Positions 1 to 64,000 of a stretch of 64,000 nt of DNA are shown here, one piece after another (position 1 is the first letter of the stretch; each line of letters begins with the position of its first letter). The stretch is from Streptomyces paludis (lineage in GTDB: Bacteria > Actinomycetota > Actinomycetes > Streptomycetales > Streptomycetaceae). Made by a program: the position numbers and the translations under genes. The DNA is taken from assembly GCF_003344965.1 (NCBI RefSeq), contig NZ_CP031194.1, forward strand, positions 6,634,001-6,698,000, given 5' to 3'. The notes under the pieces are model-generated. The model was not told the origin of the DNA and made no database searches. It saw nothing but the letters and a program-made list of their open reading frames with translations.

Positions 1-760
1 CGGGTTCGGGCCGCTTCGCCGAGCACCCGTCGCCCGAGGAGCGTCCGCGCAGGCGCCGCCAGAGCCACGGCCCCAGGAAGCCCAGGACCCAGCGCACTTC
101 GGTACGCACGGCTCCGAGAGCGGAGACGGGCGGTCGCGGCGGCAGCGGGTCGTTCCAGCCGCCGTGGCCGGTCAGTCCGAGGACATGCGCCATGCCCGAG
201 GCGATGCGCGCGTGCCCGAGCGGGCTGGTGTGCAGCCTGTCGGCGCTCCACAAGCGGGGATCGGTCGTGACCGGGTGCGGGAAGACGTCCAGGACCGTCA
301 CACCGTGCCGTTCCGCGGCGGCGCGCAGCCGGGCGTTGAGGTCGACGACACGCGGGAGCATCCGGCGTGCGAGAGGCGAGATCCTGCCCGGATCCGGGAA
401 GGTCATGACGGCGACACGAGCGCCCGACGCGGTGAGGCCGACGAACATCTCCTCGATGTCGGCGACCACCGAAGCGGCGTCGAAACCGGACCGCACCAGA
501 TCGTTCATGCCCGCCGTCACCGTCACGAGATCCGGCTTCAGCGCCAGCGCGGGACCGAGTTGCTCGGCCCTGATCTGCGCGGCGGACTTCCCGCGCACGG
601 CGAGGTTGGCGTAGGTGAGGCCGGGCCGGCGCGCCGCGAGTATCTCCGCGAGCCGGTCGGCCCAGCCGCGGTGGCCGCCCGAGGGGGACGGGTCACCGAG
701 GCCCTCCGACAGGCTGTCGCCGATGGCCACATAGCGCATGAAGGAGCCAGGATCCGTCAT
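1..760 (-). CDS. SGNH/GDSL-family hydrolase (3' end beyond window)
   Basis: Partial gene read leftward off the window edge; start ATG at 760. The protein shows the SGNH blocks: GDSL-type nucleophile motif IGDSLSEG near residue 13, GMNDL (block III) near residue 85, and a DRLHTSPLGH catalytic Asp/His block near residue 170. Family members are serine esterases/lipases acting on acyl or acetyl esters. The visible C-terminal part is basic and tryptophan-rich (WLWRRLRGR), so the end may contact membranes. There is no clear signal peptide, so a cytoplasmic location is likely. The substrate cannot be told from sequence. It is transcribed in the same direction as the histidine kinase gene but separated from it by about 130 bp without other features. 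Confidence 0.85.
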   Translation of the reverse strand, partial: MTDPGSFMRYVAIGDSLSEGLGDPSPSGGHRGWADRLAEILAARRPGLTYANLAVRGKSAAQIRAEQLGPALALKPDLVTVTAGMNDLVRSGFDAASVVADIEEMFVGLTASGARVAVMTFPDPGRISPLARRMLPRVVDLNARLRAAAERHGVTVLDVFPHPVTTDPRLWSADRLHTSPLGHARIASGMAHVLGLTGHGGWNDPLPPRPPVSALGAVRTEVRWVLGFLGPWLWRRLRGRSSGDGCSAKRPEP

Positions 761-888
761 GGGCGGAGTCTATGACGCATGGATACGCGTCTGCTCCGCC
801 GAGGCGCGGTCCGCGGGGCCTTTCCGACCGGACGAACGGGAGCCACGTCGCTCGTGGGTCCCGTGTCCGGTTCCGCGCCGGCGGCGGG

Positions 889-1929
889 TCACCGGTGGGT
901 GCGCAGAAAGACGTCCACCCGGGTGCCGCGGCCGGGGACGCTGTCGAGGCGGATCCGGCCGCGGTGCAGGTCCGTGATCGCGGCCACGATGGCCAGGCCC
1001 AGTCCGCTGCCGCCGTCGGCCCGGCTGCGGCCCTTGCCGGCGCGGTAGAAGCGGTCGAAGACGCGGGTGCGGGACTCGTGCGGAATACCTGGGCCGAAGT
1101 CCTCCACCCGCAGCAGCACCTCGCTGCCCGACGTGCTCAGGGAGACACGGCAGGGTGTGTCCGCCGGGGTGTGCATACGGACGTTGCCCAGCAGGTTCCC
1201 GAGCAGGCTCCGCAGCTGGGCCTCGTCCCCCAGGACCGTCACGCCCGGCTCGACGCGCGCCTCGGCCGGACGTGACGGCTCCACGGCCGCGGCGTCGAGG
1301 CAGCAGTCGCGTACGAGCCGGCTCAGGTCCACCACCTCCCGGTCCGCCTCCTCCGCCACATCGAACCGGGCGAGCATCAGCAGCGACTCGACCAGCCGTG
1401 TCATGCGATGGATCTCGGAGAGCATGCGCGCCACCGCGTCGTCCACCGCGGCCCGGTCCGGCAGGGCGCCGCTCTGGTACAACTCCGCGTATCCGCGCAG
1501 GGACTGGAGCGGTGTGCGCAGTTCGTGCGAGGCATCGGCCACGAACTGGCGCATCCGGTCCTCGGACTGTTCACGGGCGGCGAGCGCGGCATGGATCTGG
1601 TCGAGCATCGCGTTGAGCGCCTCGGCGAGGCGCCCGGCCTCCGTGGTGGGCGCGGAGCCGGCCGCGGCCAGCCGCTGGGCGAAGTCGCCGGCGGCGATGG
1701 CGTCGGCGGTTTCCGCCGCCCGCTCCAGCGGCCGCAGTTCCCGCCGTACGACGGCGGTGCTCACCAGGGCCACACCGGTCAGCCCGGCGATTTCCACCAG
1801 CACGATCATGGCGGGGTCGCCGCTGACGACCCAGGTGAACGCGGTGGTGGCCATGGCGCCCGCGCACAGCGCCGTGACGACCACGCTCAGGCGCGTGCGC
1901 AACGGCGATCGGGACAGCCGGCTCAGCAC
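889..1929 (-). CDS. Sensor histidine kinase (HAMP, HisKA, HATPase)
   Basis: 346-residue membrane kinase with GTG start. Two hydrophobic segments (about residues 14-34 and 41-60) enclose almost no extracellular loop. A HAMP linker follows, then the phosphoacceptor box DASHELRTP (His near 140), an N box (GNLLGNV) and the ATP-lid GSGLGLAI. The near-absent sensor loop suggests sensing within the membrane. The start overlaps the stop of the response regulator gene by 7 bp, so the pair is translationally coupled and forms one two-component system. The MMPL exporter transcribed divergently beyond the regulator is the obvious candidate target (inferred). Confidence 0.92.
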   Translation of the reverse strand: MLSRLSRSPLRTRLSVVVTALCAGAMATTAFTWVVSGDPAMIVLVEIAGLTGVALVSTAVVRRELRPLERAAETADAIAAGDFAQRLAAAGSAPTTEAGRLAEALNAMLDQIHAALAAREQSEDRMRQFVADASHELRTPLQSLRGYAELYQSGALPDRAAVDDAVARMLSEIHRMTRLVESLLMLARFDVAEEADREVVDLSRLVRDCCLDAAAVEPSRPAEARVEPGVTVLGDEAQLRSLLGNLLGNVRMHTPADTPCRVSLSTSGSEVLLRVEDFGPGIPHESRTRVFDRFYRAGKGRSRADGGSGLGLAIVAAITDLHRGRIRLDSVPGRGTRVDVFLRTHR

Positions 1930-2651
1930 CCCGGCTCCCGGATGGTGTAGCCGACGCCCCGCCGGGTGTGGATCAGGGGCGGTCCGAGCGCGTCGAGCTT
2001 GCGGCGCAGATAGCTGATGTACGTGGCGACCACGGTGTCGTCGCCGTTGAAGTCGTACGACCAGACATGGTCGAGGAGTTGCGCCCGGGGCACGACCCGC
2101 CCGCTGTGCAGCATCAGATACCGCAGCAGCCGGAACTCGGTGGGGGAGAGGTCGACGGGTGTGTCCGCGCGCCGTACGGAGCGGGTGGGCGTGTCGAGTT
2201 CGAGGTCGGCGACCCGCAGGAGGGAGGCTTCGGGCCCGGGCCTACGGGTGCGGCGCAGCACGGCGCCGATCCGGGCGGCGACCTCGTCGAGCCCGAAGGG
2301 TTTGGTGATGTAGTCGTCACCGCCCGCGGTGAGTGCCTTGACCAGGTCCTCGCGGGTGTCGCGGGCGGTGAGGAAGACCACCGCCTGCGGGAGACCGTCG
2401 GCGCGCAGCCGTCGCATCACCTCGATGCCGTCGCCGTCCGGCAGCATGATGTCCAGCAGGATCAGCTCGGGCAGGAAGTCGCGGGACTCGGACAGGGCCC
2501 CCTTCGCCGTGGCCGCCGTACGGACCTCGTAACCGATGAACCGCAGGAAACGGCCGACCGTGTCCAGGATCGCCGGCTCGTCGTCGACCACCAGCAACCG
2601 CCCGAGCCGTGGCTGTGCTCGCGCGGCGCCCTCGGAGGCCCGATCCGTCAT
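1923..2651 (-). CDS. OmpR/PhoB-family response regulator
   Basis: 242 residues from ATG 2651; an upstream in-frame extension is low-complexity and was not used. The receiver domain has the acidic pair VVDDE, phosphoacceptor Asp in LLDIMLPDGDG, the T of FLTARD and K of YITKPF. The C-terminal winged helix carries LSPTEFRLLRYLM and the wing motif RRGVGYTI. It is the partner of the overlapping histidine kinase. The 242 bp between its start and the MMPL gene (2652-2893) hold the divergent promoters; a short hairpin (AACGGCC...GGCCGTT) is the only structure seen there. Confidence 0.93.
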   Translation of the reverse strand: MTDRASEGAARAQPRLGRLLVVDDEPAILDTVGRFLRFIGYEVRTAATAKGALSESRDFLPELILLDIMLPDGDGIEVMRRLRADGLPQAVVFLTARDTREDLVKALTAGGDDYITKPFGLDEVAARIGAVLRRTRRPGPEASLLRVADLELDTPTRSVRRADTPVDLSPTEFRLLRYLMLHSGRVVPRAQLLDHVWSYDFNGDDTVVATYISYLRRKLDALGPPLIHTRRGVGYTIREPGC

Positions 2652-2893
2652 CCGCGTCCCTCCGCTCGTCCGGGCCCCGGAACCGCGCCCTCCTCCGGTG
2701 CTCAACCGATCATCTCCTTCTCCCGCGATCCGTTCCATGGGAGTTGTGTGTGAACAACGGCCGGCGAGGGCCGTTCCGCGGGGTGCGGCCCGGGACTGTT
2801 CCTACCGTGGTTGACGCGGGCCCCGGCGACGGGCGCGCTCCACCGTTCGTCGCACGGCCCGTTTCCCATTCTCAGGCCATCGGGAGTCTTCGC

Positions 2894-5170
2894 GTGTCCA
2901 CCCTGCTGTACCGCCTGGGCCGTTTCGCCTACCGGCGCAAATGGTCCGTCATCGGTGTCTGGTCCGTACTGCTGCTCGCCATGATCGCGGCGGCCCTCGG
3001 TCTGATGAAGCCGTTCACCCCCTCGACGGCCATCCCCGGCACCGAGGCCCAGCGCACCCTCGACATCGTGCGAGTGGAGTTCCCCGGCGACGAGTCCCAC
3101 CTCACCGGCAGCATCGTCTTCCGCGCCCCGCGCGGCGAGACCCTCACCACCGGAGACGCGGCCCGCGTCGTACGGCGAACGGTCAGTGCGACCGCGGACG
3201 TTCCGGGCGTACGGTCGGCCACCGCGCCCGCCGCCGCGGCCGGCACGCTCTCGGCCGACGGACGCACGGGCATCGCCACACTCACCTTCACCACCGAGAA
3301 GGACGCCGCCCTGCCCGAGGCCACCGAACGGGGAATCGAGCGGATCGCCGCCGAAGCCCGCCGGTCGGGGCTGACCGCGGAGGCCGGCGGTGACGCCTTC
3401 TCCAAGGCCGAGGTCAAGGTGATGGGACCCGGGGAGGCCGTGGGCGTGCTCATCGCCCTGGGCGTTCTGGTCGTCGTCTTCCGCTCACTGCGCGCCGCCC
3501 TCATACCGATCGCCACCGCGCTCGTCGGAGTGGCCGTGGGTGTCCTCGGCCTGCTGAGCCTCACCAGCGTCGTCACCATGGACAGCACATCGGTGATCCT
3601 CGCCGTGATGCTCGGCCTGGCCGTGGGCATCGACTACGCCCTGTTCATCGTCTCCCGGCACCAGACCCAGGTCAGGGCGGGCATGGACCCGGAGGAGTCG
3701 ACCGGTCTCGCCACCGGCACGGCCGGCGGAGCGGTCGTCTTCGCGGGCGCCACCGTCGTGATCGCCCTCGCCGCGCTCTCCGTGGTGAACATCCCCTTCC
3801 TCACCGTCATGGGACTGGGCGCCGCGGCGACGGTCGTGGTCTCGGTACTGATCGCCGTCACGCTGCTGCCCGCCGTACTGGGCCTGATGGGGCACACCAT
3901 CGCCAACAGCACGGTTCCGGTGCTGCGCCGCGCCACCGAGCGCGCCGAGCGGCGTGCCGCCGACCCGGCACGCCGGCCGGACGCGGGCCGGCGCTGGGCG
4001 GCCATGGTGGCCCGCCGCCGCTGGACCGTCCTCGTCCTCTCTCTGCTGGGCCTGGGCATCCTGGCCGTCCCGGCGGCGGACCTGCGACTCGGTCTCGGCG
4101 GCACACAGGATTCCGGCACCTCCGCCGCCCGGGCGCAGCAGCTCGTGGACGACGGATTCGGCCCCGGCCACAGCGGCACCCTGGTCGTACTGGTGCGGGG
4201 CGACAGGCCGGCGGTCGTCCCGGCCGCCGAGCGGATGGCCGACGTGGTGAGGGATCTGCCGGGCGTGGCCTCCGTGTCCCCCGCGGTCCTCGCGGAGTCC
4301 GGCGGGGCGGTGCTGCTCGGCGTCACGCCCGCCAGCGGCCCGGAGACCGAGGCCACCAAGCGGGTGCTGGCCGAGATCCGGCACGCCCGGGGCTCCGTGG
4401 AGGAGCGAACGGGCACGGCCATCGACGTCACCGGCACCACCGCCGTCAACATCGATGTCGTGAACAAGCTCTCCGCCGCCCTGCCCGTCTACTGCCTGCT
4501 GGTGATGGGCCTGGCGCTGGTCCTGCTCATCGTCGTCTTCCGCTCTCTCGCGGTACCGCTGAAGGCCGCCCTGGGCTTCCTGCTGTCCCTCGGCGCCTCG
4601 CTGGGCTCGCTGGTCGCGGTCTTCCAGTGGGGCTGGCTCTCCGGTCCGCTCGGCATCGAGGAAACGGGCCCGGTGCTCAGTTTCCTGCCGATGCTGCTGG
4701 TGGGGATCCTCTTCGGTCTCGCCATGGACTACGAGGTGTTCCTCGTCTCCCGGATGAGGGAGGAGTACACCCACGGAAGGCCGCCGCTGGAGGCCATGGT
4801 CCGCGGGTTCGGGCACGGTGCGAAGGTGGTCACCGCCGCCGCCCTGATCATGATCGCGGTGTTCGGTTCGTTCGTCTTCGCCGAGATGCGGGTCATCAAG
4901 GGCATGGGCTTCGCACTCGGCATCGGGGTGCTGCTGGACGCCTTCGTGGTGCGGATGACGCTCGTGCCCGCCGTCATGGCGATCCTGGGCCGCGGTGCGT
5001 GGTGGCTGCCCCGCTTCCTTCGGCGGGCCCTGCCGGACATGGACATCGAGGGCGAGCGGCTGGTGAGCGGGCTGACATCGGGGTCCGGCCCGGACCGGGG
5101 ACCGCGGCAGGCGGCCGGCGGTGACCCGAGAGCCGCCGCGAAGGCCGGTTCGGGGGCCGGGCGGTCCTGA
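2894..5170 (+). CDS. MMPL/RND-family membrane exporter
   Basis: 758 residues from a GTG at 2894, where the N-terminal membrane-anchoring sequence begins; longer in-frame starts are possible but add unlikely sequence. Two MMPL repeats are evident, each with one membrane segment, a large periplasmic-side domain and a five-helix bundle. Paired motifs GIDYALFIVSR (near residue 245) and AMDYEVFLVSR (near 615) carry the intramembrane Asp-Tyr pair used in proton coupling. Family members export lipids, siderophores or drugs. The gene is divergent from the two-component system, which probably regulates it. The C-terminal tail is short, Pro/Gly-rich and probably unstructured. Confidence 0.9.
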   Translation: MSTLLYRLGRFAYRRKWSVIGVWSVLLLAMIAAALGLMKPFTPSTAIPGTEAQRTLDIVRVEFPGDESHLTGSIVFRAPRGETLTTGDAARVVRRTVSATADVPGVRSATAPAAAAGTLSADGRTGIATLTFTTEKDAALPEATERGIERIAAEARRSGLTAEAGGDAFSKAEVKVMGPGEAVGVLIALGVLVVVFRSLRAALIPIATALVGVAVGVLGLLSLTSVVTMDSTSVILAVMLGLAVGIDYALFIVSRHQTQVRAGMDPEESTGLATGTAGGAVVFAGATVVIALAALSVVNIPFLTVMGLGAAATVVVSVLIAVTLLPAVLGLMGHTIANSTVPVLRRATERAERRAADPARRPDAGRRWAAMVARRRWTVLVLSLLGLGILAVPAADLRLGLGGTQDSGTSAARAQQLVDDGFGPGHSGTLVVLVRGDRPAVVPAAERMADVVRDLPGVASVSPAVLAESGGAVLLGVTPASGPETEATKRVLAEIRHARGSVEERTGTAIDVTGTTAVNIDVVNKLSAALPVYCLLVMGLALVLLIVVFRSLAVPLKAALGFLLSLGASLGSLVAVFQWGWLSGPLGIEETGPVLSFLPMLLVGILFGLAMDYEVFLVSRMREEYTHGRPPLEAMVRGFGHGAKVVTAAALIMIAVFGSFVFAEMRVIKGMGFALGIGVLLDAFVVRMTLVPAVMAILGRGAWWLPRFLRRALPDMDIEGERLVSGLTSGSGPDRGPRQAAGGDPRAAAKAGSGAGRS

Positions 5171-5189
5171 GAGGTACGGATACCCCGCT

Positions 5190-5227
5190 CGGGGACCGCC
5201 CGTGTCGCAGGACACACGCGGTCCCCG
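5190..5227. terminator. Bidirectional terminator between convergent genes
   Basis: A perfect 10-bp stem CGGGGACCGC/GCGGTCCCCG encloses a second 5-bp stem GTGTC/GACAC. It lies between the converging MMPL and aquaporin genes and has no U-tract, as is usual in Streptomyces. Confidence 0.75.
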
Positions 5228-5246
5228 GACCTGGGGGCGGGAACGG

Positions 5247-5969
5247 CTATATGAAGCCCGTCCCGTGGGCGAGCAGGCCGGCCACCGCGCCGCCCGCCAG
5301 CGGGGCGACCACCGGTATCCACGCGTAACTCCAGTCGCTGCCGCCCTTGTTCTTGATGGGCAGCAGGGCGTGGGCGAGGCGCGGGGCGAGGTCGCGGGCC
5401 GGGTTGATGGCGTAGCCCGTGGGGCCGCCCAGGGACGCGCCGATCCCGACGACCAGCAGGGCCACCGCGAGCGGCCCCAGTCCCGAGGGGGTGCGGCCGA
5501 AGGCCACGACGACGAAGACCAGGACGAAGGTCGCGATGAACTCCGTCACGAAGTTGGACAGCCGGCGCGGGATGGCCGGCCCGGTGGAGAAGACCGCGAG
5601 CTTGGCGCCCGGGTCGGACTCCGGGTCGTCGAAGTGGTCGCGGTACGCGGCCCAGGCGAGCGCGGCGCCGACGAACGCCCCGAGGAACTGCCCGCCCAGA
5701 TAGGCCAGTACATGCAGCGCGCCGCCCAGGCTCTGTCCGGCGGAGAGCAGTCCGACGGTGACGGCGGGGTTGAGATGGGCCCCGGACTTGTAGGCCACGT
5801 ACACACCGGCGAACACCGCGAGGCCCCAGCCGAAGTTGATCATCAGGAAGCCGCCGTTGAAGCCCTTGGTCCTGGCGAGGACGACATTGGCGACGACACC
5901 ACAGCCCAGGAGCAACAGGGTGGCGGTGCCCATGAGTTCGCTGAGGAAGATGTCCCCGGCACCGGTCAT
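5247..5969 (-). CDS. Aquaporin / glycerol facilitator (MIP family)
   Basis: 240 residues from ATG 5969, preceded by GAGGAGG. Both pore motifs are intact: HLNPAVT in the first half and INPARD in the second, with six hydrophobic segments, the usual MIP length and topology. The C-loop region and the Asp after the second NPA (NPARD) favour a glycerol-conducting GlpF-type channel over a strict water channel; this is inference. A glycerol-dehydrogenase-like gene lies about 90 bp upstream on the same strand, which supports polyol uptake coupled to oxidation. Confidence 0.88.
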   Translation of the reverse strand: MTGAGDIFLSELMGTATLLLLGCGVVANVVLARTKGFNGGFLMINFGWGLAVFAGVYVAYKSGAHLNPAVTVGLLSAGQSLGGALHVLAYLGGQFLGAFVGAALAWAAYRDHFDDPESDPGAKLAVFSTGPAIPRRLSNFVTEFIATFVLVFVVVAFGRTPSGLGPLAVALLVVGIGASLGGPTGYAINPARDLAPRLAHALLPIKNKGGSDWSYAWIPVVAPLAGGAVAGLLAHGTGFI

Positions 5970-6062
5970 ACGGCGGCCTCCTCGATGGCGGCGGACTGGG
6001 GTGCGCACGCGCGCGGCGCGGCGTCGGACGTCAGTGGTGTGCGCACGGCCGCCGGGGCCGGG

Positions 6063-7205
6063 TCAGTGTGTTTCATGGCGCACCGGTGCCGGAAGTCTCG
6101 CGTCCTCGCGGACCTTGGTGGCGAACCGCTCGATGGACTTGAGCGCGCTGATCACATCGTCGCTGTGGACCTCGAAGGGCATGGAGTGGATCGTCTCGCC
6201 GGTGGCCGTCGCCGCCTCGGCGACCGTCCGCAGCTCGTCGTCGTCCCCGGCCGACAGCCCCACCTCGGTGAGGGTGTTGGGCAGGCCCACCCGGGTCGTG
6301 AACTCCACGAACTCACGGATGTCGCTGGTCGGCGCCCCTTCCAGGACGAGCTGGGTGAGGGAACCTATGTTGACCTTCTGCCCGTGCGCCAGCCCGTGGG
6401 TCTGCGGTACGGCGGTGAGGCCGTTGTGGATGGCGTGCGCGGCGGCCAGACCGCCGGACTCGAAGCCCAGGCCCGACAGCAGGGTGTTGGCCTCGATGAC
6501 CTTCTCGACGGCGGGTGTCACCTGCCGGTCCCTGACCGCCTCGATCGCGGGCAGCGCGTTCTCCCAGAGCACGTCCCAGCTGAGCCGGGCGAGTGCGGTG
6601 CCGGTGAGCGTGGGCAGACCGCCGGCCATCGTCTGCGAGTGGGACTGCGCGGTGGCGCGGGCCTCCAGCCAGGTGGCGAGCGCGTCTCCGACCCCGGCCA
6701 CCAGCAGGGAGACCGGCGCGTTGGCGACGATCTGGGAGTCGACCAGGACGAGGTCGGGGTTGCGCGGGAAGAACCGGTACTCCTCGAACTCCCCGCTCTC
6801 CGTGTAGATCACCGAGAGCGCGCTGCACGGCGCGTCGGTGGAGGCGACGGTCGGGCAGTTGGCCCACCGGATCCCGGCGATATGGCCGGCCGCCTTCACC
6901 GCGTCGATGGCGCTGCCGCCGCCCACCGCGACCGCCACGTCGGAGCCGGTCGCCTTGATGACGTCGACCAGTCTGTCGACCTCGTGGGCGCTGGGGACCC
7001 CGTTGAACTTCTCGCGGGCGACGGGAAGCCCCGCGGCCTTCAGCGAGGTGGTGATGTCGTGGCCCACCAGGCCCCACACGAGATCGTCGGTGACGATCAG
7101 CGGGGCCGAGCCGATGAGCTTCAGATACTCGCCGAGCCGGTGTATCGCACCCTTGCCCTGGACATACCGGCCGGGGCTGATGACGGTACGGAGCGTGCGC
7201 GTCAT
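6063..7205 (-). CDS. Glycerol-dehydrogenase-like iron/zinc-dependent alcohol dehydrogenase
   Basis: 380 residues, ATG 7205 with AGGAGGA upstream. The N-terminal Rossmann-type domain has VGGGSAIDAVKA (NAD-binding GGGS). The C-terminal helical domain carries metal ligands Asp (GVGDALATW) and two His (AAAHAIHNGL, THGLAHGQKV), the pattern of GldA-type glycerol dehydrogenases. It would oxidise glycerol to dihydroxyacetone with NAD+, though related enzymes accept other short polyols. Its place between the MIP channel and the zinc alcohol dehydrogenase suggests a polyol/short-alcohol locus. Confidence 0.88.
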   Translation of the reverse strand: MTRTLRTVISPGRYVQGKGAIHRLGEYLKLIGSAPLIVTDDLVWGLVGHDITTSLKAAGLPVAREKFNGVPSAHEVDRLVDVIKATGSDVAVAVGGGSAIDAVKAAGHIAGIRWANCPTVASTDAPCSALSVIYTESGEFEEYRFFPRNPDLVLVDSQIVANAPVSLLVAGVGDALATWLEARATAQSHSQTMAGGLPTLTGTALARLSWDVLWENALPAIEAVRDRQVTPAVEKVIEANTLLSGLGFESGGLAAAHAIHNGLTAVPQTHGLAHGQKVNIGSLTQLVLEGAPTSDIREFVEFTTRVGLPNTLTEVGLSAGDDDELRTVAEAATATGETIHSMPFEVHSDDVISALKSIERFATKVREDARLPAPVRHETH

Positions 7206-7312
7206 GATTCCTCCTGATGTGGACCGCGGGGAAGCGGTGTGCCGCGCGTGGCAACGTGTGATGACACGCCTCAATTGCGACGATAGGGTGAATTGTCCCG
7301 AATTGCGGAAAC

Positions 7313-7347
7313 GGGCCGGCTGTGATGCGTGGGCCGGCTGTGATGCG
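7313..7347. repeat. Tandem 17-bp direct repeat upstream of the glycerol-dehydrogenase gene
   Basis: GGGCCGGCTGTGATGCG occurs twice, offset by 18 bp, in the gap between the two dehydrogenase genes. Just beside it are CAATT/AATTG half-sites (around 7272-7305). The block lies in the promoter region of the dehydrogenase gene that starts at 7205 and could be a regulator-binding array; no binding protein can be named. Confidence 0.5.
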
Positions 7348-7366
7348 GGACGCGTTACGGGGACGC

Positions 7367-8392
7367 TTACGGGACGAGAATCGCGCGCCCGCGGACCCGG
7401 CCGGCGTCGAGATCGTCCAGGGCGTCCTGGAAGTCGTCGAGCGCGTACTTGCTGGTGTGCAGACGGACCCGGCCCTGGGCGGCGAGCACCATCAGCTCGC
7501 ACAGGTCGGTGTAGGAACCGACGAGGTTGCCGATGAAGTTGATCTCGGCGGAGATGATGTCGATGGTCGGCACATCGATGTTCTCGCCGTACCCGACGAC
7601 GTGGTAATCACCCGCACGGCGCAGCATGCGGACACCGTCCCGGGTCGCGCCTCCCTCGCCGACGAAGTCGACGACCGTCTCGGCGCCCTGCCCGCCGGTC
7701 AGCTCCAGCACCCGTTCGACATGGCCGCCGTCCGCGACGACACCGCGGTCGGCGCCGATGGACTCGGCCAGCTTCACCGCCTCGGTGTTGCGGTCGACGA
7801 CGACGATCTCGGCGGCCGTCAGGGCCTTGAGCACCTGGATGCCGATGTGGCCCAGCCCGCCCGCGCCGATCACCACGCACGTATCGCCCGGCCGCAGCCG
7901 CCGGGCCGCCTTGGCCGCCGCGTGGTACGCCGTCAGACCCGCGTCGGCGAGGGCCGCGACATCGGACGGTTCGAGGGAGTCGTCCAGGCGTACGACGCTC
8001 CGGGCGGAGGTCTTCAGATACTCGGCGTAGCCGCCGGCGGTGTCGATCCCGGGGAAGAGGCTCCCCGCGCAGTGGACATCGTCACCGCGGCGGCACGCCG
8101 GGCACAGCCCGCAGGTGATCAGCGGGTGGACGATGACCTTGTCGCCCTCGGCGACATTGGTGACGGCGCCGCCGACCGCGTGCACCCAGCCGGCGTTCTC
8201 GTGCCCGATGGTGTAGGGCAGGGCCACTCCCGACTTCTCCGCCCACTGGCCCTCAAGGATGTGCAGATCGGTACGGCACACCCCCGCTCCGCCGATCCTG
8301 ACGATCACATCGTGGGGCCCGGTGACCTCGGGGACCGGGACCTCGGTCATGTCGAGGCTCCGGTGGTAGCCCACGACCTGGACTGCCTTCAT
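7367..8392 (-). CDS. Zinc-dependent NAD(P) alcohol dehydrogenase (MDR family)
   Basis: 341 residues, the usual length. Catalytic zinc ligands lie in CRTDLH and GHENAGWV. A structural zinc lobe has four Cys in CGLCPACRRGDDVHC. The nucleotide-binding motif is GAGGLGHIG, followed by an acidic residue (VVDRN) that favours NAD+ over NADP+. The closest families act on short primary and secondary alcohols. Its start overlaps the stop of the DUF59 gene by 4 bp, so it is co-translated with that gene and the amidohydrolase, matching the adh/accessory arrangement of bacterial alkane (propane) oxidation clusters. Confidence 0.88.
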   Translation of the reverse strand: MKAVQVVGYHRSLDMTEVPVPEVTGPHDVIVRIGGAGVCRTDLHILEGQWAEKSGVALPYTIGHENAGWVHAVGGAVTNVAEGDKVIVHPLITCGLCPACRRGDDVHCAGSLFPGIDTAGGYAEYLKTSARSVVRLDDSLEPSDVAALADAGLTAYHAAAKAARRLRPGDTCVVIGAGGLGHIGIQVLKALTAAEIVVVDRNTEAVKLAESIGADRGVVADGGHVERVLELTGGQGAETVVDFVGEGGATRDGVRMLRRAGDYHVVGYGENIDVPTIDIISAEINFIGNLVGSYTDLCELMVLAAQGRVRLHTSKYALDDFQDALDDLDAGRVRGRAILVP

Positions 8393-9222
8393 GAGACATG
8401 CTCCTTCACTGGGGAGGCGGCCACGGGGGACGCGGCGCGCGCGGAGTCCCCGGCGCGCGGGGTCTGGTCGGCCGCGGACTCCGGGTAGCGGGTACGCAGC
8501 AGACCGCGGCAGAAGTGCGCGTTTCCGTCGATCGAGATCCGCACCGCGCGGGCGAAGCGCAGCCGCAGCGGGATCTCGCCCGGCGGGAAACGGTGTCCGT
8601 GCTCGTCCACGAGGACGGGATCGGTGGGCGCCGCGCCGAGGCCGAGGGCGGTCCGGCGGCGCAGCAGGGCACGGGTCCCCGGCCCGTCGGGCAGGTCACC
8701 GAGGACGACCTCGTGGAGCCGCTCCTCACCGAGGCCGGGGCGCTCCCGCAGCAGCGAGGTGAGCGCCCGCTCCATCGCCGCGGTGTGCGCCTTGCGGCGG
8801 AAGGTCTCCCGCAGCTCCCGCAGGTCGGACTCGGCCTCGGCGCCGAAGGTGCCCCGGTATCCGGCGTCGGCCGCGAGGCCGCGGTTGATCACCTCGGAGT
8901 CGTGGTGGTCGTCGAGCAGGACGGTGACGTCCTCCGCTCCGGGGAGAGCGGTCAGCGCGTCCTTGGCGTCCGAGGCCATGAGGTAGGCGAAATTCGGGGA
9001 ACAGAAGGAGGTGGGCAGCCGCAGATGTACGGTCACCCGGCCGCCCGAGACCGCCAGGGACCGGACGAAGCCGAGATCGGTGATCGGCTCGTCCAGCTCG
9101 GGATCGAAGACGCCGTCCAGCGCCGTACGGGCCGCTTCCTCCAGCGCCCCGGCCCGCGCCCCCGGCACCGCTGTCTCTCCCCGTACCCCTGCCTCCGCCC
9201 CTGCCCGCGGCCCGGCAGGCAT
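8389..9222 (-). CDS. MIP18/DUF59-domain protein
   Basis: 277 residues. Residues about 25-115 form the MIP18/DUF59 fold: FDPELDEPITDLGFV is its hallmark, and a Cys lies in TSFCSPNF. These domains serve in Fe-S or metal-centre assembly. Related proteins are encoded next to binuclear-iron propane monooxygenases and amidohydrolases in actinobacteria (known context). The remaining 160 residues are not recognised. It is translationally coupled to the neighbours on both sides. A role in maturing a metal enzyme of this locus is inferred. Confidence 0.7.
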   Translation of the reverse strand: MPAGPRAGAEAGVRGETAVPGARAGALEEAARTALDGVFDPELDEPITDLGFVRSLAVSGGRVTVHLRLPTSFCSPNFAYLMASDAKDALTALPGAEDVTVLLDDHHDSEVINRGLAADAGYRGTFGAEAESDLRELRETFRRKAHTAAMERALTSLLRERPGLGEERLHEVVLGDLPDGPGTRALLRRRTALGLGAAPTDPVLVDEHGHRFPPGEIPLRLRFARAVRISIDGNAHFCRGLLRTRYPESAADQTPRAGDSARAASPVAASPVKEHVS

Positions 9223-9223
9223 G

Positions 9224-10222
9224 TCAGACCACCGCCGGTTCCGGGAGGGCGCACTCGGCCGGTACCTCTATGCCGTACAGGGCGGCCGCGTTGAGTCCGA
9301 GGATCTTCTTCTTCTGCGCCACGGTGAGCGCCGGGTACTCCGTCATGTCCTCGGGGAGCTGGAAGTCGACGAACCGCTCCACGAGCCAGCGGGGCGTCCA
9401 CAGCGCGTAGTCGCTGGAGAACTGGATACGGTCCTCGCCCAGCCAGTACAGCAGCTCCCCGATGATCTGCGCGAAGTAGCGGGGCCTGGTGTGGATGAAC
9501 GGCATGGCGACGGCGAGACCCGCGTGCACATTGGGCTCCTGCGTGGCGATCCAGCAGAAGTCCTCCAGCCGGGGCAGGCCGCAGTGTTCGACGACGAAGT
9601 TCAGCTCGGGGAAGTCGGTCGCCACCTTGTCCACGTCCGCGACATCGAAGGCGTCCCGGTCCAGCGGCCGGATCGTCGGCCCCTTGTGGATGTGGATGTT
9701 CGTGATGCCCAGCTCCTGGGCCGCCTCCAGATAGCGGTACGACCAGGGGTCGTCCAGCTTGTATCCGCGCGAGTCCCCGTACCACTCGGCGGTGTACAGC
9801 TTCACGCCCTTGAGGTGGAACCGCTCGGCGTCGCGCCGCAGCTGGTCCAGCCCGGACTGCTCGTAGCGCGGGTCCCAGCAGTGGTTGTACGTCAGCTTGC
9901 CGGGGTGCTGCCGGGTGAGCGCGAACGCCTCCTCCGTCTGCCCGAAACCGTTGCGGTAGAAGGCTCCGAGCCGGGCCGGCTGGAAGATCGCGTGATCGAC
10001 GTGACCGTCGGTGAACAGGTCCTTCATCAGGCGCTCACCGCCGTAGTAGAGGTACTCCTCGTACGGCCACAGCTCCGACTCGGGGCTGAGGTTGCGGTGG
10101 TAGTCGTAGAAGCAGTCGATGAACTGCTTCCCGTGGATGTTGAGCTGGTTCTCGGGGCGTGCGTCCCACAGCGCGATGTGCGCGTCGACGATGAAATAGT
10201 CCTCGCCGTTCTTTGTGTACAT
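9224..10222 (-). CDS. Amidohydrolase-family (TIM-barrel metal) enzyme
   Basis: 332 residues from ATG 10222, with GGAGGG ten bases upstream; the extra in-frame N-terminus is rejected. Motifs are VDAHIALWD at the N-terminus (HxH variant HIA), NIHIHKG mid-protein, VVEHCGLPR and FSSDYALW with the late Asp. This pattern belongs to the amidohydrolase_2/ACMSD-like group. Very similar proteins accompany propane monooxygenase genes, where they are needed for growth on propane or acetone but their reaction is unsettled. It is first in the minus-strand run 10222-7367. Confidence 0.82.
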   Translation of the reverse strand: MYTKNGEDYFIVDAHIALWDARPENQLNIHGKQFIDCFYDYHRNLSPESELWPYEEYLYYGGERLMKDLFTDGHVDHAIFQPARLGAFYRNGFGQTEEAFALTRQHPGKLTYNHCWDPRYEQSGLDQLRRDAERFHLKGVKLYTAEWYGDSRGYKLDDPWSYRYLEAAQELGITNIHIHKGPTIRPLDRDAFDVADVDKVATDFPELNFVVEHCGLPRLEDFCWIATQEPNVHAGLAVAMPFIHTRPRYFAQIIGELLYWLGEDRIQFSSDYALWTPRWLVERFVDFQLPEDMTEYPALTVAQKKKILGLNAAALYGIEVPAECALPEPAVV

Positions 10223-10308
10223 GTGCGTCCCTCCATGCCCGTGATGTCCCCCGGCGGGTTCGTAAAGGCACAGTAGGAGCCGCCGGCGCACGGCGGGGAG
10301 CCGCCGGA

Positions 10309-10349
10309 TGTCTCACTTTGAGACAAGGCCGGTGTCTCTTTTTGAGACA
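10309..10349. promoter_or_regulatory. Two tandem 17-bp dyads (candidate activator sites)
   Basis: TGTCTCA-CTT-TGAGACA at 10309-10325 and TGTCTC-TTTTT-GAGACA at 10333-10349 are near-identical inverted repeats with centres 24 bp apart. They lie between the divergent amidohydrolase gene and the MimR/AcoR-like regulator. Paired dyads at this position fit upstream activating sequences for the Fis-type C-terminal HTH of the regulator. Confidence 0.7.
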
Positions 10350-10423
10350 GACGGCCCGGCTCCAGGGGGATGCGCGGGCAGTATCGTGGCCAAGAACGCA
10401 AGGACGCGTTTCAGGAGGTCGAA

Positions 10424-11941
10424 GTGGACCATCGTCGGCCCGCACCCGCCATGGACGTCTCCCCGGGCCCGGCACCGGGCGGTCTGGTCGCCCTCGCCCC
10501 GCGCATGCGCGCCTCCTGGCAGCGCAGCGAGCACTACGGGCTGTCACCGGAGGAGATGCGGCCCGTCTTCACGGGATCCGTGGACACCACGTCACTGCTC
10601 TACGAGTGCGGTCACGAAGTCCTCCAGGGGCTGCGCAGGACACTCGCCAACGAGCCGGTCAGCATGATGATCACCGACCGTGACGGCCTGGTGCTCTGCC
10701 GGCTGTGCGACGACGCCTCGGTCAGCCGCTCCCTCGACCGGGTCAATCTGGCCCCCGGCTTCTACTTCGCCGAGGAGAACGCCGGCACCAACGGACTCGG
10801 TCTCGCCCTGGCCGACCTGGCCCCGTCCCTGGTGCGGTCCGAGGAGCACTACTGCACCGCGCTGCGGGGATACACCTGCGCCGCCGTCCCGGTCCTCGAT
10901 CCGCTCACCGGTGAACTCGCCGGCAGTGTCAACCTCACCACCTGGTCCGACTCCTCCTCGGAACTGCTGCTGGCCCTCGCCCAGGCCACCGCCGGGAACA
11001 CCGCCGCGCTGATGCTGGCCCGGGGCGCCGGCCGCCGGAGCCGGCCGACCCCGCGCGGCGAGGTGTTCCACATCTACGCCGACCGCTTCCCGCAGTACGA
11101 GGACGCGCGCTCCCCGCTCTCCACCGCCTGGACCGACGCCGTCGAGACGGCCCGCGCGGCACAGGCCGAGGGGCGCGTCGTGGCGGCGGTCGGTGAGCCC
11201 GGCGCGGGGAAGACCGCGCTGATCTCCCTCGCCCGCCGGCTGACGGAGCCGAGGGAACGCGTCCTGAGCGCCCGCCCGCCCGCTCCCGACGACATACCCG
11301 CCTGGCTGACGCTGTGGACACCCGAGCTGGACAAACACAGCACCTGCGTCATCGTGTCCGGGACCCAGACCCTGCCCGCCTGGGCGGCCACCGAACTGGC
11401 GCAGGTGTTCAGCCGCATACGCCGCGGGACCACCGGCCCGGGCCACCGCCCGCAGCCCTTCGCCCTCACGGCGGCGGACTACTCCGCGATTCCGGACGCG
11501 CTCCGCTCCCTGGTCGACACCGTCGTCGAAGTCCCCGCCCTGCGCTCCCGCCCGGACGACATCCTGCCGCTCGCCCACCACTTCGCCGAGGCACACCGCG
11601 GCCACGCCGTCACCCTCACCCGCGCCGCCGAGCGCGCCCTGACCGCGTACGACTGGCCCGAGAACGTACGGCAGCTCCGCCGTGTCGTCCGGGCGGCGGC
11701 CTCGCGGACCGATGTGATCGACGCCCATCACCTCCCGGCCGAGATGTTCACGGGCACCGCCCGCCCCCTGGGCCGTCTCCAGGCACTGGAGCGCGACGAG
11801 ATCGTGCGCTGCCTGACCGAACCGGGCACCACCGTGGCCCAGGCCGCCGAGCGGCTCAGCATGAGCCGCGCGACCATCTACCGCAAGATGACGCAGTACG
11901 ACATCAAGCTGCCCGGCCGCGCGGCGCACTCGCGCGCCTGA
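10424..11941 (+). CDS. MimR/AcoR-type GAF-AAA-Fis transcriptional activator
   Basis: 505 residues from GTG 10424, which has AGGAGG five bases upstream. The N-terminal half is a GAF sensor with the motif ENAGTNGLG. A central P-loop (GEPGAGKT) belongs to a reduced AAA+ domain. The C-terminus is a Fis-like HTH (VAQAAERLSMSRATIYRKM). The GAFTGA loop that contacts sigma-54 is not seen, as expected in an actinobacterium without sigma-54. Relatives in mycobacteria and Gordonia activate alkane/ketone monooxygenase operons. It presumably controls the divergent amidohydrolase-dehydrogenase operon through the tandem dyads. Confidence 0.85.
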   Translation: MDHRRPAPAMDVSPGPAPGGLVALAPRMRASWQRSEHYGLSPEEMRPVFTGSVDTTSLLYECGHEVLQGLRRTLANEPVSMMITDRDGLVLCRLCDDASVSRSLDRVNLAPGFYFAEENAGTNGLGLALADLAPSLVRSEEHYCTALRGYTCAAVPVLDPLTGELAGSVNLTTWSDSSSELLLALAQATAGNTAALMLARGAGRRSRPTPRGEVFHIYADRFPQYEDARSPLSTAWTDAVETARAAQAEGRVVAAVGEPGAGKTALISLARRLTEPRERVLSARPPAPDDIPAWLTLWTPELDKHSTCVIVSGTQTLPAWAATELAQVFSRIRRGTTGPGHRPQPFALTAADYSAIPDALRSLVDTVVEVPALRSRPDDILPLAHHFAEAHRGHAVTLTRAAERALTAYDWPENVRQLRRVVRAAASRTDVIDAHHLPAEMFTGTARPLGRLQALERDEIVRCLTEPGTTVAQAAERLSMSRATIYRKMTQYDIKLPGRAAHSRA

Positions 11942-12051
11942 GGCACCGGCCGACTGCATCAGGCTCGACTACATCAGGCGGCGCCCGGGTACGACTACAG
12001 CCACCATGGACCCACCGGCCACGGCTGTAAGGAGAAGACGCCCCACCCCGG

Positions 12052-12140
12052 CGCTCCCGTAACGGACCGCTCCCGTAACGGACCGTCCCCGCTTCACACC
12101 GGCACACCCGCGCCCCGGCAACACCCGCCCCGGCAACACC
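12052..12140. repeat. Two short tandem duplications upstream of the permease gene
   Basis: A 16-bp unit (CGCTCCCGTAACGGAC) is repeated directly at 12052-12067 and 12068-12083. A 15-bp unit (CGCCCCGGCAACACC) is repeated at 12111-12125 and 12126-12140. Both lie in the 258-bp gap before the interrupted permease gene, where no other gene is seen. Confidence 0.7.
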
Positions 12141-12199
12141 CGCACGGCCTCGTTCGACGTTCCCGTCACCCCGCTCCTCGAACGAAGGGTCACGCCGCC

Positions 12200-12384
12200 A
12201 TGACCACGACCGTACCGCCCACCCCGGGACCCGATCCGCTGCCCGCTCCACCCGGTGGCTCCCAGGACCGCGTCGAGCTGCCCCCCGGCGCCGTCCCCGA
12301 GGGCAGCCGCTACGCCAACGCCGATCTGCTGCCCGTGCCGGTCGCCCGGCGCGACTGGACCACGTACAACTTCACCGCCCTCTG
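12200..12384 (+). pseudogene. NCS1-family permease, N-terminal fragment (split by prophage)
   Basis: The first 61 codons of a nucleobase:cation symporter-1 type permease, ATG 12200 with GAAGGG upstream. The sequence ends RRDWTTYNFTAL and then turns into phage DNA, where the fused frame runs to a stop at 12502. NCS1 proteins continue at this point with WVGMAHNIPSW, exactly what is found at 57502 on the far side of the prophage. The intact gene would encode about 512 residues, the normal length for cytosine/purine/allantoin-type permeases. The host therefore lacks this transporter unless the phage excises or the C-terminal part alone is made. Confidence 0.93.
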
Positions 12385-12404
12385 CATTGCATGTCGGAGA
12401 ACAC
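12363..12404. other. attL (serine-integrase hybrid site)
   Basis: Host half-site 12363-12382, crossover TG at 12383-12384, phage half-site 12385-12404. The phage arm carries GCATG at 5-9 bases and GAACAC at 15-20 bases from the TG. The mirrored elements CATGC and GTGTTC lie at the same distances in attR, so the reconstructed attP is a symmetric dyad around TG, as expected for a large serine recombinase. Confidence 0.9.
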
Positions 12405-12629
12405 ATACATGTCCGCAGGCTTCTGGCCTGCGGGTATCCCCAGAACGAGCCGCAGGCTATCCGCCACGTCGCCTTCGACGTCCCGTAAAAGCTCACCCAT
12501 GAGGGTGAGTTGAGGTGCGGTTAGAGTGACCGCCCTACTTCCTTCGCCCGCCGCGTGCTCCGCATGGAGGCGCCGCATCTGGCGAGCGAAGCGCTCGTGC
12601 GCCGCCTCTGGCGGCAGATCAACTGACAT
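12372..12629 (-). CDS. Small ORF reading across attL, unknown function
   Basis: 85 codons from ATG 12629, helical and charged in the first half (AHERFARQMRRLHAEH). Its last four codons and stop lie in host DNA. In the circular phage the frame would run through attP toward the integrase gene, which is on the same strand, so the C-terminus would differ between free and integrated states. No good ribosome site precedes the ATG (GGGTTCCCTC). It could be a real gene next to int, or a chance frame. Its position and strand are those expected for an int-linked factor, but there is no motif to name it. Confidence 0.4.
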   Translation of the reverse strand: MSVDLPPEAAHERFARQMRRLHAEHAAGEGSRAVTLTAPQLTLMGELLRDVEGDVADSLRLVLGIPAGQKPADMYVFSDMQCRGR

Positions 12630-12644
12630 GAGGGAACCCTATCC

Positions 12645-12669
12645 AGCCCCCGGCACCCCGTCGGGGGCT
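12645..12669 (+). terminator. Hairpin terminator ahead of the left arm
   Basis: AGCCCCCG and CGGGGGCT form an 8-bp stem followed by TTTGT on the plus strand. It would stop transcripts coming from the interrupted permease promoter before the first left-arm gene. Confidence 0.6.
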
Positions 12670-12689
12670 TTGTCGTGGAACGAGGACAC

Positions 12690-12875
12690 ATGAGTACCAA
12701 CATGAAGCCCCCCGGCCGCCTCCTGGGCGGCCTTCTCTATGCCCGGGGCCGCCTGTCGGACTGGCTGGACCTGCACGGCCCCGCGCTGCGCAACATCGGC
12801 TGGTCCGCCGCCGGGGGCGTCATCGGGGCGGCCATCGGCCTCCTGTTCGTCACGGCATGGCTCCGGTGGCGATAG
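12690..12875 (+). CDS. Small single-pass membrane protein
   Basis: 61 residues from ATG 12690 (CGAGGA upstream). One hydrophobic helix near the C-terminus (GVIGAAIGLLFVTAWL) is followed by a basic end (RWR). It overlaps the WhiB-like gene start by 19 bp. Function unknown. A small membrane protein as first gene of a prophage early arm could affect the envelope or superinfection, but nothing in the sequence proves it. Confidence 0.55.
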   Translation: MSTNMKPPGRLLGGLLYARGRLSDWLDLHGPALRNIGWSAAGGVIGAAIGLLFVTAWLRWR

Positions 12876-13618
12876 GCGAGGAGGTGCTGTTCGACCCCAC
12901 GCGGCGGTGGGTCAGCCGCGCGAGCTGCCGTACGGTCAGCAGCGCCCGCTTTTTCGTGGACGGCCCAGCCTTCCCCCGCATACCGCCGTCGGCGGCGCAA
13001 CAGGCCGGCTGGGACCTGGCCAAGAAGATCTGCCACCACTGCCCCGTTTTGGCGGAGTGCCGCCGGGACTCCCTGGGCGAGGAGTACGGCGTCTGGGGCG
13101 GGCTGGACGAGCGCGAGCGCTACCTGATCCGCACGAGGCTCTCCCAGCGCGCCAGGCGCTGGCCGGCGGCCCGCCGGCTCGCCTGGGGCAAGGAGCTGCT
13201 GGCGCTTCGCGACGGCGGGAACACCTGGACGCGCATCCGCGCGATGACCGGCATCGGTGACCGGCTCGGAGAGCTGCTGATCGATGAGTGGGTCACCCAC
13301 CGCGCGCTGACAGCGCAGCCGCCCGCGGCGGTCGTGGAGCTGCCGCTCCCGGCGCCCGGCGGCATGATCCAGCCGCCCTTCCCCGCCGTCCCCGGACGGC
13401 GCCACGCCTGGGTCCGCCGGGCCGGGCGCATCACCGATGCGCACTACCGCGGCCAGACCGAGGACGGCGCATGGATCTCGGTCCAGCTCCGGACCGGCAA
13501 GGGCAACAGCATTCAGTTCGTCCGCTCGGAGGACGTGCAGATCTACCACCCCCAGCCGGTGGTGATCGTGACCTACATCGGGAGGCCCGACCGTGAGCAG
13601 CAGTCCCAGGCCGGGTGA
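12857..13618 (+). CDS. WhiB-like Fe-S regulator with long C-terminal extension
   Basis: 253 residues. The N-terminal 90 residues carry the WhiB signature: four Cys (24, 59, 62, 68; the last three in CHHCPVLAEC) that bind a [4Fe-4S] cluster, then GVWGG at 78-82. WhiB proteins bind sigma factor region 4 and redirect transcription. Phage versions such as WhiBTM4 can block host septation and superinfection (known for a mycobacteriophage). Here about 160 extra residues follow: a basic segment (RARRWPAARRL), a helical part resembling an HTH and a beta-rich C-terminus. The start at 12857 lacks a clear ribosome site; coupling to the upstream gene is likely. Confidence 0.8.
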   Translation: MAPVAIGEEVLFDPTRRWVSRASCRTVSSARFFVDGPAFPRIPPSAAQQAGWDLAKKICHHCPVLAECRRDSLGEEYGVWGGLDERERYLIRTRLSQRARRWPAARRLAWGKELLALRDGGNTWTRIRAMTGIGDRLGELLIDEWVTHRALTAQPPAAVVELPLPAPGGMIQPPFPAVPGRRHAWVRRAGRITDAHYRGQTEDGAWISVQLRTGKGNSIQFVRSEDVQIYHPQPVVIVTYIGRPDREQQSQAG

Positions 13619-14477
13619 GACCCGGCAGGTCAAGCACATGTCGCACAGCTCCAGGGAGACCCTGGAGCGCTGCGCGAAGAGTTGGTTCCTGAAGTACATG
13701 GCCGCCGCGCCGCAGAGCCCCGCGCTCTGGTCGGCCGGCGGCACGGCCGTCCACGAGGTGACCGAGTGGTACGACCTGATGGCCCTCAACGGCAAGGCCG
13801 ACATCGCCACTTCGGCACTCGGGCAGACATGGGAAACGCTCTTCGGTCACCAGCTCGCGAAGATCCGCGAGAAGGAGCCGAACGAGAACGCCTGGCGGCG
13901 GTCCAAGGGCGACAGCGTCGCCGCCTGGAACACGCTCGGGCCGCAGCTCGTCCAGGCGTACATCGACTGGCGCAAGCGGTCTCCGTGGGAGATCTGGACG
14001 ACCCCTGACGGGGAGCCTGCCATCGAGCTGGACGTGTCCGGCATGCTGCCGGGCTGCCCCGTCGAGATCAAGGGCTACGTCGACAGGATCTTCCACGATC
14101 CGCTCTTCGATCGGCTGGTGGTCTTCGACCTCAAGTCCGGCAAGCGCCCGCCCAAGACGGGCGCCCAGTTCGGCGCATACGGCGCGCTCGTCACGCAGAA
14201 GTACGGCGTGACAGCCCATCTGGGCGTGCCCTTCATGAACCGCAGGGCGACCGTCGGGCGCCCCTACGAGCTGGCCGAGTTCACCCCGGCGGCCGTCGGC
14301 GCCGTCTTCGGCACGGCGTGGGCGAAGGTCCAGGCCGGGAGCTTCCCGGCAAACGGCTTCCCGGGCGAGTGCTACATCTGCGACGTCCAGGCCGCCTGCG
14401 CGGCGCAGAACGGGCCGCTGGCCCACCTTTACGACCCGGCGTCGCCGGGCCATCCGTCGAACGATCCACCGTACTGA
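13593..14477 (+). CDS. Cas4/RecB-like PD-(D/E)XK nuclease with Fe-S cysteines
   Basis: 294 residues, GTG start. Nuclease motifs in order: a His in GGTAVHEVTE, Asp in KGYVDRI, DLKSGK (acidic-x-Lys core) and QFGAYG (QxxxY). Four cysteines are placed as in AddB/Cas4 iron-sulphur nucleases: one near the N-terminus (C27) and three near the end (C260, C263, C269). Such proteins are DNA exonucleases used in recombination. Free-standing viral Cas4-like versions are known. Lies between the WhiB-like gene and a tiny gene in a tightly packed operon. Confidence 0.85.
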   Translation: MSSSPRPGETRQVKHMSHSSRETLERCAKSWFLKYMAAAPQSPALWSAGGTAVHEVTEWYDLMALNGKADIATSALGQTWETLFGHQLAKIREKEPNENAWRRSKGDSVAAWNTLGPQLVQAYIDWRKRSPWEIWTTPDGEPAIELDVSGMLPGCPVEIKGYVDRIFHDPLFDRLVVFDLKSGKRPPKTGAQFGAYGALVTQKYGVTAHLGVPFMNRRATVGRPYELAEFTPAAVGAVFGTAWAKVQAGSFPANGFPGECYICDVQAACAAQNGPLAHLYDPASPGHPSNDPPY

Positions 14478-14486
14478 GAGGCGCAG

Positions 14487-14657
14487 TTGAGCTACCGACA
14501 CAGCAGTTACCGCAAGCTGAGGAAGGCGTACCTGCGCGAGGAGCCCAGCGGACACCGGGCGCCCGTCGATGCCCAGCGCATCGAGCACTGGCGGGGGCTC
14601 CCCCGGCCCCCCAAGAACCCGGACTGGGGCAGGCCCCGCCCCTGGTGGCGGCTCTGA
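14487..14657 (+). CDS. Small basic protein, unknown
   Basis: 56 codons from TTG 14487 with GAGAGG upstream; ends in TGATG, overlapping a downstream ATG. Rich in Arg/Lys/Trp with no recognised motif. Coding is supported by the tight spacing (9 bp after the nuclease gene) and ribosome site. Confidence 0.5.
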   Translation: MSYRHSSYRKLRKAYLREEPSGHRAPVDAQRIEHWRGLPRPPKNPDWGRPRPWWRL

Positions 14658-14740
14658 TGCTCCCCACCTGCGACTGCGGCGCGTGCTGCGAGTCGTGCGG
14701 CCATGAGCCGCGATGCATCCGAAATGAGAAGAGAGAGTCC

Positions 14741-14950
14741 ATGGAAAAGGACAGCGCCGCCGCTCGGGCGGCATCCGGACTGATGACGGTGCGCGAGGTG
14801 GCCGAGGAGCTGCGCGTCAGCCGTGCGGCTGCCTACCGGCTGATCGCGGGCGGCCACCTGGGCGCCATCCGTGTGGGCCACTCGTACCGCATCCCCGAGA
14901 GCGAGTTCGCGGCGTACAAGAAGCGCGCCGCCACGACCGAGGAGGGATAG
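14741..14950 (+). CDS. Excisionase-type helix-turn-helix protein
   Basis: 69 residues from ATG 14741 (AGAGAGAG upstream). The core TVREVAEELRVSRAAAYRLI and the beta-wing ending in RIPESEF are typical of MerR-like HTH_17 excisionase-family domains. The same frame is open from ATG 14657 and would add a cysteine-rich stretch (MLPTCDCGACCESCG), so a 97-residue form with a small zinc-binding head is possible. It could be an early regulator or a directionality factor for the serine integrase; the family does not decide. Confidence 0.7.
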   Translation: MEKDSAAARAASGLMTVREVAEELRVSRAAAYRLIAGGHLGAIRVGHSYRIPESEFAAYKKRAATTEEG

Positions 14951-16105
14951 TTGCCCATCCTCGAACTGTGCGCCGGATACGGCGGGCTGGGGATGGCCGC
15001 AGAGGCCCTGACGGGGGACAAGGTCGCCTACGTTGCGGAGAGCAACGAGGCGGCCTCTCTCGTGCTCGCGCACCGCTTCCCCGACGCCCCGAACATCGGG
15101 GACATCACCACGTACGACTGGACGCGGCTCGTCGGCCTGGTGGACATCGTCACGGCCGGCTTTTCGTGCCAGGACATCAGCAACGCGGGCCCCAGAGGGG
15201 GGATCAGTGGAAAGCGATCACGTGTCTGGAAGGACGTCGCGAAGGCTGTGGGCGTACTTCGACCCCGGCTCGTCTTCCTGGAGAACGTCGCGGTCATCCG
15301 GTCGCGCGGGCTCGATATCGTCGCCCAAGACCTGGCCGCGATCGGGTATGACCTCTGGTGGACAAGCTTTCGAGCTTCCGCCCTGGGCGCCGCCCATCAC
15401 CGTGACCGGTGGTTCGGAATCGCTTTCCCCGCAGGGGTTGTTCCCGACGCCCGGGGCATCGGACGGGCCGCACGGCGGACCGAACCAGCGGAGCAGCAAA
15501 GGCACGTACGGCGCCCTGCCGGGGCGCGTGGTGCACTGCCTGCCGACGCCGACGGCACGCGACTGGAAGTCGGGCGCGTCGAACCTCCACGGGAAGAACA
15601 GCCGCCCCCTGTCGGAGGTGGCGTTGGTCCTCAAGACGCCCACGGCCCAACTTGGCTCGAACGGGGCGGCACAGCACCCGGAGAAGCGCAAGAGGGGGGG
15701 CACGGCCCCACGCTCGATGACGAAGTCAGCTTCCTTCTTCCCCACGCCGACAGCGGCGGACGGAAAGGGCAGTCCGGGTACGAGCCCGAACAGGGTCGGC
15801 GGGGAGAACCTGCGCACGGCGGTCACTCGCCTGCCGACTGGTGGGGCGACTACCTCCCCGCCATCCGGCGATGGGAACGCCTGATAGGCGTTCCCGCGCC
15901 GGCCCCGACGGAGACCGGCCCACGCGGCGGGCGCCGGCTGACGGCCCGCTTCGCGGAGTGGCTGATGGGCGTTCCCGGCCACGTCACCGACGTGCCGGGT
16001 CTGACCCGCGCCGAGCAGCTTGAGCGCATCGGCAACGGCGCCATGCCTGTCCAGGCGCACGCCGCGTACGAGTACCTGTTTCACCTGATCAAGGAGCATG
16101 CGTGA
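14951..16105 (+). CDS. Cytosine-5 DNA methyltransferase with out-of-frame middle
   Basis: 384 residues from TTG 14951. Motif I is ELCAGYGGLGM, motif IV is GFSCQDIS (Ser in place of the usual Pro before Cys), motif VI ENVAVI, motif VIII HHRDRWF and motif X IGNGAMPVQA. Between about 15437 and 15836 the real target-recognition region is not in this frame but in the +1 frame, where phage methylase repeats such as LFPTPGASDG, LPTPTARDWKSG and FFPTPTAADG appear. One extra G in GGGG (15434-15437) and one missing base near 15834 would explain it. As read here the protein has about 135 scrambled residues. Phage methylases usually protect their own DNA from host restriction. Confidence 0.8.
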   Translation: MPILELCAGYGGLGMAAEALTGDKVAYVAESNEAASLVLAHRFPDAPNIGDITTYDWTRLVGLVDIVTAGFSCQDISNAGPRGGISGKRSRVWKDVAKAVGVLRPRLVFLENVAVIRSRGLDIVAQDLAAIGYDLWWTSFRASALGAAHHRDRWFGIAFPAGVVPDARGIGRAARRTEPAEQQRHVRRPAGARGALPADADGTRLEVGRVEPPREEQPPPVGGGVGPQDAHGPTWLERGGTAPGEAQEGGHGPTLDDEVSFLLPHADSGGRKGQSGYEPEQGRRGEPAHGGHSPADWWGDYLPAIRRWERLIGVPAPAPTETGPRGGRRLTARFAEWLMGVPGHVTDVPGLTRAEQLERIGNGAMPVQAHAAYEYLFHLIKEHA

Positions 16106-16800
16106 ACGACACCGACCAGCCGGCCACGGACTACGACGGACCGGTGGGCGGCCTCCCCGAGCCGCTGCCTGCTTTTCCGGAGCACCACCCCAACCCGCAC
16201 AATTTCCGCTTCACGGTCTCCCTGGACGGCCGCGGGCCGATGATCGTGGCCCGCGGCCACACCGCGGCGGACATCAACGCGGCCTTCCAGGAGCTGGAGG
16301 ACGCAGGCGTGACCACGCTCCTCGCGTCCGTGTACAGCCACATGAAGGCGGAGATGGCGGTGGCCTCCGGCGTCGGCCCGGTCTCGCCCGCGCCGCCCCC
16401 GCAGGGGCCGCCCGCGCCTCCGGCGCCGCCGCAGGGCGTCCCGGTGCCCGGTGCGGGCGTCAACTACAACCCGGTTACGCCGCCGCCCGGCATCCCGGGC
16501 ACGGCCCCGGCCGCATGGCAGAACGCGGGCGCCCCGCCCCCGCCGCAGCCCCCGGCCCCGCAGTACGGCGGCGCCCCGCAGGGCGCGGCTGGCGCCCGCA
16601 ACGCCCCGAAGATGCGGCCCGCCGACTGGCCGCAGGTCTACAAGGTCTCGCTCGCCCGGGGGGACACCTCCTTCAAGGAGTACCGCGCCGCGAACCAGCA
16701 GTACTTCAAGGGCAAGATCCTCTGGGCCGGCGGCGGTGACTACTGGATCCACGGCGAGGTCGCCCAGGCCCTCGCTCAGTGGAACCCGGTCCCGGCGTAG
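16102..16800 (+). CDS. Proline-rich phage protein, unknown
   Basis: 232 residues, GTG 16102 overlapping the methylase stop, with AAGGAG upstream. An N-terminal alpha/beta part (about 1-90) and a C-terminal part (about 175-232) are joined by a long Pro/Ala/Gly linker (APPPQGPPAPP). The layout suggests two folded modules on a flexible tether. No family recognised. Confidence 0.65.
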   Translation: MNDTDQPATDYDGPVGGLPEPLPAFPEHHPNPHNFRFTVSLDGRGPMIVARGHTAADINAAFQELEDAGVTTLLASVYSHMKAEMAVASGVGPVSPAPPPQGPPAPPAPPQGVPVPGAGVNYNPVTPPPGIPGTAPAAWQNAGAPPPPQPPAPQYGGAPQGAAGARNAPKMRPADWPQVYKVSLARGDTSFKEYRAANQQYFKGKILWAGGGDYWIHGEVAQALAQWNPVPA

Positions 16801-16822
16801 ATATGACCGTTCACCTCCCCAA

Positions 16823-16861
16823 CCTCCCCATCTGCCGCCATCATGGGCGGCGATGGGGAGG
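16823..16861 (+). promoter_or_regulatory. Strong hairpin covering the ribosome site of the next gene
   Basis: CCTCCCCATC and GCCGCC on the left pair perfectly with GGCGGC and GATGGGGAGG on the right (16 bp, one bulged T, loop ATCATG). The right arm ends in GGGGAGG, the only ribosome-binding sequence for ATG 16872, so the stem would hide it. It may instead act as a terminator after 16800. Confidence 0.65.
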
Positions 16862-16871
16862 GGGTGAACAC

Positions 16872-17090
16872 ATGGCATCGAGGTCTCGACACCTCACACG
16901 CAACGACCCGGAGGGGCGCTTCGCGCCGCCGCGCACGGCGGCGGACGAGGCGCGCTTCGCCGCGTCCCAGGCGGCGCTGGAGATGGTCCAGCGGCCGATC
17001 CGCCAGCCGGACGTGCAGATGCCGCCGATCTTCTCGGCGCGCGAGGCAGCCCCCTGGCTGGGGCTGTTCGGGCTGGGCGGCGGTGTGTAG
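16872..17090 (+). CDS. Small phage protein, unknown
   Basis: 72 residues from ATG 16872 with GGGGAGGGGG upstream, inside the preceding hairpin. Basic N-terminus, central helix, Gly-rich end (LFGLGGGV). Abuts the GTG of the ATPase gene. No motif recognised. Confidence 0.55.
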   Translation: MASRSRHLTRNDPEGRFAPPRTAADEARFAASQAALEMVQRPIRQPDVQMPPIFSAREAAPWLGLFGLGGGV

Positions 17091-17918
17091 GTGCAGACAC
17101 TGTCCCGCAGCGTGACGCGGGGGGCTATCGGCAAAGAGCCGCTGCCCCCCGCTTTTGCATCCTGGGTCAGTCAGGGGATCAGGTTCCGGCGGGCATCCGT
17201 ATCGATGCTCGCCGGGCTCCCCGGCTCCCACAAGACCCGGATCGTGCTCAATGCACTCGTCAACATGGGAACGCCGACACTGACGTTCAGCACCGACAGC
17301 GACGCCGACACCGTAGCGTCGCGCCTGCTGGCCATCAGCACCCGCACGTCCACGGACGTGACGGAGGAGTGGCTCCGCACGGAGCCCGAGAAGTGCGCGC
17401 GCCTGCTGGCGCAGCAGGACTTCCTGTCCTGGTGCTTCCGGCCGGACCCGTCCCTGGATGACGTGTGGCTGGAGTGCTACGCGTACGCGGAGCGCGAGGG
17501 CCGGTACCCGGATCAGGTCGTGGTGGACATCGCCTCCGACATAGGACACGACACCGGGGACGAGTGGGGGTCCCTCCGGGACCTCCTGCGCCAGTCCAAG
17601 GTGCTCGCCCGCGAGACGGGCGCGCACGTCCTCCTGGTGCACCACTGCGCGGACTCCGAGCGCACGAAGCGGCCGTGTCCGCGCCGCTCCGACATCCACG
17701 GCAAGGTCGCCGCGATCCCGGAAGTGATCGTGACGTGCGGTCTGGACGCCACCGGCGGCCTGCATGTGGCGTGCGTGAAGAACCGCCACGCCAAGGCGTC
17801 GGCCGACGCCGACATTCGCATCCCCATGCACCTGGACGCCGCGTCGTCCTACGTCGGGGACCACATCGAGATGCCCCGGGGCTACGCGCCCGGCTGGGGC
17901 GAAGGGGACTGGAATTGA
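17091..17918 (+). CDS. RecA/DnaB-like replicative ATPase
   Basis: 275 residues. Walker A is GLPGSHKT (near residue 42), Walker B VVVDIASDI (near 145), and a sensor strand HVLLVHHC follows. The order and spacing match the C-terminal RecA-like domain of DnaB-type helicases and of RepA/archaeal RadB-type phage ATPases; the N-terminal DnaB collar domain is missing. Located upstream of the primase genes, a role in opening the phage origin or loading primase is likely. Confidence 0.75.
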   Translation: MQTLSRSVTRGAIGKEPLPPAFASWVSQGIRFRRASVSMLAGLPGSHKTRIVLNALVNMGTPTLTFSTDSDADTVASRLLAISTRTSTDVTEEWLRTEPEKCARLLAQQDFLSWCFRPDPSLDDVWLECYAYAEREGRYPDQVVVDIASDIGHDTGDEWGSLRDLLRQSKVLARETGAHVLLVHHCADSERTKRPCPRRSDIHGKVAAIPEVIVTCGLDATGGLHVACVKNRHAKASADADIRIPMHLDAASSYVGDHIEMPRGYAPGWGEGDWN

Positions 17919-18181
17919 TGGCGAAGACCATGTACGTGGGGATGATCGGAGGCACGCCGACCCACGCCAGCGTGACGCTTGAGGCTGCGCAGGAACAGGC
18001 GCTGACCGACCAGCGACAGTATCTGTCCCCCGACGAGTACGAGACCCGCTGGGACGAGCACTCGCCCGGGAAGACCTGGCGGCTCATGCAGCGCCGCCGG
18101 GACCGGAGTTACCGGTTCTCGTGGACACAGCGAGCGGTACACGCCGTCGGCTCCACCCCGGAGGTCAGGACCGATGACTGA
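17918..18181 (+). CDS. Small phage protein, unknown
   Basis: 87 residues, ATG overlapping the ATPase stop (TGATG). Contains a beta-type N-terminus and a basic centre (LMQRRRDRSYRF). No family recognised; coding is supported by overlap with both neighbours. Confidence 0.6.
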   Translation: MAKTMYVGMIGGTPTHASVTLEAAQEQALTDQRQYLSPDEYETRWDEHSPGKTWRLMQRRRDRSYRFSWTQRAVHAVGSTPEVRTDD

Positions 18182-18368
18182 CCTCGTGCTCAAGGAGCTG
18201 CGCTTCCGCCACGCCCAACTGGACCTGCGCGCGGAGCGCCTGCGCCACGTCTGGCGGACGCTGCCCGCCACGGGCCCGCGCGCCGCCGCGCTGGGGCGCC
18301 AGGTCAAGGAGATCCAGGCCCAGGCGGACAACTACGCCGCCCTGATCGAGAAGGCGGAGGAGATGTGA
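18174..18368 (+). CDS. Small helical protein, unknown
   Basis: 64 residues, almost wholly alpha-helical and rich in Arg/Leu/Ala, likely a coiled coil or helical hairpin. Overlaps the preceding gene by 8 bp and is followed by ATG 18368 with GGAGGAG inside its last codons. Confidence 0.55.
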   Translation: MTDLVLKELRFRHAQLDLRAERLRHVWRTLPATGPRAAALGRQVKEIQAQADNYAALIEKAEEM

Positions 18369-18730
18369 TGCGCGTCATCGTGACGGGCTCGCGGAAATGG
18401 AGCGACGACCGCGCCGTGAACCGCGCGCTGGAGCGCGTCTTCGATGAGAGCGGGCCGTTCCTGCTCGTGCACGGCGCCTGTTCCACCGGAGCGGACCACT
18501 ACGCCCGCGTGTGGGTGGGGCTGGCGGGCAGCCTGCTGGGCTGCAAGGAGGAGCGCTGGCCCGCCCACTGGGGCCGCCTCGGAAAGGCGGCCGGGCCCGA
18601 GCGCAACCGGCGGATGATCGAAGCCGGCGCCGATCTCGTGCTGGCCTTCCCTCTGCCGGAGGGCAGCGGCACACAGCACACAATCGGGCTCGCCCGCGAG
18701 GCGGGGATAGAAGTGAGGGTGATCGAGTGA
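18368..18730 (+). CDS. SLOG-domain protein (DUF2493/YspA-like)
   Basis: 120 residues from ATG 18368. MRVIVTGSRKWSD at the start, HGACSTGADHYARVW and an acid/helix end match the cpYpsA-related SLOG family, Rossmann-like proteins that bind nucleotides or nucleotide derivatives. They are common in actinophage replication regions. The ligand is unknown. Some SLOG proteins sense signals in conflict systems. Confidence 0.75.
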   Translation: MRVIVTGSRKWSDDRAVNRALERVFDESGPFLLVHGACSTGADHYARVWVGLAGSLLGCKEERWPAHWGRLGKAAGPERNRRMIEAGADLVLAFPLPEGSGTQHTIGLAREAGIEVRVIE

Positions 18731-19014
18731 GGGTCCTGATGATCGGCGGCCCCGCCGACGGCACGTGGGTGACCACCGAGGAGCGCACCATTCTGGTGGC
18801 GCGGCGGCAGACACTGGCCGAGAGCATGAACGCTCTCGCCACTTCGGTGGAAGTACCGCACCACACCTACGAGGTTGAGACGCTGGGGCTCTTCGAATGG
18901 CGACTGCGAGTCGCCTTCTGTCGCGACGAGTTCCCGACCACCGCGGGGCGGAACCGGGCCGCAGCCCGAGCTGTCTTCCAGCGCGACGTGGCCGCACAGA
19001 TGGGGGTGCTGTGA
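18727..19014 (+). CDS. Phage protein, unknown
   Basis: 95 residues, GTG 18727 overlapping the SLOG stop (GTGA). Starts MRVLMIGGPADGTWV, a beta-rich N-terminus seen in many small Streptomyces phage proteins, then a helical basic end. No motif recognised. Confidence 0.6.
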   Translation: MRVLMIGGPADGTWVTTEERTILVARRQTLAESMNALATSVEVPHHTYEVETLGLFEWRLRVAFCRDEFPTTAGRNRAAARAVFQRDVAAQMGVL

Positions 19015-19421
19015 GCACCAAGTCCCGCGCCCGTGGCACCGACACGGAGGCCAAGGTTGTGAAGTACCTCAAGCAGGAGGGCTTCAGCCTGACCGACCGC
19101 CGCGTTCCGAACGGCCGGTTCGACCGTGGTGACATCACCGGCATCGAGGGCGTCTGCATTGAGGTGAAGGGGGACCGCTCGAACAGGGTCTCCGCCTGGA
19201 AGGCGGAGACCATCGCGGAGGCGAAGAACGCCGCCGCCGGGATGTACCTTCTGGTCGTCCGCGTCGAGTACAAGCCCGTCGAGCGCTGGGACGTCCACGT
19301 GCCGTGGAACCTCCTCGGTTCCGAGTCCATGAAGTTCGGCGGAGAGCCGGAGGACTGGCAATGGGTGCGCATGGATCTCCGTCTCGCCGTCCAGTGGCTC
19401 AAGGCGATGGGGTACACGTAA
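19011..19421 (+). CDS. Holliday-junction-resolvase-like PD-(D/E)XK nuclease
   Basis: 136 residues, GTG 19011 overlapping the upstream stop. A conserved Glu near the start (DTEAKVVKYL), then GRFDRGDI and CIEVKGDR form the E...D...ExK catalytic set of small resolvase-type nucleases (Hjc/VRR-like). It would cut branched DNA during phage recombination or before packaging. Family placement comes from motif order only. Confidence 0.65.
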   Translation: MSTKSRARGTDTEAKVVKYLKQEGFSLTDRRVPNGRFDRGDITGIEGVCIEVKGDRSNRVSAWKAETIAEAKNAAAGMYLLVVRVEYKPVERWDVHVPWNLLGSESMKFGGEPEDWQWVRMDLRLAVQWLKAMGYT

Positions 19422-19798
19422 TCCCCATCGCGCCCGTCCTCGCCCACTACGGCGTGGACCTCAACGAGTCCCGCTGGGGCAACACCGCGGTGCTCTGCCC
19501 CGTGCACAACGAGCGGCGTCCTTCTCTCTCCGTCAACGTGGAGAAGGGCGTCGCTTTCTGCTTCGCCTGCGACTTCAAGGGCACAGCGATCCACCTCATC
19601 ATGGCCATGGAGGGCTGTAGCCGTGCAGATGCTCTCGACCGAGCAGAGAAGATTCTTCGAGCAGGCGGTCACGCAGTACCAGAACGACCTGGCGGCCGAT
19701 ACCGGCGCCCAGGAGTACCTGGCGAGCCGGGGGCTCGGGCCGGAGGCGGCCGGACAGTTCCGGCTGGGCGTCGTTACGTCCCCCCTGGCCGGACATGA
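19394..19798 (+). CDS. DnaG-type primase, CHC2 zinc-finger half
   Basis: Starts at GTG 19394, 28 bp inside the resolvase gene, without a good ribosome site. The CHC2 zinc finger of DnaG primases is complete: CPVH...C...C in CPVHNERRPSLSVN and FCFACDFKG, followed by the helix AIHLIMAMEGCSRADAL. After about residue 90 the frame becomes Arg/Gly/Pro-rich and unrelated to primase. The Toprim half begins in the +1 frame at 19623. The two halves share DNA and may be made separately or joined by frameshifting. Confidence 0.75.
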   Translation: MAQGDGVHVIPIAPVLAHYGVDLNESRWGNTAVLCPVHNERRPSLSVNVEKGVAFCFACDFKGTAIHLIMAMEGCSRADALDRAEKILRAGGHAVPERPGGRYRRPGVPGEPGARAGGGRTVPAGRRYVPPGRT

Positions 19799-20255
19799 GC
19801 GGTACGCGGGCCGGCTGGCCATCCCGTACGTGACCCCGGCCGGGCCGGTGAACATCCGTTTCCGGTGCGCAGAGGCGCACGCCTGCGAGGGACACGCGAA
19901 GTACCTGTCCCTGCCCGACGCCGCGTCGAACCTCTACAACGTCCTGGACCTGAAGAAGGTCTCGCCCTTCATCTGCGTGACCGAGGGCGAGATCGACGCC
20001 ATGACGCTGTCCCTGGCCGGTCTCCCGGCCGTGGGCATCCCGGGCGTCTCCACCTGGCAGCAGCACTACGCGCGCTGCCTGGAGGACTTCGATGTGATCT
20101 ACGCCTTCGGCGACGGCGACGACGCCGGAGGCAAGTTGAACAGCTTCCTGGCCCGAGAGGCCAGGGCCCGACCCATCTCGATGCCGAAGGGCATGGACTG
20201 CAATGACATCTACCGCGAGCACGGAGCCGCCGGGCTCCGGGCCCTCATCGACTGA
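19623..20255 (+). CDS. DnaG-type primase, Toprim half
   Basis: 210 residues, GTG 19623, overlapping the zinc-finger half by 176 bp in another frame. The Toprim motifs are ICVTEGEIDAM (catalytic Glu), FGDGDDAGG (DxD pair) and a Lys-containing loop PKGMDCND. The N-terminal segment (EYLASRGLGPE, FRLGVV) is the usual primase RNAP-basal region. Together with the preceding ORF it gives a full primase lacking the C-terminal helicase-binding domain. Split primases in two frames are known in several actinophages. Confidence 0.85.
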   Translation: MQMLSTEQRRFFEQAVTQYQNDLAADTGAQEYLASRGLGPEAAGQFRLGVVTSPLAGHERYAGRLAIPYVTPAGPVNIRFRCAEAHACEGHAKYLSLPDAASNLYNVLDLKKVSPFICVTEGEIDAMTLSLAGLPAVGIPGVSTWQQHYARCLEDFDVIYAFGDGDDAGGKLNSFLAREARARPISMPKGMDCNDIYREHGAAGLRALID

Positions 20256-20688
20256 CGGTCCCTGCAAGTGCGGGCACCCGCGACGTGATCACGTGAGCGG
20301 ATGCGAAGCCTGCCACGCCGGCGGCGTGACCATGCTGGCGCACCACGCCTTCATACCGTCCGCGCCCGAGGAGCCCCCGCTCACACCCGAGGAAGAGGAA
20401 GAGGCGCCGGAGGGCGCGGAGCCCTGCGGGCGCCCCACCTCCCTCGCGGGGCCATGCTCTGCGGGTGACTGGTGCTGCAAGGGGCCAGTCACCGCCGCCT
20501 CGCCCCAGCCCGTACGGCGCCCGCCGTACGCCGTGGCGTACGCCGTGGACGGCGCGCTGTACGAGGTCGCCGTCCCGGGCGACGCCATCGTGACCGCCGT
20601 GGACGGCGCCCTGACCATCAAGCACGCGTCCGGCCACGTCGCCGGGATCACGGGGGTGTACCCCATCGAGTACAAGACGGAGGACTGA
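20203..20688 (+). CDS. Cys-containing phage protein, unknown
   Basis: 161 residues, ATG 20203 overlapping the primase end. An N-terminal zinc-type cluster (CKCGHPRRDHVSGCEAC) is followed by an acidic linker (TPEEEEEAPEG), a second Cys group (GPCSAGDWCC) and a beta-rich C-terminal domain of about 60 residues. No family recognised. Confidence 0.6.
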   Translation: MTSTASTEPPGSGPSSTDGPCKCGHPRRDHVSGCEACHAGGVTMLAHHAFIPSAPEEPPLTPEEEEEAPEGAEPCGRPTSLAGPCSAGDWCCKGPVTAASPQPVRRPPYAVAYAVDGALYEVAVPGDAIVTAVDGALTIKHASGHVAGITGVYPIEYKTED

Positions 20689-20846
20689 TGGCCGCAAGCA
20701 ATTTCAACGCAACCTGGACGCTGGATCACGCCGAGTATCAGCAGCTCAAGCGGGACTCCGAGAAGCTCGCAGCGCTGGAGCGCTTCGGCGTCGACAACTG
20801 GGGCGGCTACGACGACGCCATGCAATCACTGGAGGACGAGGACTAA
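20688..20846 (+). CDS. Small acidic phage protein, unknown
   Basis: 52 residues, ATG overlapping the upstream stop (TGATG). Helical, acidic end (QSLEDED). Its stop overlaps the ATG of the next gene. Too short to assign. Confidence 0.55.
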   Translation: MAASNFNATWTLDHAEYQQLKRDSEKLAALERFGVDNWGGYDDAMQSLEDED

Positions 20847-21160
20847 TGGCGCTCATCCTGCGCGCGACGCGCGACAAGGTGACCTTCGAGTGGGAGGACG
20901 AGGAGGTGTTCACCTCCGTCACCATCAAGTCCGACGAGACCGACGAAGCGATGATCCGCAAGCTGAAGCGCGTGATCGCGCTCGTGGAGGGACACGACGC
21001 GCTTCCCGTGCGCGACCCGGTACCCCCGAGCCTGCCCACGCCGTACCGGCCGCCGGTAGATACTTCCACCAACGGCTGGGCGGCGCCCGTCAGCGCCCCC
21101 GAGCTGCCGGAGGACCGGCAAGCCGACTACGAGATCATCCGGCCCGGGGAGGATGTGTGA
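20846..21160 (+). CDS. Phage protein, unknown
   Basis: 104 residues. A beta-type N-terminus (VTFEWEDEEVFTSVTI) and a helix (MIRKLKRVIALV) are followed by a Pro-rich tail. No motif recognised; coding is supported by overlaps on both sides. Confidence 0.6.
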   Translation: MALILRATRDKVTFEWEDEEVFTSVTIKSDETDEAMIRKLKRVIALVEGHDALPVRDPVPPSLPTPYRPPVDTSTNGWAAPVSAPELPEDRQADYEIIRPGEDV

Positions 21161-21363
21161 GCGCGCGGGAGAGCATCGAGAACTTGTGGGACCGGGCGAC
21201 GCCCGTCGGTCCCCTGCTGGACGCCTACGCCCACGAGCTGGCGGAGCGGCAGCGTGTCCGGGCGAACACCTACGCCATGATGCGCTCGGAGACCATGCGC
21301 CTGAAGGCGATGGGCGTCCGGGAGGCCGCCGACCTGATCGACCCCGAGATTCCCGGGCCATGA
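21157..21363 (+). CDS. Small helical phage protein, last gene of the left arm
   Basis: 68 residues, GTG overlapping the upstream stop. Entirely helical with alternating charges (AYAHELAERQRVRANTYAMM). It ends just before the convergent terminator region. Function unknown. Confidence 0.55.
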   Translation: MSARESIENLWDRATPVGPLLDAYAHELAERQRVRANTYAMMRSETMRLKAMGVREAADLIDPEIPGP

Positions 21364-21420
21364 CAGAATGACCGGACCGGCTTCCTCTCCAAGGGCTATG
21401 GGCCGGTAGCGCTCCGGCCT

Positions 21421-21535
21421 CCGGGTTGATCACCCGGACCTCTCTCCGGGGCGCCCCCCGGCGGGGGGACTTAATCACCCTCCCCGCCGGGTGCGAGCAC
21501 ACAAAGACCCCCGCCTCCGGGCGGGGGTCTTCTTT
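21421..21535. terminator. Hairpin cluster and bidirectional terminator at the convergence of early and late operons
   Basis: Successive stems: CCGGGT/ACCCGG (21421-21437), a GC-only three-base-loop hairpin CCCCCC-GGC-GGGGGG (21454-21468), then AAAGACCCCCGCC/GGCGGGGGTCTTCTTT (21503-21535) with T-runs on both strands. The last is a classic two-way terminator between the left arm and the late operon. Confidence 0.85.
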
Positions 21536-21538
21536 GCG

Positions 21539-21832
21539 TTACGGGCCCTGTCGGCCCTCGCGCTGGTCCAGCGCCTCCTGGACAGCCTGCGTGATGCGCT
21601 CTGTCAGGATCCCGTTCGTCTGGTGCGTGATCTGCGCGAGCTGGCGATCCTGCTCTTCCAGGCGCTGGTTCTGCGCCTCCGTGCGTCCGTCCAGGTACAT
21701 CGCCGCCAGGATCGGCGTCACGAGCGCGATGTACGTACCGGTCGGCTTGCCGAACGCCGTCAGCACGGTCACGCCCACGATGATGACGATCAGCGCCGCG
21801 AGCTGGAAGCCGGTGGGCTTCATGGTGATCAT
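21539..21832 (-). CDS. Holin-like small membrane protein
   Basis: 97 residues. Two closely spaced hydrophobic segments (about residues 8-25 and 32-45: LAALIVIIVGVTVL and IALVTPILAAMYL) are followed by a charged coiled coil (RLEEQDRQLAQITHQ). Length, topology and place at the end of the late operon beside a peptidoglycan-binding protein fit a holin. It could equally be a phage membrane protein of other use. Confidence 0.65.
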   Translation of the reverse strand: MITMKPTGFQLAALIVIIVGVTVLTAFGKPTGTYIALVTPILAAMYLDGRTEAQNQRLEEQDRQLAQITHQTNGILTERITQAVQEALDQREGRQGP

Positions 21833-22065
21833 TCCCCCCTCAGTGATGGTGGCCGCAGGCGGTCCAGCGCCTCGGCCGTAGCCCTGTCCAGGACCCCCGT
21901 CACGGGGAGCTGGAACAGCTTCTGGACGCCCCGCAGGCCGGCGAGGGTCGCCGGGTCCATCTCGCCCGTCTCGGGCAGCTTCAGCGCCCGCTGAGCGGTG
22001 CGCATGGCGTCGCGTTCGCCGACGTTGGCCGGCGCGATGATGACGCGCTCAGGCGGCCAGGTCAT
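21829..22065 (-). CDS. Small peptidoglycan-binding-domain protein
   Basis: 78 residues from ATG 22065. The core AMRTAQRALKLPETGEMDP and RGVQKLFQLPVTGVLDRAT shows the paired helix pattern of PG_binding_1 domains. It lacks any catalytic domain. It overlaps the holin-like gene and the preceding gene by 4 bp each. The amidase encoded at 43775-44479 lacks a wall-binding domain, so this protein may supply wall affinity in trans (inferred). Confidence 0.65.
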   Translation of the reverse strand: MTWPPERVIIAPANVGERDAMRTAQRALKLPETGEMDPATLAGLRGVQKLFQLPVTGVLDRATAEALDRLRPPSLRGE

Positions 22066-22343
22066 GCCCGCTCCGGCCAGTGCCAGGTGCCGCCGCGTCC
22101 GTGAACTTCGTCCTGACAGAGACGGGTGTCGAAGAACATGCCGGTCGGGTTCAGCACGGCCAGGCTGACACGACAGCGCTGGCTGTCGTCCCAGTTCTCG
22201 ATATCCGCCTGGGCCGCCTCGTCGCCTTCGAGCGGCGTCACCTCCGTGACGATGGCCGCACGGCACTGCGAGGTGTACTCGCCGCCGGGCGTGCCGTACG
22301 AGACGTAGTGAACGATGCGGCCAACGGTGGGCTTCTGCCCCAT
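22062..22343 (-). CDS. Phage protein, unknown
   Basis: 93 residues. Begins MGQKPTVGRIVHYVSYGTPGG, a beta-rich start widely found in Streptomyces phage late or lysis regions, and ends GRGGTWHWPERA. Two Cys. No known function. Overlaps the PG-binding gene. Confidence 0.65.
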   Translation of the reverse strand: MGQKPTVGRIVHYVSYGTPGGEYTSQCRAAIVTEVTPLEGDEAAQADIENWDDSQRCRVSLAVLNPTGMFFDTRLCQDEVHGRGGTWHWPERA

Positions 22344-22351
22344 GTCTGCTC

Positions 22352-24265
22352 CTATGTGGTGATCACGTCAGCGATGGTGCGCAGCTCAACCCACAGCACA
22401 CCGCCGATCGTTGAGAGGTTCGAGCCGGGCTGGGCCCGCTGCTCGAAGCGGTAGTCATCGATAACGACGAGGGACGATGTCCCGGTGCGCAGATCCTGGA
22501 GGGACACCGCGTCCCCGCGCGCGAAGAGCTGCTCGAAGCCTTCGAGCCTCTTCAGCGCCCAGCCCTCGCGCCCCACGGTCTGGCCCGTTCGGTCCTTCTC
22601 CCTGTCGAAGCACAGGAGGGGGATGGTCAGGATCCGCTGGCGCACCGCGCCCGGCATCCCTTTCAATTGCCACCCGTTGACCTCGCCGCCCTTGGCGGTA
22701 TCGGTGGGGCTGCGCCCGAGCGTCAGCCGGAGGCGGATCCACTCCACCGGGCTGGCGGGGGCCGCCAGGATGACGTCCCTGATGGCCACGGCGGAGCCCT
22801 GGGACACCGTCAGGACGCTGGTGTCCCCGCCGCCGGGGTCCAGCGCGGAGACGGACACCGAGCCGGAGAGGCTCGAAGGCGTCGTCACCGTGACGAACTT
22901 GAAGATCTTCGGCTCCAGCGTGTTGTAGCGCACGCGCCCCGTGGTGAGGTAGCCGGTCGGCTCCAGCTCGGCGGCGGACTCCAGATACGCCCCCTGGCCC
23001 ACCACGGCCAGGGCCATGCGGTCCGAGTTGCCGAAGACCGTCACGGCGGAGACCTCGCCCAAGACGTGGGCCTGGAGGTCCGTGGCGTACGCGTACCGTA
23101 CGGACGGGCTGCCGCCGTTGTCCTGGATCGGCTGACCGAGGTCCACGCGGTACAGCCCGCTGCGGCCGTCGATGGCATCCGTCGCCGCGACGAAGAAGAA
23201 GCGGTCATAGGCCGCCACGGCCTTGACGCCGGCGGCGTTCTCGATGAGCAGCGGCCCGTACGCCAGATCTCCGCCGTCGGAGATTTCCCCGACGCGGAAG
23301 CCGCGCGAGGTGCCGATGCCGACGAACGACCCGAGGTACGTCGTCATGCAGTGCACGATCTCCCCGCGGGGGAGCTGCGCGACGACGGAGCCCGGCGCGA
23401 CCACAGGGACGGGGCCGCTCGTGTCGAGCGGGAACCGGTGGATCTCGGACTGGCTCCCGGCGTAGCCGCTCGCGTAGAGCGCGTTCGGACCCTCCGCGAT
23501 GTCCGTCCAGCGCCACGCGCTGTTCAGGTGCGTGGTCTTGGCCGTGGGCAGGGCCGGGCCGGTGCCGGCCAGCTCGTACATGGACGGGCCAATGCCCGCC
23601 ATGAGGCGGCCCTTCACCCACCGCACCACCGTGGCGGCGGAGCCGGTGTTCCACACGAGCGCGCCGCCGCCGTTCCCGGTGCCCTTGTAGATGCCGACGG
23701 CGTCCGCCGCGTAGTACGACGTCCCGTCGCTCGCCAGCGACCGGATCGGCCCGGCGCCGCCCCACGGAATCGTGGTGACGGCCGACCCGGTGTCACCGCG
23801 GAGCAGGCTGCCCACGGCAGACCAGTACCGGTCTCGGTCGTCGTACCAGCCCACCAGGTGATGGACGTTGGTGGTGGCATCCATGATGCGCTGCTCAGTG
23901 CTGCGCAGCAGCGTCAGCCGGCCGTTCACCCACGGATTCACGCCGACGGATTCGCCGTACCGGATGGCGTACTGGTTGTCCGAGCTGGGGTCCTGGTACA
24001 GCAGGCCCTGGCCGCCCACGAAGGACGACTGCGAGCGCAGCCACCAGCCAGCCAGGCTCTGTTCGCCCGGGATGTTCTGCTGGTCGACCTGGTCCTTACG
24101 GACCGGGGCGCCGGCCCGGGTCATGGGCCGCTCGTCCGACATGGCCGTGAGCCACGGCATGCCGCCCAGGCTGTACGCGTACTGGACGCCGTCCAGTCTG
24201 TACGTCGCCGCGGCGGCGCGTTCGCGGCCACTGAGCGGCAGTGGCAGCGCGTTGACGATCTGCAT
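22352..24265 (-). CDS. Virion protein, beta-propeller-like (possible tail nozzle)
   Basis: 637 residues without signal peptide. Nearly all beta, with repeated blocks of the type xWYD, GTSYYAADAVGIY, NALYASGYAG, GSFVGIGTSRGFRV, which read like propeller blades, followed by a C-terminal jelly-roll-like part (SVSVSALDPGGG). In T7-like short-tailed phages the nozzle is a beta-propeller protein encoded near the adaptor. The adaptor candidate here lies two genes upstream. The equation with a nozzle is inference from fold pattern and gene order. Confidence 0.6.
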   Translation of the reverse strand: MQIVNALPLPLSGRERAAAATYRLDGVQYAYSLGGMPWLTAMSDERPMTRAGAPVRKDQVDQQNIPGEQSLAGWWLRSQSSFVGGQGLLYQDPSSDNQYAIRYGESVGVNPWVNGRLTLLRSTEQRIMDATTNVHHLVGWYDDRDRYWSAVGSLLRGDTGSAVTTIPWGGAGPIRSLASDGTSYYAADAVGIYKGTGNGGGALVWNTGSAATVVRWVKGRLMAGIGPSMYELAGTGPALPTAKTTHLNSAWRWTDIAEGPNALYASGYAGSQSEIHRFPLDTSGPVPVVAPGSVVAQLPRGEIVHCMTTYLGSFVGIGTSRGFRVGEISDGGDLAYGPLLIENAAGVKAVAAYDRFFFVAATDAIDGRSGLYRVDLGQPIQDNGGSPSVRYAYATDLQAHVLGEVSAVTVFGNSDRMALAVVGQGAYLESAAELEPTGYLTTGRVRYNTLEPKIFKFVTVTTPSSLSGSVSVSALDPGGGDTSVLTVSQGSAVAIRDVILAAPASPVEWIRLRLTLGRSPTDTAKGGEVNGWQLKGMPGAVRQRILTIPLLCFDREKDRTGQTVGREGWALKRLEGFEQLFARGDAVSLQDLRTGTSSLVVIDDYRFEQRAQPGSNLSTIGGVLWVELRTIADVITT

Positions 24266-24274
24266 GGGGGCCTC

Positions 24275-25264
24275 TCAGGCGATCGCTATCCAGCCGATGT
24301 TCATTGTGATCGCGGTGGACCGGAAAACCGCCAGTGTGAAACTGTTCGTCGTCACGCTGGTGACGGCGTACATCAGGGTCGTGGTCGACCCGGTGGCGGG
24401 CATTGCGGTGTTACCGGTCACCGCGACAACCGGCGCGGCGAAGAAGGTCATGGGGAACGTAACGCTCCGCGTCACCCAGGCCCCGGCCGTTGTGGTGACA
24501 CTGGCCAGGCCGCTTTGGATATTGCCGGCGGAGAGGCTCTCTACCACGGCGCTGCCGTCCGTGATGATGTTGCCGGCCTTCAGTGTGGAGGCGACAACGA
24601 GGGACCCGTTCGTGGTCAGCGCCTGGTAGCCAGAGCGGTACAGCGACGTGTCCCCCACCGCACCGCCGGGGCCCCACCACTGCTGGCCGTCGGCCCGTAC
24701 GTACCAGCGCGCGTTCGCGTCGCCGGTGACGCGGGACTCGAACATGGAGTCCGCAGCCGTCGCGCGCGTACCGCGCAGCAGGTTGTTCATGTTCGGCTGG
24801 CCGGTGAAACTCACGGCCCCGCTGAACGTCGGTGTGCCGGTCAGTGTCCCGGTCAGCGCGGCGCCGTTGATGGTCGGGCTGGTCAGCGTTTTGTTCGCCA
24901 GGGTCTGCGTCGATGAGGTGCCCACCAGCGCGCCGGTGACGCCGTGTACGGACGTCGTGGCGTCCTCATGGGTCCTGAAGGCCGCGGCGTCGCCGGCGTG
25001 GAACACGTGCCGCACCACAGCCCCCAGGCTGTGGCTCTGCGCACTGGTGCCGCTGAACCCGCGCGTCACGGTCAGGGTCGTGCCGGCCGCCGCGGTGACG
25101 GAGACCAGCTCCTCCGTGGCGGCGCCATAGTCCAGGGCCAGCGTGTAGGGGAAGGCCGGCGGGAAGCCGGCAACGCTCGCCACCGCGACGCTGGTAGCGC
25201 CGGAGGACACGGAGCTGGCCAGCGTGGTCTGGACCGCGGTGTTGGAGTAGTACGCCTGCGGCAT
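24275..25264 (-). CDS. Tail fibre / receptor-binding protein
   Basis: 329 residues. The N-terminal domain is beta-rich and Ser/Ala-heavy. The centre has fibre motifs TTSVHGVTG and TQTLANKTLTSPTING followed by GTLTGTPTFSGAV, standard in actinophage fibres. The C-terminal domain (FAAPVVAVTGNT...GWIAIA) resembles an H-type lectin/receptor-binding tip. Placed between the nozzle-like and adaptor-like genes, with 1-9 bp gaps. Confidence 0.8.
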   Translation of the reverse strand: MPQAYYSNTAVQTTLASSVSSGATSVAVASVAGFPPAFPYTLALDYGAATEELVSVTAAAGTTLTVTRGFSGTSAQSHSLGAVVRHVFHAGDAAAFRTHEDATTSVHGVTGALVGTSSTQTLANKTLTSPTINGAALTGTLTGTPTFSGAVSFTGQPNMNNLLRGTRATAADSMFESRVTGDANARWYVRADGQQWWGPGGAVGDTSLYRSGYQALTTNGSLVVASTLKAGNIITDGSAVVESLSAGNIQSGLASVTTTAGAWVTRSVTFPMTFFAAPVVAVTGNTAMPATGSTTTLMYAVTSVTTNSFTLAVFRSTAITMNIGWIAIA

Positions 25265-25265
25265 C

Positions 25266-26171
25266 TCAGCTCCCCTGGAATGTCTGATAGTTGGGGACCT
25301 CCGTGAACTGCAACGCCCGCTCCTGGGCCAGGCCCTCCGCGTAGAGGGAGCCGTAGAGCTGCACCGCCGTGGCGATGTCCCGGCTGGAGACCAGCGCGGC
25401 GCGCTCCGTGGCCTCTACGGCCTGCTGCTGGAGCCGCGCAGACAGCATGGACGGCAGCAGCCGCTTGCACGCGTCCCAGACAATCAGGTCGGCCAGCCGC
25501 TCGGGGTAGCCGGACACCGTGAAGTCGTCGTCACCGGCGACCAGGGCGACCGGCGGCCGTACGTACACCACGCGGACGTTCTGGCCCGGCGTCACGCCGT
25601 CGAAGAGCTGGATCGACTTGCCCGTGGGGAAGTCCGCGGGCAGCGCCTTCGGGTTGTACCGCCAGTTCGGCATGGGCGCGCTCACGCGCTCGGGGCCGAC
25701 CCACCGGCCGGTGACGTACCAGACGTCCGTGGCCGCCTCGGGGAGCGGATACTCCACCTGCGCGGCGTTGAACGGAAAGTCCACTGCCTCCAGGACGACC
25801 AACGACGGATACAACGCCTTGAGAGCGTTGTTCAGCTCGTCCTTCACCCGCGCCCGCGGGAAGGCCGGAGACGACGTCACGAGGGCGTTCACGGCGTGCG
25901 CCGCCGGTGTGGTGTTCTGGTACCCGCGGCCATTGCCGAGGCCCATCACGGAGACAACACCACTCGTGCTGTCGAACGCCTTGACCAGGATCAGTTCGTC
26001 GTCAATCTCCACCATGCCCCGGGACAGGTTGGCGACGGTGGAACCGTCACACATGAAGGACGTGTCCGCAGGCCCCATCGGGGCGGCCAGCTCGGACACG
26101 GACGCCTGATCCAGGGCGAAGCCCTGCAACTCCGCCTTCACGCGCGCCACGAGCTGGTCGAAGGTCGGCAT
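25266..26171 (-). CDS. Head-tail adaptor / connector-like protein
   Basis: 301 residues. Helical N- and C-termini with a central beta region (DELILVKAFDSTSGVVSVMGLGNGRGY) typical of connector-type proteins. The C-terminal helices (LPSMLSARLQQQAVEATERAALV) resemble those of short-tailed phage adaptors. Role inferred from pattern and from its position between capsid-side and tail-side genes. Confidence 0.55.
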   Translation of the reverse strand: MPTFDQLVARVKAELQGFALDQASVSELAAPMGPADTSFMCDGSTVANLSRGMVEIDDELILVKAFDSTSGVVSVMGLGNGRGYQNTTPAAHAVNALVTSSPAFPRARVKDELNNALKALYPSLVVLEAVDFPFNAAQVEYPLPEAATDVWYVTGRWVGPERVSAPMPNWRYNPKALPADFPTGKSIQLFDGVTPGQNVRVVYVRPPVALVAGDDDFTVSGYPERLADLIVWDACKRLLPSMLSARLQQQAVEATERAALVSSRDIATAVQLYGSLYAEGLAQERALQFTEVPNYQTFQGS

Positions 26172-26455
26172 CAGCCCGCCATCTCGGAGGCCACGTTGAA
26201 ATCACGGCCATAGGCCGCGCCGGCCTTGTCGCTGGCCTTGATGGCCGCGGTCACCTTGTCCATGGTCGTCCCGTCGGGCTGTATGCCCTCCGCGCGCGCG
26301 TTGCGGTACGCGGACAGCTCCGCGTCCCACTTCTTCTGCGCGGTGCCGTCCAGGCCCTTGCTGGGGCTGGCCAGGTACGTGGCCACGCCCTTGGCCTTCA
26401 GGCACTCCGCGTAGGACGGGTGATCCTTGGTCCGGCATCCGGAGGTGCAGGCCAT
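26171..26455 (-). CDS. Conserved actinophage structural-region protein, unknown
   Basis: 94 residues beginning MACTSGCRTKDHPSYAECL, an N-terminal Cys/His pattern recurring in Streptomyces phage structural operons. The rest is helical (WDAELSAYRNARAEG). Overlaps the adaptor start and the next small gene by one base each. Function unknown. Confidence 0.7.
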   Translation of the reverse strand: MACTSGCRTKDHPSYAECLKAKGVATYLASPSKGLDGTAQKKWDAELSAYRNARAEGIQPDGTTMDKVTAAIKASDKAGAAYGRDFNVASEMAG

Positions 26456-26586
26456 CAGTGGACCTCCTGCTGACCCTCGGTCCGTACGGGCATGCCCGAC
26501 GCGGCCTTGGCGAGGATCTCCGCCTCGTCCTGGTTCACGATGGTGGTGTTGCCGCCCGTGCCGGTCGGCTCGCAGTCCTCATGCAT
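26455..26586 (-). CDS. Tiny structural-region protein, unknown
   Basis: 43 residues from ATG 26586; its stop TGA overlaps the next ATG. Begins MHEDCEPTGTGGN. Coding is supported by the exact stop/start overlap and tight packing. No function visible. Confidence 0.55.
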   Translation of the reverse strand: MHEDCEPTGTGGNTTIVNQDEAEILAKAASGMPVRTEGQQEVH

Positions 26587-26594
26587 GGTGTCTC

Positions 26595-28415
26595 CTAGGT
26601 GAGCCCGGCCCACCGGGCGCCGGTGGTCTGCGTCTGGCTGGACAGCGTGATGGACGCCGGCAGCGAGGTCTGGGCCGTCGGCCCGGTCAGGAAGCGCGCC
26701 GCGCCCGTGACCGAGGGGACGTTGACGTTCAGAGCACCGCCGGCGCCCATGGAGAACTGGGGCGGCGTTGTGCCGTTGGCGAGAATCGCCACGTAGTAGC
26801 TGCCCACCGCCAGCGTCTGCGGTGTGATGGCGGCCGTCTTCACACCGACAGTGGTCCACGCGGTGCTCTGGTCGGCCGTCACGGCCAGCCGTGTGCCGCT
26901 GGCGCTGTAGAGGCCCAGCAGGTTCTGGGCGCTCGTCAGCGTGGCACCTGCGGCCTCCACGCCGATGATGATGTTGGACACCACCGTGGCCCGCTCCACG
27001 ATCTTCACCTTGCAGAGGTAGACCGTCCCGCTCGTCGTCGCGTTGGACGATGACCGCAGTGTGGCTGGGTCATGCGTCCAGGTGATCAGGCCCTGGTCCG
27101 CAGGGATGAAGGTGGGGTCGTTGACGACCGTCAGCGGGTACTGGAGCAGGCCGGCCTGAACCGTGCCACCGTCGTTGAAGGTTGTGATGTTCCGGAAGAC
27201 GGTGCTGTTCGTCTTCGAGTACGTCACCGCACCCGCGTTGTTCTCGATGCGGATGCCGTCGAAGACGTTGGGCACGTTCGACGTGTTGTTGTTGTCTTCG
27301 ATGACCTTGACCGCGCCGGAGACGTTCAGCCACTTCGCGCTGAACGTGTTGCCGTAGCTGTTGCTGCCGCAGACGAACGCGCGATTCCCCGCGCCGCCGT
27401 CGCGGCAGGTCACGTAGTTGAGATCGAAGACGTTGGACTCGCCGTTGGCGACGTTGACCAGGGTCTGGAACTGCTCCAGGTTCGTGCCCCAGAACCTCTG
27501 ACTGGCGCCGTGCTCGGCGCCGTCGATCAGGATGCCGGTGCAGTCGGGGCCGTCGGCCAGGGCCTCCACCATGTTGAAGTTGTTCTGGTTCATGTTGCCG
27601 TCCACCGAGTGGACCTGGATGGCCGTGCCGCCGGTCCCCACAATCTCGATGAACATCCTGGTGAAGGAGCAGTCCCCGGCGTTCTGCACGGCGCTGTTGT
27701 TGTACAGCATCATGCCGTTGCGTGTGCCTTCGATCTCGATGTTGTCGAAGGCGCTACGGAAGGGCATGTCCAGGTACATGCCCCAGCCCGTGTTGGTCGG
27801 CGTGTACGAGCCGTTGATCCGCAGGTTGCGGAAGCTGGAGCACCAGAACGAGCGGGTGTCGCCGCTCGTCACGCCCTGCGACACGATGCCGTTGCTGGAC
27901 CCGGAAATGATGATGCCCAGGTCCCGGATGTGGCACTGCGCCCAGTTGGTCAGTGAGATGCCGTGCACGCCGGGCGCCGGCTTCAGCAGCGTGGCGAACT
28001 CGCCCACGCCCGCCAGTGTGACGGTGCGCGGGTCGTCCTCGTTGACCGTGCCACTGATGCCCACCGGGCCGGACAGTGTGAAGCTGCCGCCGGTGAGCTG
28101 GACGATACCGCCGCCCTCCGCCTGGGCCTCGGTGATGGCGGTGTTGATCTGCGTCTGGTCGGCGCTGCCGGTGCAGACGTAATTGGCCTTCGCCTTCACG
28201 TCCGCCGGGGCCGTGGCGGACGCCACTAGGCGGTAGTACTGCTTCCCGCCCAGTGCGCCCTGGAGGGCGTCCACGTCGCCCTGGAGCGCCTCCACGGCTG
28301 CGGTGGCGCCGTTGGCCACGTCGCGCGCGCCGTCCGCGCTTCCCTGGAGCGTGTCAAGGGCGGCGTTGAGGACGCTGCCCCATGCCTGCTGCCCGATCTC
28401 GGGCTTGATGACCAT
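26595..28415 (-). CDS. Tailspike with pectate-lyase-like right-handed beta-helix
   Basis: 606 residues. A short N-terminal helical attachment region leads into KANYVCTGSADQTQINTAI and GGGIVQLTGGSFTLSGP, the entry sequence of pectate_lyase_3-type parallel beta-helices. The repeating helix coils contain many Asn/Gly turns up to about residue 420. The C-terminal part is a beta-sandwich (about 450-606). Such spikes bind and often depolymerise surface glycans, here probably Streptomyces wall teichoic acid or another envelope glycopolymer (inferred). Confidence 0.82.
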   Translation of the reverse strand: MVIKPEIGQQAWGSVLNAALDTLQGSADGARDVANGATAAVEALQGDVDALQGALGGKQYYRLVASATAPADVKAKANYVCTGSADQTQINTAITEAQAEGGGIVQLTGGSFTLSGPVGISGTVNEDDPRTVTLAGVGEFATLLKPAPGVHGISLTNWAQCHIRDLGIIISGSSNGIVSQGVTSGDTRSFWCSSFRNLRINGSYTPTNTGWGMYLDMPFRSAFDNIEIEGTRNGMMLYNNSAVQNAGDCSFTRMFIEIVGTGGTAIQVHSVDGNMNQNNFNMVEALADGPDCTGILIDGAEHGASQRFWGTNLEQFQTLVNVANGESNVFDLNYVTCRDGGAGNRAFVCGSNSYGNTFSAKWLNVSGAVKVIEDNNNTSNVPNVFDGIRIENNAGAVTYSKTNSTVFRNITTFNDGGTVQAGLLQYPLTVVNDPTFIPADQGLITWTHDPATLRSSSNATTSGTVYLCKVKIVERATVVSNIIIGVEAAGATLTSAQNLLGLYSASGTRLAVTADQSTAWTTVGVKTAAITPQTLAVGSYYVAILANGTTPPQFSMGAGGALNVNVPSVTGAARFLTGPTAQTSLPASITLSSQTQTTGARWAGLT

Positions 28416-28417
28416 GC

Positions 28418-28807
28418 CTATCCTCCGTATGGCCCGGCGCCGTAGCCGTTGGCGCCGTACGCCAGCGCCGGGGAGTCCTGGCCGCCGTACGGGCCGTCCC
28501 CGTAGCCGCCGTAGCCGTAGCCCGTGGGCTGCGCCAGGGCCTTGAAGTTGGCCTCGGTGACGCCGATGGGGGCCGCGAGGAGCGCGGCCCGGGTGTCGTC
28601 GTCCACCTCGTATTCGTGGCCGCCCATGAACATGTGCGGCTGGGACGCCGCGATCTCGTCCTGAGTGGGGAAGCGGACCGCCCGATACGCACCGGGCGGT
28701 CCTTCCAGGATCGAGATGCCGCGGTCCAGCTTGAGCCTGATGAACAGGCGGTTCCTGGCCGCCGGACCCTCAGCGACCGTCGGCGGCCTGAAGATGAAGT
28801 TAGCCAT
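28418..28807 (-). CDS. Structural-region protein with Tyr/Gly-rich tail
   Basis: 129 residues from ATG 28807; an upstream extension overlaps the divergent endonuclease gene and was rejected. N-terminal FIFRPPTVAEGP is a recurrent start among Streptomyces phage virion proteins near fibres. The C-terminus is low-complexity (YGYGGYGDGPYGG). Likely a small tail-associated protein. Confidence 0.65.
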   Translation of the reverse strand: MANFIFRPPTVAEGPAARNRLFIRLKLDRGISILEGPPGAYRAVRFPTQDEIAASQPHMFMGGHEYEVDDDTRAALLAAPIGVTEANFKALAQPTGYGYGGYGDGPYGGQDSPALAYGANGYGAGPYGG

Positions 28808-28835
28808 GGCGTGCCGCCGTTGGTACGGTACTGGT

Positions 28836-29285
28836 ATGGAGAAGAAATGCCCCAAGTGCGCTGAAACCAAGTCGACTTCGGATTTCCACAAGGACTCGGG
28901 ATCGAAGAGCGGCCTGTGTACGTACTGCAAGGAGTGCAATAAGGCCAAGGCTCGCGCGTGGACGAAAGCCAACCCCGAGAAGGTCAAAGAGCGGGGCGCC
29001 CGGCGCGTCTGGAACGGGGAGCCCCGGGCCTATCAGCTTCGCTACAAATACGGCATAACGGTGGCTGAGTACGATGCCATGCTCGCCTCTCAGGGCGGCG
29101 TCTGCGCCATCTGCGGACGGCCGGAAGCGGGACGTACCGGCCATCGCAATCTCGCCGTTGACCACTGTCACACCTCCAACCAGATTCGCGGGCTGCTCTG
29201 CCATTCCTGCAATCGCGCCCTTGGCCTTCTCCAGGACTCCGAAGAGGTCTTGGAGAAGGCGTTGAGGTACATCAGGCGGAGTTGA
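28836..29285 (+). CDS. Endonuclease VII-type HNH nuclease (inserted, antisense to late operon)
   Basis: 149 residues from ATG 28836. Zinc cysteines in CPKCAE and CTYCKEC precede YKYGITVAEYDAML and the core GGVCAICGR...LAVDHCHTSNQIRGLLCHSCN, the recombination endonuclease VII family. Its 3' end overlaps the capsid gene end by 14 bp. It is the only plus-strand gene inside the late operon, has lower codon bias than its neighbours and so looks like a free-standing homing-type or moron gene. It needs its own promoter; TTGGTACGGTACTGGTATGG just upstream is a weak candidate. Confidence 0.85.
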   Translation: MEKKCPKCAETKSTSDFHKDSGSKSGLCTYCKECNKAKARAWTKANPEKVKERGARRVWNGEPRAYQLRYKYGITVAEYDAMLASQGGVCAICGRPEAGRTGHRNLAVDHCHTSNQIRGLLCHSCNRALGLLQDSEEVLEKALRYIRRS

Positions 29286-30246
29286 CGGAGCTGGAGGTTT
29301 CCGCCCGGATCAGAGCTTCCTGCCTGAACAGCTTCCAACCCGCCATCCCGTACCAGCCCAGCGGCCGGAAACGCCCGAGCTTGTCCACGATGGGACCGGC
29401 CACGATGTGGAACTCGTCGGCCACGGCCTCCGCCAGGGCCTGCCGGCCCGCGTAGTACGTACGGAACCGGCGGACGGTGTTGTCACCGGTGCCGGCATCC
29501 ACGGCGTTGTAGCAGCGCGGGGACTCGATGTAGAAGGCGCCCTCGTAGCTGCCGATTTCACCGGCCCAGATGTTGCCCACGGCGCTGTAGTTGTGCGGGT
29601 CGCGCCAGGCCGCCGCGCCGGTCTCCGAGCGGAGGTCGTGCGAGACCTCCGGGTGGATGGCGCACCAGTACATGGAGCCCTTGCGGGGCACGGCCTTGTT
29701 GGCGCGCAGCTTGGTCGTCGCCAGGCGGGCGATCGAGCTGTTGAAGGTGTCGGTCGCCGTCATGGTCGTGCCGACCGGAGTCGACACGGAGCCGTTGGTG
29801 ACGTAGCTGACCGTACCGGCCTTGCGCTGGATCACGTTGGTGCCCGAGCGCAGCTCGGTCTGCACCACGACGTCGATGCTTTCCGCGGCGTTGAACGACA
29901 CGATGTTGGCGATGGCCGGGTCCACGTCGGTGAGCGACGTGAGGAAGAGCTTCCGGGTCCGGAGGACCGGGTTGCCGTACTCGTTCAGCGTCAGTGTGAT
30001 CGTGAGGGGGTTGCCGATGGCAACCGCGTCCGGGTCCACGTTCTCGGACAGTGGCGTGGTGGCCACCGCCAGATCCTGGTAGCGCTCCAGGACCATGGAC
30101 TGGCCGGGCGACGTCAGGTTGTGGGGCCGCTTGTCCGCGACCGCGCGGAACATCGGCTGCGAGCGAAGCTGAAATTCGAACGTCTTGTCGTACGCGGTCT
30201 GTACCGCGTTGGACATGGCGCTGGTGTCGGTATACGCGTTCGCCAT
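29272..30246 (-). CDS. Major capsid protein (N4-gp56-like, HK97 fold)
   Basis: 324 residues. The mostly beta sequence ends with the P-domain/A-domain pattern and the signature GWYGMAGWKLFRQEALIRAE, close to the N4-gp56 capsid family. There is an N-terminal arm (SAMSNAVQTAYDKTFEFQLRSQ). No protease is encoded nearby and no long delta domain is present, so the separate scaffold gene just upstream would guide assembly. Confidence 0.88.
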   Translation of the reverse strand: MANAYTDTSAMSNAVQTAYDKTFEFQLRSQPMFRAVADKRPHNLTSPGQSMVLERYQDLAVATTPLSENVDPDAVAIGNPLTITLTLNEYGNPVLRTRKLFLTSLTDVDPAIANIVSFNAAESIDVVVQTELRSGTNVIQRKAGTVSYVTNGSVSTPVGTTMTATDTFNSSIARLATTKLRANKAVPRKGSMYWCAIHPEVSHDLRSETGAAAWRDPHNYSAVGNIWAGEIGSYEGAFYIESPRCYNAVDAGTGDNTVRRFRTYYAGRQALAEAVADEFHIVAGPIVDKLGRFRPLGWYGMAGWKLFRQEALIRAETSSSVNSA

Positions 30247-30290
30247 GGTGGTGACCTCTCACCCTTGCGGGTGCCGAAGGGACGGGGAGG

Positions 30291-30824
30291 TCAGGACCAG
30301 TTGTACTGGCTGCCGTGCGAACGCATGATCTCCGCGAACTGCTCCGGGGTCTGCGCGGCCTTGAGGGCCGCCGCGATCTCGGCATCCGTTCCCTGGGGCG
30401 GGGCCACACCCTGTGTGCCCTGCTCCGCCATGCGCTGCATCGCTTCCTGACCGTCAGCCGGAACGGTCGTGGCCGGGGGTCCCTGCGGGGCCTGCTCGCC
30501 CGCGCCGCCGCCCTCGCCGGGGACCGGCGGGAGCTTGGCCAGGGCGCCGCCGTTGGCGGTCAGCCAGTCGTCCAGCTTGTCGGGCGTGCCCGTGTACAGC
30601 CCTGCGGCTGCCGGGGCGTAGCCCTTCGCCTTGAGCGCGTCTTCCACCTGGGTCTTGACCTGAGCTGACTTGAGACGGTCGTTCTCCGCCTTCAGCTCCT
30701 GCACCTGTCCCGAGAGCTTGTCCAGTCCCTCGCGGAACCACTTGGGTCCCTGCGGCTGCTGGCCTGCCTCGCCCAGGTCCGACGGGTCGTCGGAGGGGTC
30801 ATACCCGAAGCTGTACTCGCTCAC
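30291..30824 (-). CDS. Capsid scaffold protein
   Basis: 177 residues from GTG 30824. Acidic N-terminus, a strong coiled coil (LDKLSGQVQELKAENDRLKSA), then an Ala/Pro/Gln-rich region and a short helical C-terminus (AAALKAAQTPEQFAEIMRSHG). Composition, size and location directly before the capsid gene are those of scaffold proteins. The 175-bp gap upstream, after a terminator hairpin, probably holds a separate promoter for scaffold and capsid. Confidence 0.82.
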   Translation of the reverse strand: MSEYSFGYDPSDDPSDLGEAGQQPQGPKWFREGLDKLSGQVQELKAENDRLKSAQVKTQVEDALKAKGYAPAAAGLYTGTPDKLDDWLTANGGALAKLPPVPGEGGGAGEQAPQGPPATTVPADGQEAMQRMAEQGTQGVAPPQGTDAEIAAALKAAQTPEQFAEIMRSHGSQYNWS

Positions 30825-30964
30825 TGCGCACTCCCGAGTCTTCGCGGCCTGCTCGCCACCTGGGGAGATGGTCCGCGCTCCGCTGCCGGCCTTGTCGTGG
30901 ACGGGGCCGGTGGGTCCGTCGCGCGCGGAATGTACATCCGGTACCACGTATGCGCTAACGCGAA

Positions 30965-30988
30965 AGCCCCCGGTGTTGGCCGGGGGCT
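30965..30988 (-). terminator. Hairpin terminator inside the late operon
   Basis: AGCCCCCGG and CCGGGGGCT form a perfect 9-bp stem with a six-base loop, followed on the minus strand by TTTCG. It separates the 44-codon gene and upstream ejection-protein genes from scaffold/capsid. Confidence 0.75.
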
Positions 30989-30999
30989 GAGACGCGCAG

Positions 31000-31134
31000 C
31001 TACTTCTGGGAGTTTTTTGCCACCTTGCGCAGCAGATCTTCCCGGATCTTCGCCTTCTCCTCGGCGCTGATCTGTGTGCCGTTGCGGCCATGAATGGCCG
31101 CCGCAGCGGCCTTCGTGTCGTTCCAGTTGGGCAT
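31000..31134 (-). CDS. Tiny basic helical protein, unknown
   Basis: 44 codons from ATG 31134: begins MPNWNDTKAAAAAIHGRNG and has a helical charged end (EEKAKIREDLLRKVAKN). Lies between the 399-residue virion protein and the terminator. The protein-like composition and position support coding. Confidence 0.55.
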   Translation of the reverse strand: MPNWNDTKAAAAAIHGRNGTQISAEEKAKIREDLLRKVAKNSQK

Positions 31135-31146
31135 GCGCCCATGCTG

Positions 31147-32346
31147 TCACGTCTGACGGAAGCCAGCCGCCAGGCCGCCGGACGACGCGCCACGGGCGCC
31201 GCTGAACTGCGCGCGCTCCGCGCTCTTGAGCCGCTTCCCCTTCTCTGCCGCACTCTCGGCGGAGATCGAGCCGGCCACGCCGGGAGTGAAGACCTCCTGC
31301 TCCGCGTCACGCTGCGTCCAGGTCGAGCCGTACCGACCCGCCAGCCCGAGCATCGACTCGAAGGATCCGGCGATCTGGCCGTACGCGGCCTCGGCCTCCT
31401 CGCCGCTGATCCCCAGGGAGGCGTAGCTCTCCAGGTCCAGGGCGTTCAGGCTGAACCCGCGCCGCAGCGCGGCGGCGCCGATGGCCCCGGCTGCCGCCTG
31501 CTTCTTGAGGATCGGCTCCGCCACCTTCCGGTCCAGGAAGTACGCGGCCAGCTCCGACGAGTTGATGCCGTACATCTGGAACAGCGCGCCGCGATAGTTC
31601 GGATCGACCTTGTTCACGGCCTCCGTGGCCATGTCCACGCGCGACTTGATCTCGGCCGGGGAGACATCCCCGGCGATCCAGCCCCGGAAGTCCGCGGGGT
31701 TGTCGTAGAAGCCCTTCGGCATGCCGGCGCTGCTCAGGATCTGTCGATAGGCGGCCTCCGCCGCCAGGTACTCCGCCGGGCTCAACACCGCCAGCCCGGC
31801 CTTCGCGCGGGCCTCGTTGGCCTTGAAGCGCTCCTTGTACTCCTTGGTGTCCTGAAGCAACAGGCTGATCGTGTCAGCCCCGTAGCCCTGCTTGGCGAAC
31901 TCATAGATCTTGCCCGCGAGCGAGCCCAGGCCCATCTGCTTGAACATGCTCTGCAACGCCAGGAAGGCGTCGCGGTTCGCGCCGCTCAGCAGCTTGTCGA
32001 ACTGGCCGTTGGCCTTCCAGACCTCGTTCTGTGCCGCGCCCTGCTTCTTCAGGGCCGCGTTCCGGATGGTGGTCTGCCGCGCCATCGTCGCGAGGGCCAG
32101 GGCACGCGCCTTCGTCGCGGCGGCCTTCTGGGCCTTCGTGGCGCCCTTGGCCTTGTACTTTTTCATCTGGGCCGCGGCTTCGGCCTTGGCCTTGTTGTAC
32201 GCCGCCATGGCGTCGGCGGCCTGTTTCTTCGAGTAGTCCACGGTCCGCTGGGACTTCTTCAAGTCCCATGGCCCACCGCCCGAGCCGGGCAGGTCCAGGA
32301 CGTCCTGAAAGTCCGCCGGGACGATCTGCTCAATCGGAGTGCTCAT
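31147..32346 (-). CDS. Internal virion / ejection protein candidate, helical
   Basis: 399 residues, almost all alpha-helical. A long Lys/Ala-rich coiled region (about 30-110) precedes repeat-like blocks (LLLQDTKEYKERFKANEARA, GWIAGDVSPAEIKSRVDMA). These echo the tKxWKeRF and sPxEi motifs of the two hydrolase-bearing proteins encoded next to it. No enzymatic motif. Likely a component of the DNA-ejection apparatus (inferred). Confidence 0.6.
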   Translation of the reverse strand: MSTPIEQIVPADFQDVLDLPGSGGGPWDLKKSQRTVDYSKKQAADAMAAYNKAKAEAAAQMKKYKAKGATKAQKAAATKARALALATMARQTTIRNAALKKQGAAQNEVWKANGQFDKLLSGANRDAFLALQSMFKQMGLGSLAGKIYEFAKQGYGADTISLLLQDTKEYKERFKANEARAKAGLAVLSPAEYLAAEAAYRQILSSAGMPKGFYDNPADFRGWIAGDVSPAEIKSRVDMATEAVNKVDPNYRGALFQMYGINSSELAAYFLDRKVAEPILKKQAAAGAIGAAALRRGFSLNALDLESYASLGISGEEAEAAYGQIAGSFESMLGLAGRYGSTWTQRDAEQEVFTPGVAGSISAESAAEKGKRLKSAERAQFSGARGASSGGLAAGFRQT

Positions 32347-32350
32347 GCCC

Positions 32351-33673
32351 TCACCAGCTCATTCCGAAGTCCTTCGCGACAGCACGCGCCGTCGTCATCA
32401 TCGACTCACGCGCGTTGTTGGTCTTCCGCCAGAGCGGGTCAGACCGTAGGTCGTTCTCGAACTGCCACAAAGGCGTCTGCGTACCGCCGGCGGCGCCCGC
32501 CTTCGGCTTCGACGTCATCGCCTTCGCGATGTGCTTGTTGAAGAGGTCGACATCCGTCTCTGCCAGCTCCAGAATCGAGCTGGTGGCCTTGATGTACGGC
32601 GCCGCGAGATCCAGGGCGTTCATGCCGGCCTTGATCTGCGGGGCATATGAGCTGTACTTCGCCGCAGCGGCGGCGCGGATCTGGTCCTCGTACGTGGACA
32701 GCGTCCCCCGGCCGGAGGTGACGGCAACGGCCGCCTTCTTGTACCAACTCGCGCTGTACTTCAAGCCGTTGAGGTACGCCACCTCGTGGAGCTTGTCCCA
32801 GGCGTCGCCTGCCTCGCCCCACATGATGTCTCCGTGGACGGAGACCCGGCCGCCCAGCCAGTCCTTGATCCGGGCATCGCTCCATCCGAGCGCCGCGACC
32901 TTGTACACCGCGTCGTTCAGGAGCTTCGAGTTCTTGCCGCCGGAGATCTGGTTGCCCAGGCCGACCTGGACCGCAAGCGCGTTGATCTTCGCCGCCGCGG
33001 CGCTGTTGTTCTGCTTCCACGTCGCAGGGTCAGTGTGTTTCTGGGTGAGGTACTTCCGCAGTGTGGAGGACTGCTCCTTCCACCACTTCGTGTTCTTCAG
33101 GCTTGCCTGGAAGCGCGCCGCGCTCCAGCCGTCGGAGACGGCCTTGCCGAACAGCGACTTCAGCTCCTTGGAGCTGTTGATCAAGGCCGACGTCAAGCCG
33201 TACTGCTCCGCCAGCTCGGCGGAGCTGAGCTTCGGCTTCACGGCGGCAGTGCCGCCGCTGTCCGTGTAGCTGCTGGAGGCGGTACTACCGCCCGTGTAGG
33301 TACCCGCGCGGTCCATGACCTTGTCCACATAGCTCTTGATGGGGGGCCCGCCGGGCTGGGGGCGTGTGGACATGTGCAGGCTGGCATTGCCGCTGTACCA
33401 CGCGGACGCCGCGCCGCGGTACCCGTACTTCTTGACGTAGCCCCCGAGCACACCGCGGACCACCGCGTCCTGTGCTTCGCGGTTCGCCAAGAACTGCTGC
33501 GGCGTCAGCCGCTTCCCGTAGTGCTGCGCGGTCCAGGCCGGGATGTTGTTCCCCATGACCTGGTACCGACCGTACGCGCGGTCGCCGCCGACCCACACGC
33601 CTACGGCGCCGTAGTTGCCGCCGCTCTCCTGCTGGGTGAGCGACCACAGGAACGCTTCGAAGGTCATCTCCAT
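32351..33673 (-). CDS. Virion-associated lytic transglycosylase with shared ejection domain
   Basis: 440 residues. Residues 1-110 are an SLT/lysozyme-like transglycosylase: catalytic Glu16 in TQQESGGN, AYGRYQVM, and ASAWYSG. From about residue 150 onward it matches, segment by segment, the C-terminal 300 residues of the NlpC/P60 protein encoded next to it (ELAEQYGL, FQASLKNTKWWKEQSS, TDPATWK, QIRAAAAAKY, DPLWRKT). The head cleaves peptidoglycan glycan strands at entry and the tail is probably an ejection-channel module. Starts overlap (33673). Confidence 0.85.
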   Translation of the reverse strand: MEMTFEAFLWSLTQQESGGNYGAVGVWVGGDRAYGRYQVMGNNIPAWTAQHYGKRLTPQQFLANREAQDAVVRGVLGGYVKKYGYRGAASAWYSGNASLHMSTRPQPGGPPIKSYVDKVMDRAGTYTGGSTASSSYTDSGGTAAVKPKLSSAELAEQYGLTSALINSSKELKSLFGKAVSDGWSAARFQASLKNTKWWKEQSSTLRKYLTQKHTDPATWKQNNSAAAAKINALAVQVGLGNQISGGKNSKLLNDAVYKVAALGWSDARIKDWLGGRVSVHGDIMWGEAGDAWDKLHEVAYLNGLKYSASWYKKAAVAVTSGRGTLSTYEDQIRAAAAAKYSSYAPQIKAGMNALDLAAPYIKATSSILELAETDVDLFNKHIAKAMTSKPKAGAAGGTQTPLWQFENDLRSDPLWRKTNNARESMMTTARAVAKDFGMSW

Positions 33674-34968
33674 CAGCTCACCAGCCCCATATCCGCCAGC
33701 ACCTGGCGGCCGATGCCGATGGCGCGGTCGGCCGCCTGCGGCGTCTTCCGCCAGGCCGGGTCATCCCGGACCACCTGCGTGAAGTCCGTCAGCGACAGCG
33801 GCGCCGGCTTGCCGTCCGGTCCCATGCGGTTGAGCGCCGCCTTGATCTTCGGGGAGAAGACGTCAATGTCCGTATCGGGCAGGCCCAGTTCCTGCGCGAG
33901 CACCTGTACGTACGGCGACGCCACCTCGCGCATGCTGGCGCCCGCCGCGATCTGCTCCGCGAAGGCGGGGTACAGCCCGGCCGCCTGCTCGCGCATCGAG
34001 CCCTGGATCTGCTCCATGGTCGTGAGCCCGCGTACGAGGTACTGCGCGTTGTTCAGGATGGACTGGTCCGTCACGGCCACGCCCAGGTCGTACGCCGTCC
34101 GCTTGATCTCCTTGGCGGCGGCGCCGGCCATGCCGCCCATCGTCTTCTCCGCGCCGAATTTGATGTACTGGCCAAGGAAGTTGCCGACCTGGGCATCGTT
34201 CCACTCCAGGTGGATCATGTTCCGGGCCAGCGTGTCCACGTTCTTCTGGGACAGGACGGCCCCGGCCTTGACGGCCATCTGGCGCGCGGCCTCGCGGGCC
34301 GCCTCCATGCTGGCCTTGTACGTCGCGGGGTCCGTCTTGGCCAAGACCTGCGCCTTGCGGACGCTGCTGGAGTTCTTCTTCCACCAGTTGCTGTTCTTGA
34401 CCTCGGCCTGGAACTTCTGAGGCGTCCACTGCCCCTCCACCGCGCCGTTGAGCATCTTGAACAGCTCGGGCTGGGACTTGAAAAAGCTGTACGACATGCC
34501 GTACGTCTCCGCCAGCTCGTGGGCGTCCAGTACGGGCGCGACCTCCAGCGCCTCGCCGTCCCCGCCGCCGGCCGCCGCGTCGGCGCTCACGCCGGGGACC
34601 CGGCGCCCGCCCATCCACCGGTCCATGTAGTAGCCCTCGGAGAGGGACGAGATCTTCACGCCCTTGCCTGGGGCCGGGGCGTGGATGAACTTGCCGCCAC
34701 CCATGTAGATGCCCACGTGGTCCGGGCCGGACCGCTTTCGGTCCGTGTCGAAGAAAACGAGGTCCCCGGGGCGCAGCTTGTTCGGCTGCACGGACTGGCC
34801 CACATTGATCTGGTCGTACGTCACGCGCGGCAGGGTGATGCCGTTCTTGCCGAAGGCGTACTGGACCAGTCCGCTACAGTCGAAGCCGCTCGGGGTGTTG
34901 CCGCCCCAGACGTACTGGAGGCCCAGGTACTGCCTGGCCAGCTCTACGATGCTCTCGCCCTTGGCCAT
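33673..34968 (-). CDS. Virion-associated NlpC/P60 peptidase with shared ejection domain
   Basis: 431 residues. N-terminal NlpC/P60 domain: catalytic Cys31 in GFDCSGLVQYAF, His near 83 in DHVGIYMG, and RPGDLVFFD. It would cut D-glutamyl-diaminopimelate peptides. From about residue 145 it is homologous to the transglycosylase protein (ELAETYGM, FQAEVKNSNWWKKNSS, TDPATYK, DPAWRKT). Two paralogous stalks with different hydrolase heads, encoded in tandem with one-base overlaps, suggest gene duplication and head exchange. Confidence 0.87.
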   Translation of the reverse strand: MAKGESIVELARQYLGLQYVWGGNTPSGFDCSGLVQYAFGKNGITLPRVTYDQINVGQSVQPNKLRPGDLVFFDTDRKRSGPDHVGIYMGGGKFIHAPAPGKGVKISSLSEGYYMDRWMGGRRVPGVSADAAAGGGDGEALEVAPVLDAHELAETYGMSYSFFKSQPELFKMLNGAVEGQWTPQKFQAEVKNSNWWKKNSSSVRKAQVLAKTDPATYKASMEAAREAARQMAVKAGAVLSQKNVDTLARNMIHLEWNDAQVGNFLGQYIKFGAEKTMGGMAGAAAKEIKRTAYDLGVAVTDQSILNNAQYLVRGLTTMEQIQGSMREQAAGLYPAFAEQIAAGASMREVASPYVQVLAQELGLPDTDIDVFSPKIKAALNRMGPDGKPAPLSLTDFTQVVRDDPAWRKTPQAADRAIGIGRQVLADMGLVS

Positions 34969-35858
34969 TACTCCGGCGCCCCGAAGATCAGGCTGTCGAA
35001 CGCGTTCTGGTACGTCGTCGCGGCCTGGACCGCGCCGTACTCCTTCTTCCCCTTGATCTGCTGCTCGCCCAGGTACGCCCGGCCCTCGGCCGTCATGCCG
35101 CCCTCGGACCGCGTGTCCGAGCTGATCGGCTGGCCGGTCTCCATGTCGTACTGCGTCTCGGTCGTCTGCGTCACGGGGGCGTTCGCCTCCGCGGCGGCCA
35201 GCGCCTTGGCGAAGCCGCCCAACTCGCCCGCGCCGGGGTCGCGGCCCATCAGGTCCTGGAAGAGCTTGGTGGCGATCGCCTTCGCGGTGTCCGGGTCGGT
35301 CATGTCCGTGCGGGTGTCCACCTGCTGCGCCCGGCCGTTGCCGAGATACGTGCCGGGGCCCACGAAGCGCTTCTCACCGGTCACGGTGTTGACCTGGAAG
35401 GCCCCCATGGACTCCCAGCGGCCGTTACCGCCGCTGGCCTTCACGTATCCGGCCAGCAGATCCAGGGGGCTCACCTTCTGGTTCACCTTGCCGTAGGCGG
35501 CGGCCTCCTTGACCAGCTTGGTCCAGAGCTTGCCAGCCTCCAGGGCGCCGTCCCCGAGGCTCAGCAGGCCGCCCGTGATCCCGGCGGCGAGGAAGTCGGA
35601 CTGCTTCTTCGTGCTCCAGCCGTAGAAGTCGCCCAGCGCCTCTTCCTCCGAGACCCAGATCGACTTCGTCCGGCGGCCGACGGCGGCCTGTGCCGCCTCG
35701 GACATCTGCGACGTCTTCTTGCCCCTCAGGGCGGACTGCTCGCCCATGTAGACCCGGCCGTCACCCTTGCCGGCTCCGCCCTTCAGGCCCTGCGCCAGGG
35801 CCTTGAGGAGGGCCTCCTCCTTCGGGTCCGGCTCCGGCTTCTTCGTCACGATGGTCAT
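34968..35858 (-). CDS. Virion protein, helical, unknown
   Basis: 296 residues from ATG 35858. The segment TKSIWVSEEEALGDFYGWS and the motif LFQDLMGRDPGAGELGGFAKAL recur in large structural proteins of actinophages, the latter like DUF4214-type GRxPxxxE repeats. It overlaps the giant virion gene and the NlpC gene, so it belongs to the same internal-virion block. Confidence 0.6.
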   Translation of the reverse strand: MTIVTKKPEPDPKEEALLKALAQGLKGGAGKGDGRVYMGEQSALRGKKTSQMSEAAQAAVGRRTKSIWVSEEEALGDFYGWSTKKQSDFLAAGITGGLLSLGDGALEAGKLWTKLVKEAAAYGKVNQKVSPLDLLAGYVKASGGNGRWESMGAFQVNTVTGEKRFVGPGTYLGNGRAQQVDTRTDMTDPDTAKAIATKLFQDLMGRDPGAGELGGFAKALAAAEANAPVTQTTETQYDMETGQPISSDTRSEGGMTAEGRAYLGEQQIKGKKEYGAVQAATTYQNAFDSLIFGAPE

Positions 35859-38800
35859 AGCATCTCCTCCGAGACCATGTCGTCCAGGTCGGCCGACAGC
35901 TCGTCCAGGTCCACGCCCAGGTCCCTGCTGAGGTACCGGCTGTGCAGGTCTCCGAAGCGGGTGTCCGACTCGATCAGGCTGTCCACGAAGCGGGCCCACG
36001 CGGTGGCAAGATCGCGGTTGTCCTTGGCCCTGAGCGCCTTCGCGCCGCCGCCGGCCTTCCGGCTCTGGAGTTCCTGCACGATGGCCTTGCGGCCCGTCAG
36101 GTACGTACGCAGGCCGCGCAGGTCGCTGCGGTTCGGGTTGTCCGCCAGCGGCGAGTTCGCCACGGCCGTCAGGCCGGGGATCATGCGGTCGTACCGCCGC
36201 GCGTCAAGCGTGTAGTAGTCCTTCGACCACCCCTCGTTGTAGTACGGGTTCTCGCTCCCGTCGGGGAGCAGCGGATCCCCCAGGAGCGCGCTGATCGCGG
36301 AGCGCATGGCCGCCAGCTCCTCCGCCCCGTCATCCGCGAAGGACGTGAAGCCGGCACTGTGGAGCTGTGCCGTGATCGAGTTCTGGAGCTGAGTGAACTT
36401 CGACCAGCCCAGCCGCCGCTGGTTCTCCGCCATCGCCTCCTCGGCGGACAGCTTCGTGCGCTGCATCTCCGATCCGCCGGGCACCAGTGGATGCGTGAGC
36501 TGGTACGTGTACGCCTCCGGCGAGAACGGCCCCGAGCCCTCCGGGCCGATGATGAGCGCGCCCAGCTCGGGGTTCTCCGCGAGCTGCTGTTCATACTGCT
36601 TGGACAGTTCCACGGCGGCCTTGGTCGCCTCGGCGCCGATCTTGTTCTTGCTGGTCGCCTGGGCGAAGATGAAGTACGACTCCCCGAAGCGGCTCAAGAA
36701 CTCCTCGTCGGCGCGCAGCGGGTCTTTCCGGCGCAGGTTGTTGTACTGGTCGCGGTAGAACGCGTACTGGTCCGACCTCTGCGTGGCGGCTGGCTGACTG
36801 AACGCCCATACGGCGCTCTCCAGCCAGTACGACCGCGTCATGTCCGCGATCTCGCGGGCGCTGGGCATCGGCTTCCCGAGGTTCGCGTGCTCGTACGCGG
36901 AGCGCTGCATGATCTGGAGCTTCACGCGCTGGTAGCGCTCGTCCGTGGTGTCGAAGGCCGTGAGGAAGTTCTTCGCCGTCTGCGGCATGCTCAGGTCGGC
37001 CGCGCGGCCCAGCGGCGTGTTTCCGAAGAGGGGGCTGCCGGCCGACGGGCCGAAGGGCAGGATGCCCAGCTTCCGGGCCACCTCGCCTTGCGAGGGCTTG
37101 TCCTTCACGAACTCATTCACCGGTATCGAGACAATCGGACCCGTGCCCGGGTTGAACCAAGGGTCACCCTGCGTGATGATGTTCATCGAATCCTGGGAGA
37201 CCAGCCAGCGGCCCGAGCCGTCCATGGAGAACGCCTTCCCCACCGGGCCGTCCACCACGAACTGGGGGACGCGGGCCATGATCCGGCGGTCCCCCTTCGG
37301 GACGAAGGTCTTCTTCCCGGTGACGGGGTCAATGACTGTCCCGTCCTTCGCCAGCTTGTTGCCGTCGTTGTCCTGCATCCACCCCGCCGCGATGGGCGCG
37401 TGGAAGAAGGTGTTCGCGTAGCCCACCACCTGTGGCCGGTCCGCGATGATCCGGCTCCAGCGCTGCCACGCCTCGGTCGTGGCGCTGAAGAAGGGCGACA
37501 CGAAGCGGAGCATGTGCCCCGCGTCCGAGCGGTGCGCGATGTCGAAAACCAGCTTCCGCGTGTCCTTCAGCGCGAGGCGCCGCGCGGTCTCCGCGATGCG
37601 GTCGGCCTCGGCCTGGGTGACCTTCGCGCCCTGCTTCATCTCCTGGGCCACGATGGTCCTGGCGTGGCCCTCGTACAGCTGGTTGAACAGGGGGTGCCTG
37701 GACATCCTGTCTGCGGGCATGGTCGCCACGACCTTGAACCAGCCGTCGATGACGCGGTCCATCCCCCTGGACATGTGGTTCGAGCCGGCCAAGTTCTCGC
37801 CCAGGCTGGTCGAGTGCACCTCGAAGGGGCGGATGCCCTTCTCCGCGCTCTGCGTCAGGAAGCCGATGTCCGCCTTGCCCTCCAGGGCGGCCTGGCGGAT
37901 CAGCGGGTCAGGGAGGTACGTCTCCACGTCGTGGTAGACCGACGTCGCCACGCGCTCGTCGGACGTGTACTTCAGCCCGAGCCGCTTCCGGTACGCGCGG
38001 CCCTCAACCGTGCGCCCGAGCCAGTGCGTCATCTGCTCGATGGACGCGCCCTTCACGGCCTGGAGGGCCAGGCCGTCCTGGAGGATCTGGTTGTTGACGG
38101 CCTGGTGCCACGCCTCCACAAACGCACGCTCGTTCTGGGGGTAGGACAGGCTCTTGCCCGAGTGGCTGAAACTCCTGACCAGGTTGCCGTGGACCAGCTT
38201 CTTGTTCGAAGCGAACAGGTTCCGCAGCGAATCGTCAGAAGAGATCATCTTCTGGTAGTACTCGCCCTTCTCTCCGCCGAAGGACGCCGGCAGGACTACG
38301 CCGCGCGCGGCCTGGACCTCCTTGTGGAGCTGGCTCCGCTGCGTGAAGCCGCGGCCGTGCCGCGTCCGCGCCTCGTCCGCCATACGCGCCGCGTTCTCGC
38401 GGCTCTGCGTGATGAATCCGAGCTGCTCGTCCAGCGCATCGAGCTTTGCCCGCTCGGGCCCGGCGCGGTAGGCCGCGAGACGCCTCTCGTGCAGCGCTGC
38501 GTACCCCTTGTGCCGCGCCACCAGCGCGTCATGGGCGGCCAGCTTGTGGCGGGGGGTGGTCTTGGGGTCCAACGCGTTCCGGCGCCCCAGCGCGCGGCGG
38601 TGCGCGTCGCGCGAGCGCGTGGCCGCGGTCTTGTGCAGGGCCTCCTGCGTCTGCACCTTCAACCGCACCGCGTCGGCCTGCGGCCGGAGCAGCTTCAGTT
38701 CGTCGTCCGCGTACTTCACGCCTTCGCGGAAGGCGGCCTCCTGCGCCTCGTACGCGCTCGGGCGCTTCCACTGCGCCAGGTTGGTGGCGAGGTTCTTGAC

Positions 38801-40804
38801 GCCCTGGCCCGTACGCATCGCCATCTGAGCAGTACCCACCCGGGCGATCTGCCCGGCGATGTCATCCCCGAGCACGCGGGGGATGTAGCCCAGGCGGAAA
38901 AGGGCGCTGAACTTCCACAAATGGTTCATGTAGTCGATGGAGTCAGTCATCCAGTCGGCGGCCGATCCGCCGCGCGTGCGCAGGGCCTTGATGGCGCTCC
39001 CGTGGCGAGCCAGCGCGGTGTCCAGCGCCTTCAGGTCGATCAGCACGTGATCGTTGGCCAGCCGCGTGGCCATGTTCGGGTGAACGGAGAGCTTTCCGCC
39101 GTGCCCCATGAACTCGTCCAGGTGGACCTTCTCGCCCGGGAAGGTCCCGGCGCTGTACCGCCGCAGCTCCTCCTGGCCGTTGGAGATATTCCGGCGGAAC
39201 TCCTGGTAAAGGACCGCGGCTTCATCGGTCGTGAAGCCACGCTTCTTGGCGATCTGGGCGACGCCCAGGCTGCCCACCTCGTCCAGGAGGTCGAGCCGCT
39301 GGCCCTCCGTGGTGGTCTTGAGGTACCGGGCCAGGAGATCCTGGCGGATGCCCGGACCTACGCCCGGGATGCGCGCGATGTGCCCGCGCAGCTCCGCGAT
39401 CGAGTCGGCCGTCAGGTCATCGATCTTGATCGTCCCGTTGGGGTGTGCCTCGCGGAAGCTCCGCACCATCGTCAAGGGGTTCCCGAAGAAATCCCCCGCG
39501 TTCACGCGGGTGATGGCGCTGCCGCCGCCGCGGCGAGTGAGGCTGCCGGCCGCCGGGCCGGTGCGGTAGTCCGCCTGCGCAGCGGTGCGGCGCTCAGCCC
39601 GCGCGAAGCTCCAGCGCGTCAGGTTGACGGCGTCCAGCTCGCCGTAGTGCTCCAGCATCTCCTTGTAGCTGGTGCCCAGCGCCTCGTCGGCGCTGATCTG
39701 CTTCTCCAGGCTGGCCCGCCGGGCCTGAACCATGGCCTCGACGCGAGGGTTATTCAGCGCGAGCACGCGCGGAAGGTCCAGGTCCAGTTCACTCAGCCTG
39801 GCCGTGTCTTTCTCCAGGCGCTGGCCGACCACGCCGTTGCGCTGCTGGAGTAGCGCGCGGGCCTCTACGTCGCCCAGTGACGTACGGAGGAAAAGGTTCA
39901 CCTCCTCGGGCGACTGGAGCCGCGAGACGATGCCGCCCGCGCGCGGCCCCAGCGCGCTGGCTCGGAACATCGTCAGATTGTTGATCACGTCCGGACGGTC
40001 CTTGTTGGCCCACAAGTAGTCCTGCGCCTTGCCCATCGTGCTGTCGGCCATCAGGCCGTCGATATCGTCCTTCGACCAGCCGCCCTTCGGGCGGGGCTTG
40101 ACCACCTTGGCTTCGCGCAGCGCGGCGGCGCCCTTGCCGCCGATGATGACCGGGTCCAGCCACCAGCGCACGGCGAAGTCCCCGGCCCCGGAGCCGTACT
40201 TGAAGAGGTCGCTGTCAACTCTCAGGTGCTCTACGTAGGCATTGCCCACTGCGGGCATGCCCATCTCCTGGAGCGCGGCGCGCTGCTCGTCCTCGGACAA
40301 GTCCTGATAGTCCGGCGGCAGCGCCGACGGCGCGGGTTCCTGGTACTGAAGGGGCGACTTCACCGCCAGATCGGAGACGCGGTCGCCCTCATTCGAGAAG
40401 CCCTCGGCGGCGGACATCGTGCTCATCCCGAACGCCTGGCCCGGCGAGATGTGTTCGGCCGCGCGCCAGGAGCGCGCCCATGCCGAGGCCGACCAGATGT
40501 CGCCCTCGTTGCTGCCGGTATTGAGGAAGTAGGCGGACAGCGGCTGCGAGATGGCGTTCGAGTACACGTACTCCACGCACTGGAGTACGCGCTCCAGGCT
40601 CTGGCCCGTAGCGTTCAGTACGGGGCCTGCGGCCGACTTGACCGCATTGTCCATCTGGCGGTCACGCATCACGTCCATCGGGCCGGCGCCGGTCCGCTTG
40701 CGGTACTCCTCCGGGGTCTCCTTGCCGAATACGTGCTCATCAACCCAGGCGCCAGCGTCCTGCATGCCGCCCACGGCATCCTTCAGCCATCCACCGATGC
40801 CCAC
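35855..40804 (-). CDS. Giant internal virion protein (1649 residues)
   Basis: GTG start at 40804. Mostly alpha-helical. An N-terminal part (GIGGWLKDAVGG) has amphipathic character. A coiled-coil/Arg-rich centre (about 730-850) includes the helix AGPERAKLDALDEQLGFITQ. Around residue 640 there is a weakly hydrophobic stretch (SALFRLGYIPRVLGDDIAG). The C-terminal half contains RFVSPFFSATTEAWQRW and a long helical tail. No polymerase, protease or ART motif could be identified by eye. Size and position just after the portal, before the hydrolase-bearing proteins, fit an injected internal core/ejection protein rather than a tape measure, since no tail tube genes accompany it. Confidence 0.65.
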   Translation of the reverse strand: MGIGGWLKDAVGGMQDAGAWVDEHVFGKETPEEYRKRTGAGPMDVMRDRQMDNAVKSAAGPVLNATGQSLERVLQCVEYVYSNAISQPLSAYFLNTGSNEGDIWSASAWARSWRAAEHISPGQAFGMSTMSAAEGFSNEGDRVSDLAVKSPLQYQEPAPSALPPDYQDLSEDEQRAALQEMGMPAVGNAYVEHLRVDSDLFKYGSGAGDFAVRWWLDPVIIGGKGAAALREAKVVKPRPKGGWSKDDIDGLMADSTMGKAQDYLWANKDRPDVINNLTMFRASALGPRAGGIVSRLQSPEEVNLFLRTSLGDVEARALLQQRNGVVGQRLEKDTARLSELDLDLPRVLALNNPRVEAMVQARRASLEKQISADEALGTSYKEMLEHYGELDAVNLTRWSFARAERRTAAQADYRTGPAAGSLTRRGGGSAITRVNAGDFFGNPLTMVRSFREAHPNGTIKIDDLTADSIAELRGHIARIPGVGPGIRQDLLARYLKTTTEGQRLDLLDEVGSLGVAQIAKKRGFTTDEAAVLYQEFRRNISNGQEELRRYSAGTFPGEKVHLDEFMGHGGKLSVHPNMATRLANDHVLIDLKALDTALARHGSAIKALRTRGGSAADWMTDSIDYMNHLWKFSALFRLGYIPRVLGDDIAGQIARVGTAQMAMRTGQGVKNLATNLAQWKRPSAYEAQEAAFREGVKYADDELKLLRPQADAVRLKVQTQEALHKTAATRSRDAHRRALGRRNALDPKTTPRHKLAAHDALVARHKGYAALHERRLAAYRAGPERAKLDALDEQLGFITQSRENAARMADEARTRHGRGFTQRSQLHKEVQAARGVVLPASFGGEKGEYYQKMISSDDSLRNLFASNKKLVHGNLVRSFSHSGKSLSYPQNERAFVEAWHQAVNNQILQDGLALQAVKGASIEQMTHWLGRTVEGRAYRKRLGLKYTSDERVATSVYHDVETYLPDPLIRQAALEGKADIGFLTQSAEKGIRPFEVHSTSLGENLAGSNHMSRGMDRVIDGWFKVVATMPADRMSRHPLFNQLYEGHARTIVAQEMKQGAKVTQAEADRIAETARRLALKDTRKLVFDIAHRSDAGHMLRFVSPFFSATTEAWQRWSRIIADRPQVVGYANTFFHAPIAAGWMQDNDGNKLAKDGTVIDPVTGKKTFVPKGDRRIMARVPQFVVDGPVGKAFSMDGSGRWLVSQDSMNIITQGDPWFNPGTGPIVSIPVNEFVKDKPSQGEVARKLGILPFGPSAGSPLFGNTPLGRAADLSMPQTAKNFLTAFDTTDERYQRVKLQIMQRSAYEHANLGKPMPSAREIADMTRSYWLESAVWAFSQPAATQRSDQYAFYRDQYNNLRRKDPLRADEEFLSRFGESYFIFAQATSKNKIGAEATKAAVELSKQYEQQLAENPELGALIIGPEGSGPFSPEAYTYQLTHPLVPGGSEMQRTKLSAEEAMAENQRRLGWSKFTQLQNSITAQLHSAGFTSFADDGAEELAAMRSAISALLGDPLLPDGSENPYYNEGWSKDYYTLDARRYDRMIPGLTAVANSPLADNPNRSDLRGLRTYLTGRKAIVQELQSRKAGGGAKALRAKDNRDLATAWARFVDSLIESDTRFGDLHSRYLSRDLGVDLDELSADLDDMVSEEML

Positions 40805-40978
40805 TCAGACCCCCTCGGCGGGGTAAACGTCGATCGGCGTCTCGGCGGTCTGGAGACCGTACGCCAGGCCGTAGCCCACCAAGTCCGGACTCGCGCCGTT
40901 CAGCGCGAAGTCCCAGGCCAGGCCCGGTGTGTCCGGGAAGAGCGAGGCCATGTTGCCGAGGTCATCGAACCACTCCAT
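40805..40978 (-). CDS. Small acidic protein, unknown
   Basis: 57 codons from ATG 40978 (MEWFDDLGNMASLFPD...). Acidic and aromatic, ending at the start of the giant protein gene; the ATG overlaps the upstream stop. No assignment possible. Confidence 0.6.
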   Translation of the reverse strand: MEWFDDLGNMASLFPDTPGLAWDFALNGASPDLVGYGLAYGLQTAETPIDVYPAEGV

Positions 40979-41430
40979 CAGGCCATCCCCTTGAGCTGGC
41001 GGACGAGGTTTCGCGCTGCCTTGCTCGCGCCCGGCTGGTTCGCCATGTGCTCCAGCACCGGCAGGTACTGGATAAGCCTGGTCGCATCCTCGGCGGGCTG
41101 GTTCGGCAGCCCCAGCGCCTCCAGGCCGCCCCCGGCGCCCGCGTCGGCGCCCTCAGTGAGGGGCTGATCAGCCATCTGCGACGGCTCACCGAAACCAATC
41201 AGCCCCTCCGTCACGTCAGCAGGGCCCGCCGGCGCCCCGACGTCGCCGCCGGGCGACTGTGACATGGCCCCGCCCTGCTGGAGCTGCTCCAGATTCTGGC
41301 GCTCCCCGTACGCGCCGCCGGACGGCAGGCGCTGGGGCTGCGCCGGGCCGCCGTCCGTACGGCGCGACAGAGCCCCCGGCCCGCTCGCGGGCGCCGGGCT
41401 GGCGGGCTTGCGGTATCCGCCGCTGGCCAT
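40978..41430 (-). CDS. Structural-region protein, unknown
   Basis: 150 residues. A Gly/Pro/Ser-rich disordered N-terminal half is followed by a helical C-terminal half (IQYLPVLEHMANQPGASKAARNLVRQL). No motif recognised. Located between portal-side small genes and the giant protein. Confidence 0.6.
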   Translation of the reverse strand: MASGGYRKPASPAPASGPGALSRRTDGGPAQPQRLPSGGAYGERQNLEQLQQGGAMSQSPGGDVGAPAGPADVTEGLIGFGEPSQMADQPLTEGADAGAGGGLEALGLPNQPAEDATRLIQYLPVLEHMANQPGASKAARNLVRQLKGMA

Positions 41431-41452
41431 GGCTCCTCCTGAGAACCGTTTT

Positions 41453-41476
41453 CACTTTGCGGACATCCGTAAAGTG
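41453..41476 (-). promoter_or_regulatory. Intergenic hairpin within the late operon
   Basis: CACTTT and AAAGTG with an inner CGG/CCG pair around a short loop. It sits in the 47-bp gap upstream of the 150-residue gene and may set relative expression of portal-side and core genes. Confidence 0.4.
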
Positions 41477-41477
41477 A

Positions 41478-41705
41478 TCAATGGGGCTTGTTCTTGTCGT
41501 TGCTGCCGGTGGTGCCCGCGCTCGCCCCGAGCGAGGTCGAGTTCCAGCTCTGGCCCACGTTGTCCGTCCCGGCGGACCGGGGGTTGGTCTGCGCCTCGCT
41601 CGTGGCGGGCTGCTGCGTGTGGGGCTGCTCCATGCCGCCCTTCAGGCCGGCCATGGGCTGGCTGCCGCCCTCATGGAACGGGTCGCCCGCGAATCCTTCG
41701 CTCAT
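41478..41705 (-). CDS. Small disordered protein, unknown
   Basis: 75 residues from ATG 41705 with AAGGAG upstream. Rich in Gly/Ser/Thr/Asn/Gln, probably unstructured (TSLGASAGTTGSNDKNK). Function unknown. Confidence 0.6.
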   Translation of the reverse strand: MSEGFAGDPFHEGGSQPMAGLKGGMEQPHTQQPATSEAQTNPRSAGTDNVGQSWNSTSLGASAGTTGSNDKNKPH

Positions 41706-41923
41706 GACTTCTCCTTCTTGTGTCCTGCGGCGCAGTACTTCGGCCGGGCGCCCCGGCCGGACCACTCTTTCCTTGGCTCCGAGCACCCGTCGTGCTCGCA
41801 GAGCGCCCTGGCGAAGTCAGGCTCCGCCAGGTTCCGCGCGTGCTCGCGCAGAGTCTCGGGGCACCCGATCCAGTGGGTAGGAGTGCCGTTCTCGGGCTCG
41901 CGCCCGCACTGCTCGCAACTCAT
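41702..41923 (-). CDS. Small zinc-binding protein
   Basis: 73 residues. Cys pairs MSCEQCG, a middle C...HDGC and YCAAGH give a likely zinc site. Overlaps the portal stop and the next gene by 4 bp. Unknown role in the packaging/portal region. Confidence 0.6.
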   Translation of the reverse strand: MSCEQCGREPENGTPTHWIGCPETLREHARNLAEPDFARALCEHDGCSEPRKEWSGRGARPKYCAAGHKKEKS

Positions 41924-43743
41924 GCCGGTACCTGCCGCTTGACGGATGTGGACATGGACGGCCGGCCGCCGGACGTGAGCCCGGCGAGCATGCTCATCAG
42001 GTCGGGGGCGCCGCCCTGCCCCATCCCGGCCTGGCCCGGCGCGACGCCGCCGGGGGCACCGGTGGACGGGTCCATGCCCGGGAGCGGGCCGCCTCCGGCG
42101 TCGGGGCCGCCGCCCATCAGTGCGGCCATGGGGTCGGCCTCCGCCTCCGGCTGCGGCTCGGGCTGGAACGCCTTCAAAATCGCCTCGTGCATCGAGGCGC
42201 CCTTCTCGCGCATCTCGATGATGCTCGCGGCCTGCGCGAGCACCTGCGTGGGGTCCATGCCCTGCTGGGCCATGATCCCGGCCGACGAGAGCATTGCGAA
42301 GATGCCCTGTTTCAGGGCGTCCGTTACCTGTTCGATATCTACCTGGGCCTGAAGCTGGGCCACGTCCACGTCCATCGGAAGCTGGCGCTGGACGAAGTCC
42401 CTCGGCACGAGCTGGTCCCCGCGGAGCTGGAGCAGGAAAACGAGCGCCTGATTCGGGTTCATCCCCGAGGCGAAGCCGTAGCTGACACTCACGCGGTAGT
42501 TGCCCTTGATGTCCTTCGCGGGCGTGTAGGTCTCCTCGAAGGGCGTCCCGTTGATGACGCCGCTGACCGTCTTCTTCGTGTCCGGCCAGAACTTCTCGTC
42601 CATCTCGAAGGCCAGCTCAAGCGCCTGTTCCAACGCCGTGCCGATCATCAGTTGGCCGGTGGCCACCTGGATGTCATAGCCGCCGTTCAGGGCATCCACG
42701 CCTCGGCCGGTGATGATCGACGCGTCCACGTCGCCGGTGGCGCTGGCCGGCGTGCGTGTGCCGCGCTGGACTTCCTGCTGGAGCATGGCCTCCTGCTGCC
42801 AGGCGGCCTGCGGCATGTCGGTGCCGACCCTGCGAATCTTCTCCGGGAAGTTCGTACGGATCACCGCGTCATCGCCCATCGGGATCCGCTGCACATCCGG
42901 GGGTAGCGCCAGCGGCGCCCGTACGGTCTGCTGCGTGGCCTGAAGGCCCAGCATGGCCATGCGGTTGCGGGCCAGGCTCGGCCAGATCACGTCATCGAAC
43001 TGGCCGCGCTCCTGCTCGTCCCACTGCGGCTTCCGCGCGATCGCGACGGGGCACTTCCCGAACAGGTTCGGGGTCTCCATCAACACCAAGTTCGAGCGCT
43101 CGGGCATGTACAGGACGTACGAGTCCTTGTCGCAGTACTTGATCAGCTCCAGCTCAACGTCCCCGCCCACCTGGCGGCCGTACGGCTGGTCACCGCCCAT
43201 GATCCGGGCGGCGTGCTCCGGGAACTTCGCCGCGAGCTGGCGCGCAGTCTCGCGCCAGACCTTCGTGTACGAAATGACGTTGCCGCCCAGGTCGTACTGG
43301 GCGTAGTGCTTCATCGGGTTGTCGATGCGCAGCCGCGGCCGGCCGGCCTTGAAGTCGGGCTCGATCACGATCGGCATCGCCGCGTACGTCAGGTACCAGT
43401 CGCAGCCCGTCGGCATGGCCGACTTCAACTTGGAGTCGATGACATAGCTGTACGCGATCTTCGTCTTGCGCGAGACGAACTTCTTCGCGCGCTCCGAACT
43501 CATCACGCCCGTGGAGCAGTTGATCGACGGCAGGGGTGCCAAGTTCTCCGCGAGCTGGCGCGCGCTGGTGTCGATCGCGTTGGCCGTGATCGGCCGCGGC
43601 CACGCGTCGGGCATGCTGCCCGGCGCGATGTTGTCGAGCTTCTGCGCTCGCGCGTCGAAAACCGTCTGGTGCCGTACGTCCCGCTCGGCGGCGTCACGGC
43701 GCAGGGCCTCCACGCGGCGCGTTATGAGTGATATGTCCGCCAT
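41920..43743 (-). CDS. Portal protein
   Basis: 607 residues from ATG 43743 with AGGAGGTGG upstream. It follows the terminase gene and has the portal pattern: N-terminal helical arm, wing region with ITANAIDTSARQLAEN, a stem/clip part (LVLMETPNLFGKCPVAIARKPQWDEQERGQFDDVI), and a long helix (RNRMAMLGLQATQQT). The C-terminus is Gly/Pro-rich and disordered. Assignment rests on length, pattern and gene order. Confidence 0.78.
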   Translation of the reverse strand: MADISLITRRVEALRRDAAERDVRHQTVFDARAQKLDNIAPGSMPDAWPRPITANAIDTSARQLAENLAPLPSINCSTGVMSSERAKKFVSRKTKIAYSYVIDSKLKSAMPTGCDWYLTYAAMPIVIEPDFKAGRPRLRIDNPMKHYAQYDLGGNVISYTKVWRETARQLAAKFPEHAARIMGGDQPYGRQVGGDVELELIKYCDKDSYVLYMPERSNLVLMETPNLFGKCPVAIARKPQWDEQERGQFDDVIWPSLARNRMAMLGLQATQQTVRAPLALPPDVQRIPMGDDAVIRTNFPEKIRRVGTDMPQAAWQQEAMLQQEVQRGTRTPASATGDVDASIITGRGVDALNGGYDIQVATGQLMIGTALEQALELAFEMDEKFWPDTKKTVSGVINGTPFEETYTPAKDIKGNYRVSVSYGFASGMNPNQALVFLLQLRGDQLVPRDFVQRQLPMDVDVAQLQAQVDIEQVTDALKQGIFAMLSSAGIMAQQGMDPTQVLAQAASIIEMREKGASMHEAILKAFQPEPQPEAEADPMAALMGGGPDAGGGPLPGMDPSTGAPGGVAPGQAGMGQGGAPDLMSMLAGLTSGGRPSMSTSVKRQVPA

Positions 43744-43774
43744 GACCACCTCCTGGGGGCGAACTGTACGACGG

Positions 43775-44479
43775 CTACTTGACCTTCTTCTCCAGCGCAG
43801 TCACGCGCGCATCCAGCGACGCCAGCGTGGGCGCCGGCTTCGTCGGCGTGGTGGGGGTGGTGGGCGGCGACCAGCTCGCAGGGTGCTTGAGCCGCTCGGC
43901 CACGTCGCGGCGGAACTTCGCCATGTCGATGCGGGGATCGACCGGCTTCCGGCGCGTGGCCTCCTTGTGAGCCCAGACGCTGTCAGCGGTCCAGCCGTGG
44001 AAGCGGCAACGGGCGGCCTGGACGCGTACCGCGGTGTAGTACTGCACGGCCGGCCAGTCGCGGCCGACGGCGCCGGTGTTTTCACACTCCAGCCCGTACG
44101 AGACCGCGTTGCCGTCGATCGGCTCGGCGGCGTCCGGCGCCGGGTGTGCGGAGCGCTCGTTGAGGACCGCGTCGTACGCGTTCTTCGCGACCGTCCCGGC
44201 GTGGTTCGCGCGGCCGTTGCCGACGAGGTACAGCCGGCCGGTGCGGGTGAGGTAGTCGTGGCAGAGCGGGCCAGGAAGGTCGTCGCGGCCGTTGAAGACG
44301 ATGCCGGGCAGCGCCGCGCCCTCGCCGCCGGTGTGGTGGATCATCGCGGCGTGCACACTGCCCCACGCGCCCTTGTGGTTGCGGTTGTTGCTCCGCCAGC
44401 CGGGCATCTCCACGATGTCCGTGACGCCCTCGGCGCGGAGCGCCTTGAGCCACTGATCAGGGGTCATCGGTACTGCCAT
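43775..44479 (-). CDS. Endolysin: N-acetylmuramoyl-L-alanine amidase (PGRP/amidase_2)
   Basis: 234 residues from ATG 44479 (GGAGGAG upstream). The zinc amidase fold is clear: MIHHTGGE (first His ligand), YGLECENTG, and VWAHKEATRRKPVDPRID (late His, with catalytic Lys/Asp context). The C-terminus is a Pro/Thr linker and a short coiled coil (LASLDARVTALEKKVK), with no cell-wall-binding domain. Unusually it lies between terminase and portal genes, 22 kb away from the holin-like gene. Confidence 0.88.
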   Translation of the reverse strand: MAVPMTPDQWLKALRAEGVTDIVEMPGWRSNNRNHKGAWGSVHAAMIHHTGGEGAALPGIVFNGRDDLPGPLCHDYLTRTGRLYLVGNGRANHAGTVAKNAYDAVLNERSAHPAPDAAEPIDGNAVSYGLECENTGAVGRDWPAVQYYTAVRVQAARCRFHGWTADSVWAHKEATRRKPVDPRIDMAKFRRDVAERLKHPASWSPPTTPTTPTKPAPTLASLDARVTALEKKVK

Positions 44480-44481
44480 GT

Positions 44482-44625
44482 CTACTCCTCCGGGTCTGTC
44501 CAGCATCGGCAATACACGTCGCGCGCGTTGCTGTCCTGGTGCTCCCAGTGAGCACCCTTGAGGCGCACGCACTGAGAGCCGGTCTCGGGGTGCCGCGATG
44601 GGCACTGGGTGTGAATGCCGTCCAT
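44482..44625 (-). CDS. Tiny zinc-ribbon-like protein
   Basis: 47 codons from ATG 44625. Cysteines in TQCPS, SQCVRL and YCRCW with two His (HPETGS, HWEHQD) fit a small zinc site. Its stop lies 3 bp before the amidase ATG. Unknown role. Confidence 0.6.
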   Translation of the reverse strand: MDGIHTQCPSRHPETGSQCVRLKGAHWEHQDSNARDVYCRCWTDPEE

Positions 44626-44631
44626 CTCGCC

Positions 44632-46575
44632 TCACCAGCCGTTGAGGGAGCCGTCCCAGGCCCCCGCGCCCTGCTGCTGCAAGGCGAAGTCCACGTCCAC
44701 GACCATCTGTCCGGCCGCGTCGCGCTCCGAGGTGAACTCGCTGCTGTTCGCGTGCCAGCCGTCGAAGTCGGTGAGCATCAGCTCCCTGCACCTGATCTCC
44801 GCGAACCACCAGGCCATGACGATGTCGGTCAGGCCCTTGGTCTCCGGGAACCACGCGCACAACTGCTCGATGAGGGCCCTCACGGCCTCAGACTGCGTCT
44901 GTGACGGCAGCCGCACGAGGTGCCGGCCGTCGCGCCAGCCGTCGAAGAGGGTGGCCATGGAGGCCACACCGAAGTCGGAGTCCCACTTCTTCGCGTCGGT
45001 GTGATGCGCGGTCAGCAGCGTGCCGCGCGCGTTCATGAACGTCTTGATCAACTGGTCCTGGACAATGCTGCCCTGGTACGCGTTCTTCTCGACGCGCCAC
45101 TCAGAGATGCTGTACTTCGCGGTCAGGCGCTCCATCTCCGAGCGCATCTCATGCGGCGGCATGCCGCGCTTATTCACCACGTCCAGAATCCAGCGCACGC
45201 CCGTGCGGCGGTCGAGCCCGACCACCACCATGGCGGTGCACCCGGCGGCGGCCGGGTCCAGGCCGGCCACGACCAGCAGGCCGTCCATCCCGTACTTCCG
45301 ATGATCCGACTGGCCGTCGGTCATCACCCCGGGCCACCTCGCCCGATCGATGCAGCCCTCCACGTCCTCGGCCTTGAAGATCGAGTCGTCGGCTACCTGG
45401 TCCTGCATGTAGACCATCGACCAGTTGCGCGGGCGCATTCGCGACCGCTTCCGCGCGAGCGCCACGCCGTGCCACATCGGCCAGAGGCCGTCTCGCGGCC
45501 AGCCCTCGGCCACGGCCTGCTTGCGGGCGCTCACGGTCACCGGCGGCCGGTTCGTCTCCGGCCAGAGGGTGATCCAGTCCTTCGGGTCGTCCGCGAACTC
45601 CAAGACCGCGGGCTGGGTCAGGTACGTCCACGGCGAGGCGCCGTCGCTGTAGTAGCTCGGCTTCAGGATCTCCGAGTAGAGATCCACCGTCGCCATGCGG
45701 GTCCCGACCAGCAGCATCCGGCCGCCCATGTCGGCCACGCGGGATCCCACGATGTTCTGAATCCAGTCGATCTGGCTCTCGAACTGCTGGTGGTTCGTGT
45801 TGTCCACGCAGTCGTCCATGATGACCAGGTCCGTACGGGTGCCGTAAATCTGGCCGCCCAAGCCGACGGCTTCGACCGTGTAATCCTTCTCCCCGGAGTC
45901 CACGCCGGCCATGCGGATCTGTGTGGACGTCCAGGTGGACGCGCCCTCGCTCCAGCCGCCCGGCGGGCCGAAGTCCTGCTGGAGCTGCGCGTACGCCTTC
46001 GACTCGGCCAAGCGCTGCTTGATCGAGAAGAGGAACTTCGCGGCCAGGGCCTGCGTCTTCGAGATCAGCAGGATGCGGATCGACGGGTCCTGAACGATGC
46101 GCCACGTCACGTAGTTGACGGTGATCGTGGTGGACTTCGCGTGCTCCGGCGGTGTGTTGATCAGGACCGTGTCCGGGTCGCCCTTGATGTACCGCTGCAC
46201 CGGGTGGAGGTTCCGGGGCTCCCGGCCCTCCAGGAGGTCGTACCACTGCAAGTGGTGCGCGAAGAGCTGCGTGTCCAGGTACGTCGCGCAGAACTCCGGG
46301 AAGTCCGGGACTTCCTTGCGCGCCGCGGCGGCGCCCTCCGTCCGGGCCCGCAGCGCCCGATCCATGGCGTCCCGGTAGTCCGGGTCGCTCTTCCGGTAGT
46401 ACTCGTGGGTTTTGCGCGAGCAGCCGGCCTGCCGGCAGCCCTCTTCGACCGTCTGCCCCATGCGTACCGCGGCCAGGATGGTCTGCTTCTTCTCCGCGCT
46501 GGAGAGCGTGTTGCGCCGCCGGTCCCGCGGCTTGATGCCCGGGAGCTGGGAGGGATCGGCCACGATCCTGGCCAT
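44632..46575 (-). CDS. terL: Terminase large subunit (with fused N-terminal HTH)
   Basis: 647 residues. The N-terminal 75 residues hold a small-terminase-like HTH (SSAEKKQTILAAVRMGQTVEEGC and AGCSRKTHEYYR), so small-subunit function may be fused; no separate small terminase is seen. The ATPase domain has Walker A PPEHAKST and Walker B DLVIMDD. The nuclease domain begins VVAGLDPAAAG (catalytic Asp) with a later Asp in GLTDIVMAW. It packages DNA into the procapsid. First gene of the late operon; its promoter lies in 46576-46712. Confidence 0.9.
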   Translation of the reverse strand: MARIVADPSQLPGIKPRDRRRNTLSSAEKKQTILAAVRMGQTVEEGCRQAGCSRKTHEYYRKSDPDYRDAMDRALRARTEGAAAARKEVPDFPEFCATYLDTQLFAHHLQWYDLLEGREPRNLHPVQRYIKGDPDTVLINTPPEHAKSTTITVNYVTWRIVQDPSIRILLISKTQALAAKFLFSIKQRLAESKAYAQLQQDFGPPGGWSEGASTWTSTQIRMAGVDSGEKDYTVEAVGLGGQIYGTRTDLVIMDDCVDNTNHQQFESQIDWIQNIVGSRVADMGGRMLLVGTRMATVDLYSEILKPSYYSDGASPWTYLTQPAVLEFADDPKDWITLWPETNRPPVTVSARKQAVAEGWPRDGLWPMWHGVALARKRSRMRPRNWSMVYMQDQVADDSIFKAEDVEGCIDRARWPGVMTDGQSDHRKYGMDGLLVVAGLDPAAAGCTAMVVVGLDRRTGVRWILDVVNKRGMPPHEMRSEMERLTAKYSISEWRVEKNAYQGSIVQDQLIKTFMNARGTLLTAHHTDAKKWDSDFGVASMATLFDGWRDGRHLVRLPSQTQSEAVRALIEQLCAWFPETKGLTDIVMAWWFAEIRCRELMLTDFDGWHANSSEFTSERDAAGQMVVDVDFALQQQGAGAWDGSLNGW

Positions 46576-46712
46576 CCGTGCACCTCCCCGGGGCTGGGGG
46601 CCTCCCTGGGGGCCCGACCGGGGGCGGAGGGTACATCTGTCCGCATATATCAGCCAACGGCCCTACGCTGCGCCCCGACGGTGCCGGAATGACCTCGGGA
46701 GGGACGGCCACC

Positions 46713-46967
46713 ATGAAGGCGAAGTACGCGGGCTATTGCACATCATGTGCAATAAGGATCGAGCCCGGAACGGACATTGAAATCTTTCTTGGCGGATGGA
46801 CTCACACCGCCTGCAAGAAGGCCGAGATAGCCCGGCGGGCAGAGGCCCGCGGCGGGCCGGTCGAACTGGAGCTGGTGATGCCGAAGAGCCGGCCGACGGA
46901 ATACGTCGGCGTACGCAGCCAGAACCGGCGGAGCCTGCGGCAGCTCCACGCCCGCCAGGGGCGCTGA
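46713..46967 (+). CDS. Small zinc-finger protein (divergent from terminase)
   Basis: 84 residues from ATG 46713 (GGGAGGG upstream). MKAKYAGYCTSC begins a CxxC motif completed by WTHTAC, a compact finger seen in small actinophage proteins. The C-terminal half is basic (SQNRRSLRQLHARQGR). It reads away from the terminase gene, so the 137-bp gap contains divergent promoters. It precedes the hairpin-rich region. A DNA- or RNA-binding role is possible. Confidence 0.65.
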   Translation: MKAKYAGYCTSCAIRIEPGTDIEIFLGGWTHTACKKAEIARRAEARGGPVELELVMPKSRPTEYVGVRSQNRRSLRQLHARQGR

Positions 46968-46974
46968 CCTGCCC

Positions 46975-47697
46975 GGATGGCTGGTTCGTGACCATCCGTC
47001 ATAGATGTGGCATGCAATCGGATTTGCAGGCATCTGCTAAGCTGGACCGCAGCGAGCTGGACCGGAAGAAAAGCACTTCCAATCCAGCCCCATATGGGCC
47101 CTTCCAGGGCCCCCAGAACCGCCGACGGCGGACATGACATGAGTGGCCCTGGCCTACGGCTGGGGCCACAGTCATATGGGGCCTACGGCCCCCTAGGGGG
47201 TCTATCAACGATAGATGGTGGGTCACCATCTATCGAGCGAGGCACCCGGGTTTAACACCCGGGGGTCAAACAGTACATAAGTGCCCTGATAGGGCACACA
47301 TGGGGACAGAATCGGACATTACATGTCCGATATGGGTGCCTCGCTCGAATGAGCGAGGGTGCCACCCACCCCCATCAACATGGGTGTGTGTGCCCCAGAC
47401 AGGTCGATGACCTGCGTATATGTGGGCTGATAGCCCACCTGTGGAGAGCCTGGACCTACGGTCTGGGCTCTCTCTGTGTGGTCACACGGTGGTGACCACC
47501 TGTGTGCGCTGCAAGCGCACCTATGGCGTAGCTCAGTGAGCAGGGCTCTGCCCTGACTCACTTCGCCGATCCGCTGTACCGCCAGTCCCCCTCAGGGGGA
47601 CGTCCGGCGGAAAGGGGGTGGACAGTCCTCCGGACTGCTGTCGGTCCGCTGGACCGTGGCGACCGATGGTCGCCAATATGTGCGCTCACGCGCGCAC
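46975..47697 (+). ncRNA. Dense array of short hairpins, many with exact 3-base loops
   Basis: No convincing gene. About twenty perfect stems follow each other. Examples: CCGCC-GAC-GGCGG (47119), GGGGCC-TAC-GGCCCC (47178), TCTATC-AAC-GATAGA (47201), an 11-bp stem with loop GGT (47210-47234), GTGCCCT-GAT-AGGGCAC (47281), CAGGTC-GAT-GACCTG (47400), GTGGGCT-GAT-AGCCCAC (47422), GTGCGCT-GCA-AGCGCAC (47504), CAGGGC-TCT-GCCCTG (47541), GTCCCCC-TCA-GGGGGAC (47585), CAGTCC-TCC-GGACTG (47623), CGGTCC-GCT-GGACCG (47642) and TGGCGACC-GAT-GGTCGCCA (47657). A 14-bp long-range stem joins 47234-47247 to 47334-47347. It looks like a large structured RNA or a DNA-hairpin array; strand is uncertain. Confidence 0.6.
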
Positions 47698-48385
47698 GTA
47701 CGCACACGCGGGCACCCGCGCGCGCGAGCCGGCCACCCTCGCCCTGGCGCCACTTCCCCGCGCCGCTGCGCGGCCCCTCACGGGCCTCTGCGGCCCCCGC
47801 CGCCCCGCCTGCCCACCGGGCCGACTCCAGGCCGCCGCACGGCCGTTGACGACCTTCGCGCCCCGTGTGCGCCTGTGCCCCGGATGTGTGCGCTCCGCAC
47901 TCTCCGGACACTCTCCCTGCGGTCTTCACACACAGCCACACCATGATCACAATCAAAGAACTCTGATCGATGCTTATCTTGAACCAGATTCAACCAGGTA
48001 AGGAGTACCTAAAATATGCAGGTCAGAGGCCCACTGGAAAGGATCTTGAAAAAAGATCCCGACTCACGTTGACAGGAAAGCTGATCAGAGGGCATGGTTA
48101 TGTCACTCCCCAGGGAGCACCGGAAACGGGGCGTAACTGGGACGAGTCCGCAGGGTCTCAAGTGGCTTGTTTCAAGCCCAAGTTGAGCCCTTTCACAACA
48201 GGGGAAGTCACCCACAAGGTCACCCGGGCCTGAAACCGGGGGGGTTGCTGGCCGTGAGCGGCGACCGATGCAGATGGGGGTCACAGCCCGGGCGCCGACG
48301 AACCGCCGACCAACCGGCGGAACAACACTCAGGGAAGAAGGAAGCGCTGCTCATCTCTCCGATGGGGCAGCGTGCACACGACGAT
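47698..48385. other. Gene-poor stretch, GC-rich then AT-richer, with further hairpins
   Basis: 47700-47930 is very GC-rich with no clear gene. 47935-48235 is distinctly lower in GC and holds stems such as TTGAA/TTCAA (47979-47993), GGATCTT/AAGATCC (48039-48058), CTCCC/GGGAG, and a nested CTCAA-GGCTTG-TTT-CAAGCC-TTGAG (48157-48188). An 87-codon frame (47970-48233) has codon use unlike the neighbours and is laced with these stems, so it is not called as a gene. The base-composition drop may mark an origin or a control region. Confidence 0.4.
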
Positions 48386-48576
48386 GACAGCGCGGCCGTA
48401 CGGCCAGCGCGACGCACACCGTACGAGCGGAGCATGTTCGGCATTCCCGGGCGCCACACTCCGGACGGCTGCCAGCCACCTCAGCAGTGGCAGGCCGAAC
48501 CGGCGGCGCCCGGCGGCGCACATGCTCCGCAGCACGTCGCACGGTGTGCGGCGCAGCGGCCACCGGCCGCGCTGTC
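48386..48576. ncRNA. Long nested rod-like inverted repeat
   Basis: Five stems nest one within another: GACAGCGCGGCCG 48386-48398 with 48564-48576 (13 bp, perfect); CGCACACCG 48413-48421 with 48542-48550; GGAGCATG 48429-48436 with 48521-48528; CCGGGCGCC 48447-48455 with 48505-48513; and an imperfect GCCAGCCAC/GTGGCAGGC at the tip. The result is a rod of about 190 nt ending just ahead of the gene at 48639. No gene is evident inside. Confidence 0.6.
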
Positions 48577-48638
48577 ACTCGTCATGCGGGCAGGGCGTGA
48601 TTTCCCTGCCCGTTTGATGAGTCAGGAGAGGACTCGAC

Positions 48639-48935
48639 ATGAGCACCAGCATCATCAGCAGCGCAGTGATCGACCTGGTCAAGCCGGAGACCCTGGGGTA
48701 CATCGTCTACCCGCCCGGAGGGCAGCGCCTGCACTCGGTCTACGTGTGCGCCGAGCCCCTGAATCCGGGCTCGTACTGGACGCGCACGACAACCTCTGTC
48801 CGTAGGCGGACAGAGGTTCGCGGCTCCGTCGCCATGCCGACCGTGCAGGAGGCGGTTGACCTGGTGCGGCGAAGCATGGTCGAGCGGGGTTTGCACGGAA
48901 ACCTCGGCCGCATCGTGGCCGTTCGGCGCCCCTGA
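48639..48935 (+). CDS. Small protein with an internal perfect palindrome, unknown
   Basis: 98 residues from ATG 48639 with AGGAGAGGA upstream. The first 50 and last 35 residues look like normal protein (VKPETLGYIVYPPGGQRL; VQEAVDLVRRSMVERG). Between them a perfect 12-bp palindrome with loop TAGG (48791-48818) encodes TSVRRRTEVRG. No function recognised. Confidence 0.55.
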   Translation: MSTSIISSAVIDLVKPETLGYIVYPPGGQRLHSVYVCAEPLNPGSYWTRTTTSVRRRTEVRGSVAMPTVQEAVDLVRRSMVERGLHGNLGRIVAVRRP

Positions 48936-48952
48936 GTACCTGTAAGAGCCAT

Positions 48953-48998
48953 CGGGTCCACACCTTCGGGTGTGGGCCCCCTTGGTTCCGCAGGAACC
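48953..48998 (+). terminator. Two hairpins after the 98-residue gene
   Basis: CCACACC-TTCG-GGTGTGG followed by GGTTCC-GCA-GGAACC (48984-48998). The first is terminator-like. The second is another short three-base-loop stem of the type seen in the array. Confidence 0.55.
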
Positions 48999-49052
48999 GC
49001 GCCCGGGGCTGATTACCCCAGGTGACCAACTGCCCATGGAGAGGGGCAGATC

Positions 49053-49295
49053 ATGACCGACACCATGTTCGGGGTGCCCGACGCGGTCATCTCCGAGCAC
49101 ACGCACGACGGCGCGAAGGTCGTTTCCGTGATGACCTTCGCGCAGGACATGGAGGTGGCGCGCCGCCTCCGCCACTCCGTCCGCGTCTGGACGGGGGAGG
49201 ACCGCGAGGGCCGTCCGATGGCGATCATCTGGACGGCGGGCCTTCGGAGCGGAAGGCTTCTGGCGGCCTACGAGTTCACCCCGGGGGGTGAGTGA
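49053..49295 (+). CDS. Small phage protein, unknown
   Basis: 80 residues from ATG 49053 with GGAGAGGGG upstream. Alternating beta and helix (AVISEHTHDGAKVVSVMTF; RLRHSVRVWTG). Ends GTGA, overlapping the next start. No motif recognised. Confidence 0.6.
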   Translation: MTDTMFGVPDAVISEHTHDGAKVVSVMTFAQDMEVARRLRHSVRVWTGEDREGRPMAIIWTAGLRSGRLLAAYEFTPGGE

Positions 49296-49612
49296 CCGTG
49301 GCCAAGATCCTGTCCAAGGAGCCCGACCCGGGCTCGCAGGTCTGCGGGTACGAGATCACCGTAGACGGCATGTCGCCTGAGTACTGCGGCGAGCTGAAAG
49401 CCCTTGGGCTGTACTACTGCCGCGCGCATCACGAGCGCGTGTGGATCGTCCATGGCTACATGTGGGTGGCCCCTGGCACCTCTCAGGGGCTCCCCCCGCT
49501 GGCGGAGCGCCCCGTGCCGGCATACAGCGGCGAGGCCGCGATCTACAGCGTGGCGTACCTGACCAGGCGCGAGGGCAACGCCCTGCGGGCCGACCCGTAC
49601 GACTGCCTGTGA
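49292..49612 (+). CDS. Small phage protein, unknown
   Basis: 106 residues from GTG 49292 (an internal GTG at 49298 is also possible). Contains Cys in QVCGYE, EYCGEL and YYCRAHH, perhaps a metal site. Followed directly by a strong terminator. Function unknown. Confidence 0.6.
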   Translation: MTVAKILSKEPDPGSQVCGYEITVDGMSPEYCGELKALGLYYCRAHHERVWIVHGYMWVAPGTSQGLPPLAERPVPAYSGEAAIYSVAYLTRREGNALRADPYDCL

Positions 49613-49619
49613 CCCCACA

Positions 49620-49647
49620 GAGACCCCCGCCCCCCGGCGGGGGTCTC
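49620..49647 (+). terminator. Rho-independent-type terminator
   Basis: GAGACCCCCGCC and GGCGGGGGTCTC pair over 12 bp with a CCCC loop. It closes the 49053-49612 operon. The following gap to 49834 contains only one more short stem, GGAGGC-AGG-GCCTCC (49717-49731). Confidence 0.85.
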
Positions 49648-49834
49648 CCTTCCTTCCCTGCGGCCAAGTGGCCGCGTGTCTCCCGGACCTCTCCCCGGCA
49701 CGGCGCGCGGCCTCTTGGAGGCAGGGCCTCCGGCGGTCATCGCCTCGTTCGAAGACCGATCGATGACCGCAGCGCAGAGCGTCGGGCGCCGCCCGAACAC
49801 TGCGCACGTCCATGTACTCAGAGAGAGGGATCAC

Positions 49835-50095
49835 ATGGTCGACAACGACGAGAAACAGATGTTGCCGGAGGTCGCGGTGTACGTCACCGCGATGGACGCC
49901 GCGCGGCGGCCGGCCCGGCCGCGGGCTGCGGCACGCTGCCCGACTGCCAGACGCCCGGCGGCACTTGCGGTTGCGGCACGGGCTGACACGAACACCCCCT
50001 CGCCCGGCGGCGGCAGCATCCCGCCGGGCGGGCCGGGGCACTGGAGAGGGAGCCATGCCGCAGCAGCGGGTACAGAGGCCCGTCAGAGCGCCTGA
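49835..50095 (+). CDS. Small protein, reading frame uncertain
   Basis: ATG 49835 follows GAGAGAGGGA. The first 25 residues (MVDNDEKQMLPEVAVYVTAMD...) look genuine. Further on this frame becomes Arg/Ala/Pro-rich and runs 41 bp into the next gene. In another frame the same DNA encodes a Gly/Cys-rich end (GCGTLPDCQTPGGTCGCGTG) stopping at 49986, well spaced before the next gene. A frameshift near 49900-49920, natural or an error, would join the two. Function unknown. Confidence 0.4.
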   Translation: MVDNDEKQMLPEVAVYVTAMDAARRPARPRAAARCPTARRPAALAVAARADTNTPSPGGGSIPPGGPGHWRGSHAAAAGTEARQSA

Positions 50096-50189
50096 CAGGC
50101 GCCGCGCGGAGCGCGAGAATGAAGCAGCACAGGAGCGGCGCCCGGAGGTCCGCAGGGATGTCTGGAACCGCTGGTTCAAGGAGAGGTGA
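50055..50189 (+). CDS. Tiny Arg/Glu-rich protein, unknown
   Basis: 44 codons from ATG 50055 with a very good ribosome site (GGAGAGGGAG). Highly charged helix (RRRAERENEAAQERRPEVRRD) ending WNRWFKER. Its stop lies 3 bp before the next ATG. Confidence 0.55.
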   Translation: MPQQRVQRPVRAPDRRRAERENEAAQERRPEVRRDVWNRWFKER

Positions 50190-50192
50190 ACC

Positions 50193-50642
50193 ATGGAGAT
50201 CACACCAGAGGTTATTGCCCGACTCGGCAAGATCAGCAAGTCGGTCACGTATGGATACGTGAGCGTGCAGATCGAGTTCCATGACACGTATGCGTGGGAT
50301 GACCCCCGCGTGCCGTGGTACCTGATCGGCAGGGGTGGCAACTACCCGCAGCAGTTCACCGGCGCGCCGGTCCGGGACAAAGACGTGCCATGTAACTACA
50401 AAAACTCCAGCGGCCACGCCGCTATCTACTTGCTGGGCGCCGTGAGCGCTGGTCGCCAGGAGCGCCTTACCGTCGAGGACCGCGAGTTCCTCGCGGACAT
50501 TCGGTCGGCGGTCGAGCCAGCAACGGGGGACGCGGAGCTTTGGCGGAAGCTCGGCGTCCAGCTCGGTATCGGCCCCGTGAGGGGGGTCGAAGCGGGCCAC
50601 CTTGCCGACCTGTCTCCCGGGGCTTCCTGTCGTACGCATTGA
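50193..50642 (+). CDS. Phage protein, unknown
   Basis: 149 residues from ATG 50193 with AAGGAGAGG upstream. Begins with a short helix, then a beta region (VTYGYVSVQIEFHDTYAWDD). No motif known. Its stop coincides with the -35 region of the promoter for the CRISPR-like repeat unit. Confidence 0.6.
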   Translation: MEITPEVIARLGKISKSVTYGYVSVQIEFHDTYAWDDPRVPWYLIGRGGNYPQQFTGAPVRDKDVPCNYKNSSGHAAIYLLGAVSAGRQERLTVEDREFLADIRSAVEPATGDAELWRKLGVQLGIGPVRGVEAGHLADLSPGASCRTH

Positions 50643-50643
50643 G

Positions 50644-50673
50644 CTGACAGGACCACCACGGGCGTGCCATAGT
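50644..50673 (+). promoter_or_regulatory. Sigma-70-type promoter of the CRISPR-like unit
   Basis: CTGACA and CATAGT are separated by 18 bp, immediately after the stop of the upstream gene. The predicted start near 50680 lies about 30 bases before the first repeat. Confidence 0.5.
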
Positions 50674-50708
50674 AGGCACAGCCGGGGGCAGCCAGCACCG
50701 GTACCCCG

Positions 50709-50977
50709 TTACTCCCCGCCTTCGCGGGGTTGGACCGTAGAGCTGTTGCAGGTTCACATGCTCCCCGCGTCCGTGGGGACGCAGTACGTCCCGCGTCAGC
50801 GGGAATGGCCCGTTCAGTGAGGGCGCGCAGCTTGTATGCACACCCCGCAGCTGCGGGGATGGCCCGTTGGACGGGGACGCTTTCCTGTTATGCGCACCCC
50901 GCGTACGCGGGGATGGCCCGTCGATAGCCTCCGCGGCTCTTCTGGGTGCTCTTCCCCGCGCGAGCGGGGACGGCCCG
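50709..50977 (+). CRISPR. Six type I-E-like CRISPR repeats without cas genes (irregular mini-array)
   Basis: Six units share the type I-E architecture CCCCGC-NNNN-GCGGGG-ATNNNCCG. The 16-nt hairpins start at 50714, 50763, 50789, 50843, 50897 and 50954. Units 3-6 end in ATGGCCCG or ACGGCCCG; units 1 and 2 have diverged ends (TTGGACCG, ACGCAGTA). Taking 29-nt repeats, gaps are 20, none, 25, 25 and 28 nt, shorter and less even than the usual 32. Conceptual frames show the GPSPRTRG/PRVRGDGP peptides that type I-E arrays always give. The unit has its own promoter and terminator. No cas genes are in the window. It may be a decayed array, a phage anti-CRISPR RNA or a guide array for the host system. 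Confidence 0.6.
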
Positions 50978-50993
50978 ACATTCGGGCCAAAGC

Positions 50994-51024
50994 AAAAGGC
51001 CCCCGCCTCTTTCGGGGGCCTTTT
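50994..51024 (+). terminator. Terminator of the CRISPR-like unit
   Basis: AAAAGGCCCCCG and CGGGGGCCTTTT form a perfect 12-bp stem with a 7-nt loop and T-run. A smaller stem GGCCCG/CGGGCC (50972-50988) stands just before it, at the end of the last repeat. Confidence 0.9.
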
Positions 51025-51065
51025 GTGCTGGGCGCTCACGCCCAGCCGATCGGGAAGGTGATCCC

Positions 51066-51656
51066 ATGACGACTATTCAGGTCATCAAGTGCACGTGGGC
51101 GCTTGAGCTGTGCCGACGCTACGAGGGGCGCGGCGAGACCCAGACCGCGTACATCGAGCTGGACTTGAGCGAGGGAACCTTGCTCGCTGACTATGACTCT
51201 CAGATCGACGGCTCCGCGCCGAGTGCCGTACGTACCGGTTTCGAGCGCCGGTACAGGATTCCGGTCCTGACCGCCGTCGCTGTCAATCGGCTGCTTGCCA
51301 AGCTGGCGCCGCTGGCGGACCGCATTCTTGCGGACTGGGAGAAGAGCTGGAACGGCGAAACCCATGTGGCTGTCCTCGGGGCCGACGCGAAGTCGGCGGA
51401 GAAGGGGATGGACGTCGTCCTGGAGGCCGGCTTCGACGCGCCCGACATCGTCGGAGAGTGGGACGCCGACGACGTCACCAACGGGTCGGAGGCCGACGAG
51501 TACGACATCGTCGCCGGCACGACCGATGAGCGGCTGACCGAGATCGCAGCCGAGATCACCGAGGGCATGATCGGCTCCAGCGACCACACGGTGGGCGTCA
51601 TTCACGAGCTGGACGCGTACCTCCGCCGCGTCCGCGCGGAGGCCGACGCCGAGTAG
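51066..51656 (+). CDS. Acidic phage protein, unknown
   Basis: 196 residues from ATG 51066. Starts with a beta-rich half (VIKCTWALELCRRYEG, AYIELDLSEG). From about residue 105 on it is strongly acidic (GEWDADDVTNGSEADEYDIV). No known motif. Acidic proteins in this position of phage genomes are often inhibitors of host nucleic-acid-binding defence proteins, but that is only a possibility here. Confidence 0.65.
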   Translation: MTTIQVIKCTWALELCRRYEGRGETQTAYIELDLSEGTLLADYDSQIDGSAPSAVRTGFERRYRIPVLTAVAVNRLLAKLAPLADRILADWEKSWNGETHVAVLGADAKSAEKGMDVVLEAGFDAPDIVGEWDADDVTNGSEADEYDIVAGTTDERLTEIAAEITEGMIGSSDHTVGVIHELDAYLRRVRAEADAE

Positions 51657-51664
51657 CGGCACGC

Positions 51665-51892
51665 ATGCGGCAGCCCCCGGGACACACTCCCAGGGGCTGC
51701 CTCTGTGCACCCGCACCGCGCTGCGGTGCTGCCATCTACGGGGATGCCGCAGGCGGTACGGGCGATTGGGGGCTCGCTCAGCGAGCCGTTCGGAACGCGG
51801 CCCACGTGCGCTGGCCGTCCGGGCACCTCGTGCCGACGGGGCCCCTGATGCACCGCGCGCAGGTCTGCACGTGCCGTATGTACGCGCTGTAA
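51665..51892 (+). CDS. Possible small Cys-containing protein (weak)
   Basis: 75 codons whose 5' part overlaps the terminator. The end (HVRWPSGHLVPTGPLMHRAQVCTCRMYAL) looks protein-like, but no ribosome site is seen and the start is uncertain. Confidence 0.25.
   Translation: MRQPPGHTPRGCLCAPAPRCGAAIYGDAAGGTGDWGLAQRAVRNAAHVRWPSGHLVPTGPLMHRAQVCTCRMYAL
51669..51701 (+). terminator. Hairpin terminator after the acidic protein gene
   Basis: GGCAGCCCC and GGGGCTGCC form a 9-bp stem with a 15-base loop, 13 bp after the stop codon. Confidence 0.75.
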
Positions 51893-51947
51893 GCGGTGAG
51901 CGTCCGCCCCCGCTCTATGGCGGTGGCGCGGCCTATGACCGGGCCGA

Positions 51948-52448
51948 TCACGCGTTGTCCCCGAGCTTTCCGGCGCCCGCGCGCAGCAGCGCGGCCACGT
52001 CCCCCGGATCACAGAGCTGACCAGGCGCGACGACGGGCGACGCCCAGTGGACGTCGCTGGTGCCGCGATTCGACGGATGCGGCACCTTGAGCCACCCGCC
52101 GACGCCGAGCATCGTGCCGTACGGCTCGCCCCAGCGAGCGCAGGTCCCTACAGGCACCAGCGCGTGATACCAGGGCCCGGGGTGCGCTACCACGGGCCCG
52201 CCAATCATGACGGGCATGGCATCCACGACGTCCGTCACGCCCGTCACGCCCAGCGCGGCGTGCACGAGGTTCGGGTGCATCTTCACCGCGTCGAACCGGA
52301 CTCCCACGCGCAGCACCGCAGGGCGCCCGCGCTGCCAGTCCTCGTACGCGAAGTCGGGCTCCGTGATGGAGCTGGCGAGCCAGCGCGCGATGCGGATATC
52401 CGCCTCCATGCGCCGCCGCCTGAGCATGACATTCCGGGTATCACTCAT
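51948..52448 (-). CDS. Conserved Streptomyces mobile-element protein, unknown
   Basis: 166 residues from ATG 52448 with GGGGAG upstream. Mixed alpha/beta, with ADIRIARWLASSI and RPAVLRVGVRFDAVKM, a type often found next to GntR regulators in Streptomyces integrating elements. Divergent from the GntR gene, sharing the 107-bp control region, so it is probably under that repressor. Function unknown. Confidence 0.6.
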   Translation of the reverse strand: MSDTRNVMLRRRRMEADIRIARWLASSITEPDFAYEDWQRGRPAVLRVGVRFDAVKMHPNLVHAALGVTGVTDVVDAMPVMIGGPVVAHPGPWYHALVPVGTCARWGEPYGTMLGVGGWLKVPHPSNRGTSDVHWASPVVAPGQLCDPGDVAALLRAGAGKLGDNA

Positions 52449-52502
52449 AGGTACTCCCCGCTTACCGTGGGTCGGTGAGATAGTTCGAGAGTAGGGAGTG
52501 AG

Positions 52503-52533
52503 CTAGTCCAATACAAGTCTTGTGATGGGCTAG
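52503..52533. promoter_or_regulatory. 31-bp nested dyad (candidate operator of the GntR protein)
   Basis: An outer pair CTAGTCCA/TGGGCTAG (one mismatch) surrounds an inner ACAAG-T-CTTGT, all centred on 52518, in the gap between the divergent genes. The size and HutC-like symmetry fit a GntR-family operator. It would block both promoters. Confidence 0.7.
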
Positions 52534-52555
52534 TTCAAGGTGCAATGCTCCTTGC

Positions 52556-53272
52556 ATGACCACGCCGAATGTCCGTATTGCCGAGCACTACCGGCAGCTC
52601 ATCCGCGACGGGGCCCTCAGTCCCGGCGATCAGCTTCCACCCGTACGGGTGATGTCCGAGGAGCACGGGGCAGCCACCGCCACCGTGCGCGCCGCGATGG
52701 GCTGGCTCCGCACGGAGGGCTGGATCGTCACCACGCAGCGCGGCAGCTTCGTGGCCGACAGGCCAGCCAACACGGCCACACCGGCCGACCGGCTGGAGCG
52801 CATTCGCCGGACCGGCAGCGTCCTGGGCAAGGGCGAGACCAAGCGGGTCCTGAGCGCCGGACCCGTCGTTCCGCCGCTGTACGTGGCGGAGGCGTTCGAC
52901 CAGGACCCGGGCGGCCAGCTCATCAGGCGGGAATACCTTGTCGGCACCGGCCAGACGCGCCTGATGCTGGAGGTGGACTGGCTCCCCGCAGCCTTCGCGG
53001 AGCTGGTCCCCGACGTGCTCAGCACGGCGCCCGGAGCGGGCAATGACCTGCTCCAGCAGATCGAGCGCGCCACCGGGCGCCGGGTGGCGCATGGCCGCGA
53101 TGCCATGCACAGCCGCACCGCCGACGCTCGCGAGGCGTCCCACCTCAACATCGCCACCGGCGATCCGATCCTCGCCGGGGCGCACGAGTGGAGCGACGCC
53201 GAGGGCGTGATCGTCTACGGCGAATGGTGCTTGCCCCAGCGCTTGACTATTGGGTACGAGTACAAGATCTGA
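52556..53272 (+). CDS. GntR/HutC-family repressor (candidate immunity repressor)
   Basis: 238 residues from ATG 52556. N-terminal winged HTH (YRQLIRDGALSPGDQLPPVRVMS and ATVRAAMGWLRTEGWI) and C-terminal UTRA-like ligand domain (about 85-235; LIRREYLVGTGQTRLMLEVDWLP). No Shine-Dalgarno precedes the ATG; TGCAA/TTGCA flank it, so the message may be leaderless, as for many phage repressors. Related proteins (Kor-type) silence Streptomyces integrating plasmids. It is the only classic repressor candidate in the prophage. Confidence 0.78.
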   Translation: MTTPNVRIAEHYRQLIRDGALSPGDQLPPVRVMSEEHGAATATVRAAMGWLRTEGWIVTTQRGSFVADRPANTATPADRLERIRRTGSVLGKGETKRVLSAGPVVPPLYVAEAFDQDPGGQLIRREYLVGTGQTRLMLEVDWLPAAFAELVPDVLSTAPGAGNDLLQQIERATGRRVAHGRDAMHSRTADAREASHLNIATGDPILAGAHEWSDAEGVIVYGEWCLPQRLTIGYEYKI

Positions 53273-53294
53273 GCGCGCAGCGCTCACAAAAGCT

Positions 53295-53324
53295 GAAGGC
53301 CCCGTCACCCCCGTCGGGGCCTTC
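53295..53324 (+). terminator. Terminator after the GntR gene
   Basis: GAAGGCCCCG and CGGGGCCTTC pair over 10 bp, followed by TTC. Confidence 0.85.
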
Positions 53325-53334
53325 TTCATGTTCG

Positions 53335-53441
53335 CGGCCGACGGGTCGCGGCTGGTGCACCGGGCGATATCCCGGTGTCGGATCGACTGCGGGTGCAGCC
53401 CTCCCGGTGGGAGGCGGCGGGTTCGAGCCCCGCTCGGTCTA
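53335..53441 (+). ncRNA. tRNA-like structured RNA between two terminators
   Basis: The 3' part is a perfect T-arm (GCGGG-TTCGAGC-CCCGC, 53417-53433) followed by TCGGTCT-A like an acceptor strand. A matching 5' acceptor could be GGATCGA at 53380 (all pairs or wobbles; 62 nt total) or GGCCGA at 53336 (longer, one mismatch). Between lie CACCGGG/CCCGGTG (53359-53378), CTGC/GCAG and CTCCC-GGT-GGGAG, the last like a class-II variable arm. No normal D-arm or anticodon loop with U33 is found, so it is not an ordinary tRNA. Confidence 0.4.
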
Positions 53442-53443
53442 CG

Positions 53444-53479
53444 AGCGGCCCTCGCTGCTCACTTTCAGCGAGGGCCGCT
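53444..53479 (+). terminator. Strong terminator hairpin
   Basis: AGCGGCCCTCGCTG and CAGCGAGGGCCGCT pair over 14 bp with an 8-base loop, then TT. It isolates the tRNA-like segment from the ParB-like gene. Confidence 0.85.
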
Positions 53480-53503
53480 TCCCCGTCCATGGAGAGGAGA
53501 CGC

Positions 53504-54382
53504 ATGGAGATCGTCAGGGACGAGCTGACCCCGGAGGGGTCCAGATTCCCGCTGCCGTCCACACCTCAGATCGTGACCGTGACGCCCGAGATGGCGTCCG
53601 ACTGGCTCTCGTACCGCAACCACCCGAAGAACCGTCCGATGTCGAAGGCGGTGTCCTTCAAGTACCAGAAGGACATGGAGGCCGACCGTTGGAGGTCGGG
53701 CACGCCCGAGGGGTACATCTTCGACACTGAGGGCTACATCATTAGTGGGCAGCACCGCATGAAGGCCCAGGCGAACAGCAACACCACGTTGGAAGTCTGG
53801 ATCTTTCCGGCCGAGCCCCGCGAGATCTTCGAGGTGGTGGACCAGGGGTACAAGCGCACGGCCGCGCACGTGCTCAACGTGCCGTACGCGGTGAACATCG
53901 CCGCCGCCGCGCGCCACCTGGCCGCGCTCGCGGACGGCGACCGCTGGGGTATGCCCCGCTTCTCGAAGATCACGACGCCGGAGGTCGTGGCGACCTTTCA
54001 CGCCTGGCCCGAGCTGACCTGGTACATCAAGGACATCCAGGGGGCCTCGCTGGAGGCCAGTATCCCGGTAGGCCCGCACGCGGCCGTCATCGCGCAGGCC
54101 GCGCGCAGCAGCGATGACCTGGCCCACGATCTGATCCAGACGTGGCTGGCCGGCGTCCGTACGGGCGAGGATCTGGGCGCGCGGGACCCGCGTCTCCACC
54201 TCCGGCGACGCTTCCACGGCGGGCTCCCGACCGGCAAGGGCAAGCGCGACCACGCGTACGCCCTGATCGTCAAAGCGTGGAACGCCTACGCCGCCGGCGA
54301 GGACATCACCATCCTCCGTCACATGTCCACAGAGCCGCTCCCCAAGGTCGCCGGCTTTGACTTCGAGAGGAAGAGCGCATGA
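53504..54382 (+). CDS. ParB/sulfiredoxin-like domain protein
   Basis: 292 residues from ATG 53504 with GAGAGGAGA upstream. An N-terminal domain shows GYIISGQHRMKAQ, the ParB-N motif (GxxxxGxHRxxA), near residue 80. The C-terminal 160 residues are helical with basic patches. ParB-N folds bind CTP or act as nucleases. In phages such proteins are linked to DNA maintenance or host takeover. No partner ParA is present, so plasmid-like partition is unlikely. Confidence 0.72.
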   Translation: MEIVRDELTPEGSRFPLPSTPQIVTVTPEMASDWLSYRNHPKNRPMSKAVSFKYQKDMEADRWRSGTPEGYIFDTEGYIISGQHRMKAQANSNTTLEVWIFPAEPREIFEVVDQGYKRTAAHVLNVPYAVNIAAAARHLAALADGDRWGMPRFSKITTPEVVATFHAWPELTWYIKDIQGASLEASIPVGPHAAVIAQAARSSDDLAHDLIQTWLAGVRTGEDLGARDPRLHLRRRFHGGLPTGKGKRDHAYALIVKAWNAYAAGEDITILRHMSTEPLPKVAGFDFERKSA

Positions 54383-54609
54383 GCGCGCCCACGCGCCAGC
54401 AGAAGCGTCTGGCGATGGCCAGGCTGGGCAGGCTGAACGACGCGGCCGAGCAGGCCGCGGACGACGTCCTGGTGGCCATCCATCAGGCCCTGGAGGCCGG
54501 CATCCTGCCCCAGGCCGCCATCGCGGCGGCCATCGGCGGCGTGAGCCCCAGCACCATCAGGGGCAAGGCCGCCAGGGGCGCGAAGATCCTGGAGGAGCGG
54601 AAGCAGTGA
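54379..54609 (+). CDS. Small HTH-like protein
   Basis: 76 residues overlapping the ParB-like stop by 4 bp. A helical sequence with LPQAAIAAAIGGVSPSTIRGKAA, resembling a sigma-factor-type or homeodomain-like HTH. Probably DNA-binding; target unknown. Confidence 0.6.
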   Translation: MSAPTRQQKRLAMARLGRLNDAAEQAADDVLVAIHQALEAGILPQAAIAAAIGGVSPSTIRGKAARGAKILEERKQ

Positions 54610-54722
54610 ACCTGCCCCCTCCCACCCCCCACGCTGCCCGCGTTCCGGCCACCGCCACCAGCGGTGGCCGGGGGCAGGGTTCCACTACGTCGGCCGCACC
54701 CGCGGGGGTGCATGGCCGGTGA
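54606..54722 (+). CDS. Very short Pro/Ala-rich ORF (weak)
   Basis: 38 codons from GTG 54606 overlapping the previous stop. Low-complexity (PPPTPHAARVPATATSGG). Coding is uncertain; it may be noise. Confidence 0.25.
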   Translation: MNLPPPTPHAARVPATATSGGRGQGSTTSAAPAGVHGR

Positions 54723-54782
54723 ACGGCTTACTGAGCGGTCCCCCGCATGGGCAGCGCAGGTATGGCAGTGGATAGGTTTCCG

Positions 54783-54799
54783 CCAAGACAGCGTCTTGG
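54783..54799. promoter_or_regulatory. 17-bp palindrome with three-base centre
   Basis: CCAAGAC-AGC-GTCTTGG in the 145-bp gap before the next HTH gene; operator or RNA hairpin. The gap shows no other gene. Confidence 0.55.
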
Positions 54800-54867
54800 G
54801 AGGGTGAAATGCCCGCTCTGAGACGACACTGTCCATGCTGCCATCGCCACCCACAAAGGGGACCCCC

Positions 54868-55170
54868 GTGCCACCCAAAAGGAAGATCGAATTGCCCGAT
54901 CACGTACGCACCGCACTGCTGGAGAACGTTGCCCTGACCCACCACGCCGCCACATCCGCCGATGAGCTGGACAAGATCCAGATCTATTTGGCCCTTGAGC
55001 AGGGCGCCACCACCCGAGAGGTCGCGGACCGGCTGGGAGTCTCCCAGCCCACCATCGTCACCTGGAGCCGAGCCGGGAAGGAGGCGCTGGCGCGCCGTGA
55101 GAAAGAGCGAGCTGACCGCAGTAGAGACGATCTTGACCGATCCGAAGAACTCCTCTCGAACGGGAGCTGA
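54868..55170 (+). CDS. HTH DNA-binding protein
   Basis: 100 residues from GTG 54868, with AAAGGGGA at ideal distance; the ATG 33 bp upstream has none. Contains an HTH (GATTREVADRLGVSQPTIVTWSRAG) followed by a charged helix (REKERADRSRDDLDRSEE). Overlaps the next gene by 74 bp in another frame. Probably a transcriptional regulator. Confidence 0.7.
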   Translation: MPPKRKIELPDHVRTALLENVALTHHAATSADELDKIQIYLALEQGATTREVADRLGVSQPTIVTWSRAGKEALARREKERADRSRDDLDRSEELLSNGS

Positions 55171-55741
55171 GGTAGCCGAGGCCGTCATCGAGGCGCTGGA
55201 CGCGGTCAGGTCCAGAACACACCGCCTCGCCGTGGTCGGCCAGATCAGATATGAGGCCCAGGGCGCCACCCACACGGTGGTCCTGGGCCCTTTCTCTGCC
55301 CGGGGCATCCTGGACTCCCCGGAGAAGTTCCAGCGCGCCACAGAGGCCGGCAGCGCCGCCCGTACCGCGGGTCAGGGCCTGGCCTGGGACGCGAAGACGG
55401 GCTTGGGCCGTGGGCGCTTCATGCTGGCCCCGGCCTTCGCGAGCGCCCGGGACGCGTACGACTTCTTCCGGGGCAACGAGCGCGGCGAGGAGATCAAGGC
55501 CCTCACCTCCAAGATGCTCATCGAGGGCGGCTGGCGCGAGGCCAGGGGGGCCGCCGAGTTGAAGGCGGACCTGGACGCGTGGGCCGCCGGCCGCTGGGCA
55601 CAGGAGGCCGGCGTGGGGCCGAACTGCAACTGCGGCCTGCCGGCCGGGGTCACCTGTCGCTTCTGCCGCGCCGAGTACGAGCGGCACTGTCCACGGCACG
55701 ACCGTACGGCGAAGCCGCACCGCTGCCGCCGCGCGGCGTAA
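55097..55741 (+). CDS. Phage protein with C-terminal zinc cluster, unknown
   Basis: 214 residues from GTG 55097 with GGAGGCG upstream. A central alpha/beta domain (HRLAVVGQIRYEAQGATHTVVLGPFSARG) is followed by helices and a C-terminal Cys/His cluster (CNCGLPAGVTCRFCRAEYERHC). Function unknown. Confidence 0.6.
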   Translation: MRKSELTAVETILTDPKNSSRTGAEVAEAVIEALDAVRSRTHRLAVVGQIRYEAQGATHTVVLGPFSARGILDSPEKFQRATEAGSAARTAGQGLAWDAKTGLGRGRFMLAPAFASARDAYDFFRGNERGEEIKALTSKMLIEGGWREARGAAELKADLDAWAAGRWAQEAGVGPNCNCGLPAGVTCRFCRAEYERHCPRHDRTAKPHRCRRAA

Positions 55742-55750
55742 GGAGGAGTC

Positions 55751-55876
55751 GTGGAGGACGATCAGCCGACGGAGTCGGAGTGCTGGCGGGGGTTCTGGGA
55801 CATCATCGGCGCCGAGGCGTACCGCCTCTGGCGTGAGGACCAGACCCCGCCAGCGGCGCATCAGGACGCAGCCTGA
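55751..55876 (+). CDS. Small acidic protein convergent with integrase
   Basis: 41 codons from GTG 55751 with AAGGAGGAG upstream. Acidic and Trp-rich (ECWRGFWDIIGAEAYRLW). Its 3' end overlaps the integrase stop by 16 bp. Possibly real because of the strong ribosome site. Confidence 0.5.
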   Translation: MEDDQPTESECWRGFWDIIGAEAYRLWREDQTPPAAHQDAA

Positions 55877-57438
55877 TCCATTTCCCATACAGGGATGATC
55901 TCGATCTTGTTGTACTGCTTGCCCGGGGTCTTCACGATGTTGATGCGGCCCACCACCTTCCCCAGCGCAGCCCGCTGCTTGGCGGGCTGCATGCGGGGCC
56001 AGAGGTCCGCCAGCGTGGCGAAATCCTCGGCGGAGGGGATCACGCCCTCGCCCGAGTCCAGGCGCAGCACTTCGAGCCGGGATTCGAGGTGGGATACCTC
56101 CGCGTCCAGCTCCTCCTTTTTGTTCCTGAAGTCCTCCTCGGAGACGAGCGCCTTCAGGTACAGATCGAGCAGCCGCGCACCCTCGGTGCGCTTTCCGGTC
56201 AACTCCCTCTCGACTGAAGGGATGTCGGACACAGCGCGCGCCCGGCGTGCGGCGCGCTTCATCGCCATCACACCCATATCCTGACCGCGACTGCGCTCTA
56301 GCAGCCAGGCCAAGATGGCGTCCTCCGCGCGGCGGAGCGTGACGGTCACGCCCTTGCACGCCTTCACGCTGATGTCCGGGCACCGGAAGATTTTAGTGTC
56401 TCCGCCGCCAGATCGGAGCACGGCGGACGCCACTAGGCGCCGGTCGCACAGGTTCCCGGCGGCGTTCTGGGCCTGGCAGCGCAGTAGTCCAGAGCAGGAG
56501 TACTTGGCCGACGTGGGCCAAGAGATGCCCTTGCTGGCCTCGCGGCGGCGCTTGTAGCGCTCCCAGGTGGCCATGTTGATGACCGGCTTATGCTTTCCCG
56601 CAGCCCAGTTGTCGTACGTGCTGGGCTTCTTGGACTGCCGGCCGTGCTTGGCCCGGTACTCGGGGCCGCGCCAGCGGATCAGGCCGGCTCCGAAGCCGGA
56701 GTCCATGACCACCTGCCACTGGGTGGCCTTCATGACCGTGCCGGACAGTGATCGGATGCCCCGCTCGGCCATGTCGGCCGCGATGCCGGCGACGGACTCA
56801 CCGTCGGTGAAGCGTTCGTACGCCTCGGCAAGGGCTGGCCCCCGGGCGGGGTCCACTACCAAGACACCCTTACAGGTGTCGCAGCTCAGGTACTCCTGCG
56901 GCGCGTCTTCTTTGCGGCGGCAGTCGGGGCAGCGCTGGTAACCGAAGCGGGCCTGGCCCGTGTGGGGCAGGCCCTTGCGGTGGCGGCGCTCGTGCGCCTC
57001 CTGCCACGTCGCGCCGATGATGCCCGACTGCAAGTCGGCGACCAAGAGCATGTTGTCCCGGCTGAAGCGGCCGTGGTACGTGGTTGTGTCGAAATCCTCG
57101 GTGACGGCGACGAGTCGGCCGCCGGCCTTCTCTAGCTCCCGAAGGTTCACCTGGGACTCGTAGTTGTTGCGCCCGAAGCGCGACCACTTCCAGACCAGGA
57201 CGACGTCCGCCTCTCCGGCGCGAACGCGCTCAATGACAGAGGCGATCTGCCGCTTGGCGGACTCTCTGCCGGTGAGGTTCAGGTCCTCAACGGGCTTGCC
57301 GATGATTGTGATGTTGTTCTTCGCCGCGTATTCGGAGCAGGAGAAGAGCTGTTGCTCCGGGCTCTGCATCTCCTCCTTCTCGGTGCTGACACGGATGTAC
57401 ACGATGGCGCGCAGAGTGCGCGCGTGGGTAGCTGACAT
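55861..57438 (-). CDS. int: Large serine integrase
   Basis: 525 residues from ATG 57438 (GGAGAGGG five bases upstream). Resolvase domain: catalytic Ser18 in YIRVSTEKEE, followed by conserved Arg residues (RFSRDN). A Cys cluster (CPDCRRKEDAPQEYLSCDTC) lies between the catalytic and recombinase domains. The recombinase domain follows, then a zinc ribbon (CSGLLRCQ...CDRRL) and a coiled coil (KEELDAEVSHLESRLEVL) like those controlling direction in phiC31-type enzymes. The gene reads away from attR. It would join attP and attB at TG, with an unknown directionality factor for excision. Confidence 0.95.
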   Translation of the reverse strand: MSATHARTLRAIVYIRVSTEKEEMQSPEQQLFSCSEYAAKNNITIIGKPVEDLNLTGRESAKRQIASVIERVRAGEADVVLVWKWSRFGRNNYESQVNLRELEKAGGRLVAVTEDFDTTTYHGRFSRDNMLLVADLQSGIIGATWQEAHERRHRKGLPHTGQARFGYQRCPDCRRKEDAPQEYLSCDTCKGVLVVDPARGPALAEAYERFTDGESVAGIAADMAERGIRSLSGTVMKATQWQVVMDSGFGAGLIRWRGPEYRAKHGRQSKKPSTYDNWAAGKHKPVINMATWERYKRRREASKGISWPTSAKYSCSGLLRCQAQNAAGNLCDRRLVASAVLRSGGGDTKIFRCPDISVKACKGVTVTLRRAEDAILAWLLERSRGQDMGVMAMKRAARRARAVSDIPSVERELTGKRTEGARLLDLYLKALVSEEDFRNKKEELDAEVSHLESRLEVLRLDSGEGVIPSAEDFATLADLWPRMQPAKQRAALGKVVGRINIVKTPGKQYNKIEIIPVWEMDQAAS

Positions 57439-57481
57439 GTGACCCTCTCCAAGGACGTGGAACACACCTTAGAGAATGTTG

Positions 57482-57523
57482 GTGTTCAGCACCATGCGTC
57501 GTGGGTCGGCATGGCGCACAACA
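57482..57523. other. attR (serine-integrase hybrid site)
   Basis: Phage half-site 57482-57501 (GTGTTC, then CATGC five bases before the core), TG at 57502-57503, host half-site 57504-57523 (GGTCGGCATGGCGCAC...). Joining the left host arm and this right arm at TG restores the permease codon TGG. Confidence 0.9.
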
Positions 57524-58857
57524 TCCCCTCCTGGCTGCTGGCCTCCGGGCTGGTCGAGCTGGGCATGGACTGGAAACAGGCGATCCTCACCATCGCGCTG
57601 GCCAATGTGATCGTGCTGCTCCCGATGCTGCTGACCGGGCACGCCGGGCCGAAGTACGGCATCCCCTTCCCCGTGCTCGCCCGCGCCTCGTTCGGTGTGC
57701 GCGGCGCCAATCTGCCCGCGCTGGTCCGGGCGGGCGTGGCCTGCGCGTGGTTCGGGATCCAGACCTGGATCGGCGGCCAGGGCATCTTCGTCCTGCTCGG
57801 CAAGATCTTCGGCGGCTGGGCCGACGCGTCCCGGATCGGCGGGCAGCCGTGGACCCTGTGGGTCTGCTTCGCCCTCTTCTGGGCGCTCGAACTCGCCATC
57901 ATCTACCGGGGGATGAACACCCTGCGGCGGTTCGAGAACTGGGCCGCGCCCTTCGTGATCGTCGGCGCGCTCGTGCTGCTCGTCTGGATCACCGTCAAGG
58001 CGGGCGGCGTCGGTCCGCTGCTCGACCAGCCCTCGAAACTGGGCTGGGGCAAGGACTTCTGGCCCGTCTTCTTCCCCTCGCTGATGGGGATGATCGCCTT
58101 CTGGGCCACCCTCTCCCTGAACATCCCCGACTTCACCCGCTTCGGCGCCGGCCAGCGTGCCCAGATCCTCGGCCAGACGCTCGGCCTGCCGACCACGATG
58201 ACGCTCTTCGCACTGCTGTCGGTCCTGGTGACCTCCGGATCGCAGGCGGTGTACGGGGCGGCGATCTGGGACCCGGTGGAGCTGGCCGCCAAGACCGACA
58301 ACGTCTTCGGGCTGCTCTTCGCCCTGGTCACCGTGCTGATCGCGACGATCTCGGTCAATATCGCGGCCAATGTCGTCTCACCCGCGTACGACCTCGCCAA
58401 TCTCGCGCCGAAGATCATCAACTTCCGTACGGGCGCGCTGATCACGGGCGTCGTCGGGGTCGTCATCATGCCGTGGAAGCTCACCGCCACCCCGGAGCTG
58501 TACATCTTCACCTGGCTGGGGCTGGTCGGCGGACTGCTCGGTACGGTCGCGGGCATCCTGATCGCCGACTACTGGATCGTCCGCCGTACCGTCCTCGACC
58601 TGGCCGACCTCTACCGGCCCGGCGGCCGCTACTGGTACCGGGGCGGCTGGAACCCCCGGGCCGTGATCGCCTTCGCCGTCGGCGGGGTGCTCGCCGTGGG
58701 CGGGTCGCACTCCGCGCCGGGCAAGGGCCCGTTCCCCGAGGACGGTCTGATCCCGCTCCTGAAGCCGCTGGCGGACTACGGCTGGGCGGTGGGCCTGGCG
58801 GTGTCGCTGGGCCTGTACGTGGCGCTGACACTGCCGGGGAGAAGGGCGGAACACTGA
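57502..58857 (+). pseudogene. NCS1-family permease, C-terminal fragment (451 codons)
   Basis: Continues the permease from codon 62 with WVGMAHNIPSWLLASGL, and shows the NCS1 transmembrane pattern with GIQTWIGGQGIF and NIPDFTRFG. Twelve hydrophobic segments are expected, of which nearly all are in this piece. A GTG at 57439 in the phage arm opens a frame joining this part, so a 472-residue truncated protein might be made. Such permeases import nucleobases, allantoin or thiamine; the substrate cannot be told. The gene is inactive as a whole in the lysogen. Confidence 0.93.
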
Positions 58858-58946
58858 GCCGGGCCGCGGCGGTCGCGCGGCCCCGGCGCCGGACTCCCGT
58901 CCGAGGCGCTCCTGCCCCCGCCGCCGCGGCGTGATTATCTGGGGAG

Positions 58947-59807
58947 ATGATCGATGACCCTGTGTACGGAACGGTTCCCCTGAGGGGAACGGCCCAAGGC
59001 CCCGGCGTCGCCGCCGTAGAGGAGGCGGTACGCAAGGCCGCGGCGGACGAGATCCTCCCGCGCTTCCGCCGGCTCGCGGCGCACGAGGTCCTCCAGAAGA
59101 GCGGGCCGCACGACCTCGTGACCGTCGCGGACCGGCGCGCCGAGGAGCACCTCACCGCCACCCTGACCGAGCTGCTCCCCGGCTCCGTTGTGGTCGGGGA
59201 GGAGTCGGTGCACGCGGACCCGGCACGGTACGACGCGCTGGGCGGCGACGCGCCCGTGTGGATCATCGACCCGGTCGACGGCACCCGCCAGTTCGTACGC
59301 GGCGAGCCGAACTTCGGCACGCTCGTCGCCCTCGCCCAGGGCGGCGAACTGCTGGCCTCCTGGACGTACGCGCCGGCGCTGGACCTGATGGCCATCGCCG
59401 TACGCGGCCGGGGAGCCGTGCTCAACGGCGTCCCGCTGCGCTCCGGCGCCCCGGAACCGGGGGCGGTGCTGAAGGTCGCCCACTCCCACCCGGACTACAC
59501 CGACGAGGCGCAGAAGAACGCCCTGCTGGGTCTGGGCTGTCCCGATATCGAGGCCCGCCCCTGCGGAGCGGCGGGGCTGGAGTACCTGGCCATCGCCCGC
59601 GGCACGCTCGACGCGGTGGCCTTCAACTGGGAGCTGGCCTGGGACCACGCGGCGGGCCTGCTGCTGGTGGCGGAGGCGGGCGGCACCCAGATGACGCTCA
59701 CGGGCGAGCCGTACCGCATCACGGGCGGCAACGCGCTGCCCTTCACGGCGGCGCGGGACGCGGCGACGGCCCGCCGGGTCCGGGAGCGGCTGCTCGCCGG
59801 CGGCTGA
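58947..59807 (+). CDS. Inositol-monophosphatase-family phosphatase (histidinol-phosphatase-like)
   Basis: 286 residues. Metal-binding motifs: GEESVH, DPVDGTRQF (near residue 110) and WDHAAG (near 230), with the LTVADRRAE-type helix. The family dephosphorylates inositol phosphates, histidinol phosphate or related sugars with Mg2+. The first 20 residues are extra compared with typical members; a later start is possible. Not in an operon with its neighbours. Confidence 0.88.
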   Translation: MIDDPVYGTVPLRGTAQGPGVAAVEEAVRKAAADEILPRFRRLAAHEVLQKSGPHDLVTVADRRAEEHLTATLTELLPGSVVVGEESVHADPARYDALGGDAPVWIIDPVDGTRQFVRGEPNFGTLVALAQGGELLASWTYAPALDLMAIAVRGRGAVLNGVPLRSGAPEPGAVLKVAHSHPDYTDEAQKNALLGLGCPDIEARPCGAAGLEYLAIARGTLDAVAFNWELAWDHAAGLLLVAEAGGTQMTLTGEPYRITGGNALPFTAARDAATARRVRERLLAGG

Positions 59808-59883
59808 GAGCCGGGGGCCGGCCGTCGCGCGAGCGGCACGGCGAGCCGGTCCGGAGTTCCCGCGCCGCGGCACCGGCCGCGGG

Positions 59884-60123
59884 TCAGCTCACGAGCAGCC
59901 GCAGGAGATGCGCGCAGGCCGCCTCTTCGCTCGGGTGCCGGGCGATCGTCTCGTACACCCCGCGCTCGTAGACCCCGGTCTCCCACGTCCCGCCGTGCTC
60001 CGCTTCCCTCAGGAAAAGGAAGTCGGGCGGTGTGGGCACCGGTTCGTGGACCTGCTCGATGCGGTAGTAGCCGTCGGGCACCCCCGCGTCGCTCAGTGCG
60101 GCGCGCAGCGCGTAGCGGTCCAT
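59884..60123 (-). CDS. Small protein, unknown
   Basis: 79 residues. Contains the stretch EAEHGGTWETGVYERGVYE and a helical end. Lies about 30 bp downstream of the secreted TNT-domain gene on the same strand. In TNT-toxin systems a small downstream partner is the immunity protein, so it may antagonise that protein (inferred). Confidence 0.6.
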   Translation of the reverse strand: MDRYALRAALSDAGVPDGYYRIEQVHEPVPTPPDFLFLREAEHGGTWETGVYERGVYETIARHPSEEAACAHLLRLLVS

Positions 60124-60151
60124 CGCGTCATCCGTCCCGCGTCCCTCCGCG

Positions 60152-60847
60152 TTACGCGGCGGACGGCGCCAGATAGCCGTTGTCCAGCAGCCACTTCACA
60201 TTGAGCCGCTGGTCCTGGCCGGGGTTCAGGAACACCGGGTCCAGCTTGATCTGCTGACCGCGGCCCGGCTGCTCGAACCACGGGGCGATGCTGCCCTGCC
60301 ACACCGAGAACGGCTTGGTCACCTTGTAGACGCGGTAGTCGCACGGCACGGCGGTGTCACGGGTGTTGAGATTCTGCGGCGGCAGCGCGCGCTTGCCGTA
60401 CGCGTCGCCCGCCGGCGCCAGGTAAGCGCCGTACTCGGAGCCGAAGCGGTCCAGCTTCTGGCCCGGGCGCAGCCGGGTGGCCGTCTTGTCGATCTCACCG
60501 TTGACCTCGGCGAAGCCGTCATTGGGCGGGTACTTCCAGCTGCCCGTGTCCGCCGGGCCCTCCCAGTACTTCTTCAGGAAGGCGGACGGGCTCAGCCGGC
60601 CGGTGCGCTGGTAGTCCGTCAGCAGCGGTCCCACCGGACGCTGCCCCCGCTTCGGCAGCCACTTCGGGCCGAGCCGCGCGTCGCCGCGGAACTCCCCGGT
60701 GCAGGGGGCGTGCTGACCGGCCGCCATGTTCACGCCGGTGGCGGGCCGTACCTCCTCCGGCTGCTGCGGTGCCGCGTGCGCGGCGGGCGCCATCGCCAGG
60801 GCGACGGTGACGCCGAATCCGGCGAGGAGGGAGCGCATTCGGTTCAC
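60152..60847 (-). CDS. Secreted TNT-domain (NAD glycohydrolase-type) protein
   Basis: 231 residues from GTG 60847, with GAAGGGA upstream. Signal peptide: MRSLLAGFGVTVALAMAPAAHA with an AHA cleavage site. The C-terminal domain has LDRFGSEYGAYLAP, a conserved Tyr-rich region (CDYRVYKVTKPF), and APWFEQPGRGQQ, typical of the TNT domain of the tuberculosis necrotizing toxin. Such enzymes hydrolyse NAD+. The Gln and Arg that matter for activity appear present, but activity was not tested. The protein is likely secreted. Confidence 0.82.
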   Translation of the reverse strand: MNRMRSLLAGFGVTVALAMAPAAHAAPQQPEEVRPATGVNMAAGQHAPCTGEFRGDARLGPKWLPKRGQRPVGPLLTDYQRTGRLSPSAFLKKYWEGPADTGSWKYPPNDGFAEVNGEIDKTATRLRPGQKLDRFGSEYGAYLAPAGDAYGKRALPPQNLNTRDTAVPCDYRVYKVTKPFSVWQGSIAPWFEQPGRGQQIKLDPVFLNPGQDQRLNVKWLLDNGYLAPSAA

Positions 60848-61068
60848 TCGGAGATTCCCTTCGGGTGCTGACATGTCGCTGACGGTGCGTCAGGCGACAC
60901 GTCAGGATAACGCAGGGTCGCGAGACGTGTTCGCTGGGTGAGGGTGGCTGTCTCCGCCGGGACCGGTATCCGGACCGGCCGTGCCCGGGAATACGCTGGG
61001 GCTCCGACCGGGTGGCCGACAGCGCCGACAGGGGCTGGGTCGGCAAGCGCTGACAGAGGAGTCCGAAG

Positions 61069-62493
61069 GTGACGTCGATGCTCGATGCGGTCGTCGTGGG
61101 AGCGGGACCCAACGGCCTGACCGCCGCGGTCGAGTTGGCCCGGCGCGGTTTCTCCGTATCCGTGTTCGAGGCCAAGGAGACGGTGGGCGGAGGCGCGCGC
61201 ACCGAGGAGCTGACCCTGCCCGGCTTCCGGCACGACCCCTGCTCGGCCGTCCACCCGCTGGGCGTCGGCTCGCCCGTCTTCAAGACCATGCCGCTCGCCC
61301 GGTACGGACTCGACTGGCTGCACCCCGAACTGCCCATGGCGCACCCCTTCGACGACGGTACGGCGGCGGTGCTGGCACGCTCGCCCGCCGAGACGGCCGC
61401 CTCCTTCGGGCCGCGCGACGCGGGCGCGTACCGCCGTCTCGTGGCGCCCTTCCTCGGCAAGTGGGACACCTTCGCGGCGGACTTCATGTCCCTGCCCCTC
61501 ACCGCGCTGCCGCGCGACCCCGTCACCCTCGCCCGCTTCGGGCTGGCCGGTCTGCCGCCGTCGACCTGGCTGATGCGCCGCTTCCGCGACGACCGGGCGC
61601 GCGCCCTGTTCGCCGGGCTCGTCGCCCATGTCATCGCCCCGCTCAGCGGCTTCGCCACCGGCGCCGTCGGGCTGGTCTTCGCGCTCGCCGCGCACGCGGG
61701 CGGCTGGCCGATGCCGCGCGGCGGCTCGCAGTCGATCTCCGACGCGCTCGCCGCGTACCTCCGCGACCTGGGCGGTACGGTCCACACCGGGTACGAGGTC
61801 AAGCGGCTGGACGACCTGCCGCCGGCCCGCGCGTACATCTTCGACACCTCCCCGACCGCCCTCGCCCGGATCGCCGGGCTGGGCCGGGCGTACGACGGCT
61901 ACCGGTACGGCGCGGGCGTTTTCAAGATCGACTACGCGCTGGACGGGCCCGTGCCCTGGACCGCCGAGGAGCCGCGCCGGGCGGGCACCGTCCAGATCGG
62001 CCCGAGCAGCCGGGAGATCGGCGCCGCGCTGCGGCAGGCGGCGGGCGGCCGGGTGCCCGAGACCCCGTTCCTGATCACCGCGCAGCCCAGCCTGGTCGAT
62101 CCGTCGCGCGCGCCCGAGGGCAAGCACGTGTTCTGGGCGTACGGCCATGTCCCCAACGGCTGGGACGGCGACCTCACCGACGGCATCGAGCGGCAGATCG
62201 AGCGCTTCGCACCGGGCTTCCGGGACCGCGTCCTGGCCCGCGCCACCGCCGGACCGCCCGAGCTGGCCGCCCGCAACGCCAACTACATCGGCGGGGACAT
62301 CGCCTGCGGCGCCGCCTCCGGGCTCCAGCTGCTGCTGCGCTCCAAGCTCTCCCTCTCCCCGTACACCACCTCGCACCCCGCCGTCTTCCTCTGCTCCTCC
62401 GCGACCCCGCCGGGGCCCGGGGTGCACGGCATGGCGGGGCACAACGCGGCCAAGGCGGTGTGGCGCGGGTGGCGCAAGTGGAGCGAGGGCTGA
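61069..62493 (+). CDS. FAD-dependent oxidoreductase, phytoene-desaturase-like
   Basis: 474 residues from GTG 61069. Dinucleotide-binding motif [20 protein letters not shown] and a second signature [15 protein letters not shown] at the C-terminus. Central membrane-associated segments. Belongs to the NAD(P)/FAD-dependent CrtI/UDP-galactopyranose-like family. No carotenoid genes are near, so the substrate is unknown. Confidence 0.85.
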
Positions 62494-62562
62494 TCCCGGC
62501 CGCCGGAGGCTGATGTCGTTTTTCCGCCAGCCGGGCCGGTGGGGGTGGCCGATGATGGAGCC

Positions 62563-64000
62563 ATGCGCCCCGCCATGTACACCGATACGGAACGCTGCGT
62601 CAGGGCCGTCAGATCCAAGGACGCCCGGTTCGACGGCTGGTTCTTCACCGCCGTCCTGACCACCGGGATCTACTGCCGGCCCAGCTGTCCGGCCGTACCG
62701 CCCAAGGCCGAGAACATGACGTTCCACCCCAGCGCCGCCGCCTGCCAGCAGGCCGGCTTCCGCGCCTGCAAGCGCTGCCGGCCCGACACCAGCCCCGGCT
62801 CCCCGGAGTGGAACGCCCGCGCCGACACCGTCGCCCGCGCCATGCGGCTCATCCAGGACGGCGTCGTCGACCGCGAGGGCGTCCCCGGGCTGGCCGGCCG
62901 GCTCGGCTACTCGGCGCGCCAGATCGAACGGCAGCTCCTCGCCGAGCTGGGCGCCGGTCCGCTCGCGCTGGCCCGCGCCCAGCGGGCACAGACCGCCCGG
63001 CTGCTCGTGGAGACGACCGCGCTGCCGATGGCGGAGGTCGCGTTCGCGGCGGGATTCGCCTCGATCCGCGCGTTCAACGACACGGTCCGCGAGGTCTTCG
63101 CGCTGTCACCCAGCGAGCTGCGCACCCGCGCGGACCGGCGGACGGCAGCGCGCGCCCCGCGCCCCACGAGTGATGCGCCGGGCGCGTCCGCCGCCGACGG
63201 CACGCGCGCGGCCATCTCCCTGCGGCTGCCGTTCCGCGCCCCGCTCAACCCCGACAACCTCTTCGGCCATCTCGCCGCCACCGCCGTACCGGGCGTCGAG
63301 GAGTGGCGGGACGGCGCGTACCGCCGCACGCTCACCCTGCCGTACGGGCACGGCATCGTCGCGCTGGCCCCCCGCCCCGACCACATCGCGTGCCGGCTCT
63401 CCCTCACCGACCCGCGCGATCTCACCTTCGCCATCAGCTGCTGCCGCCGGCTGCTCGACCTGGACGCCGATCCCGAGGCCGTGGACGACCAGCTGCGGGC
63501 CGATCCTCGGCTCACGCCCCTGGTCGACAAGGCGCCGGGGCGGCGGGTGCCCCGGACGGTGGACGCCGCCGAGTTCGCCGTACGGGCGGTGCTCGGCCAG
63601 CAGGTGTCCACCGCCGCCGCGCGGACCCACGCGGCCCGGCTGGTGACGGCGCACGGCGTGCCGGTGGACGATCCCGAGGGCGGGCTCACGCATCTCTTCC
63701 CGACCCCCGCCGCGCTGGCCGGGCTCGACCCCGAGGCGCTGGCGCTGCCGCGCAGCCGCCGGACCACCCTCACCACGCTGGTCGCGGCCCTGGCCGACGG
63801 CTCGCTGGGGCTCGGCCCGGACAGCGACTGGGAGTCGGCACGGGCGCGGCTCGGGGAGCTGCCCGGGTTCGGGCCGTGGACGGTCGAGGTGATCGCGATG
63901 CGCGCGCTCGGTGACCCGGACGCCTTCCTCGCCACCGACCTCGGCATGCGCCGGGCCGCCGCGCACCTCGGTCTGCCGGCCACCCCCGCCGCGCTGACCG
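62563..64000 (+). CDS. alkA: Ada-AlkA fusion DNA repair protein (3' end beyond window)
   Basis: Open to the window edge from ATG 62563. The N-terminal Ada metal domain has cysteines in YCRPSCP and ACKRC that take up methyl groups from phosphotriesters. An AraC-type HTH follows (FASIRAFNDTVREVFALSP). From about residue 220 the AlkA part begins, with the helix-hairpin-helix LPGFGPWTVEVIAMRALGDPDAF and the catalytic Asp. The protein senses and repairs alkylation damage. The C-terminal end is not in the window. Confidence 0.9.
   Translation, partial: MRPAMYTDTERCVRAVRSKDARFDGWFFTAVLTTGIYCRPSCPAVPPKAENMTFHPSAAACQQAGFRACKRCRPDTSPGSPEWNARADTVARAMRLIQDGVVDREGVPGLAGRLGYSARQIERQLLAELGAGPLALARAQRAQTARLLVETTALPMAEVAFAAGFASIRAFNDTVREVFALSPSELRTRADRRTAARAPRPTSDAPGASAADGTRAAISLRLPFRAPLNPDNLFGHLAATAVPGVEEWRDGAYRRTLTLPYGHGIVALAPRPDHIACRLSLTDPRDLTFAISCCRRLLDLDADPEAVDDQLRADPRLTPLVDKAPGRRVPRTVDAAEFAVRAVLGQQVSTAAARTHAARLVTAHGVPVDDPEGGLTHLFPTPAALAGLDPEALALPRSRRTTLTTLVAALADGSLGLGPDSDWESARARLGELPGFGPWTVEVIAMRALGDPDAFLATDLGMRRAAAHLGLPATPAALT

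Follow-up and report, generated by a model that had tools for sequence, protein, structure and literature searches.

A prophage-borne array of shortened type I-E crRNA-like units as candidate mimics of host regulatory guides in Streptomyces

The window analyzed here, a stretch of 64,000 nucleotides from the Streptomyces paludis genome (8.45 Mb, one contig), carries a prophage in which six CRISPR-type hairpins are framed by a promoter-like and a terminator-like signal. The question raised by this locus is whether such a unit would act through its repeats, as bait for the host Cas proteins, or through the guides that lie between them. The comparisons described below favor the latter, and we assign a probability of about 0.57 to the reading that the phage carries here a series of type I-E crRNAs with shortened guides, which would be multi-guide mimics of the CreR/CreA regulatory crRNAs. 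The features of the unit and its setting, in window coordinates, are as follows.

50644-51025, +: whole unit, promoter-like site, six I-E-type hairpins and terminator-like repeat
50644-50673, +: promoter-like CTGACA-N18-CATAGT with TG before the second hexamer (consensus match only)
50714-50737, +: repeat 1, hairpin CCCCGC-CTTC-GCGGGG, then handle TTGGACCG
50738-50757, +: guide P1, 20 nt
50763-50786, +: repeat 2, hairpin with one G-T pair and without canonical handle, running into repeat 3
50789-50812, +: repeat 3, hairpin TCCCGC-GTCA-GCGGGA, then handle ATGGCCCG
50813-50837, +: guide P3, 25 nt
50843-50866, +: repeat 4, hairpin CCCCGC-AGCT-GCGGGG, then handle ATGGCCCG
50867-50891, +: guide P4, 25 nt, resembling a host cas-linked guide
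50897-50920, +: repeat 5, hairpin CCCCGC-GTAC-GCGGGG, then handle ATGGCCCG
50921-50948, +: guide P5, 28 nt
50954-50977, +: repeat 6, hairpin CCCCGC-GCGA-GCGGGG, then handle ACGGCCCG
50993-51025, +: terminator-like perfect inverted repeat of 13 nt with 7 nt between the arms, and a T-run
36216-36247, +: protospacer of a spacer from a host array of 61-nt period (30/32, TAG in front)
36342-36373, +: protospacer of a second host spacer (29/32, AAG in front)
41920-43743: portal gene, packaging region
44632-46575, −: prophage terminase large subunit (phrog_38, E 4e-69)
55861-57438, −: serine integrase near the right prophage end (Resolvase and Recombinase domains)

Most of the architecture given in the original prediction was recovered. 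The promoter CTGACA-N18-CATAGT is present (one match in a consensus scan of the window versus a mean of 0.0 in 50 shuffles), the unit closes with the predicted terminator, for which a terminator consensus scan gives a second, shorter stem (51005-51019, 6 pairs; one found versus 0.3 in shuffles), and the interval is gene-free as claimed, with called genes on either side only (50193-50642 and 51066-51656) and no convincing gene between them; purely mechanical open reading frames do overlap the unit. The hairpins start at 50714, 50763, 50789, 50843, 50897 and 50954 (+), giving spacings of 49, 26, 54, 54 and 57 nt, and the six repeats span 256 nt. With the 29-nt repeat length of type I-E, by which the guide lengths were set, the predicted gaps of 20, none, 25, 25 and 28 nt are reproduced; repeats 2 and 3 nearly adjoin, so that no guide would fit between them. 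Six hairpins are indeed found, but the exact form CCCCGC-N4-GCGGGG that had been claimed for all holds in four of them only, since repeat 2 has the right stem arm GTGGGG and the stem of repeat 3 is preserved by the paired change TCCCGC/GCGGGA. Likewise, the repeat end expected throughout is exact in repeats 3, 4 and 5 only, being replaced by a variant in repeats 1 and 6 and absent in repeat 2, and an 8-nt handle matching NNGG.CCG stands behind five of the six repeats. As anticipated, such hairpins are rare in shuffled sequence: a relaxed pattern finds six in 64 kb, all inside the unit, versus a mean of 0.20 and a largest count of 2 in 100 shuffles. An Rfam search returned no match at the gathering score.

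Also in line with expectation, the window repeats resemble the strain's own I-E-type repeats, sharing with them the I-E hairpin and, except at repeat 2, the ATGG.CC handle, and they agree with the subtype of the host CRISPR-Cas system (I-E). Judged as a canonical I-E array, which has near-identical repeats, a 61-nt period and 32-nt spacers, the unit falls short. Arrays of 61-nt period are found in the host at 2.896-2.934 Mb, with repeats such as GTGCTCCCCGCGCGTGCGGGGATGGTCCC, and the genome has one Cse1 match and one Cas6e match, within an operon Cse1-Cse2-Cas7-Cas5-Cas6e at 3.204-3.210 Mb. This set of proteins makes the suggested use of host Cas6e and Cascade plausible, and because the repeats are host-like, both would likely take up the array RNA. 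The operon is adjoined by a divergent large gene with an NPHP3_N domain, which we take to be of STAND/NACHT type. No match to the cas1_ECOLI model was found in the host genome, and nothing in it passes the cut-off of the cas3_core model. On sequence, the operon fits the cas3-less Streptomyces I-E/STAND module, which the available text of PMC8730458 describes as having no Cas3, adaptation module or array.

The predicted prophage location is borne out by terminase, portal, amidase and serine integrase genes around the unit, which sits between the packaging genes (terminase, portal) and the serine integrase, toward the right prophage end, and by an IMG/VR record (L002) whose 13,946 compared bases all agree with window 38221-52166 (100% identity). 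The record is the same genome, and so provides no independent homologue of the window array. Neither of the genes flanking the unit matches a Pfam or PHROG entry at E 0.01. Of 35 extracted host array spacers, two match the prophage, the best of 175 shuffled spacers reaching 25 positions; the host thus remembers this phage family, yet still carries a member of it. A spacer match to a resident prophage is a situation that often points to an anti-CRISPR, and without a recognised cas3 the matched prophage may simply be tolerated. Both of these spacers match perfectly over their first 14 positions, though the genome has no cas1_ECOLI match and cas3 stays below the cut-off.

The link between the unit and the host cas genes is provided by guide P4. 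A whole-genome search with the phage array gave one strong non-self match, in which repeat 4-P4-repeat 5 aligns at 83% (E 1e-13) with a unit at genome 3209708-3209782, upstream of cse1, that constitutes a two-repeat mini-array of the host. Its guide, TTGGATGGGGGCGCGTTATTCGTAT, agrees with P4 in 18 of 25 letters, positions 1-5 and 7-10 being identical, and the hairpin loops differ. Upstream of the mini-array, at a distance of 0.55 kb, there is an AAT-flanked site (genome 3210326-3210338, PAM plus seed), AAT-TTGGATGGGGG, which is fitted by the host guide at 11 of 11 positions and by P4 at 9 of 11 (positions 1-5 and 7-10). The pairing of P4 at the cas site is short, with mismatches at positions 6 and 11. 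The seed-plus-PAM pattern occurs at only two sites in 8.45 Mb, versus six for the reversed control, and we calculate odds near 1 in 2,000 that a site would by chance fall no farther than about 1.5 kb from the mini-array. The second AAN-TTGGANGGGG site (genome 8080443-8080455, L293:1501) has AAG in front and lies just inside the start codon of a gene without visible cas link. Here P4 fits all of positions 1-10, and its letters alone therefore do not choose between the two sites; on this account the preferred reading is held slightly less firmly, and the decoy, relic and inter-phage alternatives are rated slightly higher, than they otherwise would be.

On the 3' side of the cas-locus site there follow a promoter-like TAGCAT, a 37-aa peptide (MVDRLWEW...) that reads as a single-pass membrane peptide, and a terminator-like hairpin. 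CreTA modules have the order guarded unit, mini-array, cas operon. The arrangement at this locus would be the same as that of these modules, which are named in the portion of PMC12737573 consulted. For the remaining window guides no convincing target in this host genome and no PAM-flanked cas or guard-promoter site was found: P1 has no exact AAN seed site in its own genome, P3 has one (4030917) and P5 one (3890759, with 58 sites when one mismatch is allowed), both away from the cas operon and in DNA that reads as coding. For P3 a further site, which begins at window 53464 and precedes a called gene by 40 nt, was rejected, as it has ACT rather than AAN in front and such matches are expected by chance.

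Guides of the kind carried by the host mini-array recur across the genus. The 81 cas loci examined were chosen from Cse1 matches, which occur in 150 of 392 genomes, and after each of 2,023 hairpin-plus-handle positions the next 11 nt, with base 6 ignored, were sought behind AAN in the same locus. The guide recurs in this manner at 19 positions, 15 of them with the target on the same strand within 600 nt, whereas a frame-shift control with shifts of 2-28 nt yields a mean of 0.37 and a maximum of 2 near pairs (tallied from the printed list). Over all 55 shifts the mean is 3.2 near targets and the maximum 34, because shifts that run into neighboring repeats match by repetition, and only the range 2-28 is used as the control. 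Sixteen pairs (the 15, and one at L283) are read as regulatory, and base 6 is mismatched in 14 of them. The target lies at most 0.8 kb upstream of the Cse1 match in ten and 3.4-4.0 kb upstream in four, the outlying ones being L228 (7.9 kb upstream) and L244 (on the far side of the operon). In L203, L206 and L283 it is found 27-29 nt before the longest cse1 open reading frame, and in L238 at the ribosome-binding site of a small open reading frame, read as a two-span membrane protein, that has a relative in cas locus L265. Since CreR autorepression is on record for types I-B, I-E and V-A (PMC13131331, as far as its text was available), the guides on the host side appear to be of a known kind, here present in many loci. 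As a side observation, many I-E cas loci in the genus have a CreR-like guide paired with an AAN target, in most cases on the upstream side of cse1, the loci concerned including L197, L205, L214, L227, L228, L241, L244, L247, L255, L278, L281 and L282.

Short arrays are not confined to this prophage. In IMG/VR, a search for paired hairpins at a distance of 41-59 nt found 88 short-array stretches, some of which look like ordinary host arrays, versus 2 with the reversed pattern; among the genus genomes the pattern occurs in 56 of 392, many of them with ordinary 61-nt arrays that have one odd spacer, and the reversed pattern in none of 392. For the period count 86 of the 88 stretches were taken, less 8 that were ambiguous for strand, leaving 78 stretches with 106 periods. 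A period of 49 or 50 is found in 58 of these and of 43 in nine, which amounts to a loss of 12 and 18 nt relative to the canonical 61. One Cas7 footprint measures 6 nt, and the losses would equal two and three such footprints. L287, L288, L321, L322 and L223 were discarded as pattern matches that are not arrays.

Guides were kept from 73 loci where the handle reads T/C-G at positions 2-3 and has C as its sixth or seventh letter, and one of 107, being shorter than 14 nt, was dropped. Among the resulting 106 are 12 taken from loci in genomes of the genus, and some of the sources may not be phage; canonical periods, three or more, occur in four source loci (L020, L103, L106 and L115). Guide pairs sharing at least 9 of 10 seed positions number 49, versus 0.25 in shuffles, with counts that are not all independent owing to related arrays among the sources (L066, L086). 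Three families are apparent: A, AGNYYNAGGGG, in a host cas locus and in eight loci that are mobile or viral; B, approximately SGWTANGRGCA, in four loci, of which L215 is not clearly phage, and a host cas locus; and C, GCTTGNTAYT, with guides of 14-15 nt and periods of 43-44, in seven loci plus one weaker member. A single array, from Streptomyces sp. MH60 (L066/L290), holds A, B and C guides together, and two more A-guide loci lie beside an integrase and a primase (L289) and beside an endolysin (L219). In all three families the seed is conserved, base 6 varies and the distal half is largely free. When Cascade pairs with its target the sixth base is flipped out, and the conserved seed with its variable base 6 is the pattern to be expected of such pairing. 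Guides of the P3 and P4 types were not found in other viral arrays.

The resemblance of P4 to a host guide is paralleled in these collections. When the 106 guides are compared with 17 host cas-linked guides, 12 match at 9 or more of 10 positions (shuffles 0.09) and 20 at 8 or more (shuffles 1.06), one of the 12 being P4 against the host guide to which it had led. Five of the 17 host guides (L164, L203, L206, L238 and L283) were known before the comparison, L164 through its resemblance to P4 and L203 through a phage guide. With these two and the window guides left out, 11 of 102 match at 9 or more positions (0.1) and 19 of 102 at 8 or more (0.9); with IMG/VR loci only, and without the canonical-array loci, the figures are 7 of 85 (0.1) and 15 of 85 (0.8). 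A 10-position AAN site within the 81 cas loci is found for 14 of 106 guides versus 4.68 in shuffles (maximum 10 in 200 shuffles), the excess at 9 positions (23 versus 16.8) is not significant, and in a separate count such sites are no commoner than in shuffles at 8 positions (22 versus 21.0) or at 9 (7 versus 6.7). At 12 positions, matches lacking AAN likewise outnumber those in shuffles (12 versus 5.1), and the AAN sites in the 81 loci are not all promoters. The notion that short-array guides match cas loci generally, irrespective of PAM, was abandoned (43 of 107 at 10 positions versus 40.2 in shuffles). Family B has sites at the cse1 leader in L203, L206 and L283, and the 14-nt guides of family C have no pattern match in the 81 cas loci, their nearest host guide being that of L282 (7-8 of 10).

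Two further guides were observed in passing. In L221 (G329:C19:44000-58000), a locus that is not clearly prophage, a 21-nt short-array guide at 7433-7453 fits a cas7-like coding stretch in several cas loci behind AAT or AAC; the stretch reads LNRDD, which we take to be conserved in Cas7e. A possible additional guide family, GATGCNCATGA, is seen in L070 (3897) and L085 (6761), with an AAC-flanked match in a cas-locus region (L277, 15504).

Together, these results suggest a sequence of events in which the unit would be transcribed from its own promoter, the transcript cut by host Cas6e, and each product, consisting of an 8-nt handle, a 20-28-nt guide and a hairpin, loaded into host Cascade. The guides seem to carry information, because P4 resembles a host cas-linked guide and the guides of other mobile elements resemble others, and a complex so guided would likely go to a site that a host regulatory guide uses. 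P4 would imitate the CreA/CreR-like guide upstream of host cse1, a step with support in the sequence, and Cascade carrying it could bind the AAT-flanked site upstream of the 37-aa membrane-peptide unit and keep this unit silent; the remaining guides may imitate regulators of other hosts, as in the mobile elements that match guides aimed at the cse1 leader. The candidate target would accordingly be the 37-aa unit in this host and the cse1 leader in family B hosts. As an outcome, Cascade would be drawn away and redirected to cas or guard promoters of the host itself, making the unit an anti-CRISPR that acts by means of its guide and gains additionally from competing for Cas proteins, and the phage would be protected either by a silent guard toxin together with drained Cascade or by shutdown of the cas operon.

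That the RNA is a decoy, as the original prediction had proposed, can at most be part of the account, and the unit is probably more than that. According to this alternative, of the Racr type, it is only the repeats that act, by tying up Cas6e and Cas7 in useless complexes, and the letters of the guides are irrelevant, in accord with the host-like repeats, the missing guide room between repeats 2 and 3 and the absence of clear targets for P1, P3 and P5, all of which may serve other hosts or act only as decoys. A precedent exists in the aeruginosa I-E system (PMC10651486, available text). A decoy would not, however, be expected to resemble host cas-linked guides, nor would conserved seeds with a variable sixth base be expected across different arrays, and the 8-nt handles of five of the six window repeats are missing from the RacrIF1 RNA as presented in the available text of the same paper. 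We therefore consider the decoy alone a doubtful explanation. A degenerate relic, in which pieces of host CRISPR or CreA sequence were captured by recombination and have no present function, could account for the irregular spacing and the repeat without handle; it is improbable in view of the promoter-like site and terminator that frame the unit, the compensated stem of repeat 3 and the recurrence of short arrays in IMG/VR at 88 stretches versus 2 in the control.

The other function originally proposed, guides directed through host Cascade against rival phages, has been described for virus-borne mini-CRISPR arrays of archaea (PMC6858448, in the part available), which are similarly cas-less and would use host Cas proteins. 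Those arrays serve inter-viral conflict, whereas the window unit has spacers 4-12 nt short of 32, and similar DNA was absent from 50,697 phage records at E 0.01, a weak test by which a protospacer of 20-25 nt could be missed. Short-array guides do not target their own flanks either (one AAN-flanked match versus two for reversed guides), the guide families elsewhere are conserved in the seed only and no cas3 of this host exceeds the cut-off, leaving an inter-phage role a shade less credible than a relic. Least credible, and by a wide measure, are hairpins unrelated to CRISPR, such as binding sites or attenuators. GC-rich palindromes of this appearance do exist in viral contigs (L050, L116 and L122, with CCCCGC...GCGGGG at periods of 54-55 on both strands, of REP-type look and non-CRISPR), but the window unit has a strand-specific handle, similarity to the host I-E-type repeats and an 83% match to a cas-linked unit.

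Regulatory mimicry by shortened crRNAs, the reading preferred here, has several relatives among known systems. Racr RNAs, or solitary repeat units, are phage-borne, cas-less repeat RNAs matched to the host subtype and often placed just 3' of a predicted promoter (Camara-Wilpert 2023, PMC10651486, partial text); the window unit shares these traits, but has six repeats with guides and handles in place of one, and the letters of its guides seem to matter. It is likewise at variance with the definition of a single repeat as having no others within 100 bp. In the account given there of SRUFinder, full repeat matches within 100 bp are clustered as arrays and disregarded, a procedure that would tend to set aside arrays like this one. 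CreR and CreA resemble crRNAs and have a guide that is partially complementary to a cas or toxin promoter (PMC12737573, PMC13131331, in part; the primary CreR and CrePA papers are cited by the latter as Liu 2023 and Shu 2025), a likeness for which P4 is the only candidate in the window. As far as these texts extend, CreR and CreA are host RNAs linked to CRISPR loci, whereas the proposed mimic is carried by a prophage, at 6.68 Mb and thus 3.47 Mb from the cas operon (3.20-3.21 Mb) rather than in or beside it, with several guides per unit; the PAM-flanked seed site used by such RNAs is available to P4 at L164:12335 (9 of 11), and the unrelated second site is fitted equally.

Short guides have precedents as well. 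In the sections available, the I-B system of P. thermoglucosidasius represses its target without cutting it when guides measure at most 26 nt (PMC10551041), and truncated R-loops do not trigger Cas2/3 in type I-F1, type I-E being less restricted (PMC7296934); these cases are engineered or in vitro. E. coli I-E Cascade with shortened spacers is reported in the text consulted to be capable of interference (Kuznedelov 2016), so that short need not mean non-cutting, although the present host has no recognised cas3. The available passages of PMC13131331 mention, giving no detail, that CRISPR effectors are put to use by some phages for repressing CreTA or CrePA toxin genes. Among the matches listed from titles and abstract openings of the open-licence literature, with few subscription journals or preprints, no phage-encoded CreR/CreA mimic is described.

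RNA anti-CRISPRs have so far been known as repeat decoys, and here the spacer, too, appears to be a weapon; if this is true, the phage shuts down Cascade or the guard toxin by way of a feedback loop that belongs to the host. Since the triggers of guard toxins include Acr proteins and Racr RNAs (PMC12737573, partial text), a guide that mimics the antitoxin would be a counter-counter-defence. We hold at even odds the broader proposal that actinophages carry guide-level anti-CRISPRs, as multi-guide arrays in which truncated crRNAs, their spacers reduced by multiples of roughly one Cas7 footprint (6 nt), imitate the CreR/CreA of several hosts at once, whereby Cascade would silence its own operon, guard toxins would be held in check and Cas proteins titrated, and CRISPR immunity with its abortive back-up would be evaded, that of the Streptomyces I-E/STAND module included. 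In more general terms, CRISPR immunity of bacteria has off-switches of its own, and phages may silence it by mimicking these.

The analysis also provides a lead on the Streptomyces I-E/STAND module itself, which in this strain holds a hidden mini-array with an identifiable candidate target. This CreA-like mini-array, within an operon of a kind described in print as array-less, lies on the minus strand of L164 (genome 3198001-3215000) at 11708-11782, with the seed target at 12335, also minus. Such I-E loci are further accompanied by a conserved small open reading frame of about 59 aa (L164:12364-12540, minus; L206:5107-5280; also L201, L203, L207, L212, L283 and L285), with 48-67% identity, which reads as a membrane protein and in several loci stands beside the mini-array.
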